Positions 1 to 64,000 of a stretch of DNA of 64,000 nt are shown here, in pieces. Each line of letters opens with the position of its first letter. Within the stretch, counting starts at the first letter, position 1. Source of the DNA: a virus. Made by a program: the position numbers and the translations under genes. The stretch spans positions 62,001-126,000 of IMG/VR virus record IMGVR_UViG_3300027541_000009. One strand, 5' to 3'. The notes beneath the pieces are model-generated. The model did not search any database. It worked only from the letters and a program-made list of their open reading frames with translations, and was not told where the DNA came from.

Positions 1-360
1 ACTGCAGTGTATTATAGTGATGCAGGAATTGGATATACTGCAATTCCTAATATAACGGTATCTTCACCAATAGGTGTTTCTACTGGCAATTATATCTTTA
101 ATGAAATTGTTAAAGGTGTTTCTACTGGAACTAGTGCATATGTTAAGAGTTGGGATTATGATACTAGAATTCTCAAGTTAGCAATAGTAAGTGGGAAATT
201 TGCAGTTGGGGAATCTATTGCAGGTTATGGTGCAACATATAAAATATATTCAATAGATGATTATGATGTATACGATACTTATGCATCAAATGAAGAAATA
301 GAAGAAGAAGCAGATCAGATTATAGATTTCAATGAAAAGAATCCTTTTGGGGAATTCTAA
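1..360 (+). CDS. gp14: Neck protein gp14, C-terminal part (5' end outside window)
   Basis: The frame is open from base 1 to a TAA at 358-360, so the gene enters from upstream; the GTG at 7 is only an internal codon. The visible 119 residues include two near-repeats containing the words GVSTG and a strongly acidic tail ending in NPFGEF. I call it gp14 because it lies directly upstream of gp15, where T4-like phages keep the neck gene, and because of the acidic tail. In T4, gp14 joins gp13 to form the neck that lets a filled head bind a tail. No catalytic motif is expected. The identification rests mostly on gene order, so another structural protein is possible. Confidence 0.65.
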   Translation, partial: TAVYYSDAGIGYTAIPNITVSSPIGVSTGNYIFNEIVKGVSTGTSAYVKSWDYDTRILKLAIVSGKFAVGESIAGYGATYKIYSIDDYDVYDTYASNEEIEEEADQIIDFNEKNPFGEF

Positions 361-386
361 ATAAAGTAAGGATTGTATTTTAAATC

Positions 387-1442
387 ATGTTAGGTAATCA
401 TACATACCACGAAATAATCAGAAGGACTACAGCATCTTTTGGCACACTTTTTAATAATATCTACATACAGCATAAAGATGCTGAAGGGGATGAATTTAGT
501 TTAATTAAAGTTCCTATTGCATATGGTCCAATTCAAAAATATTTGGCAAGAATTGAACAAAAACCAGATTTAAGAAAAAGGAATGCCATAACTTTGCCAA
601 GAATGTCTTTTGAAGTTGGGCAGTTATCTTACGATCCTAGCAGAAAATCTTCTACATTACAAACGTTTAAATCTATCACTGGAACTGATAACAAACCGGT
701 AAGTACTTACATGCCAGTTCCATATAATTTACCATTTGAATTGACAATTGCAACCAAATATAATGATGATATGTTCCAAATTGTGGAGCAAATATTACCA
801 TATTTTAGACCAGAATTTAATATTACAGTAAATCTAACTTCAACTTTAGGTGAGAAAAGGGATGTACCCATAATTCTCCAAAATGTTTCACCATTCCAAG
901 ACAATTATGAAGGGGGATTTGATGAACGTAGGTTTATGCAATGCACATTGACTTTCGTAGCAAAAATATTCTTATTTGGTTCAGTTCCATCTGATCAAGA
1001 TGGCAACATTATTAAAAGAGTTCAAGTTGATTATTATTCAGATACTAATAGAGTAAATGCATCTAGACAACTGCGTTATGTGGTTACACCTAGAGCAACA
1101 AAAGATTATAATAAAGATAAGACTACTACACTTTCTCAAGATATTGGAACAGAAGTTACCGAGTTTACAGTTTCAAATGCAAATCTTTTAGTACCAAATA
1201 GTTACATACAAATAAATGATGAGAATATGTATATTAAATCCATCAACAATGATGAGATAACTGTGTTACGTGGTCAGGATGGAACAACTATATCTGAACA
1301 TGAAGAAGGTGATTACATAAATGCAATCACACAAGAAGATGATGATATGATTATACCAGGTGATGATTTTGAATTTGATGAAGAACTTTTTGATTTTGGT
1401 GATGGTAGAATTTATAGCCCAAGAAAGGGTGAAGACCTATGA
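387..1442 (+). CDS. gp15: Tail terminator / sheath stabiliser gp15
   Basis: 351 residues. The central block DDMFQIVEQILPYFRPEFN is almost identical to T4 gp15 (DDMFQIVEQILPYFQPHFN), and the preceding stretch on arginine/lysine-rich strands also aligns. In T4, gp15 forms a hexameric ring that caps the finished tail tube and sheath and docks the tail to the neck. The protein is about 80 residues longer than T4 gp15; the extra part is an acidic C-terminal extension (residues about 240-351) ending in RKGEDL. The stop codon overlaps the ATG of gp16 (ATGA), implying coupled translation. Confidence 0.95.
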   Translation: MLGNHTYHEIIRRTTASFGTLFNNIYIQHKDAEGDEFSLIKVPIAYGPIQKYLARIEQKPDLRKRNAITLPRMSFEVGQLSYDPSRKSSTLQTFKSITGTDNKPVSTYMPVPYNLPFELTIATKYNDDMFQIVEQILPYFRPEFNITVNLTSTLGEKRDVPIILQNVSPFQDNYEGGFDERRFMQCTLTFVAKIFLFGSVPSDQDGNIIKRVQVDYYSDTNRVNASRQLRYVVTPRATKDYNKDKTTTLSQDIGTEVTEFTVSNANLLVPNSYIQINDENMYIKSINNDEITVLRGQDGTTISEHEEGDYINAITQEDDDMIIPGDDFEFDEELFDFGDGRIYSPRKGEDL

Positions 1443-1864
1443 GTAATAAATTTGATAAAATCAATGAAACTTTAGATATTGAGGCAGAAGCAGTATCTAC
1501 AGAGTATATTGAAAAAGTTAAAAAAGAAATAAAAAAACCAGTTTCTGAAGATGAGGCACATAATGATTATGAATACACTCGTCAAAATTTGTATGACTTA
1601 ATAGAAAAGGGACAAGAAGCAATTTATGAAATGTTGGAAATTGCAAAAGAGACCCAAAAAGCAAGAGATTTTGAAGTTGCAGGACAATTGATAAAGAGTG
1701 TTGGTGATGTTTCAGATAAATTATTAGATCTTCAACATAAAATGAAAAAATTAAAGGAAGAAGATAAATCATCTTCACCTACCAATGTAACTAATAATGC
1801 TCTTTTTGTTGGTTCTACTGCAGACCTTCAAAAATTTTTAAAAGAAAGTATGAAAGATAAATAA
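1439..1864 (+). CDS. gp16: Terminase small subunit gp16
   Basis: 141 residues, highly charged and helical, matching T4 gp16 in size and in its C-terminal pattern (NNALFVGSTADLQKFL against NATVFMGSPTELMDEI in T4). The central part (about residues 45-105) is predicted coiled coil, as expected for the oligomerisation core. gp16 forms rings that recognise concatemeric DNA and regulate the ATPase and nuclease of gp17. The start codon overlaps the gp15 stop. The usual partner gp17 follows after two small genes. Confidence 0.9.
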   Translation: MSNKFDKINETLDIEAEAVSTEYIEKVKKEIKKPVSEDEAHNDYEYTRQNLYDLIEKGQEAIYEMLEIAKETQKARDFEVAGQLIKSVGDVSDKLLDLQHKMKKLKEEDKSSSPTNVTNNALFVGSTADLQKFLKESMKDK

Positions 1865-1875
1865 TCAAAAAGACA

Positions 1876-2373
1876 ATGAAATCATATTCAGAACTAAGTA
1901 AAATTTTTGAGCAATTAAAAGATTACAAATCTCCAGAAAATATTGCTAAAAAGCATAATGTTCTACTGTCTCTCATTAAACAGCAATTAAAAATTGGAAA
2001 CAAGGTAGAAAGAGAACATACTAATTCAAAATCTCTTGCAAATCGAATTGCATCTCAACATTTAGAAGAATTACCAGATTATTATAATCGACTAAAAAAT
2101 ATAGAAAAAAATAAAAAAGTAGATCAAAAAATCTCAGAACAATATACTAGAATACAAACTAGAGGATCTACATATACTATATTTCTATCTTGGAGGGGGA
2201 AACCTCTAAATATACAGATATTCTTCCCTCAATTTACTAGGCCAACAAAATCTGAAGTAAAATATGAGGTAGACAAAATATATCCTGGAGCAATTGTTTT
2301 AACATATGTTCCATCACCAAAGGATCCTACTAAACCATTTTTCTTTGCAGGAGATACTGATGGACCCAGATAA
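1876..2373 (+). CDS. DUF5661-like domain fused to a conserved C-terminal phage domain
   Basis: 165 residues. Residues about 15-75 (DYKSPENIAKKHNV, IGNKVEREHT, LANRIASQHLEELPDYYNRL) have the spacing of DUF5661, a short helical domain seen in many phage proteins. Residues about 95-165 form a beta-rich block (YTIFLSWRGKPLNIQIFFP, YPGAIVLTYVPSPKDPTKPF) that I know only as a conserved region of marine T4-like phages. The gene lies between the two terminase genes, suggesting a role in packaging or head maturation, but no function is established. It ends 14 bases inside the next small gene. Confidence 0.75.
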   Translation: MKSYSELSKIFEQLKDYKSPENIAKKHNVLLSLIKQQLKIGNKVEREHTNSKSLANRIASQHLEELPDYYNRLKNIEKNKKVDQKISEQYTRIQTRGSTYTIFLSWRGKPLNIQIFFPQFTRPTKSEVKYEVDKIYPGAIVLTYVPSPKDPTKPFFFAGDTDGPR

Positions 2374-2536
2374 AATTGAACTAAAGAATCTAAGTAAGAT
2401 ATTTGAATATGAAAAAATAAGTAGAGAATTAGATGAATGCTCTGATATAGAAACACTCAAGTTGGTAGCAAAATCTTATTTTAAACTTTACCTCTCAACT
2501 TTAGAAAGTATTGTAGATTTAAATCTTCCCATTTAA
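2360..2536 (+). CDS. Small conserved protein between terminase subunits
   Basis: 58 residues from the ATG at 2360, which overlaps the end of the DUF5661 gene; a longer frame opening at 2306 has only an upstream in-frame start within the previous gene. The sequence starts MDPDKIELKNLSKIFEYEKI and is predicted to be two amphipathic helices, with no catalytic motif. A similar small protein upstream of gp17 is a recurring feature of T4-like marine phages. The function is unknown. It ends 2 bases before the gp17 ATG, so translation is probably coupled. Confidence 0.75.
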   Translation: MDPDKIELKNLSKIFEYEKISRELDECSDIETLKLVAKSYFKLYLSTLESIVDLNLPI

Positions 2537-2538
2537 TC

Positions 2539-4230
2539 ATGACTGACCAATATCTTGGTAATCCTAATTTAAAAAGAGCAAACACAAAAATTCAATTTTC
2601 TGCGGAAAATATTGAAGAATTTATAAAATGCAAAAAAGACCCAGTTTATTTTGCTAGAAATTATGTAAAAATTATATCTCTGGATGAAGGTGTAGTTCCT
2701 TTTAAAATGTATAAGTTCCAAGAAAAACTTATTAAAAGATTCCATAAGCATCGTTTTAACATATGTAAAATGCCTCGTCAGACAGGTAAAAGTACTACAT
2801 GTGTTAGTTATCTACTACATTACATTATATTCAATGATAATGTTAATATTGCAATTCTTGCAAACAAAGCACAGACAGCTAAGGATTTGTTAGGAAGATT
2901 GCAATTGGCATATGAATATTTGCCAAAATGGATGCAACATGGTGTAAAGATTTGGAATAAAGCATCTTTAGAATTGGATAATGGATCTAAAATTCTTGCT
3001 GCATCAACCTCAGCATCTGCAGTTAGAGGTGGATCTTATAATATTATATTTTTGGATGAGTTTGCGTTTATTCCAAATCAAATTGCTGATGACTTTTTCA
3101 GTTCAGTATATCCAACCATTACTTCAGGACAAAATACAAAAGTAATTATGGTTTCTACCCCTAAGGGTATGAATGCCTTTTATAAATTTTGGACAGATGC
3201 CGAAAAGGGTAGAAATGAATATGTACCTACTGAAGTTCATTGGTCCGAAGTTCCTGGAAGAGACCAACGGTGGAAAGAGCAAACAATCTCTAATACTAGT
3301 AAAGAACAATTTCAACAAGAATTTGAATGCGACTTCTTAGGATCTAGTGATACTTTAATAAGTGCATCTAAATTAAAAACTTTAGTTTATGATGACCCAC
3401 TAGAAAAAAACAAAGGATTAGATGTTTATGAAAAACCAAAAAAGGATCATAATTATCTAATGACTGTTGATGTCTCTAGAGGAACGGAAAAAGACTACCA
3501 TGCATTTATTTTATTTGACGTAACTACAATACCATATACCATAGTTGCAAAATATAAAAATAACGAACTGAAGCCAATGTTATATCCTGATATTATTCAT
3601 AGGATAGGTACTGCATATAATAATGCTTATGTTCTTATAGAAGTAAATGACATCGGAGAACAAATAGCAAAAGAATTACATTTTGATTTAGAATATGACA
3701 ATATTCTCATGTGCTCAATGCGAGGTAGAGCAGGTCAACTTGTAGGTCAAGGATTCTCTGGAAAAAAATCACAACTTGGAATTAAAATGTCCAAACAGGT
3801 TAAAAGAGTTGGATGTTCAAATTTAAAAAGTATTATAGAAGATGATAAATTAATTATACATGATTATGATATCATTAGTGAGTTAACAACATTCATTTCA
3901 AAAAATCAATCTTTTGAAGCAGAGCAAGGTTGTAATGATGACTTAGCAATGTGTTTAGTTATTTTTGCTTGGTTGATAGTTCAACCATATTTTAAAGAAA
4001 TGACGAACAATGATGTTCGTAAGAGAATGTATGAGGAGCAAAAAAATCAAATTGAACAAGATATGTCTCCATTTGGATTTATATTAAATGGAATTAATGA
4101 TGAAGAAGTATTTGTAGAAAAAGAAACAGGTGATCATTGGTTAGTTGCATCACCGACATCAAATTCAAGCATGGAATCTTGGAATGTTGATGAATATGGA
4201 GATGTGTCTTACATGTGGGACTATAGATAA
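2539..4230 (+). CDS. gp17: Terminase large subunit gp17
   Basis: 563 residues. The N-terminal ATPase has Walker A at about residues 78-86 (MPRQTGKST) and Walker B at about 169-174 (IIFLDE), followed by the coupling motif STPKG near 207. The C-terminal RNase H-like nuclease starts at TVDVSRG (acidic residue about 311), with a second acidic patch in EVNDIGE near 370 and a third in NDDLAM near 475. It cuts concatemeric DNA and pumps it into the prohead through the portal gp20, with gp16 as regulator. It is slightly shorter than T4 gp17 (610). No intron or intein is visible. Confidence 0.98.
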   Translation: MTDQYLGNPNLKRANTKIQFSAENIEEFIKCKKDPVYFARNYVKIISLDEGVVPFKMYKFQEKLIKRFHKHRFNICKMPRQTGKSTTCVSYLLHYIIFNDNVNIAILANKAQTAKDLLGRLQLAYEYLPKWMQHGVKIWNKASLELDNGSKILAASTSASAVRGGSYNIIFLDEFAFIPNQIADDFFSSVYPTITSGQNTKVIMVSTPKGMNAFYKFWTDAEKGRNEYVPTEVHWSEVPGRDQRWKEQTISNTSKEQFQQEFECDFLGSSDTLISASKLKTLVYDDPLEKNKGLDVYEKPKKDHNYLMTVDVSRGTEKDYHAFILFDVTTIPYTIVAKYKNNELKPMLYPDIIHRIGTAYNNAYVLIEVNDIGEQIAKELHFDLEYDNILMCSMRGRAGQLVGQGFSGKKSQLGIKMSKQVKRVGCSNLKSIIEDDKLIIHDYDIISELTTFISKNQSFEAEQGCNDDLAMCLVIFAWLIVQPYFKEMTNNDVRKRMYEEQKNQIEQDMSPFGFILNGINDEEVFVEKETGDHWLVASPTSNSSMESWNVDEYGDVSYMWDYR

Positions 4231-4246
4231 GTAAAGATTACCATTT

Positions 4247-4254
4247 TATAAATA
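4247..4254 (+). promoter_or_regulatory. Late promoter of gp18
   Basis: Exact TATAAATA, the T4-type late box recognised through gp55, 37 bases before the gp18 ATG in the 61-base gap after gp17. Confidence 0.75.
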
Positions 4255-4291
4255 TTACTAGAGAAAATAGACTTCTTCACGAGGTAATCAG

Positions 4292-6748
4292 ATGGCGGTA
4301 AATTTAGTATCACCTGGAGTCAACGTAAGGGAGGTTGACTTAACTGTTGGAAGGATTGATGCATCCAGAGAATTTGTAGGAGCAATTGCAGGACCATTCC
4401 AAAAAGGTCCAGTTAATGAACCAGCATTAATTGAGAATGAGCAACAACTTCTAAACGTTTTTGGTAAACCTCAATTAGCAGATGGTCAGTATGAATATTG
4501 GTTGAGTGCTTCCAATTATCTCTCATATGGTGGAACTTTAAGAGTAGTTAGAACAGATGTAAATGAAATTTTATTTCCAAATTCACTTATTAATGCTAAT
4601 GCATCTCCAAATGGATTTTTAGATGATTTAAAAATTACTTCAGATGAAGATTATTTAAATAATCACTACAATGATGTTAATTGGTATTATTCTTCAAGAA
4701 ATCCAGGATCTTGGTCAAATGATCTGAAAGTATGCATGATTGATAGTGCTGCAGACCAAACAATAAGTGGAATTAATACAACTTTTGTTAGTACTTTAGG
4801 ATTTTCTACAGATTTTACTAGAACAAATATAACCATTGGTATCGGCACAGATAAACTTGTAGGTATTGATACTACTGGAATTACACTACAAACTAAAATT
4901 AATGAGACTGCTTCTGGCGCTATATCCTTTAATACTCTAATTACAGATATTTCTGCGGATGATGGTGGTACAATTACATTTTCACCAAGTTCAGACAACA
5001 CAGGTATTGTAACAGAATCAGTTCAGTTTGGTTCAACTATTGAAATTCAACAACCAAATCAATTACAAGTTGGTGCGGCAGTAACTCAAACACTATCAAA
5101 GAGTGGAGTTGAAGGTTCCCAAGTTGTAACTTATAATGGATATTTAAGAGGAATTATTACTCAAATTGGAAATAAAGAAATATCAGTAAAAATAACTGAT
5201 AGAGTTGATGAAGATGGTGTTTCATATCCTATAGAATATAAAAATCCAGGAGCAAATACTAATTTGAATGCATATTCATTTGATGTTCAGAGAGCTCTTC
5301 CATTTTTTATTACAAATCCCTCACAGATTAGTGCAGTACAATATAATTCTGATGCATTATCTTTATCTGATTGGTATGATAATCAGACTTTAGGACTTAC
5401 AAATTCAACAATATATTGGAAAAATATTGCACCAAAACCTGGAACCTCTCAATATTGTTCAGAAAGAAGTTCTACGAATGATGAACTCCATATAGTTGTT
5501 GTGGATGATAAAGGATCTGTAACAGGTGTTAGTGGAAACATAGTAGAAAAATTTACAAATATTTCAAAAGCAATTGATGCTAGAGTTTCACCATCTCAAC
5601 CAATTTATTATAAAGATCTTATAAAAGATGGTTCAAATTACATTTTTGCAGGTGTACCTGAAATTGGAACTGCTTCTGGACTTATTGTTACAGGAATCGG
5701 AACTGATGCACAACTACAAAGAACCAGTGGATCATGGGGTTCCGCAGCACAAAGCACCAAGTTTAACGTAGTTGGAGCTGTCACTTATGATTTACAGGGT
5801 GGAACTGACTACAGTGGACCTGGTAGTGTAGGTGGATATTCTGCATCGGTTTCAGATTTGATTACTTCATATCAAATTTTTAATAACCCAGCAGAGTACG
5901 GAATTAACTTCTTAATTAATGGTCCTTCAAGTGGAACAACAATTTATGAATCTCAAGCTAAAGCAAATGCTTTGATTTCTATTGCACAAAATAGAAAAGA
6001 TTGTATTGCAGTCGTTTCTCCACATAAACAATCTGTTGTTGATGTAACTAATCCAGAAACACAAACTTCTAATATTATTGAATTCTTTGAACCTTTAACT
6101 TCTTCATCCTATGCCGTTTTTGATAGTGGTTACAAGTACACATATGATAGATTTAATAACAAATTTACATATATTCCATGCAACTCTGATATTGCAGGAT
6201 TAATGGCAAGAACTACATTAAATAATTATTCTTGGTTCTCCCCAGCAGGATCCAATAGAGGATCATTAAACAATGTAGTGAAACTTGCATATAATCCAAC
6301 TCAAGCTCAAAGGGATCAAATTTATACCAAGAGAATTAATCCTATTATTTCATCTCCAGGTGCAGGATTTATACTCTTTGGTGATAAAACTGCACTATCT
6401 TATGCTTCAGCATTAGATAGAATTAATGTTCGTAGATTATTCTTAACTATTGAAGAATCTATCGAAAGAGCAGCAAGAGCACAACTATTTGAGTTCAATG
6501 ATGTGATTACAAGAACCAATTTCATTAATATCGTTGAACCTTATCTTCGTGATGTAAAAGCAAAGAGAGGAATTACTGAATTCTTAGTTGTTTGCGATGA
6601 GACAAATAACACTCCTGACATTATTGACTCTAATCAATTTAGAGCTGATATTTTCGTAAAACCTGCAAGATCCATTAACTTTATTGGTCTTACTTTCGTT
6701 GCTACAAGAACCGGAGTTTCATTCTCCGAAGTAGTAGGAACCGTTTAA
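4292..6748 (+). CDS. gp18: Tail sheath protein gp18
   Basis: 818 residues, longer than T4 gp18 (659). The N-terminus LVSPGVNVREVDLT and the C-terminal third (residues about 620-818, including NNVVKLAYNPTQAQRD, GFILFGDKTAL and NVRRLFLTIEESIERA) are the conserved sheath regions that hold neighbouring subunits together during contraction. The extra length lies in the middle (about 100-560), the surface-exposed part, which is rich in Thr, Ser and Gly and is the variable region of the family. It is transcribed with gp19 and gp20 from the late box upstream. Confidence 0.97.
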   Translation: MAVNLVSPGVNVREVDLTVGRIDASREFVGAIAGPFQKGPVNEPALIENEQQLLNVFGKPQLADGQYEYWLSASNYLSYGGTLRVVRTDVNEILFPNSLINANASPNGFLDDLKITSDEDYLNNHYNDVNWYYSSRNPGSWSNDLKVCMIDSAADQTISGINTTFVSTLGFSTDFTRTNITIGIGTDKLVGIDTTGITLQTKINETASGAISFNTLITDISADDGGTITFSPSSDNTGIVTESVQFGSTIEIQQPNQLQVGAAVTQTLSKSGVEGSQVVTYNGYLRGIITQIGNKEISVKITDRVDEDGVSYPIEYKNPGANTNLNAYSFDVQRALPFFITNPSQISAVQYNSDALSLSDWYDNQTLGLTNSTIYWKNIAPKPGTSQYCSERSSTNDELHIVVVDDKGSVTGVSGNIVEKFTNISKAIDARVSPSQPIYYKDLIKDGSNYIFAGVPEIGTASGLIVTGIGTDAQLQRTSGSWGSAAQSTKFNVVGAVTYDLQGGTDYSGPGSVGGYSASVSDLITSYQIFNNPAEYGINFLINGPSSGTTIYESQAKANALISIAQNRKDCIAVVSPHKQSVVDVTNPETQTSNIIEFFEPLTSSSYAVFDSGYKYTYDRFNNKFTYIPCNSDIAGLMARTTLNNYSWFSPAGSNRGSLNNVVKLAYNPTQAQRDQIYTKRINPIISSPGAGFILFGDKTALSYASALDRINVRRLFLTIEESIERAARAQLFEFNDVITRTNFINIVEPYLRDVKAKRGITEFLVVCDETNNTPDIIDSNQFRADIFVKPARSINFIGLTFVATRTGVSFSEVVGTV

Positions 6749-6767
6749 ATTACTTTAGGAGAACCAA

Positions 6768-7421
6768 ATGGCTAAAGAAGGAACTACAAATTTACCTCAA
6801 TTTACTGAAAGAACTATAAGTGATTTCAAATCTAGACTAGTTGGTGGTGGTACTAGATCTAACCTTTTTGAATGTGTATTAAACTTCCCAGATGGAGTTG
6901 GGGTAACCCCTGATGATGATTTCCGTTTCATGATCAAGGCAGCTCAACTTCCAGGATCTACTATTAGTTCAATTCCAGTACCTTTTCGTGGAAGAACTTT
7001 AAAAATTGCAGGTGATAGAACATTTGACCCTTGGACTATAACAGTTATCAACGATACCAATTTCAAAATTCGTAATGCTTTTGAAAAGTGGATGAATTTT
7101 ATGAATAGACATGACGATAATGCTGGTGTAATCACACCTGCAGCATATCAAAGAGAAATGTTGGTTTACCAATTAGGAAGAGGTTTTACAAATGAAGGTG
7201 GTGCATCTGGAGCATCACTCCCAGGAACTGCATCACAAATGCCAGTTTTAAAAACTTATAAATTCTACGGTTGCTTTCCTACAGAAATTACACCAATTGA
7301 ATTATCATACGATAGTTCAGATACCATTCAAGAATTTTCTGTAACTTTACAAGTCCAGTGGTGGGATACCTTTGCAGCTGGAGAATCTACAAGTATGTTG
7401 GGCACTTCAGAAACCACCTAA
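6768..7421 (+). CDS. gp19: Tail tube protein gp19
   Basis: 217 residues. It has the tube-protein pattern: a central stretch FMIKAAQLPGSTI followed by PFRGRTLKIAGDRTFDPWTI and a helix RNAFEKWMNF, matching the conserved core of T4 gp19. Stacked hexamers form the inner tail tube through which DNA passes. It is longer than T4 gp19 (163), mainly through an insertion near residues 145-160 and a longer C-terminus. AGGAG lies just upstream of the ATG. It follows the sheath gene after 19 bases. Confidence 0.96.
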   Translation: MAKEGTTNLPQFTERTISDFKSRLVGGGTRSNLFECVLNFPDGVGVTPDDDFRFMIKAAQLPGSTISSIPVPFRGRTLKIAGDRTFDPWTITVINDTNFKIRNAFEKWMNFMNRHDDNAGVITPAAYQREMLVYQLGRGFTNEGGASGASLPGTASQMPVLKTYKFYGCFPTEITPIELSYDSSDTIQEFSVTLQVQWWDTFAAGESTSMLGTSETT

Positions 7422-7452
7422 ATATTTTATACTTGATTTTATATATTGAATA

Positions 7453-9135
7453 ATGTCTAAACTGTTTGGATTTAAAATAGAAGAGACTGGGGAAGATAAA
7501 AATAGTCAAATTATCTCCCCAGTTCTTTCTAATGATGAAGATAAATCTAATTTTTATATTACTAGTGGATTTTATGGTCAGTATGTAGATATTGAAGGTG
7601 TATATAAAAATGAAGCAGACTTAGTTAGAAGATATCGAGAAATGTCACTTCATCCAGAATGTGACAGTGCTATCGAAGACGTAGTAAATGAAGCAATAGT
7701 ATCAGATTTAAATGATAGTCCAGTGCAAATTGAACTATCAAATTTACCAGCTTCAGATAAATTAAAAGAAATTATAAGAAAAGAATTCAAATCCATTAAG
7801 GAAATCATGGATTTCGATTCTAAAGCACATGAAATTTTTAGAAATTGGTACGTAGATGGGAGAATCTATTACCACAAAGTAATTGATTTAAAGCACCCAG
7901 AAGAGGGAATTAAAGAAGTTAGATATATTGACCCATTAAAAATTAAATATATTAGAAGACTTAAGAAAAAACAGGAAAATACTGTATCTGCACAAGTTAA
8001 ATCTATACTTGCAAGAAACGGTCAGACTAATGTTGATGAAATTACAAATCCAGAAATTGAAGAGTTTTATTTATATGACCCCTCAGTAGGATATTCTGCC
8101 ACAGTATCTAATTTACATGGAAGTTATACTTCTGCAACTAAAGGGATAAAATTGTCCCCAGACTCAGTTGTCTATGTAACATCTGGTCTTGTTGATAGAA
8201 ACAGACAAACCGTACTATCCTATTTACATAAAGCAATCAAATCACTCAATCAACTTAGAATGATTGAAGATTCTCTAGTGATTTATAGACTATCTCGTGC
8301 ACCTGAACGTAGACTTTTCTATATTGATGTCGGCAACCTACCAAAAATTAAAGCCGAGCAATATATGAGAGATGTTATGAACAGGTATAGAAATAAACTT
8401 GTTTATAATGCAGATACTGGTGAGATTAAAGATGACAGAAAATATATGGCAATGCTTGAAGATTATTGGTTGCCTCGTAGGGAAGGTGGAAGAGGAACTG
8501 AAGTTACTACTCTACCTGGTGGTCAGAATCTAGGAGAACTTTCAGATATTGAGTATTTTCAGAAGAAACTTTACAAATCACTTGGGGTTCCATCTACAAG
8601 ATTAGATTCGGGTGGTGGATTTAACCTCGGAAGATCTTCAGAAATTCTTCGTGATGAATTAAAATTTACCAGATTTGTAGGAAGATTAAGAAAGAGATTT
8701 TCTAATGTCTTTTTAGACATGCTAAAAACACAACTTATATTAAAAAATATTGTAACTCCAGAGGATTGGAAAGTATTATCTGAGCATATTCAATTTGATT
8801 ATCTTTATGATAACCATTTTTCAGATCTTAAGAAAAATGAGATTATGAATGATAAACTTGGTGTGGTTGCAGCAATGGATCCATATCTTGGTAGATATTT
8901 CTCTGCAGAATATGTAAGGAGAGAAATTCTCGGACAGAGTGATAGTGAAATGCTTGAAATAGATAAACAAATGAAAAAAGAAATAAAAGATGGAATAATT
9001 CCAGATCCTGCTGCAATGATGCAACCTGAAATGGGAGCACCTATGCAACAAGGAGATATCGGAACAGATGCTTTAGGTGCTCCGATGAAAGAACCCGGAG
9101 TATCAGACTCTAATGTTCAAGCTGGAGAAATTTGA
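7453..9135 (+). CDS. gp20: Portal vertex protein gp20
   Basis: 560 residues, close to T4 gp20 (524). Conserved portal segments include SLHPECDSAIEDVVNEAI (about 61-80), RAPERRLFYIDVGNLP (about 282-297), NRYRNKLVYNADTGEI (about 309-326) and LGVPSTRLDSGGGF (about 375-390). Twelve subunits form the dodecameric DNA gate, nucleate prohead assembly and dock gp17. The C-terminal 40 residues are low complexity (Met, Gly and Pro rich). This gene is the standard marker for environmental cyanomyoviruses. Confidence 0.98.
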   Translation: MSKLFGFKIEETGEDKNSQIISPVLSNDEDKSNFYITSGFYGQYVDIEGVYKNEADLVRRYREMSLHPECDSAIEDVVNEAIVSDLNDSPVQIELSNLPASDKLKEIIRKEFKSIKEIMDFDSKAHEIFRNWYVDGRIYYHKVIDLKHPEEGIKEVRYIDPLKIKYIRRLKKKQENTVSAQVKSILARNGQTNVDEITNPEIEEFYLYDPSVGYSATVSNLHGSYTSATKGIKLSPDSVVYVTSGLVDRNRQTVLSYLHKAIKSLNQLRMIEDSLVIYRLSRAPERRLFYIDVGNLPKIKAEQYMRDVMNRYRNKLVYNADTGEIKDDRKYMAMLEDYWLPRREGGRGTEVTTLPGGQNLGELSDIEYFQKKLYKSLGVPSTRLDSGGGFNLGRSSEILRDELKFTRFVGRLRKRFSNVFLDMLKTQLILKNIVTPEDWKVLSEHIQFDYLYDNHFSDLKKNEIMNDKLGVVAAMDPYLGRYFSAEYVRREILGQSDSEMLEIDKQMKKEIKDGIIPDPAAMMQPEMGAPMQQGDIGTDALGAPMKEPGVSDSNVQAGEI

Positions 9136-9141
9136 TAAATA
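9134..9141 (+). promoter_or_regulatory. Late promoter of the gp67-like gene
   Basis: GATAAATA, one mismatch from the T4 late box; it overlaps the last bases of gp20 and lies 23 bases before the ATG at 9165. Confidence 0.55.
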
Positions 9142-9164
9142 ATCAGAACTAACAAATTAATTTT

Positions 9165-9323
9165 ATGGAAGACCTAATTACAATGATTGTTAATGGTGAA
9201 ACTCCTTCAGATGTAAGTGACAAAATTAAAGAGCTTCTTTATATGAGAGCTGCAGAAAAAGTGGAATCACTAAAACCTGAAGTTGCAGCAAGTGTTTTTG
9301 GGGATGAGCAATCTGAATATTAA
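9165..9323 (+). CDS. gp67: Prohead core protein, gp67-like
   Basis: 52 residues from ATG 9165 to TAA. The sequence MEDLITMIVNGETPSDVSDK followed by LLYMRAAEKVESLKPEVAAS resembles the N-terminal half of T4 gp67 (pip), a small prohead core protein also encoded between gp20 and gp21. It lacks the long acidic tail of T4 gp67. By homology it would be part of the scaffold core together with gp22 and be cleaved by gp21. The position between portal and protease supports the call more than sequence identity does. Confidence 0.65.
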   Translation: MEDLITMIVNGETPSDVSDKIKELLYMRAAEKVESLKPEVAASVFGDEQSEY

Positions 9324-9327
9324 TAAT

Positions 9328-9335
9328 AATAAATA
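9328..9335 (+). promoter_or_regulatory. Probable late promoter upstream of 9358 gene
   Basis: AATAAATA, one mismatch from TATAAATA, 22 bases before the start at 9358. The surrounding TAATAATAATAAATAA run makes a chance match possible. Confidence 0.45.
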
Positions 9336-9357
9336 ACTAATATAAGTATCAAATACT

Positions 9358-9918
9358 ATGTCTGCGTTTAAAATTGTACAAAATTTACCTACTTTGAGTG
9401 TTGCAGGAACTGGAATAGTGACTTCAACTCCTATTGCACTTAAATCCGGTTATTTGCGTATTGTACCAGAACAAAATACTTATATTGAATTAGGTACAAC
9501 ACCAGTAGTTAACACCTCAACTTCAATATGGATTCCTGCAAATGGTGAATTAATCTTAAAAGAAACTGTAAGATCACAACCAACTGTAGGAATACAAACA
9601 GGAGCAACTACAACAATTACAGTACCATCTGGAACTGGATGTGCATTTGAAGTTGGTGATTATGTATCACTATCTGGAATTTCTCCCGCAGGAATTAATA
9701 CTAATTTTGCACGAGTTTCCAATATTGATCAATCTACATCATATGATAGCCCACATCAAACCAAAATGGTTTTGAGTTGGGATACATCATCACAAGGTCC
9801 TGTTACTGTACCTACAGGTGAAGTTAGAAAAGTAACCAAAGTTGCTGCCTATAATGACAGTGGTTCCTCTTCAAAAATTCATATTACAGAAGTACAAGTC
9901 GTATCTAATTTCAGCTAA
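9358..9918 (+). CDS. Unrecognised beta-rich protein in head cluster
   Basis: 186 residues, rich in Thr, Ser, Val and Gly with few charged residues, predicted mostly beta strand; no signal peptide, membrane helix or catalytic motif. Its stop overlaps the gp21 start (TAATG), so it is co-translated with the protease and is expressed late. Location and composition suggest a small virion protein, for example a head decoration or fibre component, but this is inference. Confidence 0.7.
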   Translation: MSAFKIVQNLPTLSVAGTGIVTSTPIALKSGYLRIVPEQNTYIELGTTPVVNTSTSIWIPANGELILKETVRSQPTVGIQTGATTTITVPSGTGCAFEVGDYVSLSGISPAGINTNFARVSNIDQSTSYDSPHQTKMVLSWDTSSQGPVTVPTGEVRKVTKVAAYNDSGSSSKIHITEVQVVSNFS

Positions 9919-10571
9919 TGAAACTAATCACAGAAGAAATTGAACAGGTAGAAGTTATCGTTGAAGAAATCAACGGTAAAAAATCTCTCTACATTGAAGG
10001 AATATTTTTACAAGGAAATATTGCAAATAGAAATAGAAGAATGTATCCAATGGACACCCTGAGAAAAGGGGTTAATTTGTATACTGAAAATTATTTAAGC
10101 AAAGGTAGAGCAGTAGGTGAACTTGGTCACCCATCTGGACCAACTATCAATTTAGATAGAGTTTCTCACAATATTATTTCACTAAAAGAAAGTGGTAATA
10201 ATTTCATAGGCAAAGCTAAAATTTTAACTTCCTTACCAATGGGTAAAATTGCAGCAGGTCTTTATGAAGAAGGTGTAAAACTTGGAGTTTCTTCTCGTGG
10301 TGTTGGTACGTTAGTCCAAACCAATGAGGGTTACAGTAAAGTAAGTGAAGATTTCATGCTTTCTACTGCTGCTGACATTGTGCACGATCCATCTGCACCT
10401 GAAGCTTTTGTAAATGGAATCATGGAAGGTGTTAGTTGGTTATATGATTCTAAAAAACAAATTTGGATTTCTGAAAATATTAAAAATAAGATTGAAAATG
10501 ATGTAGTTTCTAGAAGATTAACTGAAGAAAGAAAATTACAACATTTTGAAAATTATTTAAAACTCATATAA
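9918..10571 (+). CDS. gp21: Prohead core protease gp21
   Basis: 217 residues, as in T4 (212). It has the conserved motifs of the T4-type prohead serine protease: GELGHPSG with the candidate catalytic His (about 71), a second His in RVSHNI (about 84), and GVSSRGVG with the candidate nucleophile Ser (about 125). gp21 is a scaffold component that, after shell assembly, cleaves gp23, gp22, gp67 and internal proteins at (I/L)-x-E sites. This matters for the large proteins further along the window that carry such sites. The start overlaps the upstream gene. Confidence 0.97.
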   Translation: MKLITEEIEQVEVIVEEINGKKSLYIEGIFLQGNIANRNRRMYPMDTLRKGVNLYTENYLSKGRAVGELGHPSGPTINLDRVSHNIISLKESGNNFIGKAKILTSLPMGKIAAGLYEEGVKLGVSSRGVGTLVQTNEGYSKVSEDFMLSTAADIVHDPSAPEAFVNGIMEGVSWLYDSKKQIWISENIKNKIENDVVSRRLTEERKLQHFENYLKLI

Positions 10572-10582
10572 AAACTCAACAT

Positions 10583-10590
10583 TATAAATA
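10583..10590 (+). promoter_or_regulatory. Late promoter of gp22
   Basis: Exact TATAAATA, 39 bases before the gp22 ATG. Confidence 0.75.
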
Positions 10591-10629
10591 AATACAGAAT
10601 AAAACAATAAGGTTATTCGGAGAGTTCAA

Positions 10630-11856
10630 ATGTCTCGTGGTAAAAACTTACAAGAAATGGAAGTAGGCACTAAGCAATCCAAAACTGCTGTCAATGCTGG
10701 TGCAAAGGCAGGAGACCCAATGGCAAAGTTAACTACAGGTATTCCTGATGGTCAAACAGCTGGATGGGAAGATTTGGGAGGTCCTACCCCAGAAAATAGT
10801 CGTCCTGATGATGATAGTAATAAATTGAAAGATCCTGCTGCAATCCTTCAGCAAGTAAGAGACGTAGTAAATCGTGGTGCTAAAGCAGCCGATCCTATGA
10901 AACATCTTGCAAAAGGTGCAGTTAAAGAAGAGGAAGAATTAGATGATGAAGATCTGATCGATGAAGACTTGGAAGACGAAGTAGTTGAAGAAGCTGCAGA
11001 GTCTGAAGATGAAGAAAAATCTTCTAAGAAAAAGTCTAAGAAAAAAGACGAAGAAGAAGATGAGGATGAAGAGGACGAGGATGAAGAAGACGAGTCCATG
11101 AAGGAGCAAATCGAAGAAATCGAGACTCAGATTGAAGAAGATGTAGAGGCACTCCTTTCAGGTGAAGAACTTTCCGAAGAATTTAAATTCAAGGCAAAGA
11201 CTGTTTTTGAAGCAGCACTAAATGCCAGAACTGAGCAAATTGAAGAAGCAATCGTACAAAAGTACGAACAGCAACTTTCAGAAGAAGTTGAAGCAATTGC
11301 TGAATCTTTAACTGAAAGAGTAGATTCCTATCTTGAGTATGTTGCTCAAGAATGGTTGGAAGAGAATGCAATTGCTCTAGAGCAAGGTCTCAGAGCAGAA
11401 ATGACAGAGAGCTTCCTCAATAATCTCAAGCAACTTTTTGAAGATCATTATGTAACTATCCCTGAAGAAAGATATGATGTACTTGAGAGCATGGTAGAAA
11501 AACTTGATGATATGGAGACTAAACTCAACGAGCAAATTGAAAGAAATATTGCTCTAAACAAAAGACTAGCAGAGTCAGTTACCGATGTAATCTTTGGTGA
11601 AGTTTCTGAGGGTCTTGCACTTTCTCAGAAAGATAAGCTTGCTTCTCTTGCGGAAAATGTTGAGTTTGATGGTGAGGAAGAATATCGTGAGAAACTAGTA
11701 ACATTGAGGGAATCTTATTTCCCATCTACTACTGGTACTCCAAGAAACACCCAAGATTATCTAGTAGAAGAAACTACTGAGACTATGCAATATCAGTCAA
11801 CCAGTAGAACTATGGATGCATACTTAAATGCACTTGGAAAGGTTTCTAGAAAGTGA
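10630..11856 (+). CDS. gp22: Prohead scaffolding core protein gp22
   Basis: 408 residues. The N-terminal 90 residues are lower in charge; residues about 95-160 are an extreme Asp/Glu/Lys run interrupted by SSKKKSKKK; the rest is long helical and acidic (EEIETQIEEDVEALLSG and following), the typical gp22 scaffold helix. T4 gp22 (269) forms the core around which gp23 polymerises and is degraded by gp21 before packaging; this version is longer by its acidic N-terminal region. AGAG lies upstream of the ATG. gp23 follows after 54 bases. Confidence 0.95.
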   Translation: MSRGKNLQEMEVGTKQSKTAVNAGAKAGDPMAKLTTGIPDGQTAGWEDLGGPTPENSRPDDDSNKLKDPAAILQQVRDVVNRGAKAADPMKHLAKGAVKEEEELDDEDLIDEDLEDEVVEEAAESEDEEKSSKKKSKKKDEEEDEDEEDEDEEDESMKEQIEEIETQIEEDVEALLSGEELSEEFKFKAKTVFEAALNARTEQIEEAIVQKYEQQLSEEVEAIAESLTERVDSYLEYVAQEWLEENAIALEQGLRAEMTESFLNNLKQLFEDHYVTIPEERYDVLESMVEKLDDMETKLNEQIERNIALNKRLAESVTDVIFGEVSEGLALSQKDKLASLAENVEFDGEEEYREKLVTLRESYFPSTTGTPRNTQDYLVEETTETMQYQSTSRTMDAYLNALGKVSRK

Positions 11857-11910
11857 ATTTTAGATAATAAAAATCAAACAAAAAACAATTTTACACAGAG
11901 GTAAATTCAA

Positions 11911-13320
11911 ATGCAAATGTTCAATGCAGAACAGCTGCAGGAAAAGTGGGCACCACTCCTTGACTACAATGGTCTTAATGAAATCAAAGATCCACATCGT
12001 AGAGCGGTAACTGCTATCCTGTTAGAGAACCAAGAAAAAGCTCTTAGAGAAGAGAGAGAATTTCTTACAGAAGCAACCCCAACCATGAACACTGATCCCG
12101 CAGGATCAGGTGCAGCAGGTTTCAGCTACGGTGCTTCCGCAGCAGGTCCAGTAGCAGGTTTCGACCCAGTTCTGATCTCACTGATCAGACGTTCAATGCC
12201 TAACCTTGTTGCATATGACCTAGCAGGTGTTCAACCAATGAACGGTCCTGTAAGTCTCATTTTCGCAATGAGATCACGTTATACCAACCCACAAGGTAAT
12301 GAAACATTCTACAATGAAGTAGATACCACCTTCTCTGGTCAGAATGCTGGCAGAAACAATGACAATGGTTGGACTAACGGTAACGTTGGTTTCGGAACCA
12401 CTGCACAGGTTGGTTCAAACCCAGGTCTTCTCAACCCAACTTCTGCACCTCTCGGTGAGTACAATGTTGGTCAGGCAATGAGCACTTCTGAGGCAGAAAG
12501 TCTCGGTAATGATCTCAATGATGCTGGCACCTTCTTCAACGAGATGGCACTTAGCATCGAGCGTGTATCCGTTACTGCTAAGTCTCGTGCTCTGAAAGCA
12601 GAATACAGTCTTGAGCTTGCTCAGGATCTGAAGGCAATTCACGGTCTGAATGCTGAGGCTGAACTTGCAAACATTCTCTCAACTGAGATTCTTGCTGAGA
12701 TCAACCGTGAAGTTATTCGTACCATCTACATGATTGCAGAACCTGGTGCACAAAATAACGTTGCAACTCCTGGTATCTTTGACCTTGATGTTGACTCCAA
12801 CGGTCGTTGGTCAGTTGAGAAGTTCAAAGGTCTTATTTTCCAAATGGAAAGAGATGCCAACCTGATTGCACAAAGAACTCGTAGAGGTAAGGGGAACATG
12901 ATTCTCTGCTCTGCAGACGTTGCTTCAGCACTGTCTCACGCAGGAATCCTGGATTACACCCCAGCACTCAACGCAAACCTCCAGGTAGATGACACCGGTA
13001 ATACTTTTGCAGGTGTTCTCCAAGGTAAGTATAAGGTTTATATCGACCCATATTCTGCAAACAATAGCAACACCCAGTTCTATGTTGCTGGTTACAAGGG
13101 AACCTCACCTTACGATGCAGGTCTCTTCTATTGCCCATATGTTCCTCTCCAAATGGTTCGTGCCGTTGGTGAGCAGTCCTTCCAACCAAAAATTGGATTT
13201 AAGACTCGTTATGGCATGGTTGCTAACCCATTTGCTGAAGGTCTTAACCAAGGTCTTGGAAGACTCCAGAGAAACTCCAACACCTACTACAAGAGAACTC
13301 TTGTTAAGAACCTCATGTGA
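11911..13320 (+). CDS. gp23: Major capsid protein gp23
   Basis: 469 residues (T4 521). FLTEATPTMN at residues 51-60 matches the T4 maturation site (FLAEA), so gp21 is predicted to cut after Glu54. Conserved HK97-fold segments include ISLIRRSMPNLVAYDLAGVQ (about 90-109), SVTAKSRALKAEYSLELAQD and GFKTRYGMVANPF near the C-terminus. Codon use is visibly different from its neighbours, with many C-ending codons (AAC, ACC, CTC, TCC), as expected of the most strongly expressed gene. No gp24 vertex gene follows, as usual in cyanophages. An intrinsic terminator lies 21 bases after the stop. Confidence 0.98.
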   Translation: MQMFNAEQLQEKWAPLLDYNGLNEIKDPHRRAVTAILLENQEKALREEREFLTEATPTMNTDPAGSGAAGFSYGASAAGPVAGFDPVLISLIRRSMPNLVAYDLAGVQPMNGPVSLIFAMRSRYTNPQGNETFYNEVDTTFSGQNAGRNNDNGWTNGNVGFGTTAQVGSNPGLLNPTSAPLGEYNVGQAMSTSEAESLGNDLNDAGTFFNEMALSIERVSVTAKSRALKAEYSLELAQDLKAIHGLNAEAELANILSTEILAEINREVIRTIYMIAEPGAQNNVATPGIFDLDVDSNGRWSVEKFKGLIFQMERDANLIAQRTRRGKGNMILCSADVASALSHAGILDYTPALNANLQVDDTGNTFAGVLQGKYKVYIDPYSANNSNTQFYVAGYKGTSPYDAGLFYCPYVPLQMVRAVGEQSFQPKIGFKTRYGMVANPFAEGLNQGLGRLQRNSNTYYKRTLVKNLM

Positions 13321-13341
13321 TCCATTCACATTAAGTTCACT

Positions 13342-13365
13342 GGACCCCTCAGGGGGTCCTTTTTT
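13342..13365 (+). terminator. Intrinsic terminator after gp23
   Basis: 7-bp GC-rich stem GGACCCC/GGGGTCC with a 4-base loop followed by six T. Confidence 0.92.
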
Positions 13366-13371
13366 ATTGGA

Positions 13372-13379
13372 AATAAATA
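13372..13379 (+). promoter_or_regulatory. Late promoter after the gp23 terminator
   Basis: AATAAATA, one mismatch from the late box, 6 bases after the terminator T-run and 26 bases before the ATG at 13406. Confidence 0.5.
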
Positions 13380-13405
13380 TATTGTATGAATATTTTTTCA
13401 ATAAA

Positions 13406-13954
13406 ATGTCACAAAATCCTTGGAAAAATCAAATCAATAATAAAAGTTTTTTATCTCCAACGGGATTTAAATTTTCTTTAGTTAAAAAACCAAAAATTGA
13501 TTTTTTTTGTAATGAAATTTCAATTCCTGGTATTAATTTGGGAGTTGCAGTCCAGTCATCATATTTAAAACAAATTCCAGTTCCTGGTGATGTATTAACT
13601 TATGATGATTTAACTCTTCGTTTTAATGTAGATGAAGATATGGAAAATTATCTTGAAGTTTATAATTGGTTAATTCAATTTGGTTTCCCAAGTAGTCTAG
13701 AGCAATATCAACAACTTCTAAATGAAGACGAGAATAGCAAAGGCAAGCAAACTGCTATTTCAGGTATGTCAGATGGAAGTTTAGTAATTTATAATAGTAA
13801 CTACAATCCTAATATAAGAATTGATTTTAAAGATTTATTTCCAGTATCTCTTAGCACGATACAATTTAATTCACAAGTAAATGATATCCAATACGTGACA
13901 GCACAAGCAACTTTCAAGTATACTATCTACAATATTGTCAAACTTAATTCATGA
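13406..13954 (+). CDS. gp3: Tail completion / tube-fold protein, gp3-like
   Basis: 182 residues from ATG 13406; the frame is open further upstream but only within gp23 and its terminator. The pattern SPTGFKFSL, FFCNEISIPGINLG, IPVPGDVLTYDDLTLRFNVD and a helix ENYLEVYNWLIQFG parallels the gp19 tube fold. In T4-like cyanophages the gene between gp23 and uvsY is annotated gp3, the tail completion and sheath stabiliser protein; I follow that on position and fold pattern. A second tube-fold protein such as an adaptor is the alternative. The last four bases overlap the uvsY start (ATGA). Confidence 0.6.
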   Translation: MSQNPWKNQINNKSFLSPTGFKFSLVKKPKIDFFCNEISIPGINLGVAVQSSYLKQIPVPGDVLTYDDLTLRFNVDEDMENYLEVYNWLIQFGFPSSLEQYQQLLNEDENSKGKQTAISGMSDGSLVIYNSNYNPNIRIDFKDLFPVSLSTIQFNSQVNDIQYVTAQATFKYTIYNIVKLNS

Positions 13955-14379
13955 ATATCAATGAAATTGAAGATCTTTGGGAAAAAGATTCTCAAATAGA
14001 TCCCGATAATTTACATCTAGAAAGTATTAAAATTCCCAATCTACACTCCAAATATTATAAAATTTATAATAATATTTCACTTTTAAAAAAAATAGAAGAA
14101 AACAAGTACTTAGAAATTCAAAAAGAAAAATGGTTATATTACTCAGGAAAGGCAAGTCCTGAAGTGTACAAGGAAAACCCTTTCGATCATAGAGTAATTA
14201 AACAAGACCTAGATAAGTATATGAGTTCAGATCAAGATATTATAAAGTCTGCAACTAAAATAGATTATTATAATTTAATGTTAAAATATCTGGAAAGTAT
14301 TTTAAAAAATATTGAAAATAGAACTTTTGTAATTAAAAACAGTATTGAATGGTCTAAATTTACTGCAGGATATAGTTAA
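13951..14379 (+). CDS. uvsY: Recombination mediator UvsY
   Basis: 142 residues, nearly the T4 UvsY length (137). Shared blocks: LHSKYYKIYNNISLLKK, KEKWLYYSGKASPEVY (T4 ARLDYYSGRGDGDEF), DKYMSSDQDIIKSATKIDYY (T4 VLAADKDVLKVDTSLQYW) and the C-terminal FVIKNSIEWSKFTAG (T4 FAIKHIQDMRAFEAG). UvsY hexamers load the recombinase UvsX (27522-28532) onto gp32-covered single strands. It is translationally coupled to the gene before and followed after 1 base by uvsW, matching the functional pairing in recombination-dependent replication. Confidence 0.93.
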   Translation: MNINEIEDLWEKDSQIDPDNLHLESIKIPNLHSKYYKIYNNISLLKKIEENKYLEIQKEKWLYYSGKASPEVYKENPFDHRVIKQDLDKYMSSDQDIIKSATKIDYYNLMLKYLESILKNIENRTFVIKNSIEWSKFTAGYS

Positions 14380-14380
14380 C

Positions 14381-15856
14381 ATGAAATCTGATGTTGTTAT
14401 TAAAAAGAAAAATGAAGTCTATCTAAAGTTAGAATGTGAACCTCACGTTTTATATGATCTATCCCCATATTTTGCATTTGAAGTTCCCAATGCAAAATTT
14501 ATGAGAGGTAATAAGTATAAAAATTGGAATGGTCAAATTCATCTACTAAACGTACACAGTAAAGAAATTTATGTAGGACTTTTAGATAAATTAATAGAAA
14601 AAATAAAATTACATGATTATACTTACGAATTTGAGAATAGTAAGTACTATGGACTTCCATATGAAGAGAACGAGATGATTTCATATGAAGGTGTTAAATC
14701 TTATATGAAAAAGATTATCTCGTCAAAATATGAACCTAGAGATTATCAAATTCAAGCAGTAACAGACGCATTAAAAAATAATAGGAAGTTATTAGTATCA
14801 CCAACTTCCTCTGGTAAATCTATGATGATTTATTCATTGGTAAGATACTATACTGAAAAAAATATGAAAACTTTATTGATTGTTCCTACTACTTCTTTAG
14901 TTGAACAAATGAGTAAAGATTTTGAAGACTATGGTTGGGACACTCAAAACTATGTGCATAAAATTTATGCAGGTCGTGCTAAAAATACAGATAAAAAAGT
15001 TACTATTTCGACATACCAAAGTTTATATGATTTGGAGAAATCTTATTTTGAAAATTTTGATGTAGTAATTGTAGATGAAGCACATACTGCAAAAAGTAAA
15101 TCTATAACAGATATTTTGCACAAAATGCATGGTGCTAAGTATCGTTTTGGATTTACTGGTACAACTAATCCAGAAAAAGTAAACATTTGGATTCTTGAAG
15201 GATTATTTGGTCCTGCATATAAAGTTATCCGTACTCAAGAATTGATGGATAAAGGAAATATTGCAAAACTTCAAATTAAAATTTTAATTCTTCAACATAA
15301 AGGTCAAAAATTTGAAACCTATGAAGATGAATTGCAATATTTAATTACACATGAAAAGAGAAATAATTTTATTAAAAATCTAGCATTAGATTTAAAAGGA
15401 AACACTTTGATTCTTTTTAGTAGAGTAGAAACCCACGGATCTGTTTTATTTGAATTAATAAATAATTCAGTCAAAGAAAATCAAAAAGTATTCTTTGTTT
15501 ATGGTGGTGTGGATACTGAACAAAGAGAAAAAATTAGAGAAATTACTGAACAAGAAAATAATGCAATTATCGTTGCATCTTATGGTGTATTCAGTACTGG
15601 AATATCAATAAAAAACTTACATAATTTAATTTTTGCAAGTCCAACTAAATCTAAAATTAGAAATCTCCAAAGCATTGGAAGGATTTTAAGAAAATCAAAT
15701 ACTAAAAATAAAGCAGTTTTGTATGATATTGCTGATGATATCACTTATCAGTCTAAAAAAAATTATACCTTAAATCATCTTATTGAAAGAATCAAAACCT
15801 ATAATGAAGAAAATTTTGTTTATGAATTACATAAAATTAATTTTAAGGAAAAATGA
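14381..15856 (+). CDS. uvsW: Recombination DNA/RNA helicase UvsW
   Basis: 491 residues from ATG 14381; an in-frame TTG at 14345 lies inside uvsY and is unlikely. An N-terminal substrate-binding domain (about 1-110) precedes a superfamily 2 helicase: Q/I region PRDYQIQAVTDAL, Walker A PTSSGKS (about 143), DEAH box VIVDEAH (about 232), motif III GFTGT, and motif VI QSIGRILRKS. In T4, UvsW branch-migrates recombination intermediates, unwinds R-loops and switches off origin-dependent replication. The stop overlaps the next start by four bases. Confidence 0.96.
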   Translation: MKSDVVIKKKNEVYLKLECEPHVLYDLSPYFAFEVPNAKFMRGNKYKNWNGQIHLLNVHSKEIYVGLLDKLIEKIKLHDYTYEFENSKYYGLPYEENEMISYEGVKSYMKKIISSKYEPRDYQIQAVTDALKNNRKLLVSPTSSGKSMMIYSLVRYYTEKNMKTLLIVPTTSLVEQMSKDFEDYGWDTQNYVHKIYAGRAKNTDKKVTISTYQSLYDLEKSYFENFDVVIVDEAHTAKSKSITDILHKMHGAKYRFGFTGTTNPEKVNIWILEGLFGPAYKVIRTQELMDKGNIAKLQIKILILQHKGQKFETYEDELQYLITHEKRNNFIKNLALDLKGNTLILFSRVETHGSVLFELINNSVKENQKVFFVYGGVDTEQREKIREITEQENNAIIVASYGVFSTGISIKNLHNLIFASPTKSKIRNLQSIGRILRKSNTKNKAVLYDIADDITYQSKKNYTLNHLIERIKTYNEENFVYELHKINFKEK

Positions 15857-16266
15857 AAGAAGAAGAATTTTATGCAATTATTAAATTAGTATCTGGTGAA
15901 GAAATCTTATCAAAGGTATGTCCTTTTGATGAAAATGATGATACAATGGTTGTGTTAGACAACCCTGTATTCATTGAAACTGCTTTTGTACCTAAACTCG
16001 GTGTTCCCATTGCTAAAATAAATCCTTGGTTAAGACTTTCTGAGGATACTATGTTTATAATGAGTTTAGATAAAATTATAACAATGACTGAATGTAAGGA
16101 TGTATCTTTAATTAAGATACATCAACGTTATGTTAGAGAACAAAATAAAGAAACTAATCTAACAACATTAACTCCTAATATGGGATATGTTTCTTCTATT
16201 TCAGATGCTAGGGTTTCCCTAGAGAAACTTTATAACTCGGAGACTTCAAACAGTAAATTCGAATGA
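15853..16266 (+). CDS. LSm/Sm-like small beta-barrel protein
   Basis: 137 residues. The N-terminal 80 residues look like an Sm fold: AIIKLVSGEEILSKV (Sm1-like strands), then INPWLRL and FIMSLDKIITMTE (Sm2-like); the C-terminal 45 residues are polar and variable. A second protein here (24735-25025) has the same ending pattern, FMISSDKILTIFD. LSm proteins bind RNA, but binding here is an inference from fold pattern only. The gene is translationally coupled to uvsW (ATGA) and followed by a 164-base gap holding promoter signals. Confidence 0.55.
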   Translation: MKEEEFYAIIKLVSGEEILSKVCPFDENDDTMVVLDNPVFIETAFVPKLGVPIAKINPWLRLSEDTMFIMSLDKIITMTECKDVSLIKIHQRYVREQNKETNLTTLTPNMGYVSSISDARVSLEKLYNSETSNSKFE

Positions 16267-16352
16267 TTTCCTAGAGTATCTTATAGTATTATTAATATAG
16301 TATTTTCCAAACTCAACAGAGTAATTATACCGGTATTCAGGTATAGTGTCAA

Positions 16353-16366
16353 GGGTATAAATACCC
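16353..16366 (+). promoter_or_regulatory. Late box inside a perfect palindrome
   Basis: The 14-base palindrome GGGTATAAATACCC contains an exact TATAAATA (16356-16363), 67 bases before gp55. A late box here would place gp55 and the recombination genes under their own late sigma factor. The perfect symmetry is unusual. Confidence 0.5.
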
Positions 16367-16379
16367 ATATTTTAAAAAA

Positions 16380-16409
16380 TTGACTTATTAATTATTTTGA
16401 GATTAAAAT
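16380..16409 (+). promoter_or_regulatory. Sigma70-type promoter of the gp55-gp47-gp46 operon
   Basis: TTGACT (16380-16385), 18-base spacer, TAAAAT (16404-16409). The predicted start of transcription lies just upstream of the gp55 ATG at 16431. Confidence 0.6.
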
Positions 16410-16430
16410 CATAAAAAAATAAAATACAAC

Positions 16431-16910
16431 ATGTTAAATCAGGTTATGAATAAAAAACAAAAAAATGTCCACTATGTAAACAATAAAGATTTCCATGATG
16501 CACTCATTGCTTACAAAAGGAAGGTAGACATTGCTAAAGAAAATGGACAACCGAAACCAAGAATACCAAATTATCTTGGAGATTGCTTTTTAAAAATTGC
16601 AACCCACCTTTCATATCGTCCAAATTTCGTAAATTATATGTATCGTGATGATATGATTTCAGATGGAGTTGAAAATTGTGTTCAATATATTCATAATTTT
16701 GACGTAACTCGTAGTAATCCTTTTGCATATTTTACTCAAATAGTTTACTACGCATTTCTTCGTAGGATTGGTAGAGAAAAGAAGCAAGTGGAAATAAAAG
16801 AAAAAATTCTAGAAAGAACTTCTTTTGATGAAGTTTTCACAGCAGATGAACATTACAGCAGTTCAGATTATAATTCTATTAAAGATGCTGTTTATTCTAA
16901 GTATTATTGA
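16431..16910 (+). CDS. gp55: Late sigma factor gp55
   Basis: 159 residues. The core IPNYLGDCFLKIATHLSYRP followed by YRDDMISDGVENCVQYIHNF and NPFAYFTQIVYYAFLRRI is the sigma region 2 homology of T4 gp55. Together with the clamp gp45 (20511-21179) and the coactivator gp33, gp55 directs host RNA polymerase to TATAAATA late boxes, many of which occur in this window. An alternative start is the ATG at 16446. The C-terminal tail DYNSIKDAVYSKYY would hold the clamp-binding hydrophobic element. Confidence 0.95.
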   Translation: MLNQVMNKKQKNVHYVNNKDFHDALIAYKRKVDIAKENGQPKPRIPNYLGDCFLKIATHLSYRPNFVNYMYRDDMISDGVENCVQYIHNFDVTRSNPFAYFTQIVYYAFLRRIGREKKQVEIKEKILERTSFDEVFTADEHYSSSDYNSIKDAVYSKYY

Positions 16911-16933
16911 TTTTGATTTAATTTATAAAAATA

Positions 16934-17983
16934 ATGAAAGTAGCAGTAATTACGGACACTCACTTTTGCTTTAAAAAATCTAGCAAAGTATATCATGATT
17001 ATTTTGAACGATTTTATAGTAATGTGTTTTTCCCTACTCTAGAAGACCGTAAGATCACCCATGTCATTCATATGGGGGATGCTTTTGATAATCGTAGAGG
17101 AGTCGATTACTGGGGACTAGAGTGGGCACAGAGAGTAGTTTATAATAAATTTAGAGACTTAAGTATTGAAGTCTATCAAATCATGGGAAATCATGATGCA
17201 TACCACAAGAATACTAACACTATAAATTCAGTTGAAACTCTTTTGTATCATTATGATAATATAATTCCAATAACAGATCCTAAAGAATATAATATTGGTG
17301 GACTGGACTGTTTGATGCTTCCATGGATTTGTAAAGATAATGAGCAGAGAACATTTGAACTAATTCAAAATACAAAAGCAAAAGTTGTTTTTGGTCATTT
17401 GGAACTTCAAGGATTTTCCTTATTCCCAGGACACCCTCAAACTCATGGTATGAGTGTGGAAAAATTTGAAAAATTTGATAGAGTATATTCTGGTCATTAT
17501 CATACTCGCAGTAACGATGGAAAAATATTTTATCTGGGAAATCCATATCAGATGTTCTGGTCAGATGTGAATGATAAAAGAGGATTTAGTATTTTTGATA
17601 CAGAAACTTATGAGATAGAATTTATAGAAAATCCATATTACATGTATGAAAAAATCTATTATTCTGATCTTGATTATAAAAAATTTGACTTTTCTACTTT
17701 AGAAAATAAAAATGTAAAAGTTTTAGTGCAACAAAGAACTAATCAACTTCAATATGAAAAATTCATTTCAGAAATTTTAAAAAGAAATATTGTAGATCTT
17801 AAAATATCTGAAACTGTTGATTTGGAATCTGAACGTGTGGATATCATCAATATTGATTCCGAGGATACTTTGAGTATTCTTAATAAATATATCGAAGATG
17901 CAGATTTTAACTTAAACAAAAATAAAGTTAAAAAAATATTGCAAGATGTTTATAAAGAGGCAATAGAATTAGAAATCGCATAA
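16934..17983 (+). CDS. gp47: Recombination endonuclease subunit gp47 (Mre11-like)
   Basis: 349 residues, as in T4 (339). Calcineurin-type phosphoesterase motifs in order: DTHFCFKK (metal I, residues 8-15), HMGDAFDNR (II), IMGNHDAYH (III), VFGHLELQG (IV) and YSGHYHTRS (V). gp47 forms the Mre11 part of the Mre11/Rad50-like complex with gp46, which resects double-strand ends and degrades host DNA. It is placed directly upstream of its partner, separated only by a DUF3110 gene. Confidence 0.97.
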   Translation: MKVAVITDTHFCFKKSSKVYHDYFERFYSNVFFPTLEDRKITHVIHMGDAFDNRRGVDYWGLEWAQRVVYNKFRDLSIEVYQIMGNHDAYHKNTNTINSVETLLYHYDNIIPITDPKEYNIGGLDCLMLPWICKDNEQRTFELIQNTKAKVVFGHLELQGFSLFPGHPQTHGMSVEKFEKFDRVYSGHYHTRSNDGKIFYLGNPYQMFWSDVNDKRGFSIFDTETYEIEFIENPYYMYEKIYYSDLDYKKFDFSTLENKNVKVLVQQRTNQLQYEKFISEILKRNIVDLKISETVDLESERVDIINIDSEDTLSILNKYIEDADFNLNKNKVKKILQDVYKEAIELEIA

Positions 17984-18022
17984 TATTTTTCATATGCACT
18001 TTTACAGATGGGGAACTAATGC

Positions 18023-18307
18023 ATGTATATAATTACAATTAGTGGTAAAAAGGATGAAGGTGCATATGCAGTAATTGATGAACATGGTGACAAAACCTTG
18101 TGTTTTTTTGAAGAAGAAGATGATGCAATTAGATATGCTGGATTATTGGAAGCAGATGATTATCCTGAAATGGAAGTAATAGAAGTAGAGGATGAACTTG
18201 CAATAAAGACGTGTGAAATGTATAATTACCACTACGTGGTTGTAAAACCTGATGATTTCGTGATCCCCCCAAAAGAAGATGCTCTGTATTCAGAAAATAA
18301 AATATAA
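18023..18307 (+). CDS. DUF3110 protein
   Basis: 94 residues: MYIITISGKKDEGAYAVIDE, then LCFFEEEDDAIRYAGLLEAD, YPEMEVIEVEDELAIKTCEM and YHYVVVKPDDFVIPP. This is the DUF3110 family, found mainly in cyanobacteria and their phages, which supports a cyanobacterial host. It is acidic with a ferredoxin-like alpha/beta pattern; function unknown. It sits between the two subunits of the gp46/gp47 nuclease, and its last 29 bases overlap the start of gp46, so the three are one operon. Confidence 0.85.
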   Translation: MYIITISGKKDEGAYAVIDEHGDKTLCFFEEEDDAIRYAGLLEADDYPEMEVIEVEDELAIKTCEMYNYHYVVVKPDDFVIPPKEDALYSENKI

Positions 18308-19994
18308 AAACTTTTTAAGTACTGGAAATCAATTTACTGAAATATGTTTTACTGACACAAAAACTACATTAATAGTAGGAAAAAATGGAGAGGGTAAGAC
18401 TACACTACACTCTGCTTTAGTATTTGGTCTGTACGGTAAATCTAATAGAAACACAACAAAAAAACTATTGGTCAATAGTAGAAATAAAAAAGATTGTGTA
18501 GTCGAAGTTTATTTTTCAAACGAGGGTAAAGACTACAAAATTGTAAGAGGAATTTCTCCAAATATTTTTGAAATTTGGATAAATGGTAATTTGCAAGAAG
18601 AACTTTCTGCAGTGAAAGATCAACAAAAATATTTGGAACAAGTAATTCTAAAAATGAGTTACAAAACTTTCATGCAGGTTGTTGTTCTTGGGAGTAGTAA
18701 TTTTATACCATTTATGCAATTGTCTTCTTCTGATCGTAGAGATTTAGTGGAAGAATTATTGGACATTAAAATCTTTTCTTCAATGAACATTGTATTAAAA
18801 GATAAAATTAAAGGTTTGGAAAGAAAGTCTAAAGAAATAGATTCAAATATTTCATCAATCAAAGACAAAATTGAAATGCAAAAAGTCTTTATTGAAACAC
18901 TTAAAAATAACAGTAAAGATATTATCACTAAACATAAAAATAAGATTGGTGAGTTGGATTTCCAAGTGCAGGAATTGATTAAATTGAATGATGAATATTT
19001 AAAATCTATTGAAATTGAGCAAGAAAAATTAAATTCAATTTCTTTTTCATCTAAAAAATTAAAACAATTATCTGGAATACGTGGTAAATTAGAAACTAAA
19101 AAATCTATTTTTGAAGAAGAGAAAGATTTTTTTAACGAAAATGAAATTTGCCCAACTTGTAAGACACACTTACAAGTTGATTTTAGAGAAGAAAAAGTAA
19201 AAGAAATCGACATTCAACTTCAAAAAATAGAAGAAGGATTTATCGAATTGCAAGATGCTATTTTGGAAGAAGAGAATAGAGAAAGTATAGTTAAAAATAT
19301 AACCAAAGACATCAGTAACATAACATCAAATATTACTGTCAACAATTCTACAATAAAACAATATAATAAACAGAAGTTAGAACTTGAAAAAGAAATTGAG
19401 AATCTTCTTAGCAAAAATAAAAATGAAAGCAAAGAAGTAAAAATTTTAAGAGATATGATGAAAGAAGAAGATAAGTTGGATAAAGTAAAGTCTCAATGTA
19501 ATGAAGCACTTCATTACTTTGAATTTGCACATCTTCTTATGAAAGATGGTGGAATAAAATCCAAAATAATTCAAAAATATTTGCCAATAATAAATCAGCA
19601 AATAAACAGATATCTCCAAATGATGGATTTGTTTATTAATTTTTCTTTAGATGAAGAATTTAAAGAAAGTGTTAATACACCAGTCCATGAAGATTTTTCT
19701 TATGGATCTTTTAGTGAGGGTGAAAAACAAAGAATATCCTTATCCATTTTATTTGCATGGAGAGAGGTTGCTAGAATGAAGAATTCGGTAAATTGCAATT
19801 TACTTTTCCTAGATGAAATTTTTGATAGTTCGTTGGATACTGAAGGAACAGAATACTTACTTAAAATAATTAAATACGCAATTCAAGATTCTAATATTTT
19901 TATAATTTCTCATAGAATCGATGACCTTACAGATAAATTTGAAAGGGTATTAGAGGTAAAAAAAGTTAATGGATTCTCCAAATTTTTCTCTTGA
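18279..19994 (+). CDS. gp46: Recombination endonuclease subunit gp46 (Rad50-like)
   Basis: 571 residues, as in T4 (560). Walker A GKNGEGKTT (about 34-42); two long coiled-coil arms (about 170-285 and 305-415) joined by a zinc hook CPTCKTH at about 291-297; ABC signature SFSEGEKQRIS (about 480); Walker B LLFLDEIFD (about 512); H-loop ISHRID. It is the ATPase subunit of the gp46/gp47 end-processing complex. The start MLCIQKIKYKNFLS aligns with T4 gp46 although it overlaps the upstream DUF3110 gene by 29 bases. Confidence 0.97.
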   Translation: MLCIQKIKYKNFLSTGNQFTEICFTDTKTTLIVGKNGEGKTTLHSALVFGLYGKSNRNTTKKLLVNSRNKKDCVVEVYFSNEGKDYKIVRGISPNIFEIWINGNLQEELSAVKDQQKYLEQVILKMSYKTFMQVVVLGSSNFIPFMQLSSSDRRDLVEELLDIKIFSSMNIVLKDKIKGLERKSKEIDSNISSIKDKIEMQKVFIETLKNNSKDIITKHKNKIGELDFQVQELIKLNDEYLKSIEIEQEKLNSISFSSKKLKQLSGIRGKLETKKSIFEEEKDFFNENEICPTCKTHLQVDFREEKVKEIDIQLQKIEEGFIELQDAILEEENRESIVKNITKDISNITSNITVNNSTIKQYNKQKLELEKEIENLLSKNKNESKEVKILRDMMKEEDKLDKVKSQCNEALHYFEFAHLLMKDGGIKSKIIQKYLPIINQQINRYLQMMDLFINFSLDEEFKESVNTPVHEDFSYGSFSEGEKQRISLSILFAWREVARMKNSVNCNLLFLDEIFDSSLDTEGTEYLLKIIKYAIQDSNIFIISHRIDDLTDKFERVLEVKKVNGFSKFFS

Positions 19995-20019
19995 CTTTTA
20001 ACCCGAAACTTACTATACT
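19991..20019 (+). promoter_or_regulatory. Sigma70-type promoter of the clamp operon
   Basis: TTGACT (19991-19996), 17-base spacer, TATACT (20014-20019). It overlaps the gp46 stop and would start transcription near 20026. That argues for the ATG at 20041 rather than the in-frame TTG at 20026 as start of the next gene. Confidence 0.75.
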
Positions 20020-20040
20020 TTATTCTTGATAAAAGCAATT

Positions 20041-20511
20041 ATGGAAAACTTTGACATGATCAATGATTACATTGGAATTTCATCTTCTTTACCTTCACCT
20101 TATGCGGATACTACAATTTTAGGAGGGGAAGACTATTTGAGTTTTAATTCTAATTCTTACAATTCAGATTATATTACATTTAATACAATGTCAGGTTCTA
20201 GTGCTGGAAGTCCTATGACTAATGAAAATGCAAATGGTTTTTGGAAATATAATGAAGATAAAATTATAAAGCAACTAGAAGAATATATTAAAGGTACATA
20301 TCGACAGCATTATGTAGATCGAACTGGTGGTGGAAATGAACAAACACTAGACAAGATCAAACACAATCGTCGTGAAGGGTTTTGTGCTGGTAATGTAACT
20401 AAGTATATTGATCGTTACGATACCAAAGGAACTCCTCGTGCAGATCTCTTTAAAGTACTGCATTACACTATTCTCCTGATCAATCATCTTAACCTTATTG
20501 AAAACAAGTGA
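20041..20511 (+). CDS. DUF3310 (nucleotide kinase-like) protein
   Basis: 156 residues. The C-terminal half is a DUF3310 domain: HYVDRTGGGNEQTLDKI, then GFCAGNVTKYIDRYDTKG and RADLFKVLHYTILLINHL. The domain is widespread in phages, often annotated as a nucleotide kinase-like protein, but no kinase activity is established and no P-loop is present. The N-terminal 75 residues are Ser/Asn/Gly-rich. It is first in the sigma70-driven replication operon; its TGA overlaps the gp45 start. Confidence 0.8.
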   Translation: MENFDMINDYIGISSSLPSPYADTTILGGEDYLSFNSNSYNSDYITFNTMSGSSAGSPMTNENANGFWKYNEDKIIKQLEEYIKGTYRQHYVDRTGGGNEQTLDKIKHNRREGFCAGNVTKYIDRYDTKGTPRADLFKVLHYTILLINHLNLIENK

Positions 20512-21179
20512 TGAAACTTTCTGAAAATACTATTTCTATTTTAAAAAACTTTTCGACTATTAATCCTAGTATCTACATTCGAAAAGGTAATGTCATCAGA
20601 ACTATTGCAATGTCTGGAAATATTGCTGCATCTGCAAAAGTTGCAGAAGAATTTGATAATGAATTTGCAATTTATGATCTGAATCAATTTCTTAATGGTC
20701 TGAAACTTTATGATAATCCACAACTAGATTTTTCTGAAGAAAATTGCGTATTGGTGAAGCAAGGAAGTCATACCATTAAATATTTTCTAACTGATCCTAC
20801 TCTTATTTTCGCACCTGAAAATAAAGATATTGTTCTCCCTTCTAAAGATATTTGTTTCCAAATTGATGAAGCACAATTTGAAAAATTAGTTCGAGCTTCA
20901 TCTGTTTTTGGTCTTCCTGACCTTTCAGTAGTTGGGGAAGATGGAAAAATCGAATTGCAAGTTCGACAGAAAGAAAATGTTACATCTAATGAAGTATCTA
21001 TTGTTGTGGGTGAGACTGAGGATGAGTTTTGCTTGAACTTCAAAATTGAAAACTTGCGGATTATTCCTGGATCCTATAACGTAGTTATCTCAAGGCAATT
21101 CATTGCAGAGTTTACAAATCAGAATTTTGATTTGACTTATTTTGTTGGTCTTGAGAGTGATAGTTCCTTCATCTCTTAA
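20511..21179 (+). CDS. gp45: Sliding clamp gp45
   Basis: 222 residues from ATG 20511 (T4 228); MKLSENTISILKNFSTINPS matches the T4 start MKLSKDTTALLKNFATINSG, so the GTG three bases earlier is not preferred. Later matches include FAIYDLNQFLNGL and the terminal VGLESDSSF. The trimeric ring tethers the polymerase gp43 and is the mobile enhancer of gp55-dependent late transcription. The start overlaps the preceding stop (GTGATG); gp44, gp62 and regA follow in the conserved order, interrupted by two small genes. Confidence 0.97.
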   Translation: MKLSENTISILKNFSTINPSIYIRKGNVIRTIAMSGNIAASAKVAEEFDNEFAIYDLNQFLNGLKLYDNPQLDFSEENCVLVKQGSHTIKYFLTDPTLIFAPENKDIVLPSKDICFQIDEAQFEKLVRASSVFGLPDLSVVGEDGKIELQVRQKENVTSNEVSIVVGETEDEFCLNFKIENLRIIPGSYNVVISRQFIAEFTNQNFDLTYFVGLESDSSFIS

Positions 21180-21187
21180 TTTTTATT

Positions 21188-21598
21188 ATGGACTTTTTGT
21201 TTTATCTAACACCTATAGGTAGAGAAATCATCAGCAGTGTTATGCTAAAAAACTTTAGAATTCAGGAAAATCCTCCTATTTGTAAAAAATATAAAGATTT
21301 GTTTGGATATACTAAAAGTCCCAATTTTGTAATTTGCACAGATAACATTAAAAATAATATCAGTCCAGTATCACATTATGTAAATGAAACTGTATACCAT
21401 GAAGCTGTTCATGTTGTACAATCATGTAAAGGTGGTCCAATTAATATAAAAGACATTACACTTAGTTCTGAAAAATTGAATGATGTAAATCGTTCTGTAA
21501 ATTATGGAACTTCTGCAAGTGTTTATGAAATGGAATCTTATTATTTGGAAGATAAACCTGAGTTGGTTTCAAGTTATTTGAAAAAATACTGTTTTTAA
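21188..21598 (+). CDS. Small putative zinc metallopeptidase (HExxH)
   Basis: 136 residues. YHEAVHVVQSCKGG at about 73-86 contains a classical HExxH zinc motif, and about 35 residues later VYEMESYYLED supplies Glu candidates for the third ligand, as in small gluzincin-type peptidases. The rest is unfamiliar; no signal peptide or membrane helix is evident, so a cytoplasmic target is likely. It lies 8 bases after the clamp gene in the replication operon and is expressed early. A non-catalytic role is possible, since only the motif, not the fold, can be judged here. Confidence 0.55.
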   Translation: MDFLFYLTPIGREIISSVMLKNFRIQENPPICKKYKDLFGYTKSPNFVICTDNIKNNISPVSHYVNETVYHEAVHVVQSCKGGPINIKDITLSSEKLNDVNRSVNYGTSASVYEMESYYLEDKPELVSSYLKKYCF

Positions 21599-21604
21599 TT
21601 TGTT

Positions 21605-22144
21605 ATGAACATTTTTGTTGTAGATCAATGTCCAAAAAAATCTGCTGAACAACTTCCCGATAAACATATTGTAAAAATGCCCTTAGAGACCTGTCAAATG
21701 GTCTCTGTGATATATTCGGATTGGTATTATAATTGGGGAACAATTAACAAAGTAGATGGAAATCCTTATAGCACCAAACGAGGAGCATTCCGTAACCATC
21801 CATGTACTAAATGGGCATCAGAATCTTACGGGAATCTTGCCTGGTTGCTTTCCCATGGACTATTTCTTTGCTTAGAATATACTGAACGTTACAATAAAAG
21901 ACATTCCTGTCAGAATACAATTGAGCAGGCAATTGATATATTTAATAGTAAAAGTGATAGGTTATTCTCTAATTACCAAGATGTAATAGAATTTACTCGT
22001 GCAATGCCAGATGAGTTGAAAAATAATACGTCTATAAGTACAATGGAAGCATATCAAAAATATGTTGCATCTAAACCTTGGGTGAAAGATAATTACCTAA
22101 GAAAACCTGAAAGACTACCTGAGTGGATTTTTAATTATGCGTGA
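21605..22144 (+). CDS. Conserved phage protein of unknown function
   Basis: 179 residues with evenly spread Cys, His and Trp: MNIFVVDQCPKKSAEQLPDK, HIVKMPLETCQMV, NHPCTKWASESYGNLAWLL, LCLEYTERYNKRHSC and the ending RLPEWIFNYA. I recognise this as a conserved family of phages and bacteria, sometimes loosely annotated as a pyrimidine-dimer glycosylase; it does not resemble T4 DenV, so I assign no function. It lies between gp45 and gp44 and overlaps the gp44 start by 8 bases, placing it in the replisome operon. Confidence 0.75.
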   Translation: MNIFVVDQCPKKSAEQLPDKHIVKMPLETCQMVSVIYSDWYYNWGTINKVDGNPYSTKRGAFRNHPCTKWASESYGNLAWLLSHGLFLCLEYTERYNKRHSCQNTIEQAIDIFNSKSDRLFSNYQDVIEFTRAMPDELKNNTSISTMEAYQKYVASKPWVKDNYLRKPERLPEWIFNYA

Positions 22145-23078
22145 TGACTTTTTGTTTGTTGAAAAATATGCACCAAAAACCATAGATGAATGTATTCTTC
22201 CCGAAGAACTGAGGAAGTTTTTTAATGAAATTAGAAACTCTAAAGAAGTTCCTAATTTAATCTTGTCTGGTCCTCCTGGGATAGGTAAAACTTCTACAAT
22301 TAAAGCTCTATCCAATGAACTTGGATTGGACTTTATGATGATTAATGGATCAGAAGAAGGACGTTTTATTGATACTATTAGAAATAAGGTTCAAACTTAT
22401 GCATCCACAGTATCACTTACAAATACTGGTAAAAAAATACTTTTGATTGATGAGGCAGACAATGTAACTCATGATGCCCAACTTGCTTTACGTGGGGCAA
22501 TTGAAAAACTTCAAAAGAATTGTATTTTTATTTTTACTTGTAATTACAAAAATAAAATTCTTCCACCTCTTCATTCTAGATGTTCAGTATTAGATTTTAC
22601 TATTCCTACAAAAGAAAAACCTAAACTGGCTCTAGCATTATTTGAACGTATTGAAAATATTTTAAAATCTGAAAATATTGAATATGAAAAGAAAGTTCTT
22701 GCACAACTAGTGCAAAAATATTTTCCAGATTTCCGTAGAACTCTAAATGAACTTCAAAGGTATTCATCTACAGGTAAGTTAGAATTAAATTCAATAACAT
22801 CTTCATCTAATGCAAATGTTTTAGAATTAATGGAATACCTGAAAACTAAAAATTTCACAGAAGTCAAGAAGTGGACTACTTTAAATATTGACAATGATAT
22901 TAGTAAAGTTTTACGTCAAATTTATGATGAACTTTATAAAGTATTGGTTCCATCTACTCTTCCTGCTGCTGTTTTGGTTTTAGCAAAATATCAATATCAA
23001 AGTGGTTTTGTGATGGATCAGGAAATCAATCTTCTTGCATGTTTAGTTGAAATTATGTGTGAATGTGAGTTTGTATGA
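22137..23078 (+). CDS. gp44: Clamp loader ATPase gp44
   Basis: 313 residues (T4 319). AAA+ motifs: Walker A SGPPGIGKTS (about 44-53), Walker B LLIDEADNV (about 101), sensor 1 FIFTCNY, the arginine-finger SRC motif HSRCSV. Four gp44 subunits with one gp62 open the gp45 ring and close it on primer ends. The start lies 8 bases inside the upstream gene; the last four bases overlap the gp62 start. Confidence 0.97.
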   Translation: MRDDFLFVEKYAPKTIDECILPEELRKFFNEIRNSKEVPNLILSGPPGIGKTSTIKALSNELGLDFMMINGSEEGRFIDTIRNKVQTYASTVSLTNTGKKILLIDEADNVTHDAQLALRGAIEKLQKNCIFIFTCNYKNKILPPLHSRCSVLDFTIPTKEKPKLALALFERIENILKSENIEYEKKVLAQLVQKYFPDFRRTLNELQRYSSTGKLELNSITSSSNANVLELMEYLKTKNFTEVKKWTTLNIDNDISKVLRQIYDELYKVLVPSTLPAAVLVLAKYQYQSGFVMDQEINLLACLVEIMCECEFV

Positions 23079-23464
23079 GCACTTCTCCTTGGGATTGGGT
23101 AAAAACAATAACGAGTACTAAAGAAAATCTATTAGAGACTGAAGATTTAAAAACTTATGAACCTTTCATAGTAAATAAAGCTTTATCGTATCATTTTGAT
23201 TGTACTTTATATGCAAATGAAATGAATAAGCATTTTTATCTAGATAAAGATATGCAGTATTCTTTTTACTTGCATGGTATTCGTAAAATGAAAAGAGGAT
23301 TTTCTCCTTGGATTAAAAAAGAAAGTATACAAGATTTAGATTATATCAAGGCATATTATGGATATAATAATGAAAAAGCACTTCAAGTTCTTAGTATTCT
23401 CTCAAAAAAACAAATAAACTATATAAAAGATAGACTTGAAAATCGTGGATTTGAAAAACAATGA
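23075..23464 (+). CDS. gp62: Clamp loader small subunit gp62
   Basis: 129 residues, shorter than T4 gp62 (187). SPWDWVKTITSTKENLL, ALSYHFDCTLYANEMNKHFY and LDKDMQYSFYLHGIRKMKRG are the conserved gp62 blocks. It completes the gp44/62 clamp loader. The gene is coupled at both ends by ATGA overlaps (gp44 before, regA after). Confidence 0.93.
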   Translation: MSTSPWDWVKTITSTKENLLETEDLKTYEPFIVNKALSYHFDCTLYANEMNKHFYLDKDMQYSFYLHGIRKMKRGFSPWIKKESIQDLDYIKAYYGYNNEKALQVLSILSKKQINYIKDRLENRGFEKQ

Positions 23465-23895
23465 CTAATGTAAATGAACCCCAAGTAAATTGGACACCAT
23501 CTATGATGGTTGAAGTTACTCTAAACGAACCAGATGACTTTTTGAAAGTTAGAGAGACTCTTACTAGAATAGGAGTTGCATCTAGAAAGGAAAAGAAACT
23601 TTATCAATCCGTTCATATTCTTCATAAGCAAGGCAGATATTATCTGACACATTTTAAAGAACTATTTGCTCTAGATGGAAAATATGCAAATATTACAGTC
23701 AATGATGTTCAAAGACGTAATAGAATTGTTCAACTAGTTGCAGATTGGGGATTGATTTCTATTGTAAATCCAGATCAAGTAGTAGATATTGCTCCTCTCA
23801 ATCAAATCAAAGTTATTTCTTTTAAAGAAAAAAATGAGTGGGCACTGGAAAGTAAATATTCCATTGGCAAAAAAGTTAAACCTGAAAACGAGTAA
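23461..23895 (+). CDS. regA: Translational repressor RegA
   Basis: 144 residues (T4 122). The family blocks are VEVTLNEPDDFLKVRETLTR, IGVASRKEKKLYQSVHILHK, YYLTHFKELFALDG and RNRIVQLVADWGLI. RegA binds the start region of early mRNAs, in T4 including those of clamp, loader and its own gene, and blocks translation. It is about 20 residues longer than T4 at the C-terminus. A bidirectional terminator hairpin follows after 19 bases, ending the replication operon. Confidence 0.95.
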   Translation: MTNVNEPQVNWTPSMMVEVTLNEPDDFLKVRETLTRIGVASRKEKKLYQSVHILHKQGRYYLTHFKELFALDGKYANITVNDVQRRNRIVQLVADWGLISIVNPDQVVDIAPLNQIKVISFKEKNEWALESKYSIGKKVKPENE

Positions 23896-23914
23896 TCAGT
23901 GATATAACCCGAAT

Positions 23915-23946
23915 AAAATGGGAGTGCTAACCACACTCCCATTTTT
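23915..23946 (+). terminator. Intrinsic terminator after regA
   Basis: Stem ATGGGAGTG/CACTCCCAT (23918-23926 with 23934-23942), 7-base loop, flanked by A and T runs, so it could act in both directions. Confidence 0.9.
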
Positions 23947-23960
23947 AATGTAAGAAAATA

Positions 23961-24016
23961 TATAATAATGAAATGAGATGCCCACTGGGATCTCATAAAC
24001 TAAGATGCTCATTGGA
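23961..24016 (+). promoter_or_regulatory. Structured leader of the hsp20 gene
   Basis: A perfect -10 box TATAAT (23961-23966) has no clear -35 partner. Downstream, ATGAGAT/ATCTCAT with an inner CCC/GGG forms a 10-bp hairpin with one bulged G (23973-23996), and the sequence AGATGCYCAYTGG occurs twice (23976 and 24003). TGGAGG just before the ATG at 24024 is the ribosome site, adjacent to the second copy. Confidence 0.45.
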
Positions 24017-24023
24017 GGTCAAA

Positions 24024-24455
24024 ATGACAACTATCGCAAAATACAACACGTCTAACATTCAAAAGTTTTTTGAAGATATTGACAGACTAACAATTGGAAT
24101 GGATCCATTTTTTAGTAGGTTAGATAATCTTCATGTTACTAATTATCCCCCATTTAATGTTATAGATTTAGGGAATGGTCAGCAACGATTAGAAATTGCA
24201 GTTGCAGGATTTTCAAAGTCTGAAATTAGTGTCTACACTGAAAATAATGTTCTAACAGTTTCTGGAACAAAAGAAAGTAGACCTGAAGAAAACTATAAGC
24301 ATCATGGAATTGCTTCTAGATCATTCACTAGAACATGGCCAATTTCAGATGATATTAGAATTGGTGATGTAAAACTTATAGATGGTTTATTGTCTATTGA
24401 GGTATTGAGAATTATTCCAGATCATCAAAAGAAAAGAACTTATAGTGTTCTATAA
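24024..24455 (+). CDS. hsp20: Small heat-shock protein Hsp20
   Basis: 143 residues from ATG 24024, chosen for its GGAGG site; the frame extends upstream through the leader. The alpha-crystallin domain spans about 35-125: FNVIDLGNGQQRLEIAVAGF, SEISVYTENNVLTVSGTK, YKHHGIASRSFTRTWPISDD and LIDGLLSIEVLRIIP. Nearly all T4-like cyanophages carry this chaperone, proposed to protect proteins or virion scaffolds during infection. It is separated from the replication operon by a terminator and has its own leader. Confidence 0.95.
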   Translation: MTTIAKYNTSNIQKFFEDIDRLTIGMDPFFSRLDNLHVTNYPPFNVIDLGNGQQRLEIAVAGFSKSEISVYTENNVLTVSGTKESRPEENYKHHGIASRSFTRTWPISDDIRIGDVKLIDGLLSIEVLRIIPDHQKKRTYSVL

Positions 24456-24458
24456 ATA
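24451..24458 (+). promoter_or_regulatory. Late-box match at hsp20 stop
   Basis: Exact TATAAATA overlapping the hsp20 stop codon. Only 10 bases separate it from the ATG at 24469, so the message would be almost leaderless. Confidence 0.45.
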
Positions 24459-24468
24459 AAAATAAAAA

Positions 24469-24624
24469 ATGAAAACCTTTCAGGAATTTAAAAAAATTAT
24501 AAATGAAATGGTAGGTGATTTTGGTTCTGGTGTAAGACCACCAAAACCCAAATGTTATGGGAAAACGACTACTTATGCCATGCTTCCCGGAAAAAGAGTA
24601 TGTAAGTTCAAAAGAAAAAGATAA
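24469..24624 (+). CDS. 51-residue protein with internal-protein-type N-terminus
   Basis: Starts MKTFQEFKKIINEM, closely like the capsid-targeting peptide of T4 internal proteins (MKTYQEFIAEA), including an I-x-E that gp21 could cut after residue 13. The remaining 38 residues are basic, with two Cys (PPKPKCYG, RVCKFKRKR). No other motif. It lies between hsp20 and a strong terminator. The N-terminal resemblance suggests a small packaged head protein; that is inference. Confidence 0.65.
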   Translation: MKTFQEFKKIINEMVGDFGSGVRPPKPKCYGKTTTYAMLPGKRVCKFKRKR

Positions 24625-24649
24625 ATACTTTTGAATATCGTCGGCGCAA

Positions 24650-24692
24650 GAGGAGTACCTGGCAAAATCCAGGTTGACTCCTCCTTTTTTTT
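24650..24692 (+). terminator. Intrinsic terminator
   Basis: Stem GAGGAGTACCTGG with CCAGGTTGACTCCTC (two-base internal mismatch), 6-base loop, then eight T. Confidence 0.9.
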
Positions 24693-24734
24693 GTGATATC
24701 ATTGTTGGATACCAAATGTGAATGGAAAAATAAA

Positions 24735-25025
24735 ATGATACAAGGACTATTACTTACAACTAACCAAATCTTAGTAACGGAAGTACATGAAGTGATGGTT
24801 GATTTGGGTGAACCTAATTGTAGGATGGTTAATCCTTGCACAATTAATAGTGATGGTGATCTTGTAAGGTACTTGTCTGATCACACAAATCAGACTACAT
24901 TTATGATTTCATCTGATAAAATTTTAACTATCTTTGATCCACTTACTGATATAAAGGATCAATATAGAATTTTGACTGGATATGTAGAAGAGGTTTCAAC
25001 TAGTGAGGAGGAGGAACTGAATTGA
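24735..25025 (+). CDS. LSm/Sm-like protein upstream of DNA polymerase
   Basis: 96 residues from ATG 24735 (the frame extends upstream to 24693 but into the terminator). MIQGLLLTTNQILVTEVHEV resembles an Sm1-like strand pair, and FMISSDKILTIFDP parallels FIMSLDKIITMTE of the 15853-16266 protein, so the two look like distant paralogues. The acidic tail EEEELN is encoded by GAG repeats that also form the ribosome site for gp43. The stop overlaps the gp43 start. The function is unknown; RNA binding is a guess from the fold. Confidence 0.65.
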   Translation: MIQGLLLTTNQILVTEVHEVMVDLGEPNCRMVNPCTINSDGDLVRYLSDHTNQTTFMISSDKILTIFDPLTDIKDQYRILTGYVEEVSTSEEEELN

Positions 25026-27517
25026 GATTTTACACTAATGTAACTCAAAAATTCGATAAAATGTTGGTTCGTGGATATGAAGATGGTGAAAGGTTTAACC
25101 AGGAACTTGAATTTTATCCTACATTATATGTTTTAAGTAAAAAAGAGACAGAACATAAGACACTTGATGGTCAATTTGTAAAACCAATTCAACCTGGATT
25201 GATTTCTGATTGTAGAGAATTTTATAAAAAATATAATGAAGTAGATGGATTTTCCATTTATGGGATGGATAACTATACCTTCCAATATATCTCAGATAAT
25301 TATTCTGAGGATGAAATTAAATATGATATTTCTAAAATTAAATTATTTACAATTGACATTGAGGTTGCATCTGAAAATGGATTCCCCAATGTTTTTGATT
25401 GCTCAGAAGAACTTCTTTTGATTACAATTCAAGATTATAATACCAAGGAAATTATTACTTTCGGGTCTAGGGATTATTCTGGAAATAGAAAAGACTTCAC
25501 ATTTATAAAATGTGAAGATGAAGTTGATCTATTTAATAAATTCTTGGAATTTTGGGAAACTTCATCTCCTGATGTAGTAACTGGATGGAATAATTCACTG
25601 TATGATATTCCATATATTGTGGGTAGGATTGATAGAGTACTTGGTTCCAAAGAGGTTAAAAGACTTTCTCCTTGGAAAAATGTAAGAATTAGAGAAGTAG
25701 AAATTTCTGGAAGGACAAATCTTATTTGTGATATTTCTGGAATTACTATATTGGATTATCTCAATCTCTATAAAAAGTTTACTTATACTAATAGGGAAAG
25801 TTATGCACTTAATCACATTGGTGAAGTAGAATTAGGTCAGAAAAAACTGGACCACTCAGAGTTTGATACGTTTAAAGAATTTTATACAAAAAATTGGAAT
25901 AAGTTTGTTGATTATAATATTCTAGACGTAGAACTTGTAGATAAACTTGAGGAGAAATTAAAATTAATTGAACTTTGTATTATGATGGCATATAATGCAA
26001 AGATTAACTTCGATGACGTTTTTTATCAAGTTAGGATGTGGGATGCAATTACTTACAATTATTTGAGAAAAAAGAATATTGCAATTCCACCTAAAGTTGC
26101 TTCAGATAAGGATGAAAAATTTGAGGGTGCTTATGTAAAAGAACCTAAACCTGGAATGTACGATTGGGTTGTGAGTTTTGACCTTGCTTCCCTATATCCA
26201 AGTCTAATCATGATGTATAATATTAGTCCAGAAACAATTTTGGATAATAAACATCCTAACATTAACATTCAAAAAGTTCTTAATAAAACTGTAGATACTG
26301 AAAGTTATTCTGAGTATGCTATATGTCCAAATGGATGTATGTACAGAAAAGATATACGTGGATTCTTTCCTGAACTTATTGAAAAAATGTTCAATGATAG
26401 AAAACTCTACAAGAAAAAAATGCTTGAGGCTCAGATAAAGTATGAAAAAGAACCATCTAAAAAGTTAAGCAACTTAATTTCTGAATATAATAATATCCAA
26501 CAGAACTTGAAGATTTGTTTGAATAGTCTTTATGGTGCCCTTGGAAATCAATACTTTAGATATTACCGATTAGACAATGCAAAGGCAGTTACCTTTTCTG
26601 GGCAAACTGTAATTAAGTGGATTGAGAGTAAATTAAATACATATCTCAATAAAATTATTGGTACTAAAAATCAAGACTTTATTATTGCATTGGATACTGA
26701 TTCTAACTATTTAAATTTGGGACCTCTTATTAAAAAAGTTTTTAAAGATAAGCAAGTATCAAAAGAAAAAATTATTAGTTTCATCGATACTATTTGTGAA
26801 GATAAATTCCAAGAGTTTATTAATACATCGTTCCAGGAACTTTCTGATTACACCAATGCATATAAAAATACTCTTTATATGAAAAGAGAGGCAATTTGCG
26901 ATAGGGCTATCTGGACCAAAAAGAAAAGATATATCCTCAATGTATGGGATAATGAAGGAGTTAGGTATGAGGAACCTAAGATTAAAATCAAGGGTCTAGA
27001 AGCAATTAAATCATCTACCCCTGCAGTATGCAGAAAAATGATTAAAGATGCAGTTCCAATTATGATGAATCAATCTGAAGATGATATGATCCGTTACATC
27101 AAAGAATGTAAGGAAAAATTTATGAAATTTTCAGTTGAAGAGATTTCATTTCCAAGATCTGTTAATAACTTAGATGTTTATGGATCTAGAGGTGAAATTT
27201 ACAAAAAAGGAACTCCGATGCATGTTAGGGGAGCACTTCTTTATAATTACTATGTAAGGAAGAATAAAATAGATCATAAATATCCAATTATCCAAAATGG
27301 AGAAAAAATAAAGTACTGTGCACTTAAAGTTCCAAATCCTATTAGGGAAGATGTAATTTGTTTTATCCAGAACTTTCCGAAGGAACTTGATTTGGATAAG
27401 TACGTAGACTATACTACACAGTTCAATAAATCTTTTCTGGAGCCTCTTAAAATTATTCTAGATGCTATTGGGTGGAAAACAGAGAAGACAGTAAACTTAG
27501 CAAACTTTTACGCATAA
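25022..27517 (+). CDS. gp43: DNA polymerase gp43 (family B)
   Basis: 831 residues (T4 898). Exonuclease: Exo I FTIDIEVA (about 110), Exo II GWNNSLYDIPYI (about 188), Exo III YNILDVELV (about 298). Polymerase: motif A SFDLASLYPSLI (about 387), motif B KICLNSLYGALGN (about 500), motif C ALDTDSNYL (about 560). Replicates the phage genome with gp45, gp41 and gp61. The start is TTG at 25022: it gives the conserved N-terminus RFYTNVTQ, and GAGGAGGAGG lies 7 bases before it. No later ATG would preserve this N-terminus. No intron or intein is seen. Confidence 0.97.
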   Translation: MRFYTNVTQKFDKMLVRGYEDGERFNQELEFYPTLYVLSKKETEHKTLDGQFVKPIQPGLISDCREFYKKYNEVDGFSIYGMDNYTFQYISDNYSEDEIKYDISKIKLFTIDIEVASENGFPNVFDCSEELLLITIQDYNTKEIITFGSRDYSGNRKDFTFIKCEDEVDLFNKFLEFWETSSPDVVTGWNNSLYDIPYIVGRIDRVLGSKEVKRLSPWKNVRIREVEISGRTNLICDISGITILDYLNLYKKFTYTNRESYALNHIGEVELGQKKLDHSEFDTFKEFYTKNWNKFVDYNILDVELVDKLEEKLKLIELCIMMAYNAKINFDDVFYQVRMWDAITYNYLRKKNIAIPPKVASDKDEKFEGAYVKEPKPGMYDWVVSFDLASLYPSLIMMYNISPETILDNKHPNINIQKVLNKTVDTESYSEYAICPNGCMYRKDIRGFFPELIEKMFNDRKLYKKKMLEAQIKYEKEPSKKLSNLISEYNNIQQNLKICLNSLYGALGNQYFRYYRLDNAKAVTFSGQTVIKWIESKLNTYLNKIIGTKNQDFIIALDTDSNYLNLGPLIKKVFKDKQVSKEKIISFIDTICEDKFQEFINTSFQELSDYTNAYKNTLYMKREAICDRAIWTKKKRYILNVWDNEGVRYEEPKIKIKGLEAIKSSTPAVCRKMIKDAVPIMMNQSEDDMIRYIKECKEKFMKFSVEEISFPRSVNNLDVYGSRGEIYKKGTPMHVRGALLYNYYVRKNKIDHKYPIIQNGEKIKYCALKVPNPIREDVICFIQNFPKELDLDKYVDYTTQFNKSFLEPLKIILDAIGWKTEKTVNLANFYA

Positions 27518-27521
27518 AATT

Positions 27522-28532
27522 ATGGATTTTCTAAAAGATATTGTAAATGAAATTGGAGGAGAGTACACACAACTAGCCTCTGAAATTGATGAAACTGAAT
27601 CATATGTAGATACTGGTTCTTATATATTCAATGCTGCAGTTTCTGGAAGCATTTATGGGGGAGTATCTGGAAATAAAATTACAGCACTTGCAGGTGAGCA
27701 AGCAAGTGGTAAGACGTTCTTTGCACTTGCAGTAGTTAAGAATTTCCTACAAAATAATCCAGAAGGGTATTGTTTGTATTTTGATACTGAAGCTGCAATA
27801 ACAAAATCTCTTCTACAAAGTAGAGGAATTGATACAAATCGTTTGGTTGTAGTTAATGTAGTAACTGTTGAAGAATTCCGAACAAAGGCTTTAAAGGCAG
27901 TTGATATTTACGAGAAAAAACCAGAAAAGGATAGAAAACCTTGTATTTTTGTTCTTGATAGTTTGGGTATGCTTTCTACCAATAAAGAAATTGGAGATGC
28001 TCTCTCTGAAAAAGACACTAGGGATATGACCAAACCTCAACTTATTAAAGGTGCATTCCGAATGTTGACTCTTAAACTTGGGCAGGTTAATATTCCAATG
28101 ATAGTGACAAACCATACTTATGAAACTATGAGTATGTACTCATCTAAGGAAATGTCTGGGGGAAGTGGACTTAAATATGCCGCATCTACTATCGTTTATC
28201 TTTCGAAATCAAAAGAGAAGGAAGGTACTGAAGTAGTTGGCAATATAATCAAAGTAAAAACATTCAAGTCACGTTTAAGTAAAGAAAATAAAGAAGTTGA
28301 AGTTCGTCTTTATTATGATGAAAGGGGACTTGATAGGTATTATGGTCTTTTGGATCTTGCTGAAAAATACGAAATATTTAAAAAGTCTGGTGCCAGATAT
28401 CAAGTTGGAGATGGAACTTCTCAATATGGAAAAACCATTATGGAAAATCCAGAAAAATACTTTACTCCTGATGTAATGCAAGCACTTGATGAAGCAGCAA
28501 AAACAGAATACTCTTATGGTCAACCAACTTGA
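27522..28532 (+). CDS. uvsX: RecA-like recombinase UvsX
   Basis: 336 residues (T4 391). Walker A GEQASGKTFF (about 58-67), Walker B ILDSLGML (about 142), and the GGSGLKYAASTIVYLSK segment of the DNA-binding loop region. UvsX catalyses strand exchange, helped by UvsY, and starts recombination-dependent replication. It begins 4 bases after the polymerase stop. A short hairpin (TGTAG/CTACA) without a T-run overlaps the end of the gene. Confidence 0.96.
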   Translation: MDFLKDIVNEIGGEYTQLASEIDETESYVDTGSYIFNAAVSGSIYGGVSGNKITALAGEQASGKTFFALAVVKNFLQNNPEGYCLYFDTEAAITKSLLQSRGIDTNRLVVVNVVTVEEFRTKALKAVDIYEKKPEKDRKPCIFVLDSLGMLSTNKEIGDALSEKDTRDMTKPQLIKGAFRMLTLKLGQVNIPMIVTNHTYETMSMYSSKEMSGGSGLKYAASTIVYLSKSKEKEGTEVVGNIIKVKTFKSRLSKENKEVEVRLYYDERGLDRYYGLLDLAEKYEIFKKSGARYQVGDGTSQYGKTIMENPEKYFTPDVMQALDEAAKTEYSYGQPT

Positions 28533-28589
28533 TGTAGGTGTCTGACTACAGGGCATAAAATAGTTTAATATTCATTTACAATACAAATA

Positions 28590-29963
28590 ATGGAAAGAGT
28601 TGAGACTACTATTCTTCGTAATTTACTTTTCAACAGTGAATACTGTAGAAAAGTATTGCCTTTCATAAACCCTGATTATTTTGAGAATAAACATGAACGT
28701 GTTGTCTTTGAAGAAATAAGTAAGTTTATTGTTTCTTATGAAGATATGGCAACAAAAGAAGTTGTCTTAATTGAGGCAGAAAAAAGAACTGATATTTCAG
28801 AAGAAACTTATAAAATTATTTGTGATTATGTATCTAATCTGGATAATGTTCATGTAGACCTTCAGTGGTTGATGGACACTACAGAATCTTGGTGTAGAGA
28901 TCGTGCAATTTACCTTGCACTCATGGAAAGCATCAAGATTGCTGATGGGCAGGATGAAAAGAAAGGTAGAGATGCTATTCCTGGAATTCTTCAGGAGGCA
29001 CTCTCTGTATCTTTCGATGAGCATATCGGACACGATTTCATTGAGGATTACTCTAAACGATATGATTATTATACTAGAGTTGAAGAAAAACTTCCTTTTG
29101 ATTTAGATTACTTTAATAGAATTACTAATGGTGGACTTTCAAAGAAAACATTATCATTGATTCTTGCAGGTCCTAATGTAGGTAAATCACTTGCAATGTG
29201 CTCATTTGCATCTGGATTTCTATCCAAAGGTAAAAATGTTTTATACATTACTTTAGAAATGGCAGAAGAAAAAATCGCACAAAGAATAGATGCTAATCTT
29301 TTGAATGTTAACATCACAGACATTGATAAATTATCAAAAGAAAAGTTTGAGAATAAAATTGTCAAACTTTCACAAAAAACCCATGGTAAGTTGATCATTA
29401 AAGAATATCCACCTTCTTCTGCTCATGTAGGTCATTTCAAATCTCTTCTCAATGAACTTGCTCTTAAAAAGCATTTCCATCCTGATATAATTTTTGTTGA
29501 CTATCTTAATATCTGTGCATCCAGTAGGTATAGGAATAACTCAGCAGTAAACTCTTACACTTACGTTAAGAGTATCTCTGAAGAACTTCGTGCCCTTGCT
29601 GTTGAATATAATGTACCAGTGTTCAGTTCAACTCAAACTACTCGTAGTGGTTACAGTACAACTGACCCAGACATGACTGATACTTCAGAAAGTTTTGGTA
29701 CAGTTGCTACCGTAGATATGATTATCGCAATGATTAAAACTGAAGAACTTGATCAACTTGGTCAGGTAATGTTTAAACAAATTAAAAATCGTGATAATGA
29801 TGTTTCAAAATTTAAAAGATTTGTTGTTGGTGTAGATAGGAATAAAATGAGATTGTATGATGTTGAACAAAATGCTCAAATTCAAGCTCTTGACGAAGCT
29901 TTAGAAGAAGAGTATAATTTTGAGGATGATAAAAAAAGCAAATTTAAGGAATTTAAATTTTAA
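28590..29963 (+). CDS. gp41: Replicative helicase gp41
   Basis: 457 residues (T4 475), DnaB family. An N-terminal helical domain (about 1-150) precedes a RecA-like motor with Walker A GPNVGKSL (about 194-201), Walker B IIFVDYLNI (about 305) and the FSSTQTTRSGY segment (about 347). The hexamer unwinds the fork on the lagging strand and, with gp61, forms the primosome. The stop overlaps the mazG start by 1 base. Confidence 0.97.
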   Translation: MERVETTILRNLLFNSEYCRKVLPFINPDYFENKHERVVFEEISKFIVSYEDMATKEVVLIEAEKRTDISEETYKIICDYVSNLDNVHVDLQWLMDTTESWCRDRAIYLALMESIKIADGQDEKKGRDAIPGILQEALSVSFDEHIGHDFIEDYSKRYDYYTRVEEKLPFDLDYFNRITNGGLSKKTLSLILAGPNVGKSLAMCSFASGFLSKGKNVLYITLEMAEEKIAQRIDANLLNVNITDIDKLSKEKFENKIVKLSQKTHGKLIIKEYPPSSAHVGHFKSLLNELALKKHFHPDIIFVDYLNICASSRYRNNSAVNSYTYVKSISEELRALAVEYNVPVFSSTQTTRSGYSTTDPDMTDTSESFGTVATVDMIIAMIKTEELDQLGQVMFKQIKNRDNDVSKFKRFVVGVDRNKMRLYDVEQNAQIQALDEALEEEYNFEDDKKSKFKEFKF

Positions 29964-30436
29964 TGTCTATTTCTATCAATAAGAAAACACTAGAAAACGG
30001 ATGTGCCGAATATACTATGACTGAAACTCCAAAGCATGTTGACTTTAATAAGTATGCTGAATTTGTAGATGCTGTAACTTCTGATGAATCAAAAGACTTC
30101 CTTGCACTTTCAGATCGTCTAGTTGCTCTAGATGAGAAGGGTGCAAATATTGAAAGACTTTTGACTTCTGCCGTTGGTATTAATGCTGAAGGTGGTGAGT
30201 TTATGGAAATCGTCAAAAAGATGGTGTTCCAAGGCAAACCTTACAATGAAGATAATCGTGAGCACTTGATTATCGAACTGGGTGATATCATGTGGTACGT
30301 TGCTCAGGCATGTATGGCACTTGATGTGACTCTTGATGATGTGGTTGCTCGTAATGTGCACAAACTCCTCAAACGTTATCCTGAAGGTGCTTTTGATGTT
30401 TATTTCTCTGAAAACCGTGCTTCGGATGATAGATAA
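29963..30436 (+). CDS. mazG: MazG-like nucleotide pyrophosphohydrolase
   Basis: 157 residues. The MazG helix pattern is seen at FMEIVKKMVFQGKPY with NREHLIIELGDIMWYVAQAC: acidic metal ligands in ExxK and ELGDI (ExxD). MazG enzymes hydrolyse (d)NTPs and have been linked to (p)ppGpp; cyanophage versions act on dNTPs, with a proposed role in dNTP pool or alarmone control. The gene follows gp41 as in other cyanophages and ends before an intrinsic terminator. Confidence 0.92.
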   Translation: MSISINKKTLENGCAEYTMTETPKHVDFNKYAEFVDAVTSDESKDFLALSDRLVALDEKGANIERLLTSAVGINAEGGEFMEIVKKMVFQGKPYNEDNREHLIIELGDIMWYVAQACMALDVTLDDVVARNVHKLLKRYPEGAFDVYFSENRASDDR

Positions 30437-30457
30437 TTATTCTTGATTATCCAATTT

Positions 30458-30489
30458 AAATCTCTCTAAATATTTGGAGAGATTTTTTT
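30458..30489 (+). terminator. Intrinsic terminator after mazG; stem holds the next ribosome site
   Basis: 9-bp stem AAATCTCTC/GAGAGATTT (30458-30466 with 30477-30485) and a run of seven T. The GGAGAG of the right arm is also the only ribosome site for the ATG at 30492. Confidence 0.85.
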
Positions 30490-30491
30490 GT

Positions 30492-31475
30492 ATGGATATT
30501 ACTGTAGATCAGGTTTACGATGAATTAATAAAAAAACCAGAGTATTCCTCAAATATAGTAAAAGAGGCTAATAAAATCACTATATACTCAAATGATTCAA
30601 TAAAAAAATCAGAAGAAAGGAAAAATAAACTAAGAGGAATTAGAGATTATTTAAGAGAGAAATTTCCAGAATCTTCTAATCTTATAATTTACAATCCTAA
30701 AGGATCTGGTAGTACAATAGGAAGAACTGAGATAATAAATAGTGGATCTCGGGATATAGTAGTACTTTTAAAACCAGTACTAGAACCAATTATTCTAAAA
30801 AATTGGCTTTTAAATGAAGAAATGTTTGCTGACATATCTAATGAATATAAAGATTATGCAGATGAAGATTCAAGTAAATATAAAATACTTATAAGTGATG
30901 GTAGAAAAAGTATCATTATAGATGATGTTAAAAGTGTTACTAGAGTTGGGGGATTGAATAAAAAGTCGGATATAAAAATAACTAAGACAATAGGAAAAGA
31001 ATATAACATATCCTTAAAAATGTCTCAGTTTCCAGCTTGGCAAGGATATGCAAATAGTAGTCCATCTGCAGTAGAGACTGCAAAAAAAATAATAAGCAAT
31101 TTAGTAAATCCTACTGCTTCATTTGGTAAAGGTTCTGGTGGAGTTTCTGTTATCTCTACTTTATCTGAAGTTAAAGAATTTTGTTTTGGTGGAGATGGGT
31201 CAAATAGAGTAGATTATATTATTAGTGCAGATTTTACATCAAAATCACCTAAATCTTCATTTAAATATAATCAAGATACTAAAACTCTTACTATAATAGT
31301 GAATAAAATATATTCTAGAACTCCTATTGATTATGAAGAAGTTAGAAAAAATTGTTATTTGTTAATCTCTAAAGTTTCCAATGCTAGCATTACAATAGGA
31401 AATCAATATAGAGGATATCAAATATCATTTGTTCCAGAAAGTAGAGTTAGAAACACCATTCCAGGAAAAAGATAA
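30492..31475 (+). CDS. Unrecognised protein, possibly nuclease-like
   Basis: 327 residues from ATG 30492, two bases after the terminator T-run. Residues about 60-110 contain NLIIYNPKGSGSTIG and SGSRDIVVLLKP; about 150-190 contain KSDIKITKTIGKEYNISLKM and FPAWQGYANSSPSA. A conserved Asp in a strand followed by ISLK resembles the D-(E/S)xK core of PD-(D/E)xK nuclease-like phage proteins, but the full motif is not clear. The C-terminus is basic. The gene precedes the capsid-cargo cluster and may belong to it. Confidence 0.55.
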   Translation: MDITVDQVYDELIKKPEYSSNIVKEANKITIYSNDSIKKSEERKNKLRGIRDYLREKFPESSNLIIYNPKGSGSTIGRTEIINSGSRDIVVLLKPVLEPIILKNWLLNEEMFADISNEYKDYADEDSSKYKILISDGRKSIIIDDVKSVTRVGGLNKKSDIKITKTIGKEYNISLKMSQFPAWQGYANSSPSAVETAKKIISNLVNPTASFGKGSGGVSVISTLSEVKEFCFGGDGSNRVDYIISADFTSKSPKSSFKYNQDTKTLTIIVNKIYSRTPIDYEEVRKNCYLLISKVSNASITIGNQYRGYQISFVPESRVRNTIPGKR

Positions 31476-31478
31476 ATA
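31471..31478 (+). promoter_or_regulatory. Late promoter of 31495 gene
   Basis: GATAAATA, one mismatch, spanning the preceding stop codon, 16 bases before the ATG. Confidence 0.55.
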
Positions 31479-31494
31479 ATTAAAAAACTAATCA

Positions 31495-32694
31495 ATGAAG
31501 TCCTTTCGTCAGTTTATATCAGAAGCTTTAGAAACTGTAGCATCATCTCAAGCCAAGCAAATGGGTTTGAGGGGGAATGGTCATGGAGATTGGTACGACA
31601 ATCAAGGAAATTTAGTAGCAAAAACTGTTGGTGGAAAATTAAAAGTATTTAAAGGGAGAGGTGGAAAGGGACCTAGAGATGAATCTCAACCTCAAACTAA
31701 ACAAAAGATATCAGTAACTGATAAAGTTTCTCAACAACAATCTGATGCACAACAGCAACAGTCGGACGGATCCGATGGAATCGTTGTAGTATTTGGAAGA
31801 TTTAATCCACCATCTAGGAATCATGAGCAACTTTTAAAATTTGGATTTGCTAGATCTAAAGAATCTGGATATGACTATAGAATTTACCCAAGTCGTATTC
31901 AAGATGCTGGAACTAATCCATTGAATCCTTCTTTGAAGGTTCAATTTATGCAGATCATGTATCCAGAGTATGCAGATTATATTTTAGATAGTGAAGACTC
32001 TAAGACAATTTTTGATGTACTTGAATCTTTGTATGGAGATGGATATAAGAATGTTAAAATTGTAGTTGGATCAGATAGACTTGGAGAATTTCAAAGTCTT
32101 GCTCATAGGAATGATGGTCAGAATTATACTTTCGATAATATAGAAGTATTATCTGCATCTGTTAGAGATCCTGATAGTGATACTGCAGGTTCTGGATCTT
32201 CTGTAGCATTGAGAACTGCTGCTGCTGAAGGAAATTATGAAGCATTTGCTTCTAATCTTCCACCTAAAATGAAAACTGCAGATAAGCAGCAATTATTTGA
32301 TTCTGTAGTTAAATCGATGAAAATTGGTGAGGATTTAGAATTGTGGAAGATTGCCCCCGAACTTGATATGGAAAGTTTGCGTATAAATTATAAAAAAAAT
32401 AATTTATACCCTGTAGGTTCTATGGTTGAAAATTTAAATACCGGATTATCAGGAAGAGTTTTAAGAAGAGGTACAAATTACCTTATCTGTGTTACAGAAA
32501 GTGGGGTAATGTTTAAATCTTGGTTGCAAAATGTAAGAGAATCTACTTATGAGGTAGGGACAGATAAGTATAGGGAAAAACTTCAAAGCATGGTACATGG
32601 TCAACCTATAAAATCTTTTACTAAAATTCCCATTAAAGAAACTGTACCTAAAAACCTAAATAAACTTAGGAAAGATTTGCAAAAAGTAAAATGA
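31495..32694 (+). CDS. Candidate capsid-cargo protein with nucleotidyltransferase domain
   Basis: 399 residues. The N-terminus MKSFRQFISEALETV resembles the T4 capsid-targeting peptide, with a gp21-like site ISE|A after residue 10. A Gln-rich linker (about 60-95) leads to a HIGH-type nucleotidyltransferase (about 97-270): VVVFGRFNPPSRNHEQLL (nucleotide loop), IVVGSDRLGEF, and SSVALRTAAAEGNYEAF (the S/T-x-x-R motif). Such enzymes (NMN adenylyl-, FAD or CTP transferase types) join a nucleotide to a phosphate. Residues about 300-350 form a small KOW-like barrel (YPVGSMVENLNTGLSGRVLR). The exact substrate cannot be read from sequence. Confidence 0.8.
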   Translation: MKSFRQFISEALETVASSQAKQMGLRGNGHGDWYDNQGNLVAKTVGGKLKVFKGRGGKGPRDESQPQTKQKISVTDKVSQQQSDAQQQQSDGSDGIVVVFGRFNPPSRNHEQLLKFGFARSKESGYDYRIYPSRIQDAGTNPLNPSLKVQFMQIMYPEYADYILDSEDSKTIFDVLESLYGDGYKNVKIVVGSDRLGEFQSLAHRNDGQNYTFDNIEVLSASVRDPDSDTAGSGSSVALRTAAAEGNYEAFASNLPPKMKTADKQQLFDSVVKSMKIGEDLELWKIAPELDMESLRINYKKNNLYPVGSMVENLNTGLSGRVLRRGTNYLICVTESGVMFKSWLQNVRESTYEVGTDKYREKLQSMVHGQPIKSFTKIPIKETVPKNLNKLRKDLQKVK

Positions 32695-34163
32695 GTTCTG
32701 AGGAAAGAATTTTTTTAGAGGCTACGGCTGCTGAAATTAAAAGAGCTGGTGAGAAGGAACTTAAAAAAACTCAAAAGGAAAATAAAAAGGAAAAAAAGGA
32801 TTCCGAGTGGTATAGGAAGCAGCTCGAGGCAAATCTCGCATATAAGAGAGAAAGATTAGAGTGGCAAAAGGAAAGGTCATTATTAAAGGATAAATTAAGA
32901 AGAAAAAGAGAAACTGAAAAGGGTGCTGAAAGTGTAAAGGAACCACTTCGTAAAATTAAAACTGAAGTAATTAGTGATAAAGATAAAGATCCAACTGCTT
33001 ATCAAAAAGCAATGGGAAGTGCAGCATCTTTAGCAAAAGGACTTGCTACTGCGGGAGTTGCTGCAGTTAAAAGGAGAGCAGAAAAGAAAAAACAAGAATC
33101 TGAAGGACTTAAAAAACCTAAAGTTGGAACTAGAGAACCTAAACCATATTCGATTGCATATAAGTCTGCTAAGAAAAAAAAGAAATTGGAACCTCAAAAA
33201 TTGTCCGGAACTCCAGAGAGAGAAAAACTCCCTGCAGGTAAAGCACCAATTGCAAGAAGACTGCCTGCAGGTCAAGGTCCTAGTAAACCATCAGGTACAC
33301 TTGGACAAAGAGCTAGAAAAAATCCAGAACTTAAAAAAAAGTTAATCGCACAAAGATCTGTTGGAGAAGAATTTTCTTGTTGGAGAGAAGAATTTTTATA
33401 TGAACTAGGGGAACTTAGAAAAAATAAAAAAAATAAGAAAATGAAAAATGGTGATGAAGAAAAAATTATTGATGTAATGAGTGGTAAAAATAAAATTGTA
33501 ATTGGTCCAAAAATTGATGAGCAATTAGATATTGTAGAAGCAAGAAAAAGAGAGAAAATTGCTAATGCAGTTCTTTTAGCAACTATGGCAGCAACTGCGG
33601 GACAATCTCCCAAAGATTTTGTAAGAACTGGTCATATTGAGTCACCTGGAACTGCTCTTATGCAAACATGGGCAAGAAAAAGAGGTGAGGCAGAAAGAAA
33701 TTTAGATAGTGGTAGAGTTTCTCACCCCTCTAGAAACATTAAGAAAAAAAAAGTTACCGAAGAATGTGATTGTGAAAAAGATCCAAAAAAAGAATTAGTA
33801 AAAGCAATAGTCTCAAAAGCTATGAGTGAAAAGAAAAGAAAAAATTATTTGTTGAATTCTGGAATTATTGGGGAAAAGATGGAAATCTCAGAAGCAAAAA
33901 AGTCTGAGATGAAATGTAATAAACCAAGAGCAGAAGCACATGGTTCTGGTGAAACTGGAAAATCTCATGTCGTAAAGGCTTGTGAAGGTGGAACTGAAAA
34001 ATTAATTCGTTTTGGGCAACTTGGAGTCAAAGGTTCTCCAAAGAGAAAAGGTGAATCTAAAGAATATGCAAGTCGTCGTAATCGATTTAAAACAAGACAT
34101 GCAAAAAATATTGCAAAAGGAAAAATGTCTGCGGCTTATTGGGCAAATAAAGTTAAATGGTAA
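32691..34163 (+). CDS. Large basic, coiled-coil candidate virion protein
   Basis: 490 residues, extremely Lys/Arg-rich. The N-terminal 90 residues are coiled coil; about 95-240 is basic, Pro-rich linker; about 270-310 is IVE|ARKREKIANAVLLATM; about 400 reads MEISE|AKKSEMKCNKP, after which the last 90 residues are a conserved phage domain (HVVKACEGGTEKLIRFGQLG, RHAKNIAKGKMSAAYWA). The two (I/L)-x-E|A sites match the gp21 rule and would release the C-terminal domain. It is coupled to the nucleotidyltransferase gene by a 4-base overlap. I infer a DNA-condensing internal head protein; no activity is known. Confidence 0.75.
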   Translation: MSSEERIFLEATAAEIKRAGEKELKKTQKENKKEKKDSEWYRKQLEANLAYKRERLEWQKERSLLKDKLRRKRETEKGAESVKEPLRKIKTEVISDKDKDPTAYQKAMGSAASLAKGLATAGVAAVKRRAEKKKQESEGLKKPKVGTREPKPYSIAYKSAKKKKKLEPQKLSGTPEREKLPAGKAPIARRLPAGQGPSKPSGTLGQRARKNPELKKKLIAQRSVGEEFSCWREEFLYELGELRKNKKNKKMKNGDEEKIIDVMSGKNKIVIGPKIDEQLDIVEARKREKIANAVLLATMAATAGQSPKDFVRTGHIESPGTALMQTWARKRGEAERNLDSGRVSHPSRNIKKKKVTEECDCEKDPKKELVKAIVSKAMSEKKRKNYLLNSGIIGEKMEISEAKKSEMKCNKPRAEAHGSGETGKSHVVKACEGGTEKLIRFGQLGVKGSPKRKGESKEYASRRNRFKTRHAKNIAKGKMSAAYWANKVKW

Positions 34164-34176
34164 AGCATTAATTTTA

Positions 34177-34184
34177 GATAAATA
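34177..34184 (+). promoter_or_regulatory. Late promoter of 34211 gene
   Basis: GATAAATA, one mismatch, 26 bases before the ATG. Confidence 0.55.
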
Positions 34185-34210
34185 TTTTTATCCATAACAC
34201 GGAGAGCATC

Positions 34211-34381
34211 ATGGGAGCACTTGTAGAACTAGTAAAACCAATTTTATTTGCTGCAATTAATAGTTGCACCACAAAAAAACTTGTGTGTGATTTACTTGAT
34301 CGTTATGCAAAATCAACCGATAATGATGTAGACAATCTAATCGCAGCAACTGTTAGAACAGCACTATTAAAGAATTGCTGA
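34211..34381 (+). CDS. Small amphipathic protein
   Basis: 56 residues with GGAG upstream of the ATG: MGALVELVKPILFAAINSCT, then TKKLVCDLLDRYAKST and DNLIAATVRTALLKNC. It is mostly helical, hydrophobic at the N-terminus but without a clear transmembrane segment. Similar small proteins occur in other marine phages, without known function. It is a single-gene unit with its own late box and terminator, so it is probably strongly expressed late. Confidence 0.75.
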   Translation: MGALVELVKPILFAAINSCTTKKLVCDLLDRYAKSTDNDVDNLIAATVRTALLKNC

Positions 34382-34400
34382 TACTAAATTAAATAAGTTT

Positions 34401-34429
34401 TGGAGACCTTTCTAGGGTCTCCATTTTTT
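34401..34429 (+). terminator. Intrinsic terminator
   Basis: 8-bp stem TGGAGACC/GGTCTCCA and a run of six T, directly abutting the next late box. Confidence 0.92.
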
Positions 34430-34436
34430 ATAAATA
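34429..34436 (+). promoter_or_regulatory. Late promoter of 34467 gene
   Basis: Exact TATAAATA sharing its first T with the terminator T-run; 30 bases before the ATG. Confidence 0.75.
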
Positions 34437-34466
34437 CTCTTAGAAAAAACTTACGGGAATAAACAA

Positions 34467-35261
34467 ATGGCACTTTGGGGTAATAAAGACGATGTATTCT
34501 CTCCTGGCTCAGTATCAGTAAATTATGCAACTAAAGTAATTACTGGATCTGGAACTTCTTTCCTTGCAGCTTCTGTTGGTGATGTGATTAGTATTGGTGC
34601 AGGTAAAACTTTTGGTGAAGCAATCATTGATAAAATTAATTCACAGACTTCTATTTCTATTGCTACTACCCAATTTTTAAGTGGTGCTGCCATTTCTGGT
34701 GTAAGTGACTATGTAATTTCACAAAAACCAAAATACACTCAGCATGATACACATTTCACTGCAAACCAAATTTTTGGTGTAGATGAGAGTGAGATTGCAG
34801 TAAATACTTATCTTACTCATGCAGGATGGGTTGGAATTATTACTTATGTAGATAGTAGTGGTGAACTGAGAACAAAGACTGAAACTTTAGTCGCAATGTC
34901 TGGAATTACAACAGGCACAACAACATACGCTACTGCAGGTGATGCGGCAGATGATGCTAAACTTCCAGATGTAGATATCACTATCACTTCTCAACCTGCT
35001 TCTGTTGGAGTAGGAACCACTCAAACAGCAACATTTAGTGTTGCTGCAACTGTAGTTCCTTCAACTGCACCTCTATCTTACCAGTGGAGGAAGTCTACAA
35101 CTGCAGGTGGATCGACTTATGCTGACATTGCTGGAGCAACTAACTCCAGTGTAAACATTACTAATAATGGAACTGCAAATAACGGATATCGTTATCGTGT
35201 CGTTATTACTAGTGGTGATGTTTCAGTAACGTCTTCATTTGCTACATTAACTGTTTCATGA
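34467..35261 (+). CDS. Virion protein with Ig-like domain
   Basis: 264 residues. The N-terminal 60 residues (MALWGNKDDVFSPGSVSVNY, VITGSGTSF) are a conserved phage structural module. Residues about 170-264 form an Ig-like domain: ITITSQPASVGVGTTQTATF, PLSYQWRKSTTAGG, NGYRYRVVITSGD and the final strand SSFATLTVS, including the typical YQW tryptophan and the tyrosine-corner YRY. Ig-like domains on tailed-phage capsids, such as T4 Hoc, bind cell-surface or environmental glycans weakly. The strong late cassette in front suggests an abundant virion component. Confidence 0.8.
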   Translation: MALWGNKDDVFSPGSVSVNYATKVITGSGTSFLAASVGDVISIGAGKTFGEAIIDKINSQTSISIATTQFLSGAAISGVSDYVISQKPKYTQHDTHFTANQIFGVDESEIAVNTYLTHAGWVGIITYVDSSGELRTKTETLVAMSGITTGTTTYATAGDAADDAKLPDVDITITSQPASVGVGTTQTATFSVAATVVPSTAPLSYQWRKSTTAGGSTYADIAGATNSSVNITNNGTANNGYRYRVVITSGDVSVTSSFATLTVS

Positions 35262-35270
35262 TAATTTAGT

Positions 35271-35642
35271 ATGAGATTTAATGAGTTGAATGAAGAGAAC
35301 TATGTTTTATTTGCAATTAAACATTATGAAAATCCTCAAGCAGTAACAAAAGAGGATTTTTACGATGACCTTAAACGGTTTAAATGGATAAAACGGTTAC
35401 TTAGAAAATATAAATCAAGTGGTGAATTGAACACTCATCTGTTAATTAACCACTTTTTGATTTTATATAATGTTTTTGGTGAAGCTACTACTCCTTTATT
35501 GTTTTATAAAATTGATTCTGAATATTGGAGTTTGATAAAAACTATAATCATGTATCTGGGAAGATTTCCAAATTATCCAAAAACTGAATTGCACGATATA
35601 CCAATTGATACTAGCTGTTTAAATCAACTCAATGATCTCTAA
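35271..35642 (+). CDS. Conserved phage protein of unknown function
   Basis: 123 residues: MRFNELNEENYVLFAIKHYE, FYDDLKRFKWIKRLLRKY, HLLINHFLILYNVFGEATTP, YWSLIKTIIMYLGRFPNY. It is helical, with no metal or nucleotide motif. The pattern is widespread among T4-like and other marine phages, so it is a real family, but I know no role. The stop overlaps the start of the next gene (TAATG). Confidence 0.8.
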   Translation: MRFNELNEENYVLFAIKHYENPQAVTKEDFYDDLKRFKWIKRLLRKYKSSGELNTHLLINHFLILYNVFGEATTPLLFYKIDSEYWSLIKTIIMYLGRFPNYPKTELHDIPIDTSCLNQLNDL

Positions 35643-35878
35643 TGAAAGACAGAACTTTTAATTATATAAGAAAAATCATTCATGATATGTTAGAAGAGGA
35701 TGTCTCTGCGATTTCTGCACCGACAAATAGTTTATCTAGTGGAAAGATTGCAGGAACTCCTGAAGCAGGTGATTTACCCCCCGTTGATCTTCGTAAAAAG
35801 AAATATAAAAAATTACCATTCTTTTATAAAGACATGTTTAGGAGGAAAACGAGTGTTCAATCAAAACGCACCATTTGA
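35642..35878 (+). CDS. Small basic protein with Ser/Gly linker
   Basis: 78 residues. A helix RTFNYIRKIIHDMLEEDVS is followed by the linker APTNSLSSGKIAGTPEAGDL, then a basic tail DLRKKKYKKLPFFYKDMFRR. The linker word resembles cleavable linkers of phage head proteins, but no clear gp21 site is present. The final 26 bases overlap the next gene in another frame. Confidence 0.65.
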   Translation: MKDRTFNYIRKIIHDMLEEDVSAISAPTNSLSSGKIAGTPEAGDLPPVDLRKKKYKKLPFFYKDMFRRKTSVQSKRTI

Positions 35879-36299
35879 TACTAGAGTGGCAGTACTTGAA
35901 GAAAAATTCAGTGTGTATGAGCAAATGATGAATAAGTTAGAAGCTGCAATAAGAACAATTAGTGAAACTAGTCAAGGCATTTCAAAAATGTTGGCTATAC
36001 ATGATGAAAGATTGGAAAATACAATAAGATCGGATACATTGATTTTACAAAAAATTACTGAGGTAGATGCTAGAAATGCCATAGAGCATGAAAAAGTAAT
36101 TACAAGAATGAATGAATTGGAAGATAAAGTCGATGAAATAAGTAAAATTAAATGGATGACTATTGGAACTGGAGTAGTTCTTGCAGTATTAGCAACAGCA
36201 TTTTCAACTCTTGCTTCTGGTTGGTGGACTCCTCCTGAAATGCAAATGTTAAAAGATGGACATATGCATCAGCAAAACGTACCTCCAGATAAGAATTGA
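35853..36299 (+). CDS. Coiled-coil membrane protein, XhlA/holin-like layout
   Basis: 148 residues from GTG 35853, chosen because GGAGG lies 8 bases upstream; the frame is open further upstream but lacks a ribosome site. A long coiled coil (about 10-105: VAVLEEKFSVYEQM to MNELEDKVDEISK) is followed by one transmembrane helix (about 110-130: MTIGTGVVLAVLATAFST) and a short polar tail. The layout is that of XhlA-type accessory lysis proteins, although T4-like phages normally use a different holin. The topology is clear; the lysis role is a guess. Confidence 0.65.
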   Translation: MFNQNAPFDTRVAVLEEKFSVYEQMMNKLEAAIRTISETSQGISKMLAIHDERLENTIRSDTLILQKITEVDARNAIEHEKVITRMNELEDKVDEISKIKWMTIGTGVVLAVLATAFSTLASGWWTPPEMQMLKDGHMHQQNVPPDKN

Positions 36300-36324
36300 C
36301 AAAAACTTGATCTTTCAGTAGAGT
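36296..36324 (+). promoter_or_regulatory. Sigma70-type promoter of primase-nrd operon
   Basis: TTGACA (36296-36301), 17-base spacer, TAGAGT (36319-36324). It restarts early transcription after the late cargo genes. Confidence 0.7.
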
Positions 36325-36347
36325 GTGAGTCACAGACTTTTATATGA

Positions 36348-37343
36348 ATGGATTTAATTGATTTCAAGTATATTGATCTTGTATCTACCAGACTGCAAAA
36401 ATTTAAAAGAGTAAAAGATAGTCTTTATAATTTTCGTTGCTTTTACTGCGGGGATAGTAAAAGGACAAAAAATAAAGCAAGAGGATATTTGTATTCTATC
36501 AAGAATACCTTTAACTACAAGTGTCATAATTGTGGGAAATCTACATCGTTTGTTAATTTCCTAAAAGATGTAGATCCAAATATTCATGATCAATATATCA
36601 TTGATAGATTTAAAACAAATAAGAAAAAAGAACCAGTATTAAAGGTAGAAAAAAAATCATCTAAACCAGTATTTAAAAAAAAATATTTTGATCTTCCTCA
36701 ACTGTCTAAACTAAATAAAGAACACTTTGCACGACAATACGCAGAGAAAAGAGGAATTCCAGAAAAAAAATTGAGTGAACTTTATTTTTGTGAAAAATTT
36801 AAAGAATGGACCAACACACAAAAACCAACTTTTAAATCATTGGAATATGATGAACCTAGAATTATCATTCCTCTCATTTATAATGATGAAATTTTTGGAT
36901 TCCAAGGTAGAAGTTTATCTAAGAATTCAAAAGTAAAATACATAACAATTATTTTAGATGATTCTATACCTAAAATTTATGGTCTCGATGGAATAGATTG
37001 GTCAAAAAATGTTTATGTAGTGGAAGGACCTATTGATAGCATGTTTATCCCAAATGCTATTGCTATGGTCGGTGCAGATGTAAACATTTCTCAAATTCCA
37101 GATAGGAAAGATATTGATTACATTTTTGTGTATGATAATGAGAAACGGAATAAAGAAATAGTAGACAGAATGCAAAAAACTATTTCTCAAGGGCATTATA
37201 TTGTAATTTGGCCAAATGACTTGAAAGAAAAAGACATTAATGATATGATCTTAGCAGGACTTCCTGTTGAGGAAATTATAAAAGAAAACACTTTTATGGG
37301 ATTAGAAGCAAAAGCAAAACTTATCGGATGGAAAAGAGTATGA
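36348..37343 (+). CDS. gp61: DNA primase gp61
   Basis: 331 residues (T4 342). N-terminal zinc ribbon: CFYCGDSKR (about 30-38) and KCHNCGKST (about 59-67). The TOPRIM core includes RIIIPLIYNDEIFGFQGR, VYVVEGPIDSMFI with the catalytic Glu (about 223), and IFVYDNEKRNKE (about 263). It lays down RNA primers on the lagging strand, on the gp41 helicase. The last four bases overlap the nrdA start. Confidence 0.96.
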   Translation: MDLIDFKYIDLVSTRLQKFKRVKDSLYNFRCFYCGDSKRTKNKARGYLYSIKNTFNYKCHNCGKSTSFVNFLKDVDPNIHDQYIIDRFKTNKKKEPVLKVEKKSSKPVFKKKYFDLPQLSKLNKEHFARQYAEKRGIPEKKLSELYFCEKFKEWTNTQKPTFKSLEYDEPRIIIPLIYNDEIFGFQGRSLSKNSKVKYITIILDDSIPKIYGLDGIDWSKNVYVVEGPIDSMFIPNAIAMVGADVNISQIPDRKDIDYIFVYDNEKRNKEIVDRMQKTISQGHYIVIWPNDLKEKDINDMILAGLPVEEIIKENTFMGLEAKAKLIGWKRV

Positions 37344-39640
37344 GCAATGGAACTAAAGTACTGAAGAGAAAAGGTCACACTGAACCACTTGACCTGAATA
37401 AGATTCATACGATGGTTGAGGAGGCATGTAGAGACCTTTCAGGAGTTTCTGCATCTCAAGTAGAAATGCAATCTGGGATTCAATTTTATGATGGGATTTC
37501 TACACAAGAAATTCAAGAGATTCTGATCAAATCTGCGTCTGATTTAATTGATTTGGACAATCCAAATTATCAATTTGTTGCGGCAAGACTTTTGCTATTT
37601 TCTCTCAGAAAGTCACTTTACGGAAAAATTAAAGATCACCCCTCATTCTTTGATCACATTGTAAAGTGTGTGGGAGTTAATGTGTATGATACAGAGATTT
37701 TAGAAAAGTATACTGAAGATGAACTCAATAAACTTGGCAATTATATTGACCATGATAGAGATTATCTCTTCACCTATGCTGGATTGAGACAAGTTGTGGA
37801 TAAGTATCTAGTTCAGGACAGAAGTACTGGGAAAGTTTACGAGACACCACAATTTGCTTATATGATGATTTCGGCAACAATGTTTGCAAATTATCCTCAA
37901 AGTACTCGTCTTTCTTATGTTAGAAAGTATTATGATGCTATTTCAAAACACAAGATTAATATCCCAACTCCAATTATGGCAGGAGTAAGAACTCCTACTC
38001 GTCAATTTGCATCATGTACTCTGATTGATGTTGATGATACTCTGAATAGTATTATTGCATCTGATGGTGCAATGATGAAATACGTTGCAGGACGTGCTGG
38101 AATTGGTTTGAATATTGGTAGACTTCGTGCAATTAATAGTAAAATTCGTAATGGTGAAGTTGTTTCTACTGGAGTAATTCCATTCCTTAAAAAATTTGAA
38201 AGTTCATTAAAATCATGCCACCAAGGTGGTCTACGTCAAGGAAGTGCTACTGTTTATTTTCCAATTTGGCACAAAGAAATTGAAGAAGTTATTGTTTTAA
38301 AAAACAATAAAGGAACCGAAGATAATCGTGTACGTAGACTAGATTATAATATTCAATTATCTAAAATTTTCTATGAAAGATTCATTCAAAATAAGGAGAT
38401 TACATTATTTTCTCCGCATGATGTCCCTGGACTTTATGATTCTTTCGGAACAGATTTATTTGACGACCTCTATATTCAGTATGAAAAAGATTCGTCCATT
38501 CCGAAAAAAACTGTCAAGGCACAAGAACTCATTCTTGATCTCCTCAAAGAACGTGCTGAAACGGGTCGTATCTATTTGATGAACATTGATCATTGTAATT
38601 CTCATAGTTCTTTCAAGGATAAGGTTAATATGAGTAATCTTTGCTGTGAGATTACTCTTCCTACTAAACCAATTCAACATATTGATGATGAAGATGGTGA
38701 AATTGCATTGTGTATTCTTAAAGCACTAAATGTTGGAAAAATTAAATCTGATGAAGAACTGGAAGAGTTATGTGATCTTTGTGTCAGAACTCTTGATGAA
38801 TTGATTGAGTATCAAGAATATCCAATCAAGGCTGCAGAGATTGCTACAAAGGCACGTAGAACACTTGGAGTTGGTATTATTGGACTTGCTCACTATCTTG
38901 CTAAATTGGGATACAATTATGATCAACCTGAGGCATGGAGTGCAGTTCATGGTCTTTCTGAGAGTATTCAATACTATCTCCTGAAGGCATCAAATCAACT
39001 TGCTAAAGAAAAAGGTAAGTGTGATTATTTCCATAGAACTAAATATGCAGATGGAATTCTTCCAATTGATACTTATAAGAAAGATGTTGATGAGATTTGT
39101 AATGATCCACTTCAGCACGATTGGGAAGAACTTCGTCAGAATATTTTGACAGATGGACTAAGGCATTCTACTCTTACCTGTATCATGCCTTCTGAAAGTA
39201 GTTCAGTGACTTCAAATGCAACCAATGGAATTGAACCTCCTCGTGGATATCTTTCCATTAAAAAGTCTAAAAAAGGACCTATCAAACAAGTAGTTCCCCA
39301 ATATACTACTTTGAAAAGTCATTACACTTTGCTTTGGGACATGAAAAATAACAATGGTTATTTTAATATTGTTTCAGTAATTCAGAAGTTTTTTGATCAG
39401 GCAATTAGTGCTAATTGGAATTATAATCCAGAGCATTATCCAAACAATGAAGTGCCTATGAGTGTAATTGCTCAAGATTTTCTGAGGGCATATAAGTATG
39501 GTCATAAGACTGGTTACTATCAGAATACATATGATGGTAAGAGTGATGAACCTAAAGAAGATAATAATGAAATTCAAAATCTTATTGATGAAATTTTAAA
39601 CAGTGATGATGAAGAAGCTTGCGATAGTTGTACAATCTAA
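37340..39640 (+). CDS. nrdA: Ribonucleotide reductase class I alpha subunit NrdA
   Basis: 766 residues from ATG 37340 (ATGA overlap with the primase stop; an ATG 12 bases earlier is possible). An N-terminal ATP-cone-like region (about 1-95) is followed by the ten-stranded barrel: RQFASCTLIDVDD with the first redox Cys (about 218), GRAGIGLNIGRLRA, SNLCCEITLPTKPI with the active-site Cys (about 435) and PSESSSVTSNATNGIEPPRG. The tail ACDSCTI carries the mobile CxxC pair. It reduces ribonucleotides to supply dNTPs. Paired with nrdB after 10 bases. Confidence 0.97.
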   Translation: MSNGTKVLKRKGHTEPLDLNKIHTMVEEACRDLSGVSASQVEMQSGIQFYDGISTQEIQEILIKSASDLIDLDNPNYQFVAARLLLFSLRKSLYGKIKDHPSFFDHIVKCVGVNVYDTEILEKYTEDELNKLGNYIDHDRDYLFTYAGLRQVVDKYLVQDRSTGKVYETPQFAYMMISATMFANYPQSTRLSYVRKYYDAISKHKINIPTPIMAGVRTPTRQFASCTLIDVDDTLNSIIASDGAMMKYVAGRAGIGLNIGRLRAINSKIRNGEVVSTGVIPFLKKFESSLKSCHQGGLRQGSATVYFPIWHKEIEEVIVLKNNKGTEDNRVRRLDYNIQLSKIFYERFIQNKEITLFSPHDVPGLYDSFGTDLFDDLYIQYEKDSSIPKKTVKAQELILDLLKERAETGRIYLMNIDHCNSHSSFKDKVNMSNLCCEITLPTKPIQHIDDEDGEIALCILKALNVGKIKSDEELEELCDLCVRTLDELIEYQEYPIKAAEIATKARRTLGVGIIGLAHYLAKLGYNYDQPEAWSAVHGLSESIQYYLLKASNQLAKEKGKCDYFHRTKYADGILPIDTYKKDVDEICNDPLQHDWEELRQNILTDGLRHSTLTCIMPSESSSVTSNATNGIEPPRGYLSIKKSKKGPIKQVVPQYTTLKSHYTLLWDMKNNNGYFNIVSVIQKFFDQAISANWNYNPEHYPNNEVPMSVIAQDFLRAYKYGHKTGYYQNTYDGKSDEPKEDNNEIQNLIDEILNSDDEEACDSCTI

Positions 39641-39650
39641 GGAGAATTAA

Positions 39651-40793
39651 ATGGTAGAAGGGATGACAGTCTTTAATACAAATCAAGTAGATACACTTAA
39701 ACAACCAATGTTTTTTGGTGCTCCTTTAGGAGTTCAAAGATATGATACTTATAAGTATCCTGAATTTGATAAACTCACTCAACAACAACTTGGATTCTTT
39801 TGGAGACCTGAGGAGGTTTCTTTACAAAAAGATCGTTCTGACTACCTTACACTTCGTCCAGAACAAAAGCATATCTTCACTTCCAATCTAAAGTATCAGA
39901 TCCTCCTTGATAGTGTTCAAGGTCGTGGACCTGGTATGGCATTTATCCCATACTGCTCTCTTCCTGAATTGGAGGCAGCAATGACAGTATGGGAATTTAT
40001 GGAGATGATTCACAGTAGGTCATATACCTATATAATTAAAAATGTATATGCAGATCCTTCAGTAGTATTTGATAAAATCATTACTGATGAAATGATCTTG
40101 GAAAGAGCATCCTCTGTGACATCATCATATGATGACTTTATCAATTCTGCTCAACAATATGGAACTTCCAACACTTGGAGGTTTGCAAATGAAGGGGTTG
40201 ATTTGGGTAAAACCGAAAGAATCGAATTAAAGAGGAAACTTTACCGTGCAATTGCCAATGTCAATATTCTCGAAGGTATCAGATTCTACGTCTCTTTTGC
40301 TTGCTCGTTTGCGTTTGGTGAACTCAAGCTTATGGAAGGATCCGCTAAAATTATCTCTTTCATCGCAAGAGATGAAAACCAACATCTTACACTTACTCAA
40401 AAAATTCTGACTAAGTGGGCTCAGGGTGATGATCCAGAAATGCAAGAAATTGCTAAAGAAGAAGAATCTTATGTCTATAAAATGTTTGAAAACACTGTAA
40501 ACGAAGAAAAACGTTGGGCAGAATATCTGTTCAAGGATGGATCGATGATAGGCCTCAATGATAAACTTCTTTGGATGTATGTGGAATGGATTGCTAATCG
40601 TCGCATGAAATCAATTGGACTAAAACCAATGTTTGATATTCCAGCTAAAACCAATCCACTCCCTTGGACTGAACATTGGTTGAATAGCAAAAATATGCAA
40701 GAAGCTCCAATGGAAACTGAAAAAGAAAGTTATTTGGTAGGGGCAATTAAACAAGATATTGAAACTAATGCCTTTGCGGGATTTAGTTTGTGA
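39651..40793 (+). CDS. nrdB: Ribonucleotide reductase class I beta subunit NrdB
   Basis: 380 residues. The ferritin-like diiron core is seen in AAMTVWEFMEMIHSRSYTYI, EGIRFYVSFACSFAFGE and ISFIARDENQHLTLTQ, which contain the expected Glu and His ligands. The radical Tyr is expected in the SRSYTYI region. NrdB generates the radical for NrdA. AAGGAGAA lies upstream of the ATG. A strong terminator follows, ending the early primase-nrd operon. Confidence 0.96.
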   Translation: MVEGMTVFNTNQVDTLKQPMFFGAPLGVQRYDTYKYPEFDKLTQQQLGFFWRPEEVSLQKDRSDYLTLRPEQKHIFTSNLKYQILLDSVQGRGPGMAFIPYCSLPELEAAMTVWEFMEMIHSRSYTYIIKNVYADPSVVFDKIITDEMILERASSVTSSYDDFINSAQQYGTSNTWRFANEGVDLGKTERIELKRKLYRAIANVNILEGIRFYVSFACSFAFGELKLMEGSAKIISFIARDENQHLTLTQKILTKWAQGDDPEMQEIAKEEESYVYKMFENTVNEEKRWAEYLFKDGSMIGLNDKLLWMYVEWIANRRMKSIGLKPMFDIPAKTNPLPWTEHWLNSKNMQEAPMETEKESYLVGAIKQDIETNAFAGFSL

Positions 40794-40796
40794 TAA

Positions 40797-40823
40797 AAGA
40801 GGGGTAATAACCCCTCTTTTTTT
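40797..40823 (+). terminator. Intrinsic terminator after nrdB
   Basis: Stem AGAGGGGT/ACCCCTCT (flanked by A and T, so possibly longer), loop AATA, then seven T. Confidence 0.92.
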
Positions 40824-40831
40824 ATGAAAAA

Positions 40832-40839
40832 GATAAATA
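40832..40839 (+). promoter_or_regulatory. Late promoter of 40863 gene
   Basis: GATAAATA, one mismatch, 9 bases after the terminator and 23 bases before ATG 40863. It argues against the in-frame ATG at 40824, which would lie upstream of the transcript. Confidence 0.6.
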
Positions 40840-40862
40840 AAAATAAAGATCTTTTTATATTA

Positions 40863-42734
40863 ATGGATAAATCACAAAATATTTACGAAGCTTATCTTCA
40901 GGTTTATTCAGAAGGTATTGCATCAGAACATCCTGATATTTCTGGACAGAAGGAATTTGCCAAAAAGGCAGATGAAGAACTTGCACGTAGAAGAAAGGAA
41001 AGAGCAAAAAAATCGGGACCTCAACTTCCTAAGTTTTTAAAAACTAAGAAGGGTATTCAAATCGAAGAAAAGGATCATGAGTACTCAATGGCTCGAACTG
41101 AACTTCATAAAATTGATGGTGCAGTTAAAAAACTTCGTAAAAAATTAAAAGGTGAAGGTAATATTGAAGCTTGGGTGCAATCTAAAATTACGAGAGCAGC
41201 AGATTATTTAGATTCAGCATCAACTTATATTGAGAGTGGTGAGCACGATCATATTGAAGAAGATATTATGCTTGAAAGAGAAATGACTCCTTCTGAAGTT
41301 AGAAAGGAGAAAAGACTTAAAGGTAAATATGATGATAGTGGAATGAAGAAAAGTATGATTGATCAATATGGGGAAGAAAAAGGAAAGCAAGTATATTTTG
41401 CAACTATCCGTAAGCAAGCAATGGCAAACTCATTTGAACCAGAAGGTGAACAACTTGATGAGAATCCACTGGTCGGATTAGGACTTCGTGCAGGTGCTGC
41501 TGCACTTGGAGGTTATCTAGCAAGCAAGGGCATGGAGGCAGCAAAGAAAAAAGTAGATTCTACAATTGATAAAGCAAGAAAAACTTCACCTATTGGTGGT
41601 GAGAGATATTCTTCACAATTAAATCAATTAAAGCAATCAATTGATTATGATGGTGAAACCTTAGAAGAGAAAAAACTTTCAAGAACTGAAAGAAGAGAAC
41701 AAAATCAAGGTAAAAAGAAAAAAGGTGGTGCAGTTCATGCTTACGATATGGACGAAACTTTGTTTGGTCATGACCATTCAAAAGTAAAAGTTCATGTAAA
41801 AGATGATAAAGGAAAGAGAGTACAGAGTCTCACTAATCAAGAGTTTAATACTCACAAACTTCCAAAAGGACATTCTTATGACTTTGGTGAATTCCGTAGT
41901 TCTAAAGTCTTTACAAAATCAGCTAAACCTAATAAAGGAATTATCAAAAAGTTAAAGAAGCAAGTAAAGCAAGGTAAAAACGTTCATATCATTACTGCTC
42001 GTGGTGATATGGATGATCAAAAAACCTTTTCAAAACACTTGAAAAAACACGGTATTAATATTGAAAAAGGTGGAAAAAATTATGTTCATGTCCATCGTGC
42101 AGGAAATGTAGAAGGTGGTGACATTGGTGAAAAGAAAAAAACCATCCTTCATGGTTTAATGAAGAAAGCAGGTACTAAAAAAGGTCATATGTATGATGAT
42201 GCGGCAAAAGTGCATAAAGCAATGGAAAAGGCCAATAAAGAAACAGTATCTGGTCCAAAAGTTAAAACTCACATGGTAAAACCAAATAAGGAGGGTAAAG
42301 TCGTGTCACGTTCTTATCAAGCAACTAAGGAAGAATTTGAAGTTATTTTAGATTTTATTCTAGAGCAACTTGTAGATCAGGGTTATGTAGAAAATCTAGA
42401 TTCTGCATTGGATTTAGTAGATACATTTGAAGAGGATTATGTAGATGATTTAATTTCACAGAGTATTGGATTACTTTCAGAATCTGTAGAAGATGAATCT
42501 GCTTTAAAATTTGGATACGTATCTAGATTTACAAATAGAACTGAAAATACAATCGAAGAGGATGACGAACAACTAACACCATATGAGTATTGGAAAACAT
42601 TTATTGGTGAAGATGATATTCAAGAAGAAGTTGAAGAAGAGGTTATTTCAGAAGAAGTAATTGTAGAGAATAAAAAAGAAACTACTTATGAACAGTGGAA
42701 AAAATTTATTGAACAAAGAGAAGTTCAAAAATGA
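40863..42734 (+). CDS. Candidate capsid-cargo polyprotein with HAD-like phosphatase domain
   Basis: 623 residues from ATG 40863. N-terminus SQNIYE|AYLQVYSEG has an internal-protein look with an I-x-E|A site. About 55-120: HEYSMARTELHKIDGAVKKL and WVQSKITRAADYLDSASTYI, a helical phage domain. About 200: GLGLRAGAAALGGYLASKGM, a glycine zipper. About 280-460: HAD-like domain with AYDMDETLFG (DxDxT), HIITARGDMDD and HMYDDAAKVH (acidic pair). About 485-545: an acidic helical module (FEVILDFILEQLVDQGYVEN) shared with two other proteins here. The HAD motifs look complete, so phosphatase activity is plausible; substrate unknown. Confidence 0.8.
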   Translation: MDKSQNIYEAYLQVYSEGIASEHPDISGQKEFAKKADEELARRRKERAKKSGPQLPKFLKTKKGIQIEEKDHEYSMARTELHKIDGAVKKLRKKLKGEGNIEAWVQSKITRAADYLDSASTYIESGEHDHIEEDIMLEREMTPSEVRKEKRLKGKYDDSGMKKSMIDQYGEEKGKQVYFATIRKQAMANSFEPEGEQLDENPLVGLGLRAGAAALGGYLASKGMEAAKKKVDSTIDKARKTSPIGGERYSSQLNQLKQSIDYDGETLEEKKLSRTERREQNQGKKKKGGAVHAYDMDETLFGHDHSKVKVHVKDDKGKRVQSLTNQEFNTHKLPKGHSYDFGEFRSSKVFTKSAKPNKGIIKKLKKQVKQGKNVHIITARGDMDDQKTFSKHLKKHGINIEKGGKNYVHVHRAGNVEGGDIGEKKKTILHGLMKKAGTKKGHMYDDAAKVHKAMEKANKETVSGPKVKTHMVKPNKEGKVVSRSYQATKEEFEVILDFILEQLVDQGYVENLDSALDLVDTFEEDYVDDLISQSIGLLSESVEDESALKFGYVSRFTNRTENTIEEDDEQLTPYEYWKTFIGEDDIQEEVEEEVISEEVIVENKKETTYEQWKKFIEQREVQK

Positions 42735-42991
42735 TCGATAATGCAGTAAGTGAACTTGAAAAAAACCTTCCTAAACTTAGGAAGGTTTCATACTCATCTA
42801 TTGATTCACTAATGAGACGTATTATGAGAAAGTATGATGTTACTGCAAAGGAACTTCATTTCTCTTTTAAAGATAAACATCATAAAACTCCAGATGAGTG
42901 GATCAAAGAAAAAAATTCTTTAAAAGAAATGAAGACTTTTGATGAGTTTTATGAAACTTGTATGTTATTAATGTTTAAAAATGAAATTTAA
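42731..42991 (+). CDS. Small conserved protein of unknown function
   Basis: 86 residues: LRKVSYSSIDSLMRRIMRKY, DVTAKELHFSFKDKHHKTPD and a C-terminal helix ending MFKNEI. Basic and helical; no motif I can assign. The DVTAKELH...F..KH..TP pattern recurs in other T4-like marine phages. It overlaps the neighbours on both sides (ATGA with the HAD protein; 11 bases with the next gene). Confidence 0.75.
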   Translation: MIDNAVSELEKNLPKLRKVSYSSIDSLMRRIMRKYDVTAKELHFSFKDKHHKTPDEWIKEKNSLKEMKTFDEFYETCMLLMFKNEI

Positions 42992-43454
42992 TTTTTCTTT
43001 CGGTAAGAAAAGAAGAGGAATTATAGAGTGGGCAAAACTCTCTATAATTTTTGAAAGTATTATTGAGTTTTTGTCAAATAAATTTAATATTGATAAAAAA
43101 AGACTCTGGGATATTGTAGATGAACTTCAAAGAGAACTTTTAAAAAGAGGTTGGATTGATGATACTGTGAATGAGTATGTCATCAATACTCCAGAATTAT
43201 TGGATCAACGAGTTGAACGTGATGTAGATAGAGCAATCGAAGAATATAAACAACTGGAAGAATCAGAACCAGTGAATATGAAGAATGAGGTGATATTAAA
43301 AGAAATAGAAAAAGATAAGTATACTAAAACTCAAAAGAAGATTGTAAAGGATGCAGTATATTATGAAAAACAACCAGATGGCAGTAAGGCACAGGAACTT
43401 TTAGGTGGAGATATTGGTATAAGAGGAATTTGGGAAATTGATAAAGATAAATAA
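42981..43454 (+). CDS. Small protein, paralogue of 50071-50475
   Basis: 157 residues. MKFNFSFGKKRRG opens the protein; then KKRLWDIVDELQRELLKRG, DQRVERDVDRAIEEYKQLEE and SKAQELLGGDIG. The same four blocks occur in order in the protein at 50071-50475 (FNFGKK, RLWDLLDEVQRSL, RRVERDVDKAIRDYEDL, EAQRLLGGEM), so the two are paralogues. This copy has a weakly hydrophobic helix (about 17-34) where the other has a transmembrane segment. The function is unknown. Confidence 0.75.
   Translation: MKFNFSFGKKRRGIIEWAKLSIIFESIIEFLSNKFNIDKKRLWDIVDELQRELLKRGWIDDTVNEYVINTPELLDQRVERDVDRAIEEYKQLEESEPVNMKNEVILKEIEKDKYTKTQKKIVKDAVYYEKQPDGSKAQELLGGDIGIRGIWEIDKDK
43446..43453 (+). promoter_or_regulatory. Late promoter of 43490 gene
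   Basis: GATAAATA, one mismatch, overlapping the previous stop, 36 bases before the ATG. Confidence 0.5.
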
Positions 43455-43489
43455 TATTAATAAAAGTACTTTTCAATGCTCAAAGAAAG

Positions 43490-45931
43490 ATGAAAAAAGA
43501 GAATTTGGATGATTTGAAGGTTTTATACGAGAGTGTCTATGATGAAGAATATTTAAATGAAGCACCAGGTGGTCCCGCAAGGTTTTGGGATAGCAATATG
43601 GGCAGGTTTGTCACAAAAGTTACAAATGCTGCTAAATCTGCAGGAGAGTATCTTGCCCCATCCCCAGAAAGGTCTGCTGAACCATCAGTTCGTGCTGGTG
43701 TTAGAACACCAACTACTGGATTTTCTCATGTCCAAAGTATGGATAAAGCACCAACATCAGCAGCAAGAGAAACTAGAGCACAAAGAGAAGCAAGAATATC
43801 AAGAGCACAAGATGCTGCAATTGCTGCTGCAGAAAGGGCAGAAAAAGCAAAAGCAAAAGAAAGAGCAGCAACAACTCCTGCTACAACTCCAGCAAGACCA
43901 ACAGTAACTACACCTGCGGCAACTTCTCCAGCAGCAAAACCAGCAACACCAGGAGCAGGAGCAAAGGTTGCACCAACTGCTGCAGCAAGACCAACAAGTT
44001 CACCTGCAACTGCAACGACTGCACAAAAGATTAAAGGTGGATTGGATGTTTATAAGTCTCAAGTTAAGTCTGGAGATATAAAAGGTGCAGAAGCAACTGG
44101 AAAATCAACTTGGGCATTGGCAAACCCAACACTTGCAAACAAACAAAAAACTCCCAATCCACTATTGCAAGATAATGAAATTAGTAAAATGAAATCTGCT
44201 TCAGTAATGAGGCAGAATAATATATCATTACCAGGTGCAAAAAATCCTACAAGTTCCGATATTTCAATGTCACAACAAAAAGCAAAAGCACAAGAAATTG
44301 TAAAGAGTGGTAAAGTAGAAGCATTGAAACAATCATTTGAATGGGGATCAACTTCTAAAATTGTTGATGATATTGCAGATGCTTATGCTTCAATCTATGA
44401 AGCAAAGAAAAAAGTAGACCAAGACAAAGATGGTGATAATGACTTTGCAGACGTAAGAATTGCAAGAATGATTGCCTCTGGTGTTCCAAAAGAAAAAGCA
44501 ATCGCAGCAGTTAAGAATAAACCATACAATGAAGAATTTGAATCTTGGATTGATTCTCTTGTGGAGGAAGGTTATGACCTTTCTGATTATACTATGGAAG
44601 AAATGTTTGATATTTATCTTAGTGAAGCAGAAGGTTCATATGGAGAAACTCCAAAGGCATATAGTGCAGCATTCAAAACCAAGATGACTGCAAAGAGAAA
44701 ACCTTTCCTCAAGAAAATGATGAGCAGAACTAATCCTGCAAATAGAAAGGATGCTTATGATTCTCCAAGAAAGGGCATGACTGCTTCTGATAGAGAGGAA
44801 GCAAGAGCTGGTGCAGCACATGGTTCCCCTAGAGGACATGATTATCCTTCACAAGGTCCTGGTGGAATAACCAAGAGTGCTAAGAAACTCCGTAAGCAAA
44901 AGGCAATGGGTGAGTTTGGTGAAGCATATGAAATTGATGAAGCAACTAGAATGAGAAAGGAACTCGGTAAGGAAGGTGAAATTGCAACTCGTAAGGAACT
45001 TGCAGCACGTTCTAAATCATTCAAACGTTCTGGTAGTGTAGATAAGACAATTGCAGCAGCAGAAAGAGGTGCCGATAGACCTTATATTAAGCACAAACGT
45101 GATGAATCTGATTCTGACAGAAAAGCAAGAGAAGAAAAGCAAAGTAGAACACTAAGAGGACTTGCTGCTTCGAGAAGAGGGTCTGTAAGGGATAAACCAA
45201 GAGCAGGAATGAGAGGATATGCTGCTAAGGTAGAGGGTTCTGATAGGGACCTACAATCTGCAAGAGGTTCTGCCAGAAGTGCAGGAACTCTTACCCCTGC
45301 GGAAAAGCAAAAGTTAAATGATAATTTTAATAAATATCAAAAGGGATCACAAGAACTATCCGAGAAATCAATTATGTCAAACAATCATCAAATTTACGAA
45401 GTAGTGGCAAGCTACCTGCTAGAGAATAATCTAGCAGAATCTGTTGATAGTGCAAATGCTATCATGGAAAATATGAGTTCCCAGTGGATTTCTGGCATTA
45501 TTCAAGAGTACAATGAATATGTAGAAAACTATAATATGTTTGTAGAATGTCTCGATGAATTAGGTTATGATCTATCAGAAATGTCAGATTACGATTTGGA
45601 AGAAGCATATGGTGATCTTTCAACTAGAAAACTGATTTTCACTGAAGCAAGAGCAAAGGGTGTAAAGGCATATAAGCCTGCTCCAACTCAAGCAGAAATT
45701 AGAGCAAATGAAAGAAAAGCTCGTAAAAAGCATGTAGAATCTGGTAGTGATAAGTCAGGTTATGGTCCTGATGAAAAATTCTATAAGCCAGAAGATAAGA
45801 AGGTTCCCGATAAGGAAACTGCAGAATGGTTCAGAAGAGTAGGACACAAGAAAAAGTTCGGCAGACCTTTTGGTAAATATCAACCAAGTGCAATCAAATT
45901 TGGTGATATCAAGAGAATGGGTCTCAAGTGA
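43490..45931 (+). CDS. Very large candidate capsid-cargo polyprotein with EF-hand-like loop
   Basis: 813 residues. (I/L/F)-x-E|A sites lie at about residues 24 (LNE), 304 (IYE), 379 (LSE), 484 (IDE) and 719 (FTE), and divide it into basic segments: an Ala/Thr/Pro-rich one (about 25-300); one opening KKKVDQDKDGDNDFADV, an EF-hand-like DxDxDxD calcium loop (about 308-322); one with FLKKMMSRTNPANRKDAYDS; one Lys/Arg-rich; and a C-terminal segment from ARAKGVKAYK. Acidic helical modules precede sites 3 and 5 (SWIDSLVEEGYDLSDYT; YEVVASYLLENNLAESVDSA). I infer an internal head precursor cut by gp21; no enzyme domain is recognised. Confidence 0.75.
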   Translation: MKKENLDDLKVLYESVYDEEYLNEAPGGPARFWDSNMGRFVTKVTNAAKSAGEYLAPSPERSAEPSVRAGVRTPTTGFSHVQSMDKAPTSAARETRAQREARISRAQDAAIAAAERAEKAKAKERAATTPATTPARPTVTTPAATSPAAKPATPGAGAKVAPTAAARPTSSPATATTAQKIKGGLDVYKSQVKSGDIKGAEATGKSTWALANPTLANKQKTPNPLLQDNEISKMKSASVMRQNNISLPGAKNPTSSDISMSQQKAKAQEIVKSGKVEALKQSFEWGSTSKIVDDIADAYASIYEAKKKVDQDKDGDNDFADVRIARMIASGVPKEKAIAAVKNKPYNEEFESWIDSLVEEGYDLSDYTMEEMFDIYLSEAEGSYGETPKAYSAAFKTKMTAKRKPFLKKMMSRTNPANRKDAYDSPRKGMTASDREEARAGAAHGSPRGHDYPSQGPGGITKSAKKLRKQKAMGEFGEAYEIDEATRMRKELGKEGEIATRKELAARSKSFKRSGSVDKTIAAAERGADRPYIKHKRDESDSDRKAREEKQSRTLRGLAASRRGSVRDKPRAGMRGYAAKVEGSDRDLQSARGSARSAGTLTPAEKQKLNDNFNKYQKGSQELSEKSIMSNNHQIYEVVASYLLENNLAESVDSANAIMENMSSQWISGIIQEYNEYVENYNMFVECLDELGYDLSEMSDYDLEEAYGDLSTRKLIFTEARAKGVKAYKPAPTQAEIRANERKARKKHVESGSDKSGYGPDEKFYKPEDKKVPDKETAEWFRRVGHKKKFGRPFGKYQPSAIKFGDIKRMGLK

Positions 45932-45950
45932 TCGATTGATTTAACTTTTT

Positions 45951-45979
45951 AAAACCTCTCCGAAAGGGGAGGTTTTTTA
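45951..45979 (+). terminator. Intrinsic terminator
   Basis: Stem AAAACCTCTCC with GGGGAGGTTTT (one G-U pair), loop GAAA, then T-run. It separates the 813-residue gene from the next late unit. Confidence 0.9.
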
Positions 45980-45988
45980 TTGCAAAAT

Positions 45989-45996
45989 AATAAATA
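45989..45996 (+). promoter_or_regulatory. Late promoter of 46022 gene
   Basis: AATAAATA, one mismatch, 25 bases before the ATG and shortly after a terminator. Confidence 0.5.
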
Positions 45997-46021
45997 AATT
46001 TGACCCCACACTAAAATAAAA

Positions 46022-46402
46022 ATGAATTATCAAGAGTTTAAAGATTTATCGGAAGCATATCAACAAATTTATGCTTCAATTGAAGAAGAATTAGACATTT
46101 ATAATACTGTAATCGAATTCCTTTGTCTAGAGGGTTATGCCTCTACTTTAGATGAAGCAAATTGGATGGTAGCAAATGAATTAACTGAAAAAGACATACA
46201 TGATATTTTAGAAGCTACTAAATGGATTCAAAAAGCTATTAAAAAACCAGGAGCATTGAGTAAATCTTTAGGAGTTCCTGAGGAAAAGAATATCCCTGCC
46301 AAAAAACTTGCTGCTGCAGCAAAAAAAGGTGGCAAGTTGGGTAAGAGAGCAAGACTAGCTCAAACATTAAGAAAATTAGCAAGAAGAAAAAAGAAAGGAT
46401 AA
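46022..46402 (+). CDS. Small candidate capsid-cargo protein
   Basis: 126 residues. MNYQEFKDLSE|AYQQIY is a capsid-targeting-like N-terminus with an L-x-E|A site after residue 11. Residues about 25-65 are the acidic helical module (NTVIEFLCLEGYASTLDEAN, WMVANELTEKDIHD), followed by ILE|A at about 64. The last 60 residues (WIQKAIKKPGALSKSLGVPE, KLAAAAKKGGKLGKRARLAQ) are a basic domain I know as a conserved tail of several cyanophage proteins. After cleavage this would be released as a small DNA-binding-like peptide. Function unproven. Confidence 0.75.
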   Translation: MNYQEFKDLSEAYQQIYASIEEELDIYNTVIEFLCLEGYASTLDEANWMVANELTEKDIHDILEATKWIQKAIKKPGALSKSLGVPEEKNIPAKKLAAAAKKGGKLGKRARLAQTLRKLARRKKKG

Positions 46403-46406
46403 TTTC

Positions 46407-46434
46407 TTGACAAGTATTCAAATCTTGCTATAAT
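46407..46434 (+). promoter_or_regulatory. Consensus sigma70 promoter pointing into an antisense gene
   Basis: TTGACA (46407-46412), 16-base spacer, TATAAT (46429-46434): both boxes are perfect. It starts 4 bases after a stop codon and transcribes toward the 3' end of the minus-strand GIY-YIG gene. Confidence 0.8.
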
Positions 46435-46461
46435 AACCCTGTGGAGTTTGAAGAATTACTA

Positions 46462-46514
46462 TATTAAAGAGTAATAAAACTATTAAGATATAAAACTCTT
46501 ATTACTCTTTAATA
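46462..46514. repeat. 16-bp perfect inverted repeat at the 3' end of the GIY-YIG gene
   Basis: TATTAAAGAGTAATAA (46462-46477) is repeated inverted at 46499-46514 with a 21-base loop. The right arm lies inside the minus-strand coding end. There is no T-run on either strand, so it is not a standard terminator, but it would fold in transcripts of both directions. Confidence 0.8.
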
Positions 46515-46914
46515 CTACTTCATAAATTGTAGTCTTTTCACTTGAGAAGAATTTTCCTTCAATATTGGTGTTGTAATATTCATCACTCATTAAAACATTT
46601 CTATTAAATTGTTCATACATTTCATAGTATGACATGGATTTTTTATGAGGACATAAGTACAAGATTTCTCTAGTAAAATTTTCTTTTCCTATTTCTTTTA
46701 CGTCTTTAGTTAATTCATCACAAGATCCGAAATAATTTTTCCAATTACTTTCTTTAGTTTTCCTTCTTCCTGTTTTTGGATCCTTTCTTCTAACCCAAAA
46801 ATGTTTTTTTCCAATATATTTTTTGTTGTTAGTTGTATTAGTAATCAAATATACAAAACCTTCTAGATTTTTTGTGACTTCAATAAAATCTTCATCATTA
46901 TATTTCCAATTCAT
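46483..46914 (-). CDS. GIY-YIG homing-type endonuclease
   Basis: 143 residues on the minus strand, the only clear minus-strand gene. GFVYLITNTTNNKKYIGKKH at about residues 18-37 holds the GIY-YIG pair in the variant form VYL..KYIG, followed by Lys/Arg residues and WKNYFGSCDEL, then NFTREILYLC with the expected catalytic Glu region. It resembles the Seg/Mob-type free-standing endonucleases of T4-like phages. Inverse orientation and flanking by two sigma70 promoters suggest insertion as a mobile element. The target cannot be read from sequence. Confidence 0.85.
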   Translation of the reverse strand: MNWKYNDEDFIEVTKNLEGFVYLITNTTNNKKYIGKKHFWVRRKDPKTGRRKTKESNWKNYFGSCDELTKDVKEIGKENFTREILYLCPHKKSMSYYEMYEQFNRNVLMSDEYYNTNIEGKFFSSEKTTIYEVVLKSNKSFIS

Positions 46915-46970
46915 TAAGATATCTTATTTTGTTTAATTTATATAGTAAGATAATTTAGTTTATTATATTC

Positions 46971-46999
46971 TTGTCATTTGATCAGTAATCAGGTAGAAT
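46971..46999 (+). promoter_or_regulatory. Sigma70-type promoter of 47054 gene
   Basis: TTGTCA (46971-46976), 17-base spacer, TAGAAT (46994-46999). The predicted start lies about 47 bases before the ATG at 47054. Confidence 0.65.
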
Positions 47000-47053
47000 A
47001 CAAGACTACAAGTAATATTGTAGTCAACAGAAGTTTGAATATAAAAAGATATT

Positions 47054-47242
47054 ATGGCAAAAAATGAAAAGATTAAAGAAATCTTCGGAGAAACGAAAAA
47101 ATATTTTATTAGTAGAATTAATGAGTTATGTGAGGAAAACCGAACTCTAGATGCATGTGCAATGCATGATGAACTCCGAGAGTGGTTGATAGAGCAGGAA
47201 AAACCGACCATTCTTACCGTAAGACGCAAGAGTAGGATCTGA
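47054..47242 (+). CDS. Small conserved protein
   Basis: 62 residues: MAKNEKIKEIFGETKKYFIS, INELCEENRTLDACAMHDEL, REWLIEQEKPTILTVRRKS. Helical and charged, with no recognisable domain. It forms a single-gene unit between a sigma70 promoter and a UUCG-capped terminator, so it is probably an early gene. The function is unknown. Confidence 0.7.
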   Translation: MAKNEKIKEIFGETKKYFISRINELCEENRTLDACAMHDELREWLIEQEKPTILTVRRKSRI

Positions 47243-47280
47243 TATTGACAAATCAATAAATAATAACTCATAATATTTTT

Positions 47281-47310
47281 TCATCTTTCCTTCGGGATCA
47301 GATGATTTTT
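47281..47310 (+). terminator. Intrinsic terminator with UUCG loop
   Basis: TCATCT/AGATGA outer stem, TCC/GGA inner stem closed by TTCG, followed by five T. The 80 bases from here to 47391 hold only short GC-rich inverted pieces. Confidence 0.7.
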
Positions 47311-47390
47311 GACTTAGAGCCGTGGGGATTCCCCCTTGAAAAAGGGGATGTGCGGTTTCCCTATACGGATGTAGAATTCTGTACGTATTA

Positions 47391-48059
47391 ATGCAAAGTT
47401 TCTTTACAGTAGCCCTGCCTCTTCTGGCAACGGTTACAACCAGTACGGCATCACTGCCATTCGTCAACTACAAGATGCAGGGGCCTCCCCCTCCAATTGA
47501 ACCAACAACCAAACCATTTGCTATTATCAAAGAATTTGATCTTGTAGATGAAAAGAAGACAGCAATCCGAGAGGTTGCTCCCGAAAAACCAAAAGAGAAA
47601 AGGCTAATTTGTAAAGGGTGTAATAATCATGAAAATACTGCTTTAGCATATTTTCAAAATATTGGTATCAAAGATAAAAACGCCCTTGCTACTATCATGG
47701 GCAATATTAAGCAGGAATCTATGTTTGTGCCTAATATTTGCGAAGGTGGTAGCAGAACCTCATACTATAATTGTGGAAGAGGTTATGGTTTGATACAATT
47801 TACTTCTGCTTCTCGTTATTATGGACTGGGTGCTTTTGCTAAAAAAATAGGAGGTAATCCTTCTACTGCTGATACTCAACTTCGGTATATTACTACTGAA
47901 CCACAATGGAAGAGTATTGAAAACAGAATGAAAGTTTCTGGAAAATCTATTGATAGGTATATGAATTATGCCTACGAATGGATTGGATGGGGACACCATG
48001 GAGCAAGAACACAATATGCTTATGACTATGCTAAACGATTGGTTCTTGCTGATGTCTAA
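47391..48059 (+). CDS. Lysozyme-like peptidoglycan hydrolase with N-terminal export signal
   Basis: 222 residues. The first 25 (MQSFFTVALPLLATVTTSTA) are a signal or anchor sequence; about 26-75 is a Pro-rich linker with CKGCNN; about 80-222 is a lysozyme-like domain of the type in phage tail lysozymes: ALAYFQNIGIKDKNALATIM, GNIKQESMFVPNICEGGS with the catalytic-type Glu (about 107), RGYGLIQFTSASRYYGLGAF. It would degrade peptidoglycan at lysis or entry. The export signal suggests a secretion-dependent endolysin rather than a holin-released one, but a virion role is possible. Confidence 0.75.
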   Translation: MQSFFTVALPLLATVTTSTASLPFVNYKMQGPPPPIEPTTKPFAIIKEFDLVDEKKTAIREVAPEKPKEKRLICKGCNNHENTALAYFQNIGIKDKNALATIMGNIKQESMFVPNICEGGSRTSYYNCGRGYGLIQFTSASRYYGLGAFAKKIGGNPSTADTQLRYITTEPQWKSIENRMKVSGKSIDRYMNYAYEWIGWGHHGARTQYAYDYAKRLVLADV

Positions 48060-48099
48060 ATAACTTTACCTGACTTGCTGACACTTTTCAGGTGGGATT

Positions 48100-48124
48100 G
48101 GAGTGCTTCGGCACTCCTTTCTTG
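48100..48124 (+). terminator. Intrinsic terminator after the lysozyme gene
   Basis: 7-bp stem GGAGTGC/GCACTCC with a TTCG loop, then TTTCTTG. Confidence 0.85.
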
Positions 48125-48132
48125 TATAAATA
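48125..48132 (+). promoter_or_regulatory. Late promoter of 48157 gene
   Basis: Exact TATAAATA, 24 bases before the ATG, directly after a terminator. Confidence 0.7.
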
Positions 48133-48156
48133 GTAATGTCAGCAAGTTAGAGTAGT

Positions 48157-48816
48157 ATGAAACACTTTTATGTGTATTATTCCTATGAGGAATATGGAAG
48201 AGGTTATATTGGAAAAAGAGAATGTAAATGTCTTCCAGAAGAAGATGTAAGTTATTTTGGAAGTTTCAAAGATAAAACTTTCAATCCAACTCAAAAAATA
48301 ATATTAGAAACTTTTGGGAGTGTTGAAGAAGCACTTGAAGCAGAATGTGCTCTCCACGATTTTTATGAAGTAGATAAAAATCCACACTTTGCTAATAGGG
48401 CAAAACAAACTTCTACTGGATTTTATTGTAATAAAGGTGCTGGTGAAGAAGCAAACAAGAAAAGAAGTGAGTTGATGAAAACAGAATACAATCCTATGAG
48501 TAATCCAAAACTCAAAGAGAAAGCAAGAAAAAACTTGATTAGAACTTTGAGTAATCCAGAAATGAGAAAACTAAAAAGTAGAGTTGGAAAGAAAGCACAC
48601 AATCGTCCAGAAGTAGTTGAGAACCATAGACAGGCAGCACTCAAATCTCATCAAAATCCAGAAACAAAAAGAAAACATATTGAGGCAAAACTTGGTGAGA
48701 AAAATCCTTGTTATGGTAAAAAGTGGATTACAAATGGAAATGAAAACAAATACATAAACTCTATTGATGAAGTTCCAAGTGGTTTTTGGTATGGTAGAGT
48801 TTTCATAAATACCTAA
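48157..48816 (+). CDS. GIY-YIG homing endonuclease with NUMOD-type repeats
   Basis: 219 residues. Catalytic domain: HFYVYYSYEEYGRGYIGKRE (GIY-YIG variant VYY..GYIG), SYFGSF, and TQKIILETFGSVEEALEAEC with the catalytic Glu region. Behind it are DNA-recognition modules: NPMSNPKLKEKARKNLIRTL and NPEMRKLKSRVGKKAH are NUMOD3-like helices, and NPCYGKKWITNGNENKYI is the final DNA-contact motif. It is a free-standing homing endonuclease like T4 Seg proteins, with its own late promoter. It is unrelated in detail to the minus-strand GIY-YIG gene. Confidence 0.9.
   Translation: MKHFYVYYSYEEYGRGYIGKRECKCLPEEDVSYFGSFKDKTFNPTQKIILETFGSVEEALEAECALHDFYEVDKNPHFANRAKQTSTGFYCNKGAGEEANKKRSELMKTEYNPMSNPKLKEKARKNLIRTLSNPEMRKLKSRVGKKAHNRPEVVENHRQAALKSHQNPETKRKHIEAKLGEKNPCYGKKWITNGNENKYINSIDEVPSGFWYGRVFINT
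48804..48811 (+). promoter_or_regulatory. Late promoter of 48832 gene
   Basis: CATAAATA, one mismatch, inside the end of the GIY-YIG gene, 20 bases before the next ATG. Confidence 0.5.
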
Positions 48817-48831
48817 AAAGTACTTATAAAG

Positions 48832-50034
48832 ATGCAGTTTCAAGAAGAAATCCTTGATGAAAGGACTTTGATGGTAGGGAAAAAAGTTAGACCTTCCGGA
48901 ACTATGAATATGCGTGGATCAGAAGGTGCCGCGAGAAAAGATGTTTCTCGTGCGGGGTTTAGGAAAAAAGGTCCCATTCAAGATCCAAAAGTAGAAAAGA
49001 GTGGAAAAGATGTTCCTGTTTGGGTAAGAACTCATAAGTCTCCTGGAGATTATGCTGCTCATACTGCAAGAAAGCAACATAGAGAGGGTGATAAGCCACA
49101 GAGTAAAGAATTAAAAAAACAGTTTGGTAAAACTGGTGCTAAGAAAGATTCTCCAGTTCATGATATCACTGTTGGTTCTCCAAAATCTAAAGTAAAAGAT
49201 CCCGGACAAAGAGCAAGACAATTTGTTGGTGCTCTCAAAGGCGTAAAAGATACTATGAAGTCAAAGAAAGGAGTTGCTACAAATACTCCTACTGCTATTG
49301 ATTCTGCTAAGTCTAAGGGTAAAAAGAGTAGAAGTGGTGAGGAAGGTGCAGAACAAAGAGGTAGAATTTATAAGAAACTAGGAATGGGAGAAAGAAATCC
49401 CAAGACTGGTGTTCAGATGGCGAAGTTGAGTGATTCCTTTAATGGAAAAACTTTTAGTGAGTTTATATATGAGTGTTATATTATTTTAGAAGCAAGAAAA
49501 TATACTAGAATCCGTTCTAGAGAAGATGCTGAGAAAATTCGACAATCACAAGAAAATCCAAATGCTTATAGATTAAAAAATAGACAAACTGCAGAAACTC
49601 CATATTGGGGACTAGAATCCAAAGAAAAAAGAAAAGACCAAGATGAAAGGAGAAAAGAAAATCTAAAAGCGATTAGTCATAAAGAGTTGGAAGATCATTG
49701 TAAAAGAAATTTGCATCCGGGTGATTGTAAAAAAAATGCGAATAGAGCATTAAGAATTGAAAGGGGAAGGAAAAAGTCTCAAAGAGATGAGGCAAAAAGT
49801 AAGTCTCAGGAAACAGGGCAAAAGCATGATGTAGATCATATTCAAGCACAACCAAATAGAAGAAGTGAAACAACAAAATCAAGATTTCAAGCAATTCATC
49901 CGGGTGATTCTTCTGATAATAGGAGAGTAATTCCAAGTAGAGAAAATCGTGAAAAAAATTCTAGTAATACTGAAAAATCAACGACTAGATCTGGTGCTCT
50001 TATGAGAGCCCTTCAAAGAGCTAGACAAAAATAA
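48832..50034 (+). CDS. Candidate capsid-cargo polyprotein ending in an HNH nuclease
   Basis: 400 residues. The first 200 are basic and Gly/Lys/Ser-rich without a known fold (MQFQEEILDERTLMVGKKVR; VPVWVRTHKSPGDYAAHTAR). At about 200-222, GKTFSEFIYECYIILE|ARKY repeats the capsid-targeting pattern internally and ends in a gp21-like site. Behind it are a helical segment (about 222-310) and an HNH-type core (about 335-385): HDVDHIQAQPNRRSETTKSR, then RVIPSRENREKN, providing the DH and N residues. Cleavage would release a small basic HNH nuclease in the head. HNH activity is likely; packaging is inferred. Confidence 0.75.
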   Translation: MQFQEEILDERTLMVGKKVRPSGTMNMRGSEGAARKDVSRAGFRKKGPIQDPKVEKSGKDVPVWVRTHKSPGDYAAHTARKQHREGDKPQSKELKKQFGKTGAKKDSPVHDITVGSPKSKVKDPGQRARQFVGALKGVKDTMKSKKGVATNTPTAIDSAKSKGKKSRSGEEGAEQRGRIYKKLGMGERNPKTGVQMAKLSDSFNGKTFSEFIYECYIILEARKYTRIRSREDAEKIRQSQENPNAYRLKNRQTAETPYWGLESKEKRKDQDERRKENLKAISHKELEDHCKRNLHPGDCKKNANRALRIERGRKKSQRDEAKSKSQETGQKHDVDHIQAQPNRRSETTKSRFQAIHPGDSSDNRRVIPSRENREKNSSNTEKSTTRSGALMRALQRARQK

Positions 50035-50070
50035 TAAATAGAGGAGAGCGGTTGCTACTCCTCTTTTTTT
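50033..50070 (+). terminator. Late box and intrinsic terminator before 50071
   Basis: AATAAATA (50033-50040) touches a hairpin AGAGGAG/CTCCTCT (50040-50046 with 50058-50064) followed by seven T. The next ATG comes directly after the T-run, so readthrough or a start inside the hairpin is needed for expression. Confidence 0.7.
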
Positions 50071-50475
50071 ATGTTCAATTTTAACTTCGGAAAGAAGAAA
50101 CCTGATAAGAAGCAGATAATCCTTATAAGCGTCATACTCAGTGGTATCGTAGCAACCCTCTCCCAATGCACAGGAGCGCCTCAGGAGCGCCTCTGGGACC
50201 TTCTAGACGAGGTTCAGAGATCTCTGTTCCCAGGCACCGTAATCAACGATGTGCTGCTTCAGGACCCTGCTGTGGTTGGTAGGAGAGTTGAGCGTGATGT
50301 GGATAAAGCAATTCGTGATTATGAGGACTTGACAAGAGACTCAGATCCACCTAGAGTACCTTTGCCCAGGTTGATTGAGAAAGCTCCAGATAACTCTGAG
50401 GCTCAACGATTACTTGGTGGGGAGATGAGACTATGCGCTCCATGGGTTGACAGTTGCCCCAAAGAACCTATATAA
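50071..50475 (+). CDS. Small membrane protein, paralogue of 42981-43454
   Basis: 134 residues. MFNFNFGKKKPDKK, then a hydrophobic helix IILISVILSGIVATLS (about 16-32), RLWDLLDEVQRSLFPG, RRVERDVDKAIRDYEDL and EAQRLLGGEM. The four blocks are shared in order with 42981-43454. Base composition is clearly more GC-rich than the paralogue (for example the run of GCGCCTC), so the copies have diverged or one was acquired later. The start follows a terminator T-run but matches the paralogue start. Function unknown. The tRNA-island promoter lies in its 3' end. Confidence 0.75.
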   Translation: MFNFNFGKKKPDKKQIILISVILSGIVATLSQCTGAPQERLWDLLDEVQRSLFPGTVINDVLLQDPAVVGRRVERDVDKAIRDYEDLTRDSDPPRVPLPRLIEKAPDNSEAQRLLGGEMRLCAPWVDSCPKEPI

Positions 50476-50476
50476 T
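50447..50476 (+). promoter_or_regulatory. Consensus sigma70 promoter of the tRNA island
   Basis: TTGACA (50447-50452), 18-base spacer, TATAAT (50471-50476), 9 bases before the first tRNA. Confidence 0.85.
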
Positions 50477-50485
50477 AGAAAAGTC

Positions 50486-50567
50486 GGGTAGGTGTCCGAG
50501 TGGTTAATGGAGGCGGACTGTAAATCCGCTGGCTCTGCCTACGGGGGTTCAAATCCCTCCCTGCCCA
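50486..50567 (+). tRNA. tRNA-Tyr (GTA)
   Basis: Acceptor GGGTAGG/CCTGCCC, anticodon loop CTGTAAA, long variable arm as expected for Tyr, T-loop TTCAAAT. CCA is not fully encoded. Confidence 0.95.
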
Positions 50568-50571
50568 CCTG

Positions 50572-50641
50572 GTCCCTTCGTCTAGCGGTTAGGACACCAC
50601 CCTTTCACGGTGTAGACACGGGTTCGATTCCCGTAGGGACT
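50572..50641 (+). tRNA. tRNA-Glu (TTC)
   Basis: Acceptor GTCCCT/AGGGAC, anticodon loop CTTTCAC, T-loop TTCGATT. The first anticodon-stem pair is a mismatch (C/T). CCA not encoded. Confidence 0.9.
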
Positions 50642-50644
50642 ATT

Positions 50645-50736
50645 GGAAGTGTGGCAGAGAGGTCTAATGCAGTGGATTGCTAATCCGCCGATGTACCTAA
50701 GTGCATCCGTTGGTTCGAATCCAACCACTTCCGCCA
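50645..50736 (+). tRNA. tRNA-Ser (GCT), CCA encoded
   Basis: Acceptor GGAAGTG/CACTTCC, loop TTGCTAA, long variable arm, T-loop TTCGAAT. It is the only tRNA here with an encoded CCA, which directly abuts the next tRNA. Confidence 0.93.
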
Positions 50737-50808
50737 GGGAGATTAGCTCAGTGGTAGAGCAATGTGCTGATAACGCAGAGGTCGGTGGTTCAAATCCACC
50801 ATTTCCCA
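50737..50808 (+). tRNA. tRNA-Ile (GAT)
   Basis: Acceptor GGGAGAT/ATTTCCC, D-arm AGCTCAGTGGTAGAGC, loop CTGATAA, T-loop TTCAAAT. It starts immediately after the Ser CCA. Confidence 0.93.
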
Positions 50809-50809
50809 C

Positions 50810-50838
50810 TTGACCAGTTTCCAAACAACTGGTACAAT
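50810..50838 (+). promoter_or_regulatory. Sigma70 promoter with inverted repeat in the spacer
   Basis: TTGACC (50810-50815), 17-base spacer, TACAAT (50833-50838). CCAGTT (50814-50819) and AACTGG (50827-50832) form a perfect inverted repeat filling the spacer. It directly precedes the structured RNA. Confidence 0.7.
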
Positions 50839-50844
50839 ATAAGA

Positions 50845-50908
50845 GTTGAGAAATCAACTGCGGCATTCCCCTTCGGTAGGTTCAGGAATGGCGGCGATAG
50901 GAACCTAC
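50845..50908 (+). ncRNA. Candidate small structured RNA with H-type pseudoknot
   Basis: The predicted transcript start (about 50845) falls on a hairpin GTTGA-GAAA-TCAAC with a GNRA loop (50845-50858). Then two interlocked helices: S1 CATTCC (50864-50869) with GGAATG (50885-50890), and S2 GTAGGTTC (50876-50883) with GAACCTAC (50901-50908). Loops of 6, 1 and 10 bases fit a classical H-type pseudoknot. There is no open frame. Its position in the tRNA cluster is like that of T4 stable RNAs C and D, whose role is also unknown. Confidence 0.65.
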
Positions 50909-50913
50909 TTTAT

Positions 50914-50986
50914 GGGCACATAGCATAATGGATAATGCAACATCCTTCTAAGATGACGATTGGGGGTTCGAGTCCCTCTGTGCCTG
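50914..50986 (+). tRNA. tRNA-Arg (TCT)
   Basis: Acceptor GGGCACA/TGTGCCT (one G-T end pair), anticodon TCT in loop CTTCTAA, T-loop TTCGAGT. Follows the pseudoknot RNA by 5 bases. Confidence 0.93.
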
Positions 50987-51069
50987 TTGGAGTTTATCTC
51001 CATACATAAAAGTGATAGAGGGTAAGCCTCTGTTATATCCTTATGAGGTATATTACGCTTACTCCATCT
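50987..51069 (+). other. Spacer with successive hairpins
   Basis: 83 bases between two tRNAs contain TGGAG-TTTAT-CTCCA (50988-51002) and AGAGG-GTAAG-CCTCT (51017-51031), plus a weaker pairing near 51035-51053. No open frame. It could be a processing signal or another small RNA. Confidence 0.4.
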
Positions 51070-51152
51070 GCTTCAGTGGTGGAACGGTAGACACAGCGGA
51101 CTTAGAATCCGCCGCCTTAAAAAGCGTGGAAGTTCAAATCTTCTCTGGAGCA
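51070..51152 (+). tRNA. tRNA-Leu (TAG)
   Basis: Acceptor GCTTCAG/CTGGAGC, loop CTTAGAA, long variable arm, T-loop TTCAAAT. Confidence 0.93.
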
Positions 51153-51153
51153 C

Positions 51154-51182
51154 TTGACAATCAAACTTAAATAGTTTATGAT
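51154..51182 (+). promoter_or_regulatory. Sigma70 promoter spanned by inverted repeat
   Basis: TTGACA (51154-51159), 17-base spacer, TATGAT (51177-51182). GACAATCA (51156-51163) and TGATTGTC (51179-51186) are exact inverse copies covering both boxes. It begins 2 bases after the Leu tRNA, in the word GGAGCACTTGACA that recurs at 55747. Confidence 0.7.
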
Positions 51183-51191
51183 TGTCTCATT

Positions 51192-51263
51192 GCGAAAGTA
51201 ACTCAACGGTAGAGTCCCTGCCTTCCAAGCAGGTTGTTGCGAGTTCGAATCTCGTCTTTCGCT
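51192..51263 (+). tRNA. tRNA-Gly (TCC)
   Basis: Acceptor GCGAAAG/CTTTCGC, loop CTTCCAA, T-loop TTCGAAT. Confidence 0.93.
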
Positions 51264-51300
51264 CTTGGTAGTCGTTATGCAGATAGCATAGAAAGACGCC

Positions 51301-51375
51301 AAAGGAAGTTAAGTCAAAGAATCGAGACAAGCAGACAATGCCCTTTGAACTGGTGTAAGTCCAGTAACTTCCTTT
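51301..51375 (+). ncRNA. tRNA-sized structured RNA lacking an anticodon arm
   Basis: A 10-bp closing helix AAAGGAAGTT/AACTTCCTTT (51301-51310 with 51366-51375) directly abuts a 5-bp arm ACTGG/CCAGT with a 7-base loop TGTAAGT (51349-51365), as acceptor and T-arm do in tRNA. The middle has a D-like GTC/GAC pair and the helix TCAAAG/CTTTGA (51314-51319 with 51343-51348), which exclude each other in part, but no 5+7+5 anticodon arm. It is either a decayed tRNA or a distinct stable RNA. A hairpin TATGC-AGATA-GCATA lies just upstream (51276-51290). Confidence 0.55.
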
Positions 51376-51377
51376 AT

Positions 51378-51450
51378 TCCCATCGACCGAGCAAGCGAAC
51401 GGGCCTGACTGTTAATCAGAGATTGGTAGGGGCAGTACCTACGATGGGAG
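51378..51450 (+). tRNA. tRNA-Asn (GTT), non-canonical loops
   Basis: Acceptor TCCCATC/GATGGGA, anticodon GTT in loop CTGTTAA on a 4-bp stem. The D-loop AGCAAGCGAA lacks GG, and the T-loop is GGCAGTA instead of TTCRANY. Overall shape is right, but the usual D-loop/T-loop contact bases are missing on both sides. Confidence 0.7.
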
Positions 51451-51453
51451 CTT

Positions 51454-51525
51454 GCCCGAATAGCTCAAAGGCAGAGCGTTTCGTTTACACCGAAAATGTT
51501 GGGGGTTCAAGTCCCTCTTCGGGCA
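51454..51525 (+). tRNA. tRNA-Val (TAC)
   Basis: Acceptor GCCCGAA/TTCGGGC, D-arm AGCTCAAAGGCAGAGC, loop TTTACAC, T-loop TTCAAGT. Confidence 0.93.
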
Positions 51526-51549
51526 CTTTACTAAAACGAATACTTGTGT

Positions 51550-51557
51550 TATAAATA
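51550..51557 (+). promoter_or_regulatory. Late promoter of the HNH gene
   Basis: Exact TATAAATA, 22 bases before the ATG at 51580. Confidence 0.7.
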
Positions 51558-51579
51558 ATAAAAGGTATTCGGTTCTATT

Positions 51580-52116
51580 ATGACTACTTGTTTAAACTGC
51601 GGGTGTGAGAACGATAAACCTAAGTTCTGCTCCCGTTCGTGTTCTGTAACCTATAATAATAAGAAGTCTCCTAAGAGGAAAAGAACTGGTTGGGACACCG
51701 CCATCTGTAATTACTGCAGTGTAGAGTTTGACTATAAGAAAAAGAGTTCTACTGGCAAGTTCTGTTCTAACAAGTGTAGTGCTGCAGCCAAGAGACAATG
51801 GACAATAGATAAGTGGAAAGTAGGAGAACTGAACCATACAGGGCAGGGTTATGTTCCCAGCGGTGTTCGTGCTTACTTATTAGAAGCGAGTGGGGGTAAG
51901 TGTTCCCTTTGTGGTTGGTCTGGAACAAACATTCATACCGGACGAACCTGCCTTGAGGTGGACCACATAGACGACGACCCTTTCAACCACGCCCCTGAAA
52001 ATCTACAAGTGGTCTGTCCCAACTGCCACGCACAAAAAACTTTACCACCCCAAAAGAGTAACGGTGGACGTTACAGTAAGGACAAGCAACATCCTAAGTT
52101 TTGTATGAATAAGTAA
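51580..52116 (+). CDS. HNH homing-type endonuclease
   Basis: 178 residues. Two N-terminal zinc fingers (TCLNCGCENDKPKFCSRSCS; ICNYCSVEFDYKK with KFCSNKC) precede the HNH nuclease (about 105-165): CSLCGWSG, TCLEVDHIDDDPFNHAPENL with the DH catalytic pair, and VVCPNCHAQKT closing the zinc site. It is a free-standing HNH enzyme, a usual passenger of phage tRNA clusters. Codon choice is more GC-rich than in the core genes, in line with horizontal movement. It has its own late promoter. Confidence 0.92.
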   Translation: MTTCLNCGCENDKPKFCSRSCSVTYNNKKSPKRKRTGWDTAICNYCSVEFDYKKKSSTGKFCSNKCSAAAKRQWTIDKWKVGELNHTGQGYVPSGVRAYLLEASGGKCSLCGWSGTNIHTGRTCLEVDHIDDDPFNHAPENLQVVCPNCHAQKTLPPQKSNGGRYSKDKQHPKFCMNK

Positions 52117-52143
52117 AAAAATGAATCCCTCTGCTCCCATTTG

Positions 52144-52151
52144 CATAAATA
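52144..52151 (+). promoter_or_regulatory. Late promoter of the dps gene
   Basis: CATAAATA, one mismatch, 16 bases before ATG 52168. Confidence 0.5.
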
Positions 52152-52167
52152 TTTCAAAAAGAGTATA

Positions 52168-52602
52168 ATGGAAAAACTTTATAAACTCTTGAGTGATGCA
52201 CAGTCATCGCTTTTTGTTTTATTCCATAAAACTTGGGCATTTCACTGGAATGTTGTAGGTGAAGATTTCACTCAACTACATCAACTCTTTGGTGGTCAGT
52301 ATGAGACTATGTTTGAAGAGATTGATCGTCTCTCAGAACATATGCGTTATCTGAATGTAAAACCTCTCAGTTCTCTCTCAAGAATGCTTGAGGTAACTCA
52401 AATCAAAGAGGCAGCAAGTTCAACCGGAGCAAAAGAAATGCTTCAAGAACTTCTTGATAACAATACCAAGTTTTGTGAATTGATGGGAGAAATTTCGGAA
52501 GAGTCTGAAAATCAAAAGTCATATGCTACAGCAAATTTAGTTCAAGATTTGATGGAATCTCATGGTAAGTTTGTTTGGCAGTTGAGAGCACACCTGCAAT
52601 GA
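52168..52602 (+). CDS. dps: Dps-family ferritin-like protein
   Basis: 144 residues from ATG 52168 (the frame opens at 52141 upstream of the late-box transcript). FHWNVVGEDFTQLHQLF and YETMFEEIDRLSEHM are Dps signatures. His26, His38, Asp53 and Glu57 reproduce the spacing of the four E. coli Dps ferroxidase ligands (51, 63, 78, 82), so the di-iron site looks intact. Dps shells of 12 subunits oxidise and store iron using peroxide and often bind DNA; the basic N-terminal tail used for DNA binding is absent here. Not part of the T4 core; probably acquired from a bacterial host. Confidence 0.9.
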   Translation: MEKLYKLLSDAQSSLFVLFHKTWAFHWNVVGEDFTQLHQLFGGQYETMFEEIDRLSEHMRYLNVKPLSSLSRMLEVTQIKEAASSTGAKEMLQELLDNNTKFCELMGEISEESENQKSYATANLVQDLMESHGKFVWQLRAHLQ

Positions 52603-52617
52603 TTAGGATGAAGAATA

Positions 52618-52869
52618 ATGATTTCAATAAGATGCAAAGATTGTAATAGAGAAATAACAGGACATCATTCAAAAACAGTGACCTGTGGTTGTCCTAATAT
52701 GGCAACAATTCGTGGAGATAAGATTTCAGCACTTGACTTATCTCGTATTGTTATGTTAAACTCTATTCAGAAAGAACAAAAATCAAATGTTCTGACTTCA
52801 CAAGATATTGCCTGGCAAGAGGCAAGACGCCAACGCAAAGTAAAGCGTTTGGATTTTGAGGTTCGTTGA
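52618..52869 (+). CDS. Small zinc-ribbon protein
   Basis: 83 residues. Cys6-x2-Cys9 and Cys23-x-Cys25 (IRCKDCNRE; VTCGCPNM) make a likely zinc site; the rest is helical (DKISALDLSRIVMLNSIQKE) with a basic tail. Similar small proteins occur in other cyanophages, without known role. It lies between dps and a tRNA-Ser gene. Confidence 0.75.
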   Translation: MISIRCKDCNREITGHHSKTVTCGCPNMATIRGDKISALDLSRIVMLNSIQKEQKSNVLTSQDIAWQEARRQRKVKRLDFEVR

Positions 52870-52879
52870 ACCTCCCACT

Positions 52880-52964
52880 GGAAAGGTGGTCGAGTGGTTG
52901 AAGGCTCTAGTCTTGAAAACTAGCGATGTGAAAGCATCCGTGGGTTCGAATCCCACCCTTTCCG
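52880..52964 (+). tRNA. tRNA-Ser (TGA)
   Basis: Acceptor GGAAAGG/CCTTTCC, loop CTTGAAA, long variable arm, T-loop TTCGAAT. Confidence 0.94.
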
Positions 52965-53026
52965 TTTTAAGTTAAGTTACAAATTTAATATTTTCTTCAA
53001 CAGTGTTACGATATGAACACAAAAAA

Positions 53027-53069
53027 TTGACTTTGAAATGTCTGTGATTAGTATATAATAGTATCACAG
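53027..53069 (+). promoter_or_regulatory. Possible promoter with -10 box framed by inverted repeat
   Basis: TATAAT (53054-53059) lies between CTGTGAT (53042-53048) and its exact inverse ATCACAG (53063-53069). The -35 candidates are TTGACT at 53027 (spacer 21, too long) or TTGAAA at 53033 (spacer 15, short). The gene at 53080 follows. Confidence 0.5.
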
Positions 53070-53079
53070 GGACAAACCT

Positions 53080-53229
53080 ATGGATCAGCACACCTATGAT
53101 AATTGGGTGAAGATCAAGGCAACTTTTGAAGCCTCTGGCAACACTAATAATATGTTTTATTATCGAGCATGTGAGATTTTAAAAACCCGAAAAGATCCTC
53201 TCGCAAAGTTTCTTGGAGACGAGAAATGA
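53080..53229 (+). CDS. Small conserved protein
   Basis: 49 residues: MDQHTYDNWVKIKATFEASG, NTNNMFYYRACEILKTRKD, PLAKFLGDEK. The TYxNWVKIK start is one I associate with small cyanophage proteins. No motif. The stop overlaps the ATG of the following membrane protein. Confidence 0.7.
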   Translation: MDQHTYDNWVKIKATFEASGNTNNMFYYRACEILKTRKDPLAKFLGDEK

Positions 53230-53429
53230 TGCACGAACAAGACGAATTTATTACACGTTCTGAAGTTCAGGAGATGATCGATGCAGCAATACGACGACAC
53301 AACCGTAATGCTTCTATCATTAGTATGTGCGTCGGTTGGGTGGTTCTTGCTTTATTTGCTGAAGGACTTTTGAGACTTGTAGGGGTAATTCCTCCGTTGC
53401 TTCCATGGCTCAAAATCACTCTGAACTGA
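53226..53429 (+). CDS. Small membrane protein
   Basis: 67 residues. A charged N-terminal helix (HEQDEFITRSEVQEMIDAAI) is followed by one transmembrane segment (about 31-53: IISMCVGWVVLALFAEGLLR) and a short hydrophobic tail. The start may be the second ATG (53229). It is overlapped by both neighbours. Function unknown. Confidence 0.65.
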   Translation: MMHEQDEFITRSEVQEMIDAAIRRHNRNASIISMCVGWVVLALFAEGLLRLVGVIPPLLPWLKITLN

Positions 53430-53695
53430 TTTTCTTGGTTCCTTGGTTTGTTCTTGTGGTGATTGCACTTACAATGTTCGTGCAGGGTTGGATGATTATG
53501 AATGCTCATCATGGGTATTCTAAAAGTCCAAAAGTAAAACATCCAGAATTAAACGACGTTAAAGCAGGAGATCCTTTACTAGTGGTTAAATTCACCGAAG
53601 AAGACTTGCAAGAACTGCAACAAAGAATTATACAACAAAAAATGGATGAACTCTTTGAAGAACCATCTACCTATGAGGACGAAGAAGATGATTAG
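53405..53695 (+). CDS. Membrane protein with acidic cytoplasmic tail
   Basis: 96 residues. One N-terminal transmembrane helix (about 8-32: LIFLVPWFVLVVIALTMFVQ) and a soluble tail with FTEEDLQELQQRIIQQKMDE, ending EDEEDD. Second of four tightly packed small membrane genes ahead of and after gnd. Function unknown. Confidence 0.65.
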   Translation: MAQNHSELIFLVPWFVLVVIALTMFVQGWMIMNAHHGYSKSPKVKHPELNDVKAGDPLLVVKFTEEDLQELQQRIIQQKMDELFEEPSTYEDEEDD

Positions 53696-53783
53696 GTTAA
53701 TATTCACTTCAATGACTTTGTTTGGTTCAATTGGACTTTTTATATATTGGGGACTTACGCACGCATATCCAGAGGTTTTATGA
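53688..53783 (+). CDS. 31-residue membrane peptide
   Basis: MIRLIFTSMTLFGSIGLFIY and WGLTHAYPEVL: one transmembrane helix. It overlaps the gene before by 8 bases and its stop overlaps the gnd ATG (ATGA), which supports translation. It is too short to assign. Confidence 0.5.
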   Translation: MIRLIFTSMTLFGSIGLFIYWGLTHAYPEVL

Positions 53784-54814
53784 AAGTAGGATTAATCGGT
53801 TTAGGAAGAATGGGCGAAGGTATGTCTCGCCGCATGATGAAATCGGGTATAGAGGTTTGGGGATATAGAAGAAATTATGAGAAAGCAAACGAAGCTTTTG
53901 AAAAGGGATTTGTTAATGGAATTACGACTGATATTGAAAGCCTTGTTAAAGTAGTTAAACAAAATAAAAACGGTAGACAACAACCAGGTATTTTTCAAAT
54001 GGTTGTTCCATCCGAAACAGTAGAGGAAACGATCAATGAGTTACTACGATATTGTGGTGAAGGAGATATTATTATTGATCATGGCAATAGCAATTTTAAA
54101 GACAGTCGGAAAAGAGCAGAGCGTCTGGCAAAACTTGGTATCCAATATATTGATTGTGGTACTAGCGGCGGTGTTTATGGTTTGGATCGTGGATACTGTC
54201 TTATGGTTGGTGGCGGAAATACTGCGGTCGCCACTTGTGCGAGGATTTTTGATGCCCTTGCCCCAGGAATCAACGCTGCCCCCAGGACTCAGTATGACTC
54301 GGATGTAACTTCTGCTGAGTTTGGTTGGTTACATTGTGGTGGTCCTGGTGCTGGACATTTTGTGAAGATGGTTCACAATGGAATTGAATATGGAATGATG
54401 CAGGCATATGCTGAAGGATTTAATATCTTAAAGAACGCAAATAACGGAGCACAGTATGTCAAAGAAGGAGATGCTGAAGTTGCTCCTATGGCAGACCCAG
54501 AAAGTTATTGTTACGACATTGATGTTGCTGAGGTGGCTGAGTTATGGCGTCGCGGTAGCGTGGTTGGTAGTTGGTTACTCGATCTTACTGCTGATGTGCT
54601 ACGCAGGGATGGTAGCCTTAAACGCTTCTCTGGAGGAGTATCCGATAGCGGTGAGGGTCGTTGGACTGTTTCTGCCGCTGTGGACTTGGGGGTTCCCGCT
54701 CCTGTTATTACTACGGCACTATTTGAAAGATTTAACTCACGCAATCTCGGATCATTTGGAGCAAAAATCCTGAACGGAATGCGTTATATGTTTGGTGGTC
54801 ATCATGTTAGGTAA
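53780..54814 (+). CDS. gnd: 6-phosphogluconate dehydrogenase Gnd
   Basis: 344 residues from ATG 53780 (the frame is open 11 codons further, but the ATGA overlap fits). Rossmann start KVGLIGLGRMGEGMSRRM, substrate loop CGTSGGVYGLDRGYCLMVGG, and catalytic helix GAGHFVKMVHNGIEYGMMQA with the Lys. The short (about 340-residue) class of the family. It oxidatively decarboxylates 6-phosphogluconate to ribulose 5-phosphate, giving NADPH. Cyanophages carry it, with other pentose-phosphate genes, to redirect carbon toward nucleotide synthesis. Codons are more GC-rich than the core genes, as for an acquired gene. Confidence 0.95.
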   Translation: MKVGLIGLGRMGEGMSRRMMKSGIEVWGYRRNYEKANEAFEKGFVNGITTDIESLVKVVKQNKNGRQQPGIFQMVVPSETVEETINELLRYCGEGDIIIDHGNSNFKDSRKRAERLAKLGIQYIDCGTSGGVYGLDRGYCLMVGGGNTAVATCARIFDALAPGINAAPRTQYDSDVTSAEFGWLHCGGPGAGHFVKMVHNGIEYGMMQAYAEGFNILKNANNGAQYVKEGDAEVAPMADPESYCYDIDVAEVAELWRRGSVVGSWLLDLTADVLRRDGSLKRFSGGVSDSGEGRWTVSAAVDLGVPAPVITTALFERFNSRNLGSFGAKILNGMRYMFGGHHVR

Positions 54815-54923
54815 AGCACTTATTTTTGTTGCTATTCCATTTGTATTATCTACACTCTATTTCGGAACAAGAGGCGGATACTATGACTCCAAAGACTATA
54901 AGGGAAATGGAACCGCACATTAG
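54804..54923 (+). CDS. 39-residue membrane peptide
   Basis: MLGKALIFVAIPFVLSTLYF is a transmembrane helix followed by the Gly/Tyr/Asp-rich tail GTRGGYYDSKDYKGNGTAH. It begins inside the end of gnd and overlaps the next gene by 41 bases. It lacks the ExxNGR motif of high-light-inducible proteins. Function unknown. Confidence 0.5.
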   Translation: MLGKALIFVAIPFVLSTLYFGTRGGYYDSKDYKGNGTAH

Positions 54924-55110
54924 GCAGAGATATTGGTTTGCAATGTCTGCCTTTTCAAGAATGTATGGAGTAAAAACTGCTTCTAATGATATACATATTA
55001 AACAGTTCTGTATTGAATGGTCATATTGGGATTGTCAAGCTCCTTTACAGGGGCTTGACGAAGCAGACCAATACATGTATTATGAATACAAGAACTGGAG
55101 AGGAAGATGA
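54883..55110 (+). CDS. Small aromatic-rich protein
   Basis: 75 residues from ATG 54883; upstream in-frame starts are within other genes. EMEPHIRQRYWFAMSAFSRM, FCIEWSYWDCQAPLQG and YMYYEYKNWRGR are rich in Trp and Tyr. No family recognised. The stop overlaps the next ATG. Confidence 0.55.
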   Translation: MTPKTIREMEPHIRQRYWFAMSAFSRMYGVKTASNDIHIKQFCIEWSYWDCQAPLQGLDEADQYMYYEYKNWRGR

Positions 55111-55223
55111 TTTTCCACTTGGTTGAAACCCTAGCAGCAAGTCCTTTCTTTCTTTTTCTTTGTGGATGTGGGTTGACAATCGTACCATTCGCTGGTATTA
55201 TGTTTATACATAAAAACAAATAA
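55107..55223 (+). CDS. 38-residue membrane peptide
   Basis: MIFHLVETLAASPFFLFLCG and CGLTIVPFAGIMFIHKNK: one long hydrophobic helix. The ATGA overlap with the preceding stop supports it. Its TAA ends 1 base before the tRNA-Pro acceptor. Function unknown. Confidence 0.5.
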   Translation: MIFHLVETLAASPFFLFLCGCGLTIVPFAGIMFIHKNK

Positions 55224-55224
55224 C

Positions 55225-55298
55225 CGGATATCGCCTAACTTGGTCATGGCACCTGCTTTGGGAGCAGGAATAATTTCAGTTCAAATCTGAATATCCGG
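55225..55298 (+). tRNA. tRNA-Pro (TGG)
   Basis: Acceptor CGGATAT/ATATCCG (the C1-G72 pair typical of bacterial Pro), loop TTTGGGA, T-loop TTCAAAT. Confidence 0.93.
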
Positions 55299-55317
55299 AC
55301 TCATAAAACTTCACTTT

Positions 55318-55548
55318 ATGAAAATGTATCCAGAACTTTCAGATCTCCAAAAGTTTACAGTTCAAGAGTTTCAAGAAGATTTTGACAACCTAATAGAAAG
55401 AGTAGAAAATGGTGAATCATTTGTCATTACTGACGGAGAAAGAAACGCAGTGATAGTTCCATACAACGAAACCATAAAGTTTGCAGTAGAATCTAAAGTG
55501 GACGACGATGTGATACGAATACATACCGACCACGAAGAAGGTTGTTGA
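55318..55548 (+). CDS. Phd/YefM-type antitoxin-like protein without a toxin
   Basis: 76 residues. FTVQEFQEDFDNLIERVENG, then ESFVITDGERNAVIVPYNE is the Phd/YefM N-terminal DNA-binding fold (the pattern E..ee...ll..v..Ge.v.IT..g..vav..p.). In plasmid and bacterial systems this domain represses the toxin-antitoxin operon and its C-terminus neutralises the toxin. No toxin gene (Doc, YoeB or other) is adjacent; tRNAs lie on both sides. Possible roles: neutralising a host toxin or regulating a phage promoter. Both are inferences. Confidence 0.75.
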   Translation: MKMYPELSDLQKFTVQEFQEDFDNLIERVENGESFVITDGERNAVIVPYNETIKFAVESKVDDDVIRIHTDHEEGC

Positions 55549-55573
55549 CACAGAGTTTCAGGTCCTCTATAAT
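55545..55573 (+). promoter_or_regulatory. Consensus sigma70 promoter with framed -10 box
   Basis: TTGACA (55545-55550), 17-base spacer, TATAAT (55568-55573): perfect. TTCAGGTC (55557-55564) and GACCTGAA (55575-55582) are exact inverse copies on either side of the -10 box. It overlaps the antitoxin stop and serves the next two tRNA genes. Confidence 0.85.
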
Positions 55574-55587
55574 AGACCTGAATTTAA

Positions 55588-55675
55588 GCGAGTGAGACTT
55601 GGTAGTCAGAGGAGTCTTATAAACTCTTTCCGCCAGATTAGCGGCTTTGAGGTGGTTCGAATCCACCCACTCGTA
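55588..55675 (+). tRNA. Atypical tRNA-like gene, long variable arm, apparent anticodon TAT
   Basis: Acceptor GCGAGTG/CACTCGT and a canonical T-arm GGTGG-TTCGAAT-CCACC are clear; the D-arm is GAC/GTC around TTGGTA. The anticodon arm GGAGT-CTTATAA-ACTCT gives TAT (Ile, codon AUA), yet a long variable arm CCGC/GCGG follows, typical of Leu, Ser or Tyr. Linkers are also wrong: 3 bases before the anticodon stem and CTTTGA before the T-arm. TCAGAG (55606-55611) could pair with that CTTTGA. Confidence 0.5.
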
Positions 55676-55679
55676 CCTT

Positions 55680-55752
55680 GCTCCTTTAGCAATCTGGTGA
55701 ATGCAGCGAACTCATAATTCGCCTGAGGCGTGTTCGATCCACGCAAGGAGCA
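55680..55752 (+). tRNA. tRNA-Met (CAT)
   Basis: Acceptor GCTCCTT/AAGGAGC, loop CTCATAA, T-loop TTCGATC. Elongator Met is most likely; a CAT tRNA modified to read AUA (Ile2) cannot be excluded. Confidence 0.88.
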
Positions 55753-55753
55753 C

Positions 55754-55783
55754 TTGACAGATTACCTGTCAAACCCTTATAAT
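55754..55783 (+). promoter_or_regulatory. Sigma70 promoter with inverted repeat over the -35 box
   Basis: TTGACA (55754-55759), 18-base spacer, TATAAT (55778-55783). TTGACAG (55754-55760) is inversely repeated as CTGTCAA (55766-55772). It drives the genes from 55806. Confidence 0.8.
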
Positions 55784-55805
55784 ACTAAGGTCAACATTCA
55801 AAACA

Positions 55806-56021
55806 ATGACTCTCACAGCAAAATTCAAGAAAGACGTTCAAACCCTTCGTGGTGCAGCAAACGGTGACTTCTACCTTGATGTAAAGAATCCTAAACTCTA
55901 TAAAAAGGTTCGTCGTTTTTATGAGAATGAGGGTGTAGTATTCTCTGGTGATCCACTGGATGATTATGAGATGCTTATGGAATATGTTCTTGCTGATCTT
56001 GAATCCGTTGAAGTTGCATGA
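55806..56021 (+). CDS. Small conserved cyanophage protein
   Basis: 71 residues: MTLTAKFKKDVQTLRGAANG, DFYLDVKNPKLYKKVRRFYE and EGVVFSGDPLDDYEMLMEYV. Helical and charged; no assigned domain. First gene after a consensus sigma70 promoter, so early. The stop overlaps the next start (ATGA). Confidence 0.75.
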   Translation: MTLTAKFKKDVQTLRGAANGDFYLDVKNPKLYKKVRRFYENEGVVFSGDPLDDYEMLMEYVLADLESVEVA

Positions 56022-56266
56022 CAACACGACTTCCTAAGGTTCTTTTGGAACGAGAAGGATATCGCTTCGTAGAAGTTGGTATTCTTGAGATTAACGGTAA
56101 ACCCGATTACCGTCTCCAAAAACAAAATGAGTACACCAAACGCTGGAATGACATTTATCTTTTTGATAATGTTCTACAATGCTCTACTGCAATGGAGGAT
56201 ATTGAATATGCTAAATGGTTGGACCCAGACCGTGTTCCTTGTTATGTGAAAGACGATGAAGATTAA
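56018..56266 (+). CDS. Small conserved protein
   Basis: 82 residues: LPKVLLEREGYRFVEVGILE, INGKPDYRLQKQNEYTKRWN, then a helix and the acidic end CYVKDDED. A mixed alpha/beta pattern, unknown function. Coupled to the gene before. Confidence 0.7.
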   Translation: MTTRLPKVLLEREGYRFVEVGILEINGKPDYRLQKQNEYTKRWNDIYLFDNVLQCSTAMEDIEYAKWLDPDRVPCYVKDDED

Positions 56267-56271
56267 TTAAA

Positions 56272-56928
56272 ATGTTAAATCATATTGAACGAATAAAAAT
56301 TTGTTCCGAAGTAGCTATTAAACTTTATTACGATTTTAATTTCGAATATAGTCTAAAAGCAAAAGCGGATGAGACAGTAGACTATTCTAAAAATCAAAAA
56401 GAACAAGTACCCTTAGAAAAAGGAGAAGCAACATCTACTGTTATACATAATATCAATGGGCAACCTCATACTTGGACAGAGAATAGGAAATACATTCAAT
56501 TTTTGAATGCAAATATGCCTTACATTCTCAAAGAATTTGGTCTCTCCAATCAACCAATTGAAGTAGCAAATTCTTGGATTAATCGTCATTCTAAAGGGGG
56601 AAGAACTGTAGAACACAAGCATCAATTTGTTGATATTGTTGTTAGTTCTTACCTTCATTGTCCACCAAATAGTGGAAATCTCTTGATAAGAGATCCATTA
56701 GAATATCATAGGGCAAATGATGTCGTAGAATCTGCTTTCTCTAAACAAGTAAAATATCAGTATCCTTGGATTGAAGTTCCTGTTAAAACAAATGAACTTG
56801 TAATCTTTCCTGGATGGGTAAATCACAAAACAGAAGAAAGCAATTCTGATTTTGATAGATATGTTATGACTTTTAATCTCAAGTATATGCATGGTCCAAT
56901 GATGGGTGAAAGTCCCGGGATGACTTAA
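56272..56928 (+). CDS. Putative 2OG-Fe(II) oxygenase
   Basis: 218 residues. The C-terminal two-thirds is a cupin-type dioxygenase of a family common in marine phages: VANSWINRHSKGGRTVEHKH, VVSSYLHCPPNSGNLLIRDP, ELVIFPGWVNHKTEES and DRYVMTFNLKY. The His residues in EHKH and WVNHK would bind iron and Arg in DRYVMTF the 2-oxoglutarate. Such enzymes hydroxylate proteins, nucleobases or small molecules; the substrate is unknown. It lies in the early unit after the tRNA island. Confidence 0.8.
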   Translation: MLNHIERIKICSEVAIKLYYDFNFEYSLKAKADETVDYSKNQKEQVPLEKGEATSTVIHNINGQPHTWTENRKYIQFLNANMPYILKEFGLSNQPIEVANSWINRHSKGGRTVEHKHQFVDIVVSSYLHCPPNSGNLLIRDPLEYHRANDVVESAFSKQVKYQYPWIEVPVKTNELVIFPGWVNHKTEESNSDFDRYVMTFNLKYMHGPMMGESPGMT

Positions 56929-56956
56929 AAAGCGCACTGGTCGGGAGCAACCCCTT

Positions 56957-57193
56957 ATGGCAAAATCTGATCTACTTCGTTGGATTGGAAACATTCTCCT
57001 CATAATTGGTTATCAAACTATGCTATGGGGAGAATTTAAATATGGTTTAATGATAAAGGTTGTTGGAGGATTACTCACAGTACCCTTTGCTATTAAACTT
57101 AAACTTTGGGATGTACTATTCTTATGTGCATTCTTTGGTATTACCGAGATATCAAAGTTAACCCAACTTTTCTTTAGTCCTGGAACGACTTAA
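56957..57193 (+). CDS. Small multispanning membrane protein
   Basis: 78 residues with two or three transmembrane helices: LLRWIGNILLIIGYQTMLWG (about 6-25), YGLMIKVVGGLLTVPFAI (about 29-46) and LWDVLFLCAFFGITEISK (about 50-67). I recall similar proteins in other cyanophages; role unknown. GGGAG 12 bases upstream is the likely ribosome site. Confidence 0.7.
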   Translation: MAKSDLLRWIGNILLIIGYQTMLWGEFKYGLMIKVVGGLLTVPFAIKLKLWDVLFLCAFFGITEISKLTQLFFSPGTT

Positions 57194-57234
57194 AACTTAT
57201 ACTGGTGGAGTCAAAATGACCCTATTATGAGTTT

Positions 57235-57310
57235 ATTGCCTCTCTCAAGGGCAATTGGTGCGGATGGGACTCTCTCCCGCCTGGTTTCTTGCCTCCAGTC
57301 AAAGGGCAAG
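57235..57310. repeat. Two related hairpins in the gap before the glycan cluster
   Basis: ATTGCC-(9)-GGCAAT (57235-57255) and CTTGCC-(11)-GGCAAG (57288-57310) share arms and loop words (TCAAG / TCAAAG) and are each followed by GG-GCG. Between them lies GGGA-CTCTC-TCCC. The 199-base gap has no plausible gene. Confidence 0.55.
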
Positions 57311-57329
57311 TGGCGAGCCTGAGTTACAT

Positions 57330-57359
57330 AAGAGGAGTTGCATAAACTCCTCTTTTTTT
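57330..57359 (+). terminator. Intrinsic terminator
   Basis: 9-bp stem AGAGGAGTT/AACTCCTCT, 5-base loop, then a run of seven T. Confidence 0.92.
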
Positions 57360-57392
57360 GTATACTATATACTAAGAGAAATTTATTGGTCT

Positions 57393-58505
57393 ATGAGTGA
57401 GTACAAGAAAACGGCACTTGTGTTAGGTGCTGGTGGCTTTATTGGAAGTCATATGGTAAGAAGATTAAAGTCTGAAGGTTATTGGGTGCGTGGTGTAGAC
57501 CTCAAGTATCCAGAATTTTCAATTTCTGAAGCAGATGAATTCATTCAGGGAGACCTGAGGGATATGAACTTTGTTCGCCGTGTTCTTGAATTTAAAGGAG
57601 AGCAAGGAAACTTTTATAACTCAGTTCCTTATCGATATATTCTACCCTTCCATGAAATCTATCAGTTCGCTGCTGATATGGGCGGTGCAGGATTTGTTTT
57701 CACTGGAGAAAATGATGCTGATATTATGCACAACTCTGCAACCATCAACTTAAATGTTCTTGAAGCACAGCGTCAATTGAATGAAACTTTTGATGGTGTT
57801 GATAATGGCACCGCTTGTGTTCGCCCAGTATTAGATTATAAAACTAAAATTTTCTATTCTGGATCTGCTTGTATGTATCCAGAACATAATCAATTAGATC
57901 CAGACAATCCCGATTGTCGTGAAGAGTCCGCTTATCCTGCTAACCCAGATTCCGAGTATGGTTGGGAAAAACTCTTCTCAGAGAGACTCTTCTTCGCTTA
58001 TCACCGCAACTATGGTATTCCTGTGCGGGTTGCTAGGTATCATAATATCTTTGGACCTGAAGGAACCTGGACTGGTGGTAGAGAAAAAGCACCCGCAGCA
58101 ATCTGTCGTAAAGTTGCCTACCTTTCAGAGGAAGGTGGAACCATCGAGGTGTGGGGAGACGGGCTACAAACTCGTTCCTTCCTGTATATTGATGAATGCA
58201 TCGAAGCAACCCGCAGAATGATGAATAGTGATTTCATCGGACCTGTTAATATTGGTTCCGAAGAAATGGTAACCATTAATCAACTCGTAGATACTGCTGC
58301 TAAAGTTGCAGGTAAAGTCGTAGAGAAGAATCATATTGATGGTCCTCTTGGAGTTCGTGGACGCAATTCAAATAATGATTTGATTCGCGAAAAACTTGGT
58401 TGGGATTATTCACAGACTCTGGAAGAAGGTATCCGCAAGACTTATGAGTGGATTAATACGCAAATGAAAAAGGTGGAAGAGGTGAAAGGTGACAGTAAAG
58501 AATGA
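57393..58505 (+). CDS. GDP-mannose 3,5-epimerase-like NAD-dependent epimerase
   Basis: 370 residues from ATG 57393; the frame is open further upstream through the terminator, which excludes earlier starts. Rossmann motif LGAGGFIGSHMVRR, then FYSGSACMYPEHNQL (Cys of GME), YGWEKLFSERL (YxxxK), REKAPAAICRK (catalytic Lys region), EVWGDGLQTRSFLYIDECIE and NIGSEEMVTINQLV. The series follows plant and bacterial GDP-mannose 3,5-epimerase closely, more than GalE. The product would be GDP-L-galactose or GDP-L-gulose. It opens a sugar-nucleotide and glycan cluster. Confidence 0.88.
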   Translation: MSEYKKTALVLGAGGFIGSHMVRRLKSEGYWVRGVDLKYPEFSISEADEFIQGDLRDMNFVRRVLEFKGEQGNFYNSVPYRYILPFHEIYQFAADMGGAGFVFTGENDADIMHNSATINLNVLEAQRQLNETFDGVDNGTACVRPVLDYKTKIFYSGSACMYPEHNQLDPDNPDCREESAYPANPDSEYGWEKLFSERLFFAYHRNYGIPVRVARYHNIFGPEGTWTGGREKAPAAICRKVAYLSEEGGTIEVWGDGLQTRSFLYIDECIEATRRMMNSDFIGPVNIGSEEMVTINQLVDTAAKVAGKVVEKNHIDGPLGVRGRNSNNDLIREKLGWDYSQTLEEGIRKTYEWINTQMKKVEEVKGDSKE

Positions 58506-59232
58506 TTTGGATATCGACTTTGATTATATTAATCAAAAACTTAAATCTGGACTAAAACTTAGAATTGATGTGGGTCTTTCCTGTGATATGGGAAGATCTA
58601 AACGATGGATTAATTTTATTGATGATGTTTTTGTTATTGGTATTGAACCCCACCCAGAAAATTGTTCTTCCCTAAAGGAACTTTTAGTTAGAACAAGAGG
58701 TGGAGATAGATTCTATCTTATCGAAGCTGCAATTGATAATGTTGAAGAACCAACTACAAAAGAATTTTATGGATTTGGTTGGGATGTTTGGCCAAATAAT
58801 CCAGGATGTTCTTCACTACTCAAACCAAAGGGTAGGTTTGAGAATTCTACAGAAAATGTGTATAATGTGGATGTCATTTCTTTAAAGTCTATATTGGATA
58901 ATATTGATTATGATGTAGTAGAAGTCTTAAAAACTGACACGCAGGGTAACGATCTTAATGTTATTAAGAGTCTTGGTGACCACATTAAAAATGTCGTCTT
59001 CATTGATTCTGAATATGATGAATCTGATGACTATGAAAATGCAAATACTGGTGGTGAGTTAGATGAATATTTGGTAGAAAATAATTTTAAAAAATATCAG
59101 ATGATTCTTCAACCGACAAGAGATATGATGGTTGAAGATACGCGATATATGAACACTCTAATAGAAGACATAGATAAGTATTCGGATGATTATACATTTG
59201 AATCTCATGAAGTTATGGTTGATGTAGAATGA
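58489..59232 (+). CDS. FkbM-family methyltransferase
   Basis: 247 residues from GTG 58489, which overlaps the epimerase gene by 17 bases. LRIDVGLSCDMGRS (SAM loop), VIGIEPHPENCSSL (acidic ribose-binding motif), VDVISLKSILDNIDYDVVEV and LKTDTQGNDLNVIKSLG are FkbM hallmarks. FkbM enzymes O-methylate sugars or polyketides; the context suggests methylating a glycan. The stop overlaps the next ATG. Confidence 0.88.
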   Translation: MTVKNDLDIDFDYINQKLKSGLKLRIDVGLSCDMGRSKRWINFIDDVFVIGIEPHPENCSSLKELLVRTRGGDRFYLIEAAIDNVEEPTTKEFYGFGWDVWPNNPGCSSLLKPKGRFENSTENVYNVDVISLKSILDNIDYDVVEVLKTDTQGNDLNVIKSLGDHIKNVVFIDSEYDESDDYENANTGGELDEYLVENNFKKYQMILQPTRDMMVEDTRYMNTLIEDIDKYSDDYTFESHEVMVDVE

Positions 59233-60080
59233 AAATTACTATTCTTGGTTCCAGTGGGCAAATTGGTGCCTACCTTTCGGAGTATCTTCGAGAAAAAGGT
59301 CATACTGTTATTGACTTTGATAAGGTGGAAACACCCAATCATGATATGACTGTGATACCGAATCAATATCTTGAGAATGCAATTGAGACTGCAGACTTTG
59401 TATTCTTTCTTGCATTTGATGTTGGTGGGTCTCGTTACCTGAAGAAGTATCAACATACTTTCCAGTTCATTGATAATAACGCTCGCTTGATGGCAAATGC
59501 ATTTGGACTTCTTAAAAAGTATAATAAGAGATTTGTATTTGCATCATCTCAAATGAGCAACATGAGTTACTCTCCATATGGGGTACTCAAAAATGTTGGA
59601 GAACTTTATACCAAATCTCTTAATGGACTTATTGTTAAGTTCTGGAATGTATATGGTATCGAAAAGGACCATGACAAAGCACATGTTATCACAGACTTCA
59701 TCCGTAAAGGATTTGAGACTGGTGCAATTGATATGCTTACTGATGGTCAGGAAGAACGGGAGTTTCTATATGCTGAAGACTGCTGCGAAGCACTTGAGGC
59801 AATTATGGAAAACTATAATGAATTTACCTCAGAAGATAATCTTCATATTACAAGCTTTAAGTCAACAAAAATCATTGACATTGCAAGTATTATTTGTGGA
59901 CAATTTAATTTGATCGGAAAGTATGATGTAAAAGTTCAACCATCTGATCAAAAAGATAGTGTACAGATGGATAAAAGAAATAGACCAGATACCTATTTGA
60001 TGAAATGGTGGACCCCTAAAACCACAATTGATCAAGGTATTGCTAAAGTATTTGAAGCAATGAAAGGAGATTATCTATGA
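59229..60080 (+). CDS. NAD-dependent epimerase/dehydratase
   Basis: 283 residues. KITILGSSGQIGAYLSEYL is the glycine-rich nucleotide loop; FVFASSQMSNMSYSPYGVLK carries the Ser and the YxxxK active site (YGVLK); EREFLYAEDCCEALEAIM is a typical C-terminal sugar-nucleotide segment. A short member of the extended SDR family; substrate unclear. Coupled by 4-base overlaps to both neighbours. Confidence 0.88.
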   Translation: MKITILGSSGQIGAYLSEYLREKGHTVIDFDKVETPNHDMTVIPNQYLENAIETADFVFFLAFDVGGSRYLKKYQHTFQFIDNNARLMANAFGLLKKYNKRFVFASSQMSNMSYSPYGVLKNVGELYTKSLNGLIVKFWNVYGIEKDHDKAHVITDFIRKGFETGAIDMLTDGQEEREFLYAEDCCEALEAIMENYNEFTSEDNLHITSFKSTKIIDIASIICGQFNLIGKYDVKVQPSDQKDSVQMDKRNRPDTYLMKWWTPKTTIDQGIAKVFEAMKGDYL

Positions 60081-61069
60081 AGATATTTGTTACTGGATGC
60101 GCGGGACTCCTTGGGTCCAATTATACTCGACATCTTTTAGCGAACGGTCATAAGGTAATAGGTATTGATGATCTTTCTGGTGGATATAAAGCGTTTCTTC
60201 CAAAGGCAGAAAATTTTACATTTGCAAAATTTGATCTTGAAAGGAGAAAAAAAGTAGTTGAATTGTTCGAAGAACATAAACCAGATGTCCTTTTGCATTT
60301 TGCTGCATATGCTGCTGAAGGACTATCACCTTTTATTCGAAACTATAACTATAGAAACAATCTTATTTGTTCTGCCAATTTAATTAATGAATGTATCAAG
60401 CACGATACTAAAATGATTTTCACCTCTAGTATGGCAGTCTATGGTGAGCAAGAACCACCATTCACTGAAGATAAGCGTCCTCAACCAATTGACCCATATG
60501 GTATTGCTAAGTATGCTGTCGAGTGTGATTTAAAATTAGCTCACGAACAGTTTGGACTTCGATACAATATTGTTCGTCCTCATAATGTTCTTGGAATTTA
60601 CCAAAACATTTGGGACCGTTATCGAAATGTGATTGGTATTTTCATTCGCAAAACTTTGAATGGTCAACCAATTCTTGTTTATGGTGATGGGGAACAGACT
60701 CGTGCTTTCTCCGATATCAAATATTATATGGAACCATTTGATAAACTTCTTACAGAATATGATGGAGAAATTTTTAATATTGGTGCCGATAAACATTTTA
60801 CTTTGAATGAGGTTGCTGAAACCGTACAGAAGATTGGTAAGAAATATGGATATGAAGTTCCTATTGAACATGGTGAACCAAGACATGAAGTTAAGCACGC
60901 ATATTGTGATCATACAAAAGCAAAAAGTATGTTAGAATTCAGGGATGAAACAAAACTTGAAGAACTAATTGAAAGTATGTTTATCTGGGCTATGAAGCAA
61001 CCGAATAGAAAAGTGAAGAGTATGGAATATGAAGTTACTAAAGACATTTACGATTATTGGAGAAATTAA
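60077..61069 (+). CDS. UDP-glucose 4-epimerase-like protein
   Basis: 330 residues. GCAGLLGSNYTRHLL (GxxGxxG), VIGIDDLSGGYKAFL, DVLLHFAAYAAEG, TSSMAVYGEQEPPF and YGIAKYAVE (YxxxK, about 145-149) are the GalE-type order. The C-terminal part VYGDGEQTRAFSDI and HAYCDHTKAKSML fits sugar-nucleotide epimerases. It probably interconverts UDP-hexoses for the cluster; other UDP-sugar epimerases are alternatives. Confidence 0.9.
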   Translation: MKIFVTGCAGLLGSNYTRHLLANGHKVIGIDDLSGGYKAFLPKAENFTFAKFDLERRKKVVELFEEHKPDVLLHFAAYAAEGLSPFIRNYNYRNNLICSANLINECIKHDTKMIFTSSMAVYGEQEPPFTEDKRPQPIDPYGIAKYAVECDLKLAHEQFGLRYNIVRPHNVLGIYQNIWDRYRNVIGIFIRKTLNGQPILVYGDGEQTRAFSDIKYYMEPFDKLLTEYDGEIFNIGADKHFTLNEVAETVQKIGKKYGYEVPIEHGEPRHEVKHAYCDHTKAKSMLEFRDETKLEELIESMFIWAMKQPNRKVKSMEYEVTKDIYDYWRN

Positions 61070-61741
61070 ATGACAACTAGAACTATCGAAATTACAAAAC
61101 AAGATTTTGAATCTAAATCGGAACTGCTGGAATATGATTATGAATTTCTTTCCAAATTGGAAGGAATGTTTGATCATAGTGAAGGTGGATTATTTAATTG
61201 GAGAACAGCTGAAAATATGGTTCACCAATTAAAATTTCATAAAAAATATTTGCAAAAGATTCAACCAAAGTATATCTTGGAAATTGGAACTTTTAAGGGA
61301 TTTTATTCTTACGTTGTTAAAAAAGAAATACCTGAAGTAAAAGTTTATACTTTTGGTATTAATGAGGAAAGTCAACTTTGTGTTGATGCAATTAATGAAC
61401 TTTATGGTGAAAATTTTATTACTTTTTTTCCCGGAGATTCTTTAGAAACTTTAACTTCTTTTGACAACCCAGATGACATTCCATTTGATATGGCATGGGT
61501 AGATGGTGGACATAGTTACGAATGTGCTATTTCCGATTTGGTAAATTGTGGAAAATTGGGAATAGAAAATATCTTAATCGATGATTGTGATATGGGACAA
61601 GTAACCGCTGCCTTAAGAGATTTTTGTAATATGGTTTTTTCCGATAATGAAAATGATTATTCTTATTCTATTAAAGATTATAGTCCAAATGAAAGAATGA
61701 TAACCTATTTGTCCAGAGAAAAAATTTATGAAAATATTTGA
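61070..61741 (+). CDS. Class I SAM-dependent methyltransferase
   Basis: 223 residues. KYILEIGTFKGFYSYVVK is SAM motif I, VYTFGINEESQLCVDA motif II, and FDMAWVDGGHSYECAISDLV, then NILIDDCDMGQV belongs to the Methyltransf_24-like group often found in glycan clusters. It begins directly after the epimerase stop and overlaps the next gene by 14 bases. Confidence 0.85.
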   Translation: MTTRTIEITKQDFESKSELLEYDYEFLSKLEGMFDHSEGGLFNWRTAENMVHQLKFHKKYLQKIQPKYILEIGTFKGFYSYVVKKEIPEVKVYTFGINEESQLCVDAINELYGENFITFFPGDSLETLTSFDNPDDIPFDMAWVDGGHSYECAISDLVNCGKLGIENILIDDCDMGQVTAALRDFCNMVFSDNENDYSYSIKDYSPNERMITYLSREKIYENI

Positions 61742-62582
61742 TTCCTTTAGATTTTTTAATGAGTTAGAGATACTTGAAATACGTTTCAATCTCCTTTATG
61801 ACTATGTGGATTATTTTGTTATAACAGAATGTCCATATACTACTATGGGTGATGAAAAACCTCTTTATTATTTGGAGAACAAAGAACGTTTTTCCAAATT
61901 TAACGATAAGGTTATTCATGATGTAATGGATGAAATCCCTGTGGATTTTACTGCATTTTTAGAAAAACAAAAATTTCATACTGCATATGAAGACATTGAT
62001 CCAAATTGTGGACAAAGATATATTGATATTCCTCTCCCCTATCAAAGGGATATGTATGCAAGAAATTATACTGCAGTCTCGATTGAAAAAGCAGGAGTGA
62101 CTGATGATGATATTGTTATAACAAGTGATGCTGATGAAATTGTAAATCCATTAATTTTAGAAAATCTAAATTGGTTTAATCCTAATAATTTATATGTTGC
62201 AATGCAGAGAGCATTTTATTATAATCTTAATACTCATTATCATGATAATTGGAGAGGTTCAAGAATTTGTACTTGGAAAAAAATAAAAAATCTTTCTATA
62301 GACAAACTGAGAGATAGTATGTGGAATGAATCTTATCGAATTCAAGATGGTGGATGGCATTGGAGTTATTTTGGTGGTGTGGAAAGATATAAACAAAAAA
62401 TGGTCGCAGGTGCCGATGCTCAACCTTCAATAATAGTGAATGCCGAAGATATAGTCAGTGAAAAGAAAGACCCTTTGGGTAGAGGTGTAAATTATTTTCC
62501 TGTTCCTATAGATGAATCATTTCCACAGTACATTGTAGATAATCAAGAAAAATATTCAGAATTTATTACGCCATGGAATTGA
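61728..62582 (+). CDS. Glycosyltransferase family 17-like
   Basis: 284 residues. MKIFDSFRFFNELEILEIRF, LYDYVDYFVITEC, RDMYARNYTAVSIEKAGVTD, DDIVITSDADEIVNP (DxD) and WHWSYFGGVERYKQKM follow GT17 (N-acetylglucosaminyltransferase III-like) enzymes. It would add a sugar, possibly GlcNAc, to a surface or capsid glycan. Overlaps both neighbours by 10-14 bases. Confidence 0.85.
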   Translation: MKIFDSFRFFNELEILEIRFNLLYDYVDYFVITECPYTTMGDEKPLYYLENKERFSKFNDKVIHDVMDEIPVDFTAFLEKQKFHTAYEDIDPNCGQRYIDIPLPYQRDMYARNYTAVSIEKAGVTDDDIVITSDADEIVNPLILENLNWFNPNNLYVAMQRAFYYNLNTHYHDNWRGSRICTWKKIKNLSIDKLRDSMWNESYRIQDGGWHWSYFGGVERYKQKMVAGADAQPSIIVNAEDIVSEKKDPLGRGVNYFPVPIDESFPQYIVDNQEKYSEFITPWN

Positions 62583-63505
62583 TTGAAGGTGTAGCACTTT
62601 CAAAACTATGTGATTATTCTTTCGGAGACCAGTCTGGTCAATGGGGGAATATTTTTACATCATTTATGAAAGATGCTAATTTATTGAATCTTGAATTCGT
62701 TAATAGATTATTTGAGATTAAAAAAAGCAGAGATTATATGACTCTGTTTATTGATAATATTCGTTTATATAAAAGACATATTGTTGAGGTTAGTGATTCT
62801 GATAGACCATATGTCAATTCATTAATGGAAAGGAGTGATTTATTAAATCTTTGCTCAAATTTTCCTGAAATGAATTTTATTATTTTCACAAATCTTGAGG
62901 ATACTCCCATTGATGATTATATCTTTGACTTGATACCCAATAATGTTTTGTGCATTTCTGCAGTAAATGCTATTGCTAATGGTGGAAAAGTTATCCCAGC
63001 TCCTTATGGACTGCAGAGAGCAATGAATCCTAATGATATGAGAGTATCTGAAATTAAAGGCGCTTCAAAAAATCTTCCAAATAATCCTCCCGGACTTTTA
63101 TATGTGAGTCACAACGAATCTTCCAATGAAGAAAGGAAGGGAATAAAAGAAATGTTCAGGAATAAATCTTGGGCAGTGGTACATGAAAATAGAGTTTCTT
63201 TTTCTGTGTTTCTTTATAATCTTAGTCAATCAAAATTTATGATATGCCCAAGAGGAAATGCTATTGATTGTCATCGTAATTGGGAAGTTCTTTATATGAG
63301 AAGAGTTCCAATTATGAAGAGGCATCTTTATTTGGAAACTTTATTTGCAGATTACCCTGTTCTTTTTGTGGATAAATACTCCGAAGTAAATGAAAATCTA
63401 TTAATAGAAAACGATCATTTATTCCAAAAAGCTCAAAAAATGGATTTGTCTGGATTGACACTTCCAAAATTTTTTGATAATATCGTAAATAAGTACACGA
63501 ATTAA
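62573..63505 (+). CDS. Putative glycosyltransferase, exostosin-like
   Basis: 310 residues. The C-terminal half reads LLYVSHNESSNEERKGIKEM and FMICPRGNAIDCHRNWEVLY, then MRRVPIMKR, the nucleotide-sugar binding signature of exostosin-like GT-B enzymes. The N-terminal half (about 1-150) is unfamiliar. It probably builds the same glycan as the GT17 gene it overlaps by 10 bases. Confidence 0.7.
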   Translation: MELIEGVALSKLCDYSFGDQSGQWGNIFTSFMKDANLLNLEFVNRLFEIKKSRDYMTLFIDNIRLYKRHIVEVSDSDRPYVNSLMERSDLLNLCSNFPEMNFIIFTNLEDTPIDDYIFDLIPNNVLCISAVNAIANGGKVIPAPYGLQRAMNPNDMRVSEIKGASKNLPNNPPGLLYVSHNESSNEERKGIKEMFRNKSWAVVHENRVSFSVFLYNLSQSKFMICPRGNAIDCHRNWEVLYMRRVPIMKRHLYLETLFADYPVLFVDKYSEVNENLLIENDHLFQKAQKMDLSGLTLPKFFDNIVNKYTN

Positions 63506-64000
63506 ATGAAGTATCTAACTGATTTTTGTAATAAAGCTTTAAACGGAAACCTAGATTCTGATAGGCATATTATTACAATTTTTTCAATCGCTTTGGCATC
63601 TAAAGGTTCTACATATGTTGAACTTGGTGTTAGGGAAGGACATACCACAGAACCTTTATATGAAGCAGCAAAGTTAAATAACGGACATCTGTGGTCTGTT
63701 GATCTTAATCCACCGTCAGAATTTAAACCAAATAATGGCAACTATACATTTCATCAAGGAGATAGTATCAAGTTCCTTGAAGATTGGCCTAAGGATAAAA
63801 AAATAGATGTTGTTTATGTCGATGACTGGCATTCATATCCTCATGTTAAAAAGCAGTTAGAACTTCTTGATGAATTAGTTGGTCCAACAAGTGTTATTCT
63901 TTTGCACGATTTGATGTATGGAAGCACTGACCCATTCTACCATTCTGATCTTACACTTAAAGATGGTCAATGGGCTGGTGGTGGTCCATATAGAGCAGTA
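63506..64000 (+). CDS. SAM-dependent methyltransferase, cut by window end
   Basis: 165 residues visible from ATG 63506, directly after the previous stop; no stop before the window end. TYVELGVREGHTTEPLYEAA is SAM motif I, LWSVDLNPPSEFK motif II, VVYVDDWHSYPHVKKQLELL and VILLHDLMYG complete the Methyltransf_24-like pattern. It is the third methyltransferase in the glycan cluster. Confidence 0.85.
   Translation, partial: MKYLTDFCNKALNGNLDSDRHIITIFSIALASKGSTYVELGVREGHTTEPLYEAAKLNNGHLWSVDLNPPSEFKPNNGNYTFHQGDSIKFLEDWPKDKKIDVVYVDDWHSYPHVKKQLELLDELVGPTSVILLHDLMYGSTDPFYHSDLTLKDGQWAGGGPYRAV

Follow-up and report, generated by a model that had tools for sequence, protein, structure and literature searches.

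The 399-residue protein encoded at positions 31495..32694 of the window, a 64,000-nucleotide stretch of viral DNA, appears to be an internal head cargo of a T4-like cyanophage that carries a nucleotidyltransferase domain with a predicted NMN/NaMN-adenylyltransferase fold. In the proposed mechanism, which we consider on balance rather probable as a whole, the first 10 residues would dock the protein into the prohead core as a capsid-targeting sequence, the prohead protease gp21 would cleave after Glu10 and free the protein within the head, and the cargo would pass into the cyanobacterium along with the ejected DNA. The catalytic signature of the middle domain is kept in most family members, and such canonical domains probably join a nucleotide to a phosphate substrate, with NMN or NaMN as the best guess; in the variant group to which the window protein belongs, the site has been remodelled.

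The window corresponds to positions 62001-126000 of a virus record of 284,050 bases (IMGVR_UViG_3300027541_000009). The virus is very probably a cyanophage, because the record encodes two proteins that match PF00124 and are of the psbA/psbD kind found in photosystem reaction centres. All protein-coding window features described here lie on the + strand. A T4-like head module is present, in which the prohead protease gp21 (Peptidase_S77, 9918..10571, E=1.6e-34), the predicted processing enzyme, is followed by scaffold-like and capsid-like genes; the likely major capsid protein gp23 (11911..13320) has an N-terminus resembling those of annotated major capsid proteins. A cluster of 12 tRNA genes is located at 50486-55753.

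The gene, as delimited by its open reading frame and by PHROG and tblastn matches, is that of the cyanophage core protein T4-GC190 ('cytidyltransferase'), present in hundreds of cyanomyoviruses. The profile phrog_395 'cytidyltransferase' matches the protein with E=1.5e-74, tblastn finds matches in 558 phage records, mostly cyanophages, and the T4-GC190 label is carried by the homologues in S-PM2, P-HM2, P-SSM4, S-ShM2 and S-SM1. The relatives in S-SCSM1 and Sf-FS3 are 42-48% identical over 94% of the length and have the same domain order. The gene order helicase, mazG, window gene, primase, nrdA, nrdB is also that of S-SCSM1, and the neighbourhood is syntenic with a block of virion-protein genes in that phage. 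Downstream lie a 490-aa gene with weak likeness to the S-SCSM1 virion protein ORF92 (32691..34163, E=2e-5) and a 264-aa head-protein-like gene, orthologous to the S-SCSM1 virion protein ORF95 (34467..35261, E=1e-38); the arrangement mazG - (virion) - nucleotidyltransferase - (virion) - primase - nrdA is thus found in the window.

The protein consists of a 10-residue tag, an N-terminal module, a Gln-rich linker, the nucleotidyltransferase domain and a C-terminal, beta-rich module. The N-terminal module (residues 11-52, GHGDWYDNQGNLVAKT; 31525..31650) is conserved by alignment and by dN/dS, which between close pairs is 0.027 for the tag and this module together (residues 1-52), against 0.35 for the linker. 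The latter (31651..31770) is variable and predicted to be disordered, with pLDDT under 50 at residues 55-89. The C-terminal module (residues about 288-350, 32356..32544) is common to other cyanophage proteins, as judged by sequence matches and predicted structure. In P-HM2 (L039, 3992-5887) the nucleotidyltransferase domain and the C-terminal module are two adjacent genes, the former without the tag.

The nucleotidyltransferase domain, defined with AlphaFold and Foldseek, comprises residues about 93-283 (31771..32343). The sequence-only reading had assigned it to 31783-32300, an interval that takes in most of the domain but a limited part of the 399-residue gene. It had also placed three motifs correctly: GRFNPPSRNH (residues 101-110, 31795..31824), VGSDRLGEF (residues 191-199) and SSVALR (residues 235-240, 32197..32214), the last being, in the family alignment, the counterpart of SxSxxR or ISSTxxR. 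Its HIGH-type label needs correction, since the HIGH or (T/H)xGH signature is incomplete and rewritten as SRNH, in which the first position is Ser, the invariant Gly is Asn and only the last His is kept. Compared with the NMNAT motifs GxFxPx(H/T)xxH and ISxTxxR, the last His, the Ser and the Arg are kept, while the T/H and the second Thr are lost.

Sequence searches of Pfam, NCBIfam and the PDB with the window protein alone gave no match, and the protein does not reach the curated cut-off of PF01467 (CTP_transf_like). Of 84 family members in an alignment, this profile matches 59, including the relatives in S-CREM2, P-HM2, GAP32 and Sf-FS3, and it is through such relatives, not directly, that homology to the superfamily is established. 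The AlphaFold model of the domain has a pLDDT of 92.6. Its best Foldseek matches in the PDB are NadD/NMNAT structures, with E down to 1e-5, and of the 45 matches below E=0.001 almost every one is an NMN/NaMN adenylyltransferase, followed by PPAT. Among solved structures, NadD, human NMNAT1 and NadM come nearest, at moderate TM-scores of about 0.5-0.6. MscS and integrase folds, matched in a whole-protein search, were regarded as spurious and disappeared when the domain was used alone. The motifs are not a chance occurrence, given the PHROG match, the tblastn matches and this structural placement, and the kinship to NMN adenylyltransferases suggested earlier is supported at the level of the predicted fold. 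The predicted domain supports an NMNAT-like fold, not a particular substrate.

For the family, a role in NAD metabolism has already been proposed in print: Wang et al. 2022 (PMC9602691) suggested that the S-SCSM1 orthologue is brought into the host and there acts on NAD, and the virion-borne and NAD-related ideas of the sequence-only reading had mostly been published for T4-GC190 proteins (PMC9602691, PMC10665884). An injected, active NMN/NaMN adenylyltransferase would rebuild NAD early in infection, and also after an NAD-depleting defence, although the link to defence is a guess. The nearest solved structures agree with such an enzyme, canonical members keep both [TH]xGH and SxSxxR, and the eukaryotic-type NMNAT 9rpk (GSFNPPTFMH) likewise has a residue other than Gly at the third position of the signature; on that ground, the idea that loss of this Gly equals loss of function was dropped. 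However, the fold likeness extends to PPAT, the window clade lacks residues that are conserved elsewhere in the family, and an NAD-salvage partner (a NAMPT or NAPRTase gene), sought in the whole record, was not found. This reading is possible but tentative, and catalysis of NAD synthesis by the window protein itself seems doubtful.

The departure from the canonical site is shared by a whole clade. The signature, which is not a defining trait of the family, reads (T/H)xGH in 131 of 192 family proteins. In 60 it begins with S/A/G and K/R, continues mostly with N and ends with H; these proportions differ from those in nature, as sampling was steered by window-like queries. All but one of the variant proteins (59/60) fall into one group that includes the window protein (support 1.0, branch 0.44). 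In this clade T/H107 is replaced by S/A/G, G109 by N/L/A/S/E, R224 by K and S237 by A; the conserved K139 and K140 are lost, and Y206-N207 and G233 are changed. By contrast with these losses, H110, S235, R195 and K148 are kept in all variant sequences and R240 in 56/60, G192 is kept too, and R129, Y162, G197 and H204 have been gained as near-invariant positions, which suggests a re-tuning of the site. The dN/dS of the domain between close pairs is 0.090 in the variant clade, compared with 0.077 in the canonical group. The domain is therefore constrained yet remodelled, and because the remodelled site remains under strong selection, we prefer to see in it a working enzyme or ligand binder whose substrate has changed, and not a dead remnant. 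NMNAT activity in the clade is putative; the substrate may have changed, or catalysis may have been lost.

The same data bear on another reading, in which the protein is a pseudoenzyme or has a structural role inside the head: its packaged part would serve head assembly or DNA organisation, and the clade's domain would act as a non-catalytic binder. A signature rewritten across 60 sequences would fit such a protein, as would the independent degeneration of the motif to AKFNPPSKEH in L132 (3001-4296), a relative that does not belong to the window clade. So would a syntenic 196-aa orthologue from two metagenomes (L199, 1943-2533; L200, 530-1120), which has the tag and both flanking modules but lacks the nucleotidyltransferase domain, and which counts against the proposal as a whole. 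The low dN/dS, the retained H110, S235, R195, K148 and R240, and the many intact canonical relatives make this reading rather unlikely, and the remodelled enzyme or binder is preferred.

The evidence for packaging begins with the N-terminus. In T4 internal proteins, a 10-residue capsid-targeting sequence is the loading signal, and in IPIII residues 4 and 7 control targeting and residues 8 and 10 control processing (PMC9026906). The window protein begins with MKSFRQFISE (31495..31524), and both the pattern and the T4 rule predict a prohead-protease cut before Ala11; MKSFRQFISE/A (the slash marks the cut) fits the T4 sequence at all four experimentally defined positions. A strict pattern, M[KRNSQT]x[FYL]xx[FYL][LIVMF]xE at an ATG start, is matched by a single open reading frame in the whole 284 kb record, which is the window gene, and the capsid-targeting-like N-terminus noticed earlier is real. 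The only other match in the record is a TTG-start frame, considered as a second cargo gene and set aside as probably due to chance. The record therefore gives no internal support for a set of cargo proteins. Among 192 non-identical homologues, F4 is present in 185 and F7 in 184, a hydrophobic residue occupies position 8, E10 is found in all 189 non-gap sequences and Ala11 in 169/192, while positions 3, 5, 6 and 9 vary. A matching cleavage-like site, FLTE/A, occurs in the likely gp23 of the same phage (residues 51-54, 12061-12072) and resembles the gp23 maturation site.

Orthologues have been detected in virions of four phages by mass spectrometry: S-SM1, where the core protein T4-GC190 was named 'putative citidylyltransferase' (Sullivan et al. 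2010, PMC3037559), S-SCSM1 (Wang et al. 2022, PMC9602691), S-SZBM1 (PMC9146016) and S-CREM2 (PMC10665884). Wang et al. also cite detection in S-CBWM1 (PMC9602691). All four N-termini examined bear the tag, as MKKFSAFLNE/A in S-SM1, MKSFLQFLKE/A in S-SCSM1, MRFRQFIIE/A, one residue shorter, in S-SZBM1 and MKNFSSFLTE/A in S-CREM2. The protein was not detected in S-PM2 virions (PMC3037559); the S-PM2 copy has a different N-terminus, without the tag. For S-CREM1, whose proteome is shallow, 14 virion proteins were detected and the text mentions no NMNAT among them, which counts against the proposal.

It could be argued that the protein is an abundant intracellular enzyme that is not packaged and contaminates virion preparations. 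The authors of the proteomes themselves left carry-over after CsCl purification open (PMC9602691, PMC10665884), and only 2-3 peptides were obtained in S-SZBM1 and S-CREM2. The distribution of the tag in S-CREM2 speaks against this. Six annotated coding sequences fit the pattern: the SAM lyase gp6 (PF23780, E=2.3e-19), gp13, the APH-like kinase gp14, gp136, the cytidylyltransferase gp154 and gp175. All except gp175 are in the virion list, which comprises 52 of the 219 coding sequences, so that 5/6 tagged sequences are detected, against 47/213 of the others (Fisher p=0.003); the sample is small, and most of the signal comes from one phage. The pattern was fixed before the whole-genome scan of S-CREM2, by which time some of its N-termini had already been seen. 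Since the tag is thus found on unrelated virion-detected proteins, packaging is favoured over contamination. With the tag kept at the T4 functional positions and detection in four independent phages, contamination is quite improbable, and homology, the proteomes of relatives and the tag together make it highly likely that the window protein is packaged as head cargo. The sequence-only reading had called it a candidate head protein, a term that suits an internal cargo better than a shell protein.

Several further observations concern the tag. The Cas9-annotated gp12 of S-CREM2, also in the virion list, has a related FASFMAE/A stretch slightly inside its annotated start, and the neighbouring gp8, gp10 and gp11, absent from the list, are without the tag. 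The region 3837-13331 of S-CREM2 (L050) is a block of unrelated virion-detected proteins that resembles a cargo island, with the tagged SAM lyase, APH-like kinase and small gp13 and, bearing the related stretch, the Cas9-annotated protein. In S-SCSM1, two annotated coding sequences fit the pattern, the virion-detected NMNAT and ORF30, which was not detected and counts against the proposal. ORF30 belongs to a conserved, tagged family of about 104 residues whose members begin with M(K/R)(S/N/T)FKQF(L/M)SES, seen also at L003 10451, L151 6278, L161 6604 and L198 2724. More speculatively, a single short tag may be an address code by which cyanophages load into the head a nucleotidyltransferase, a SAM lyase, a kinase and possibly the Cas9-annotated nuclease, with the domain of the window clade re-tuned to a new substrate and shaped by host defences.

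Names in databases need care in this family. A glycerol-3-phosphate cytidylyltransferase of the TagD/GCT type, as suggested for S-SZBM1 (PMC9146016) and in keeping with database names such as 'cytitidyltransferase' for some relatives, is very improbable, as the 50 best fold matches of the domain are NMN/NaMN adenylyltransferases and PPAT, with no TagD/GCT structure among them. The clade with the rewritten active site cautions against giving NMNAT or cytidylyltransferase names from sequence alone. In several cyanophages, among them S-PM2 (L038, 6297-6572), genes for the C-terminal module go under the name of ribonucleotide reductase (NrdB or alpha subunit), apparently a misannotation that has been passed on between records.

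The closest known relatives are the T4-GC190 proteins, named 'cytidyltransferase' or NMNAT, of the cyanomyoviruses S-SM1, S-SCSM1, S-SZBM1, S-CREM2 and P-SSM4, which resemble the window protein in sequence over most of the length, in the tag and both flanking modules, and in position between mazG and primase/nrdA; the window clade differs in having (S/A/G)(K/R)xH instead of (T/H)xGH and no Lys139/140, and the window protein in having no PF01467 match. With T4 IPI-IPIII and Alt it shares an N-terminal 10-mer with aromatic residues at 4 and 7, a hydrophobic residue at 8, Glu10 and a small residue at 11, in a phage that has gp21 and gp23, whereas its cargo domain is unrelated to the internal proteins or Alt and the cut is a predicted one. 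NadD, NMNAT1 and NadM have the same Rossmann-like fold and the motifs GxFNPP..xxH and SxxxxR, but identity is about 13-17%, the signature is altered, the domain is fused to phage modules and the activity of the window protein is putative. Phage routes to NAD, namely the NAPRTase and NMNAT of jumbo phages and Adps-Namat of NARP1, also place an NMNAT-type domain in phages; unlike these, the window phage has no partner NAPRTase, and Namat is an unrelated, Nampt-type transferase. To our knowledge, neither route has been reported as head cargo. In our literature search, no publication was found that joins a capsid-targeting sequence with cyanophage cargo. From published proteomes, a packaged NMNAT-like protein or other enzyme could not be told from a contaminating one; a T4-type tag supplies a mechanism and a cheap test for enzyme packaging, and makes it possible to predict cargo for hundreds of cyanophage genomes from their sequence. 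Three points are new and of most use: the tag as the mechanism of packaging, its occurrence on packaged enzymes that are unrelated, and a clade in which the signature has been rewritten.
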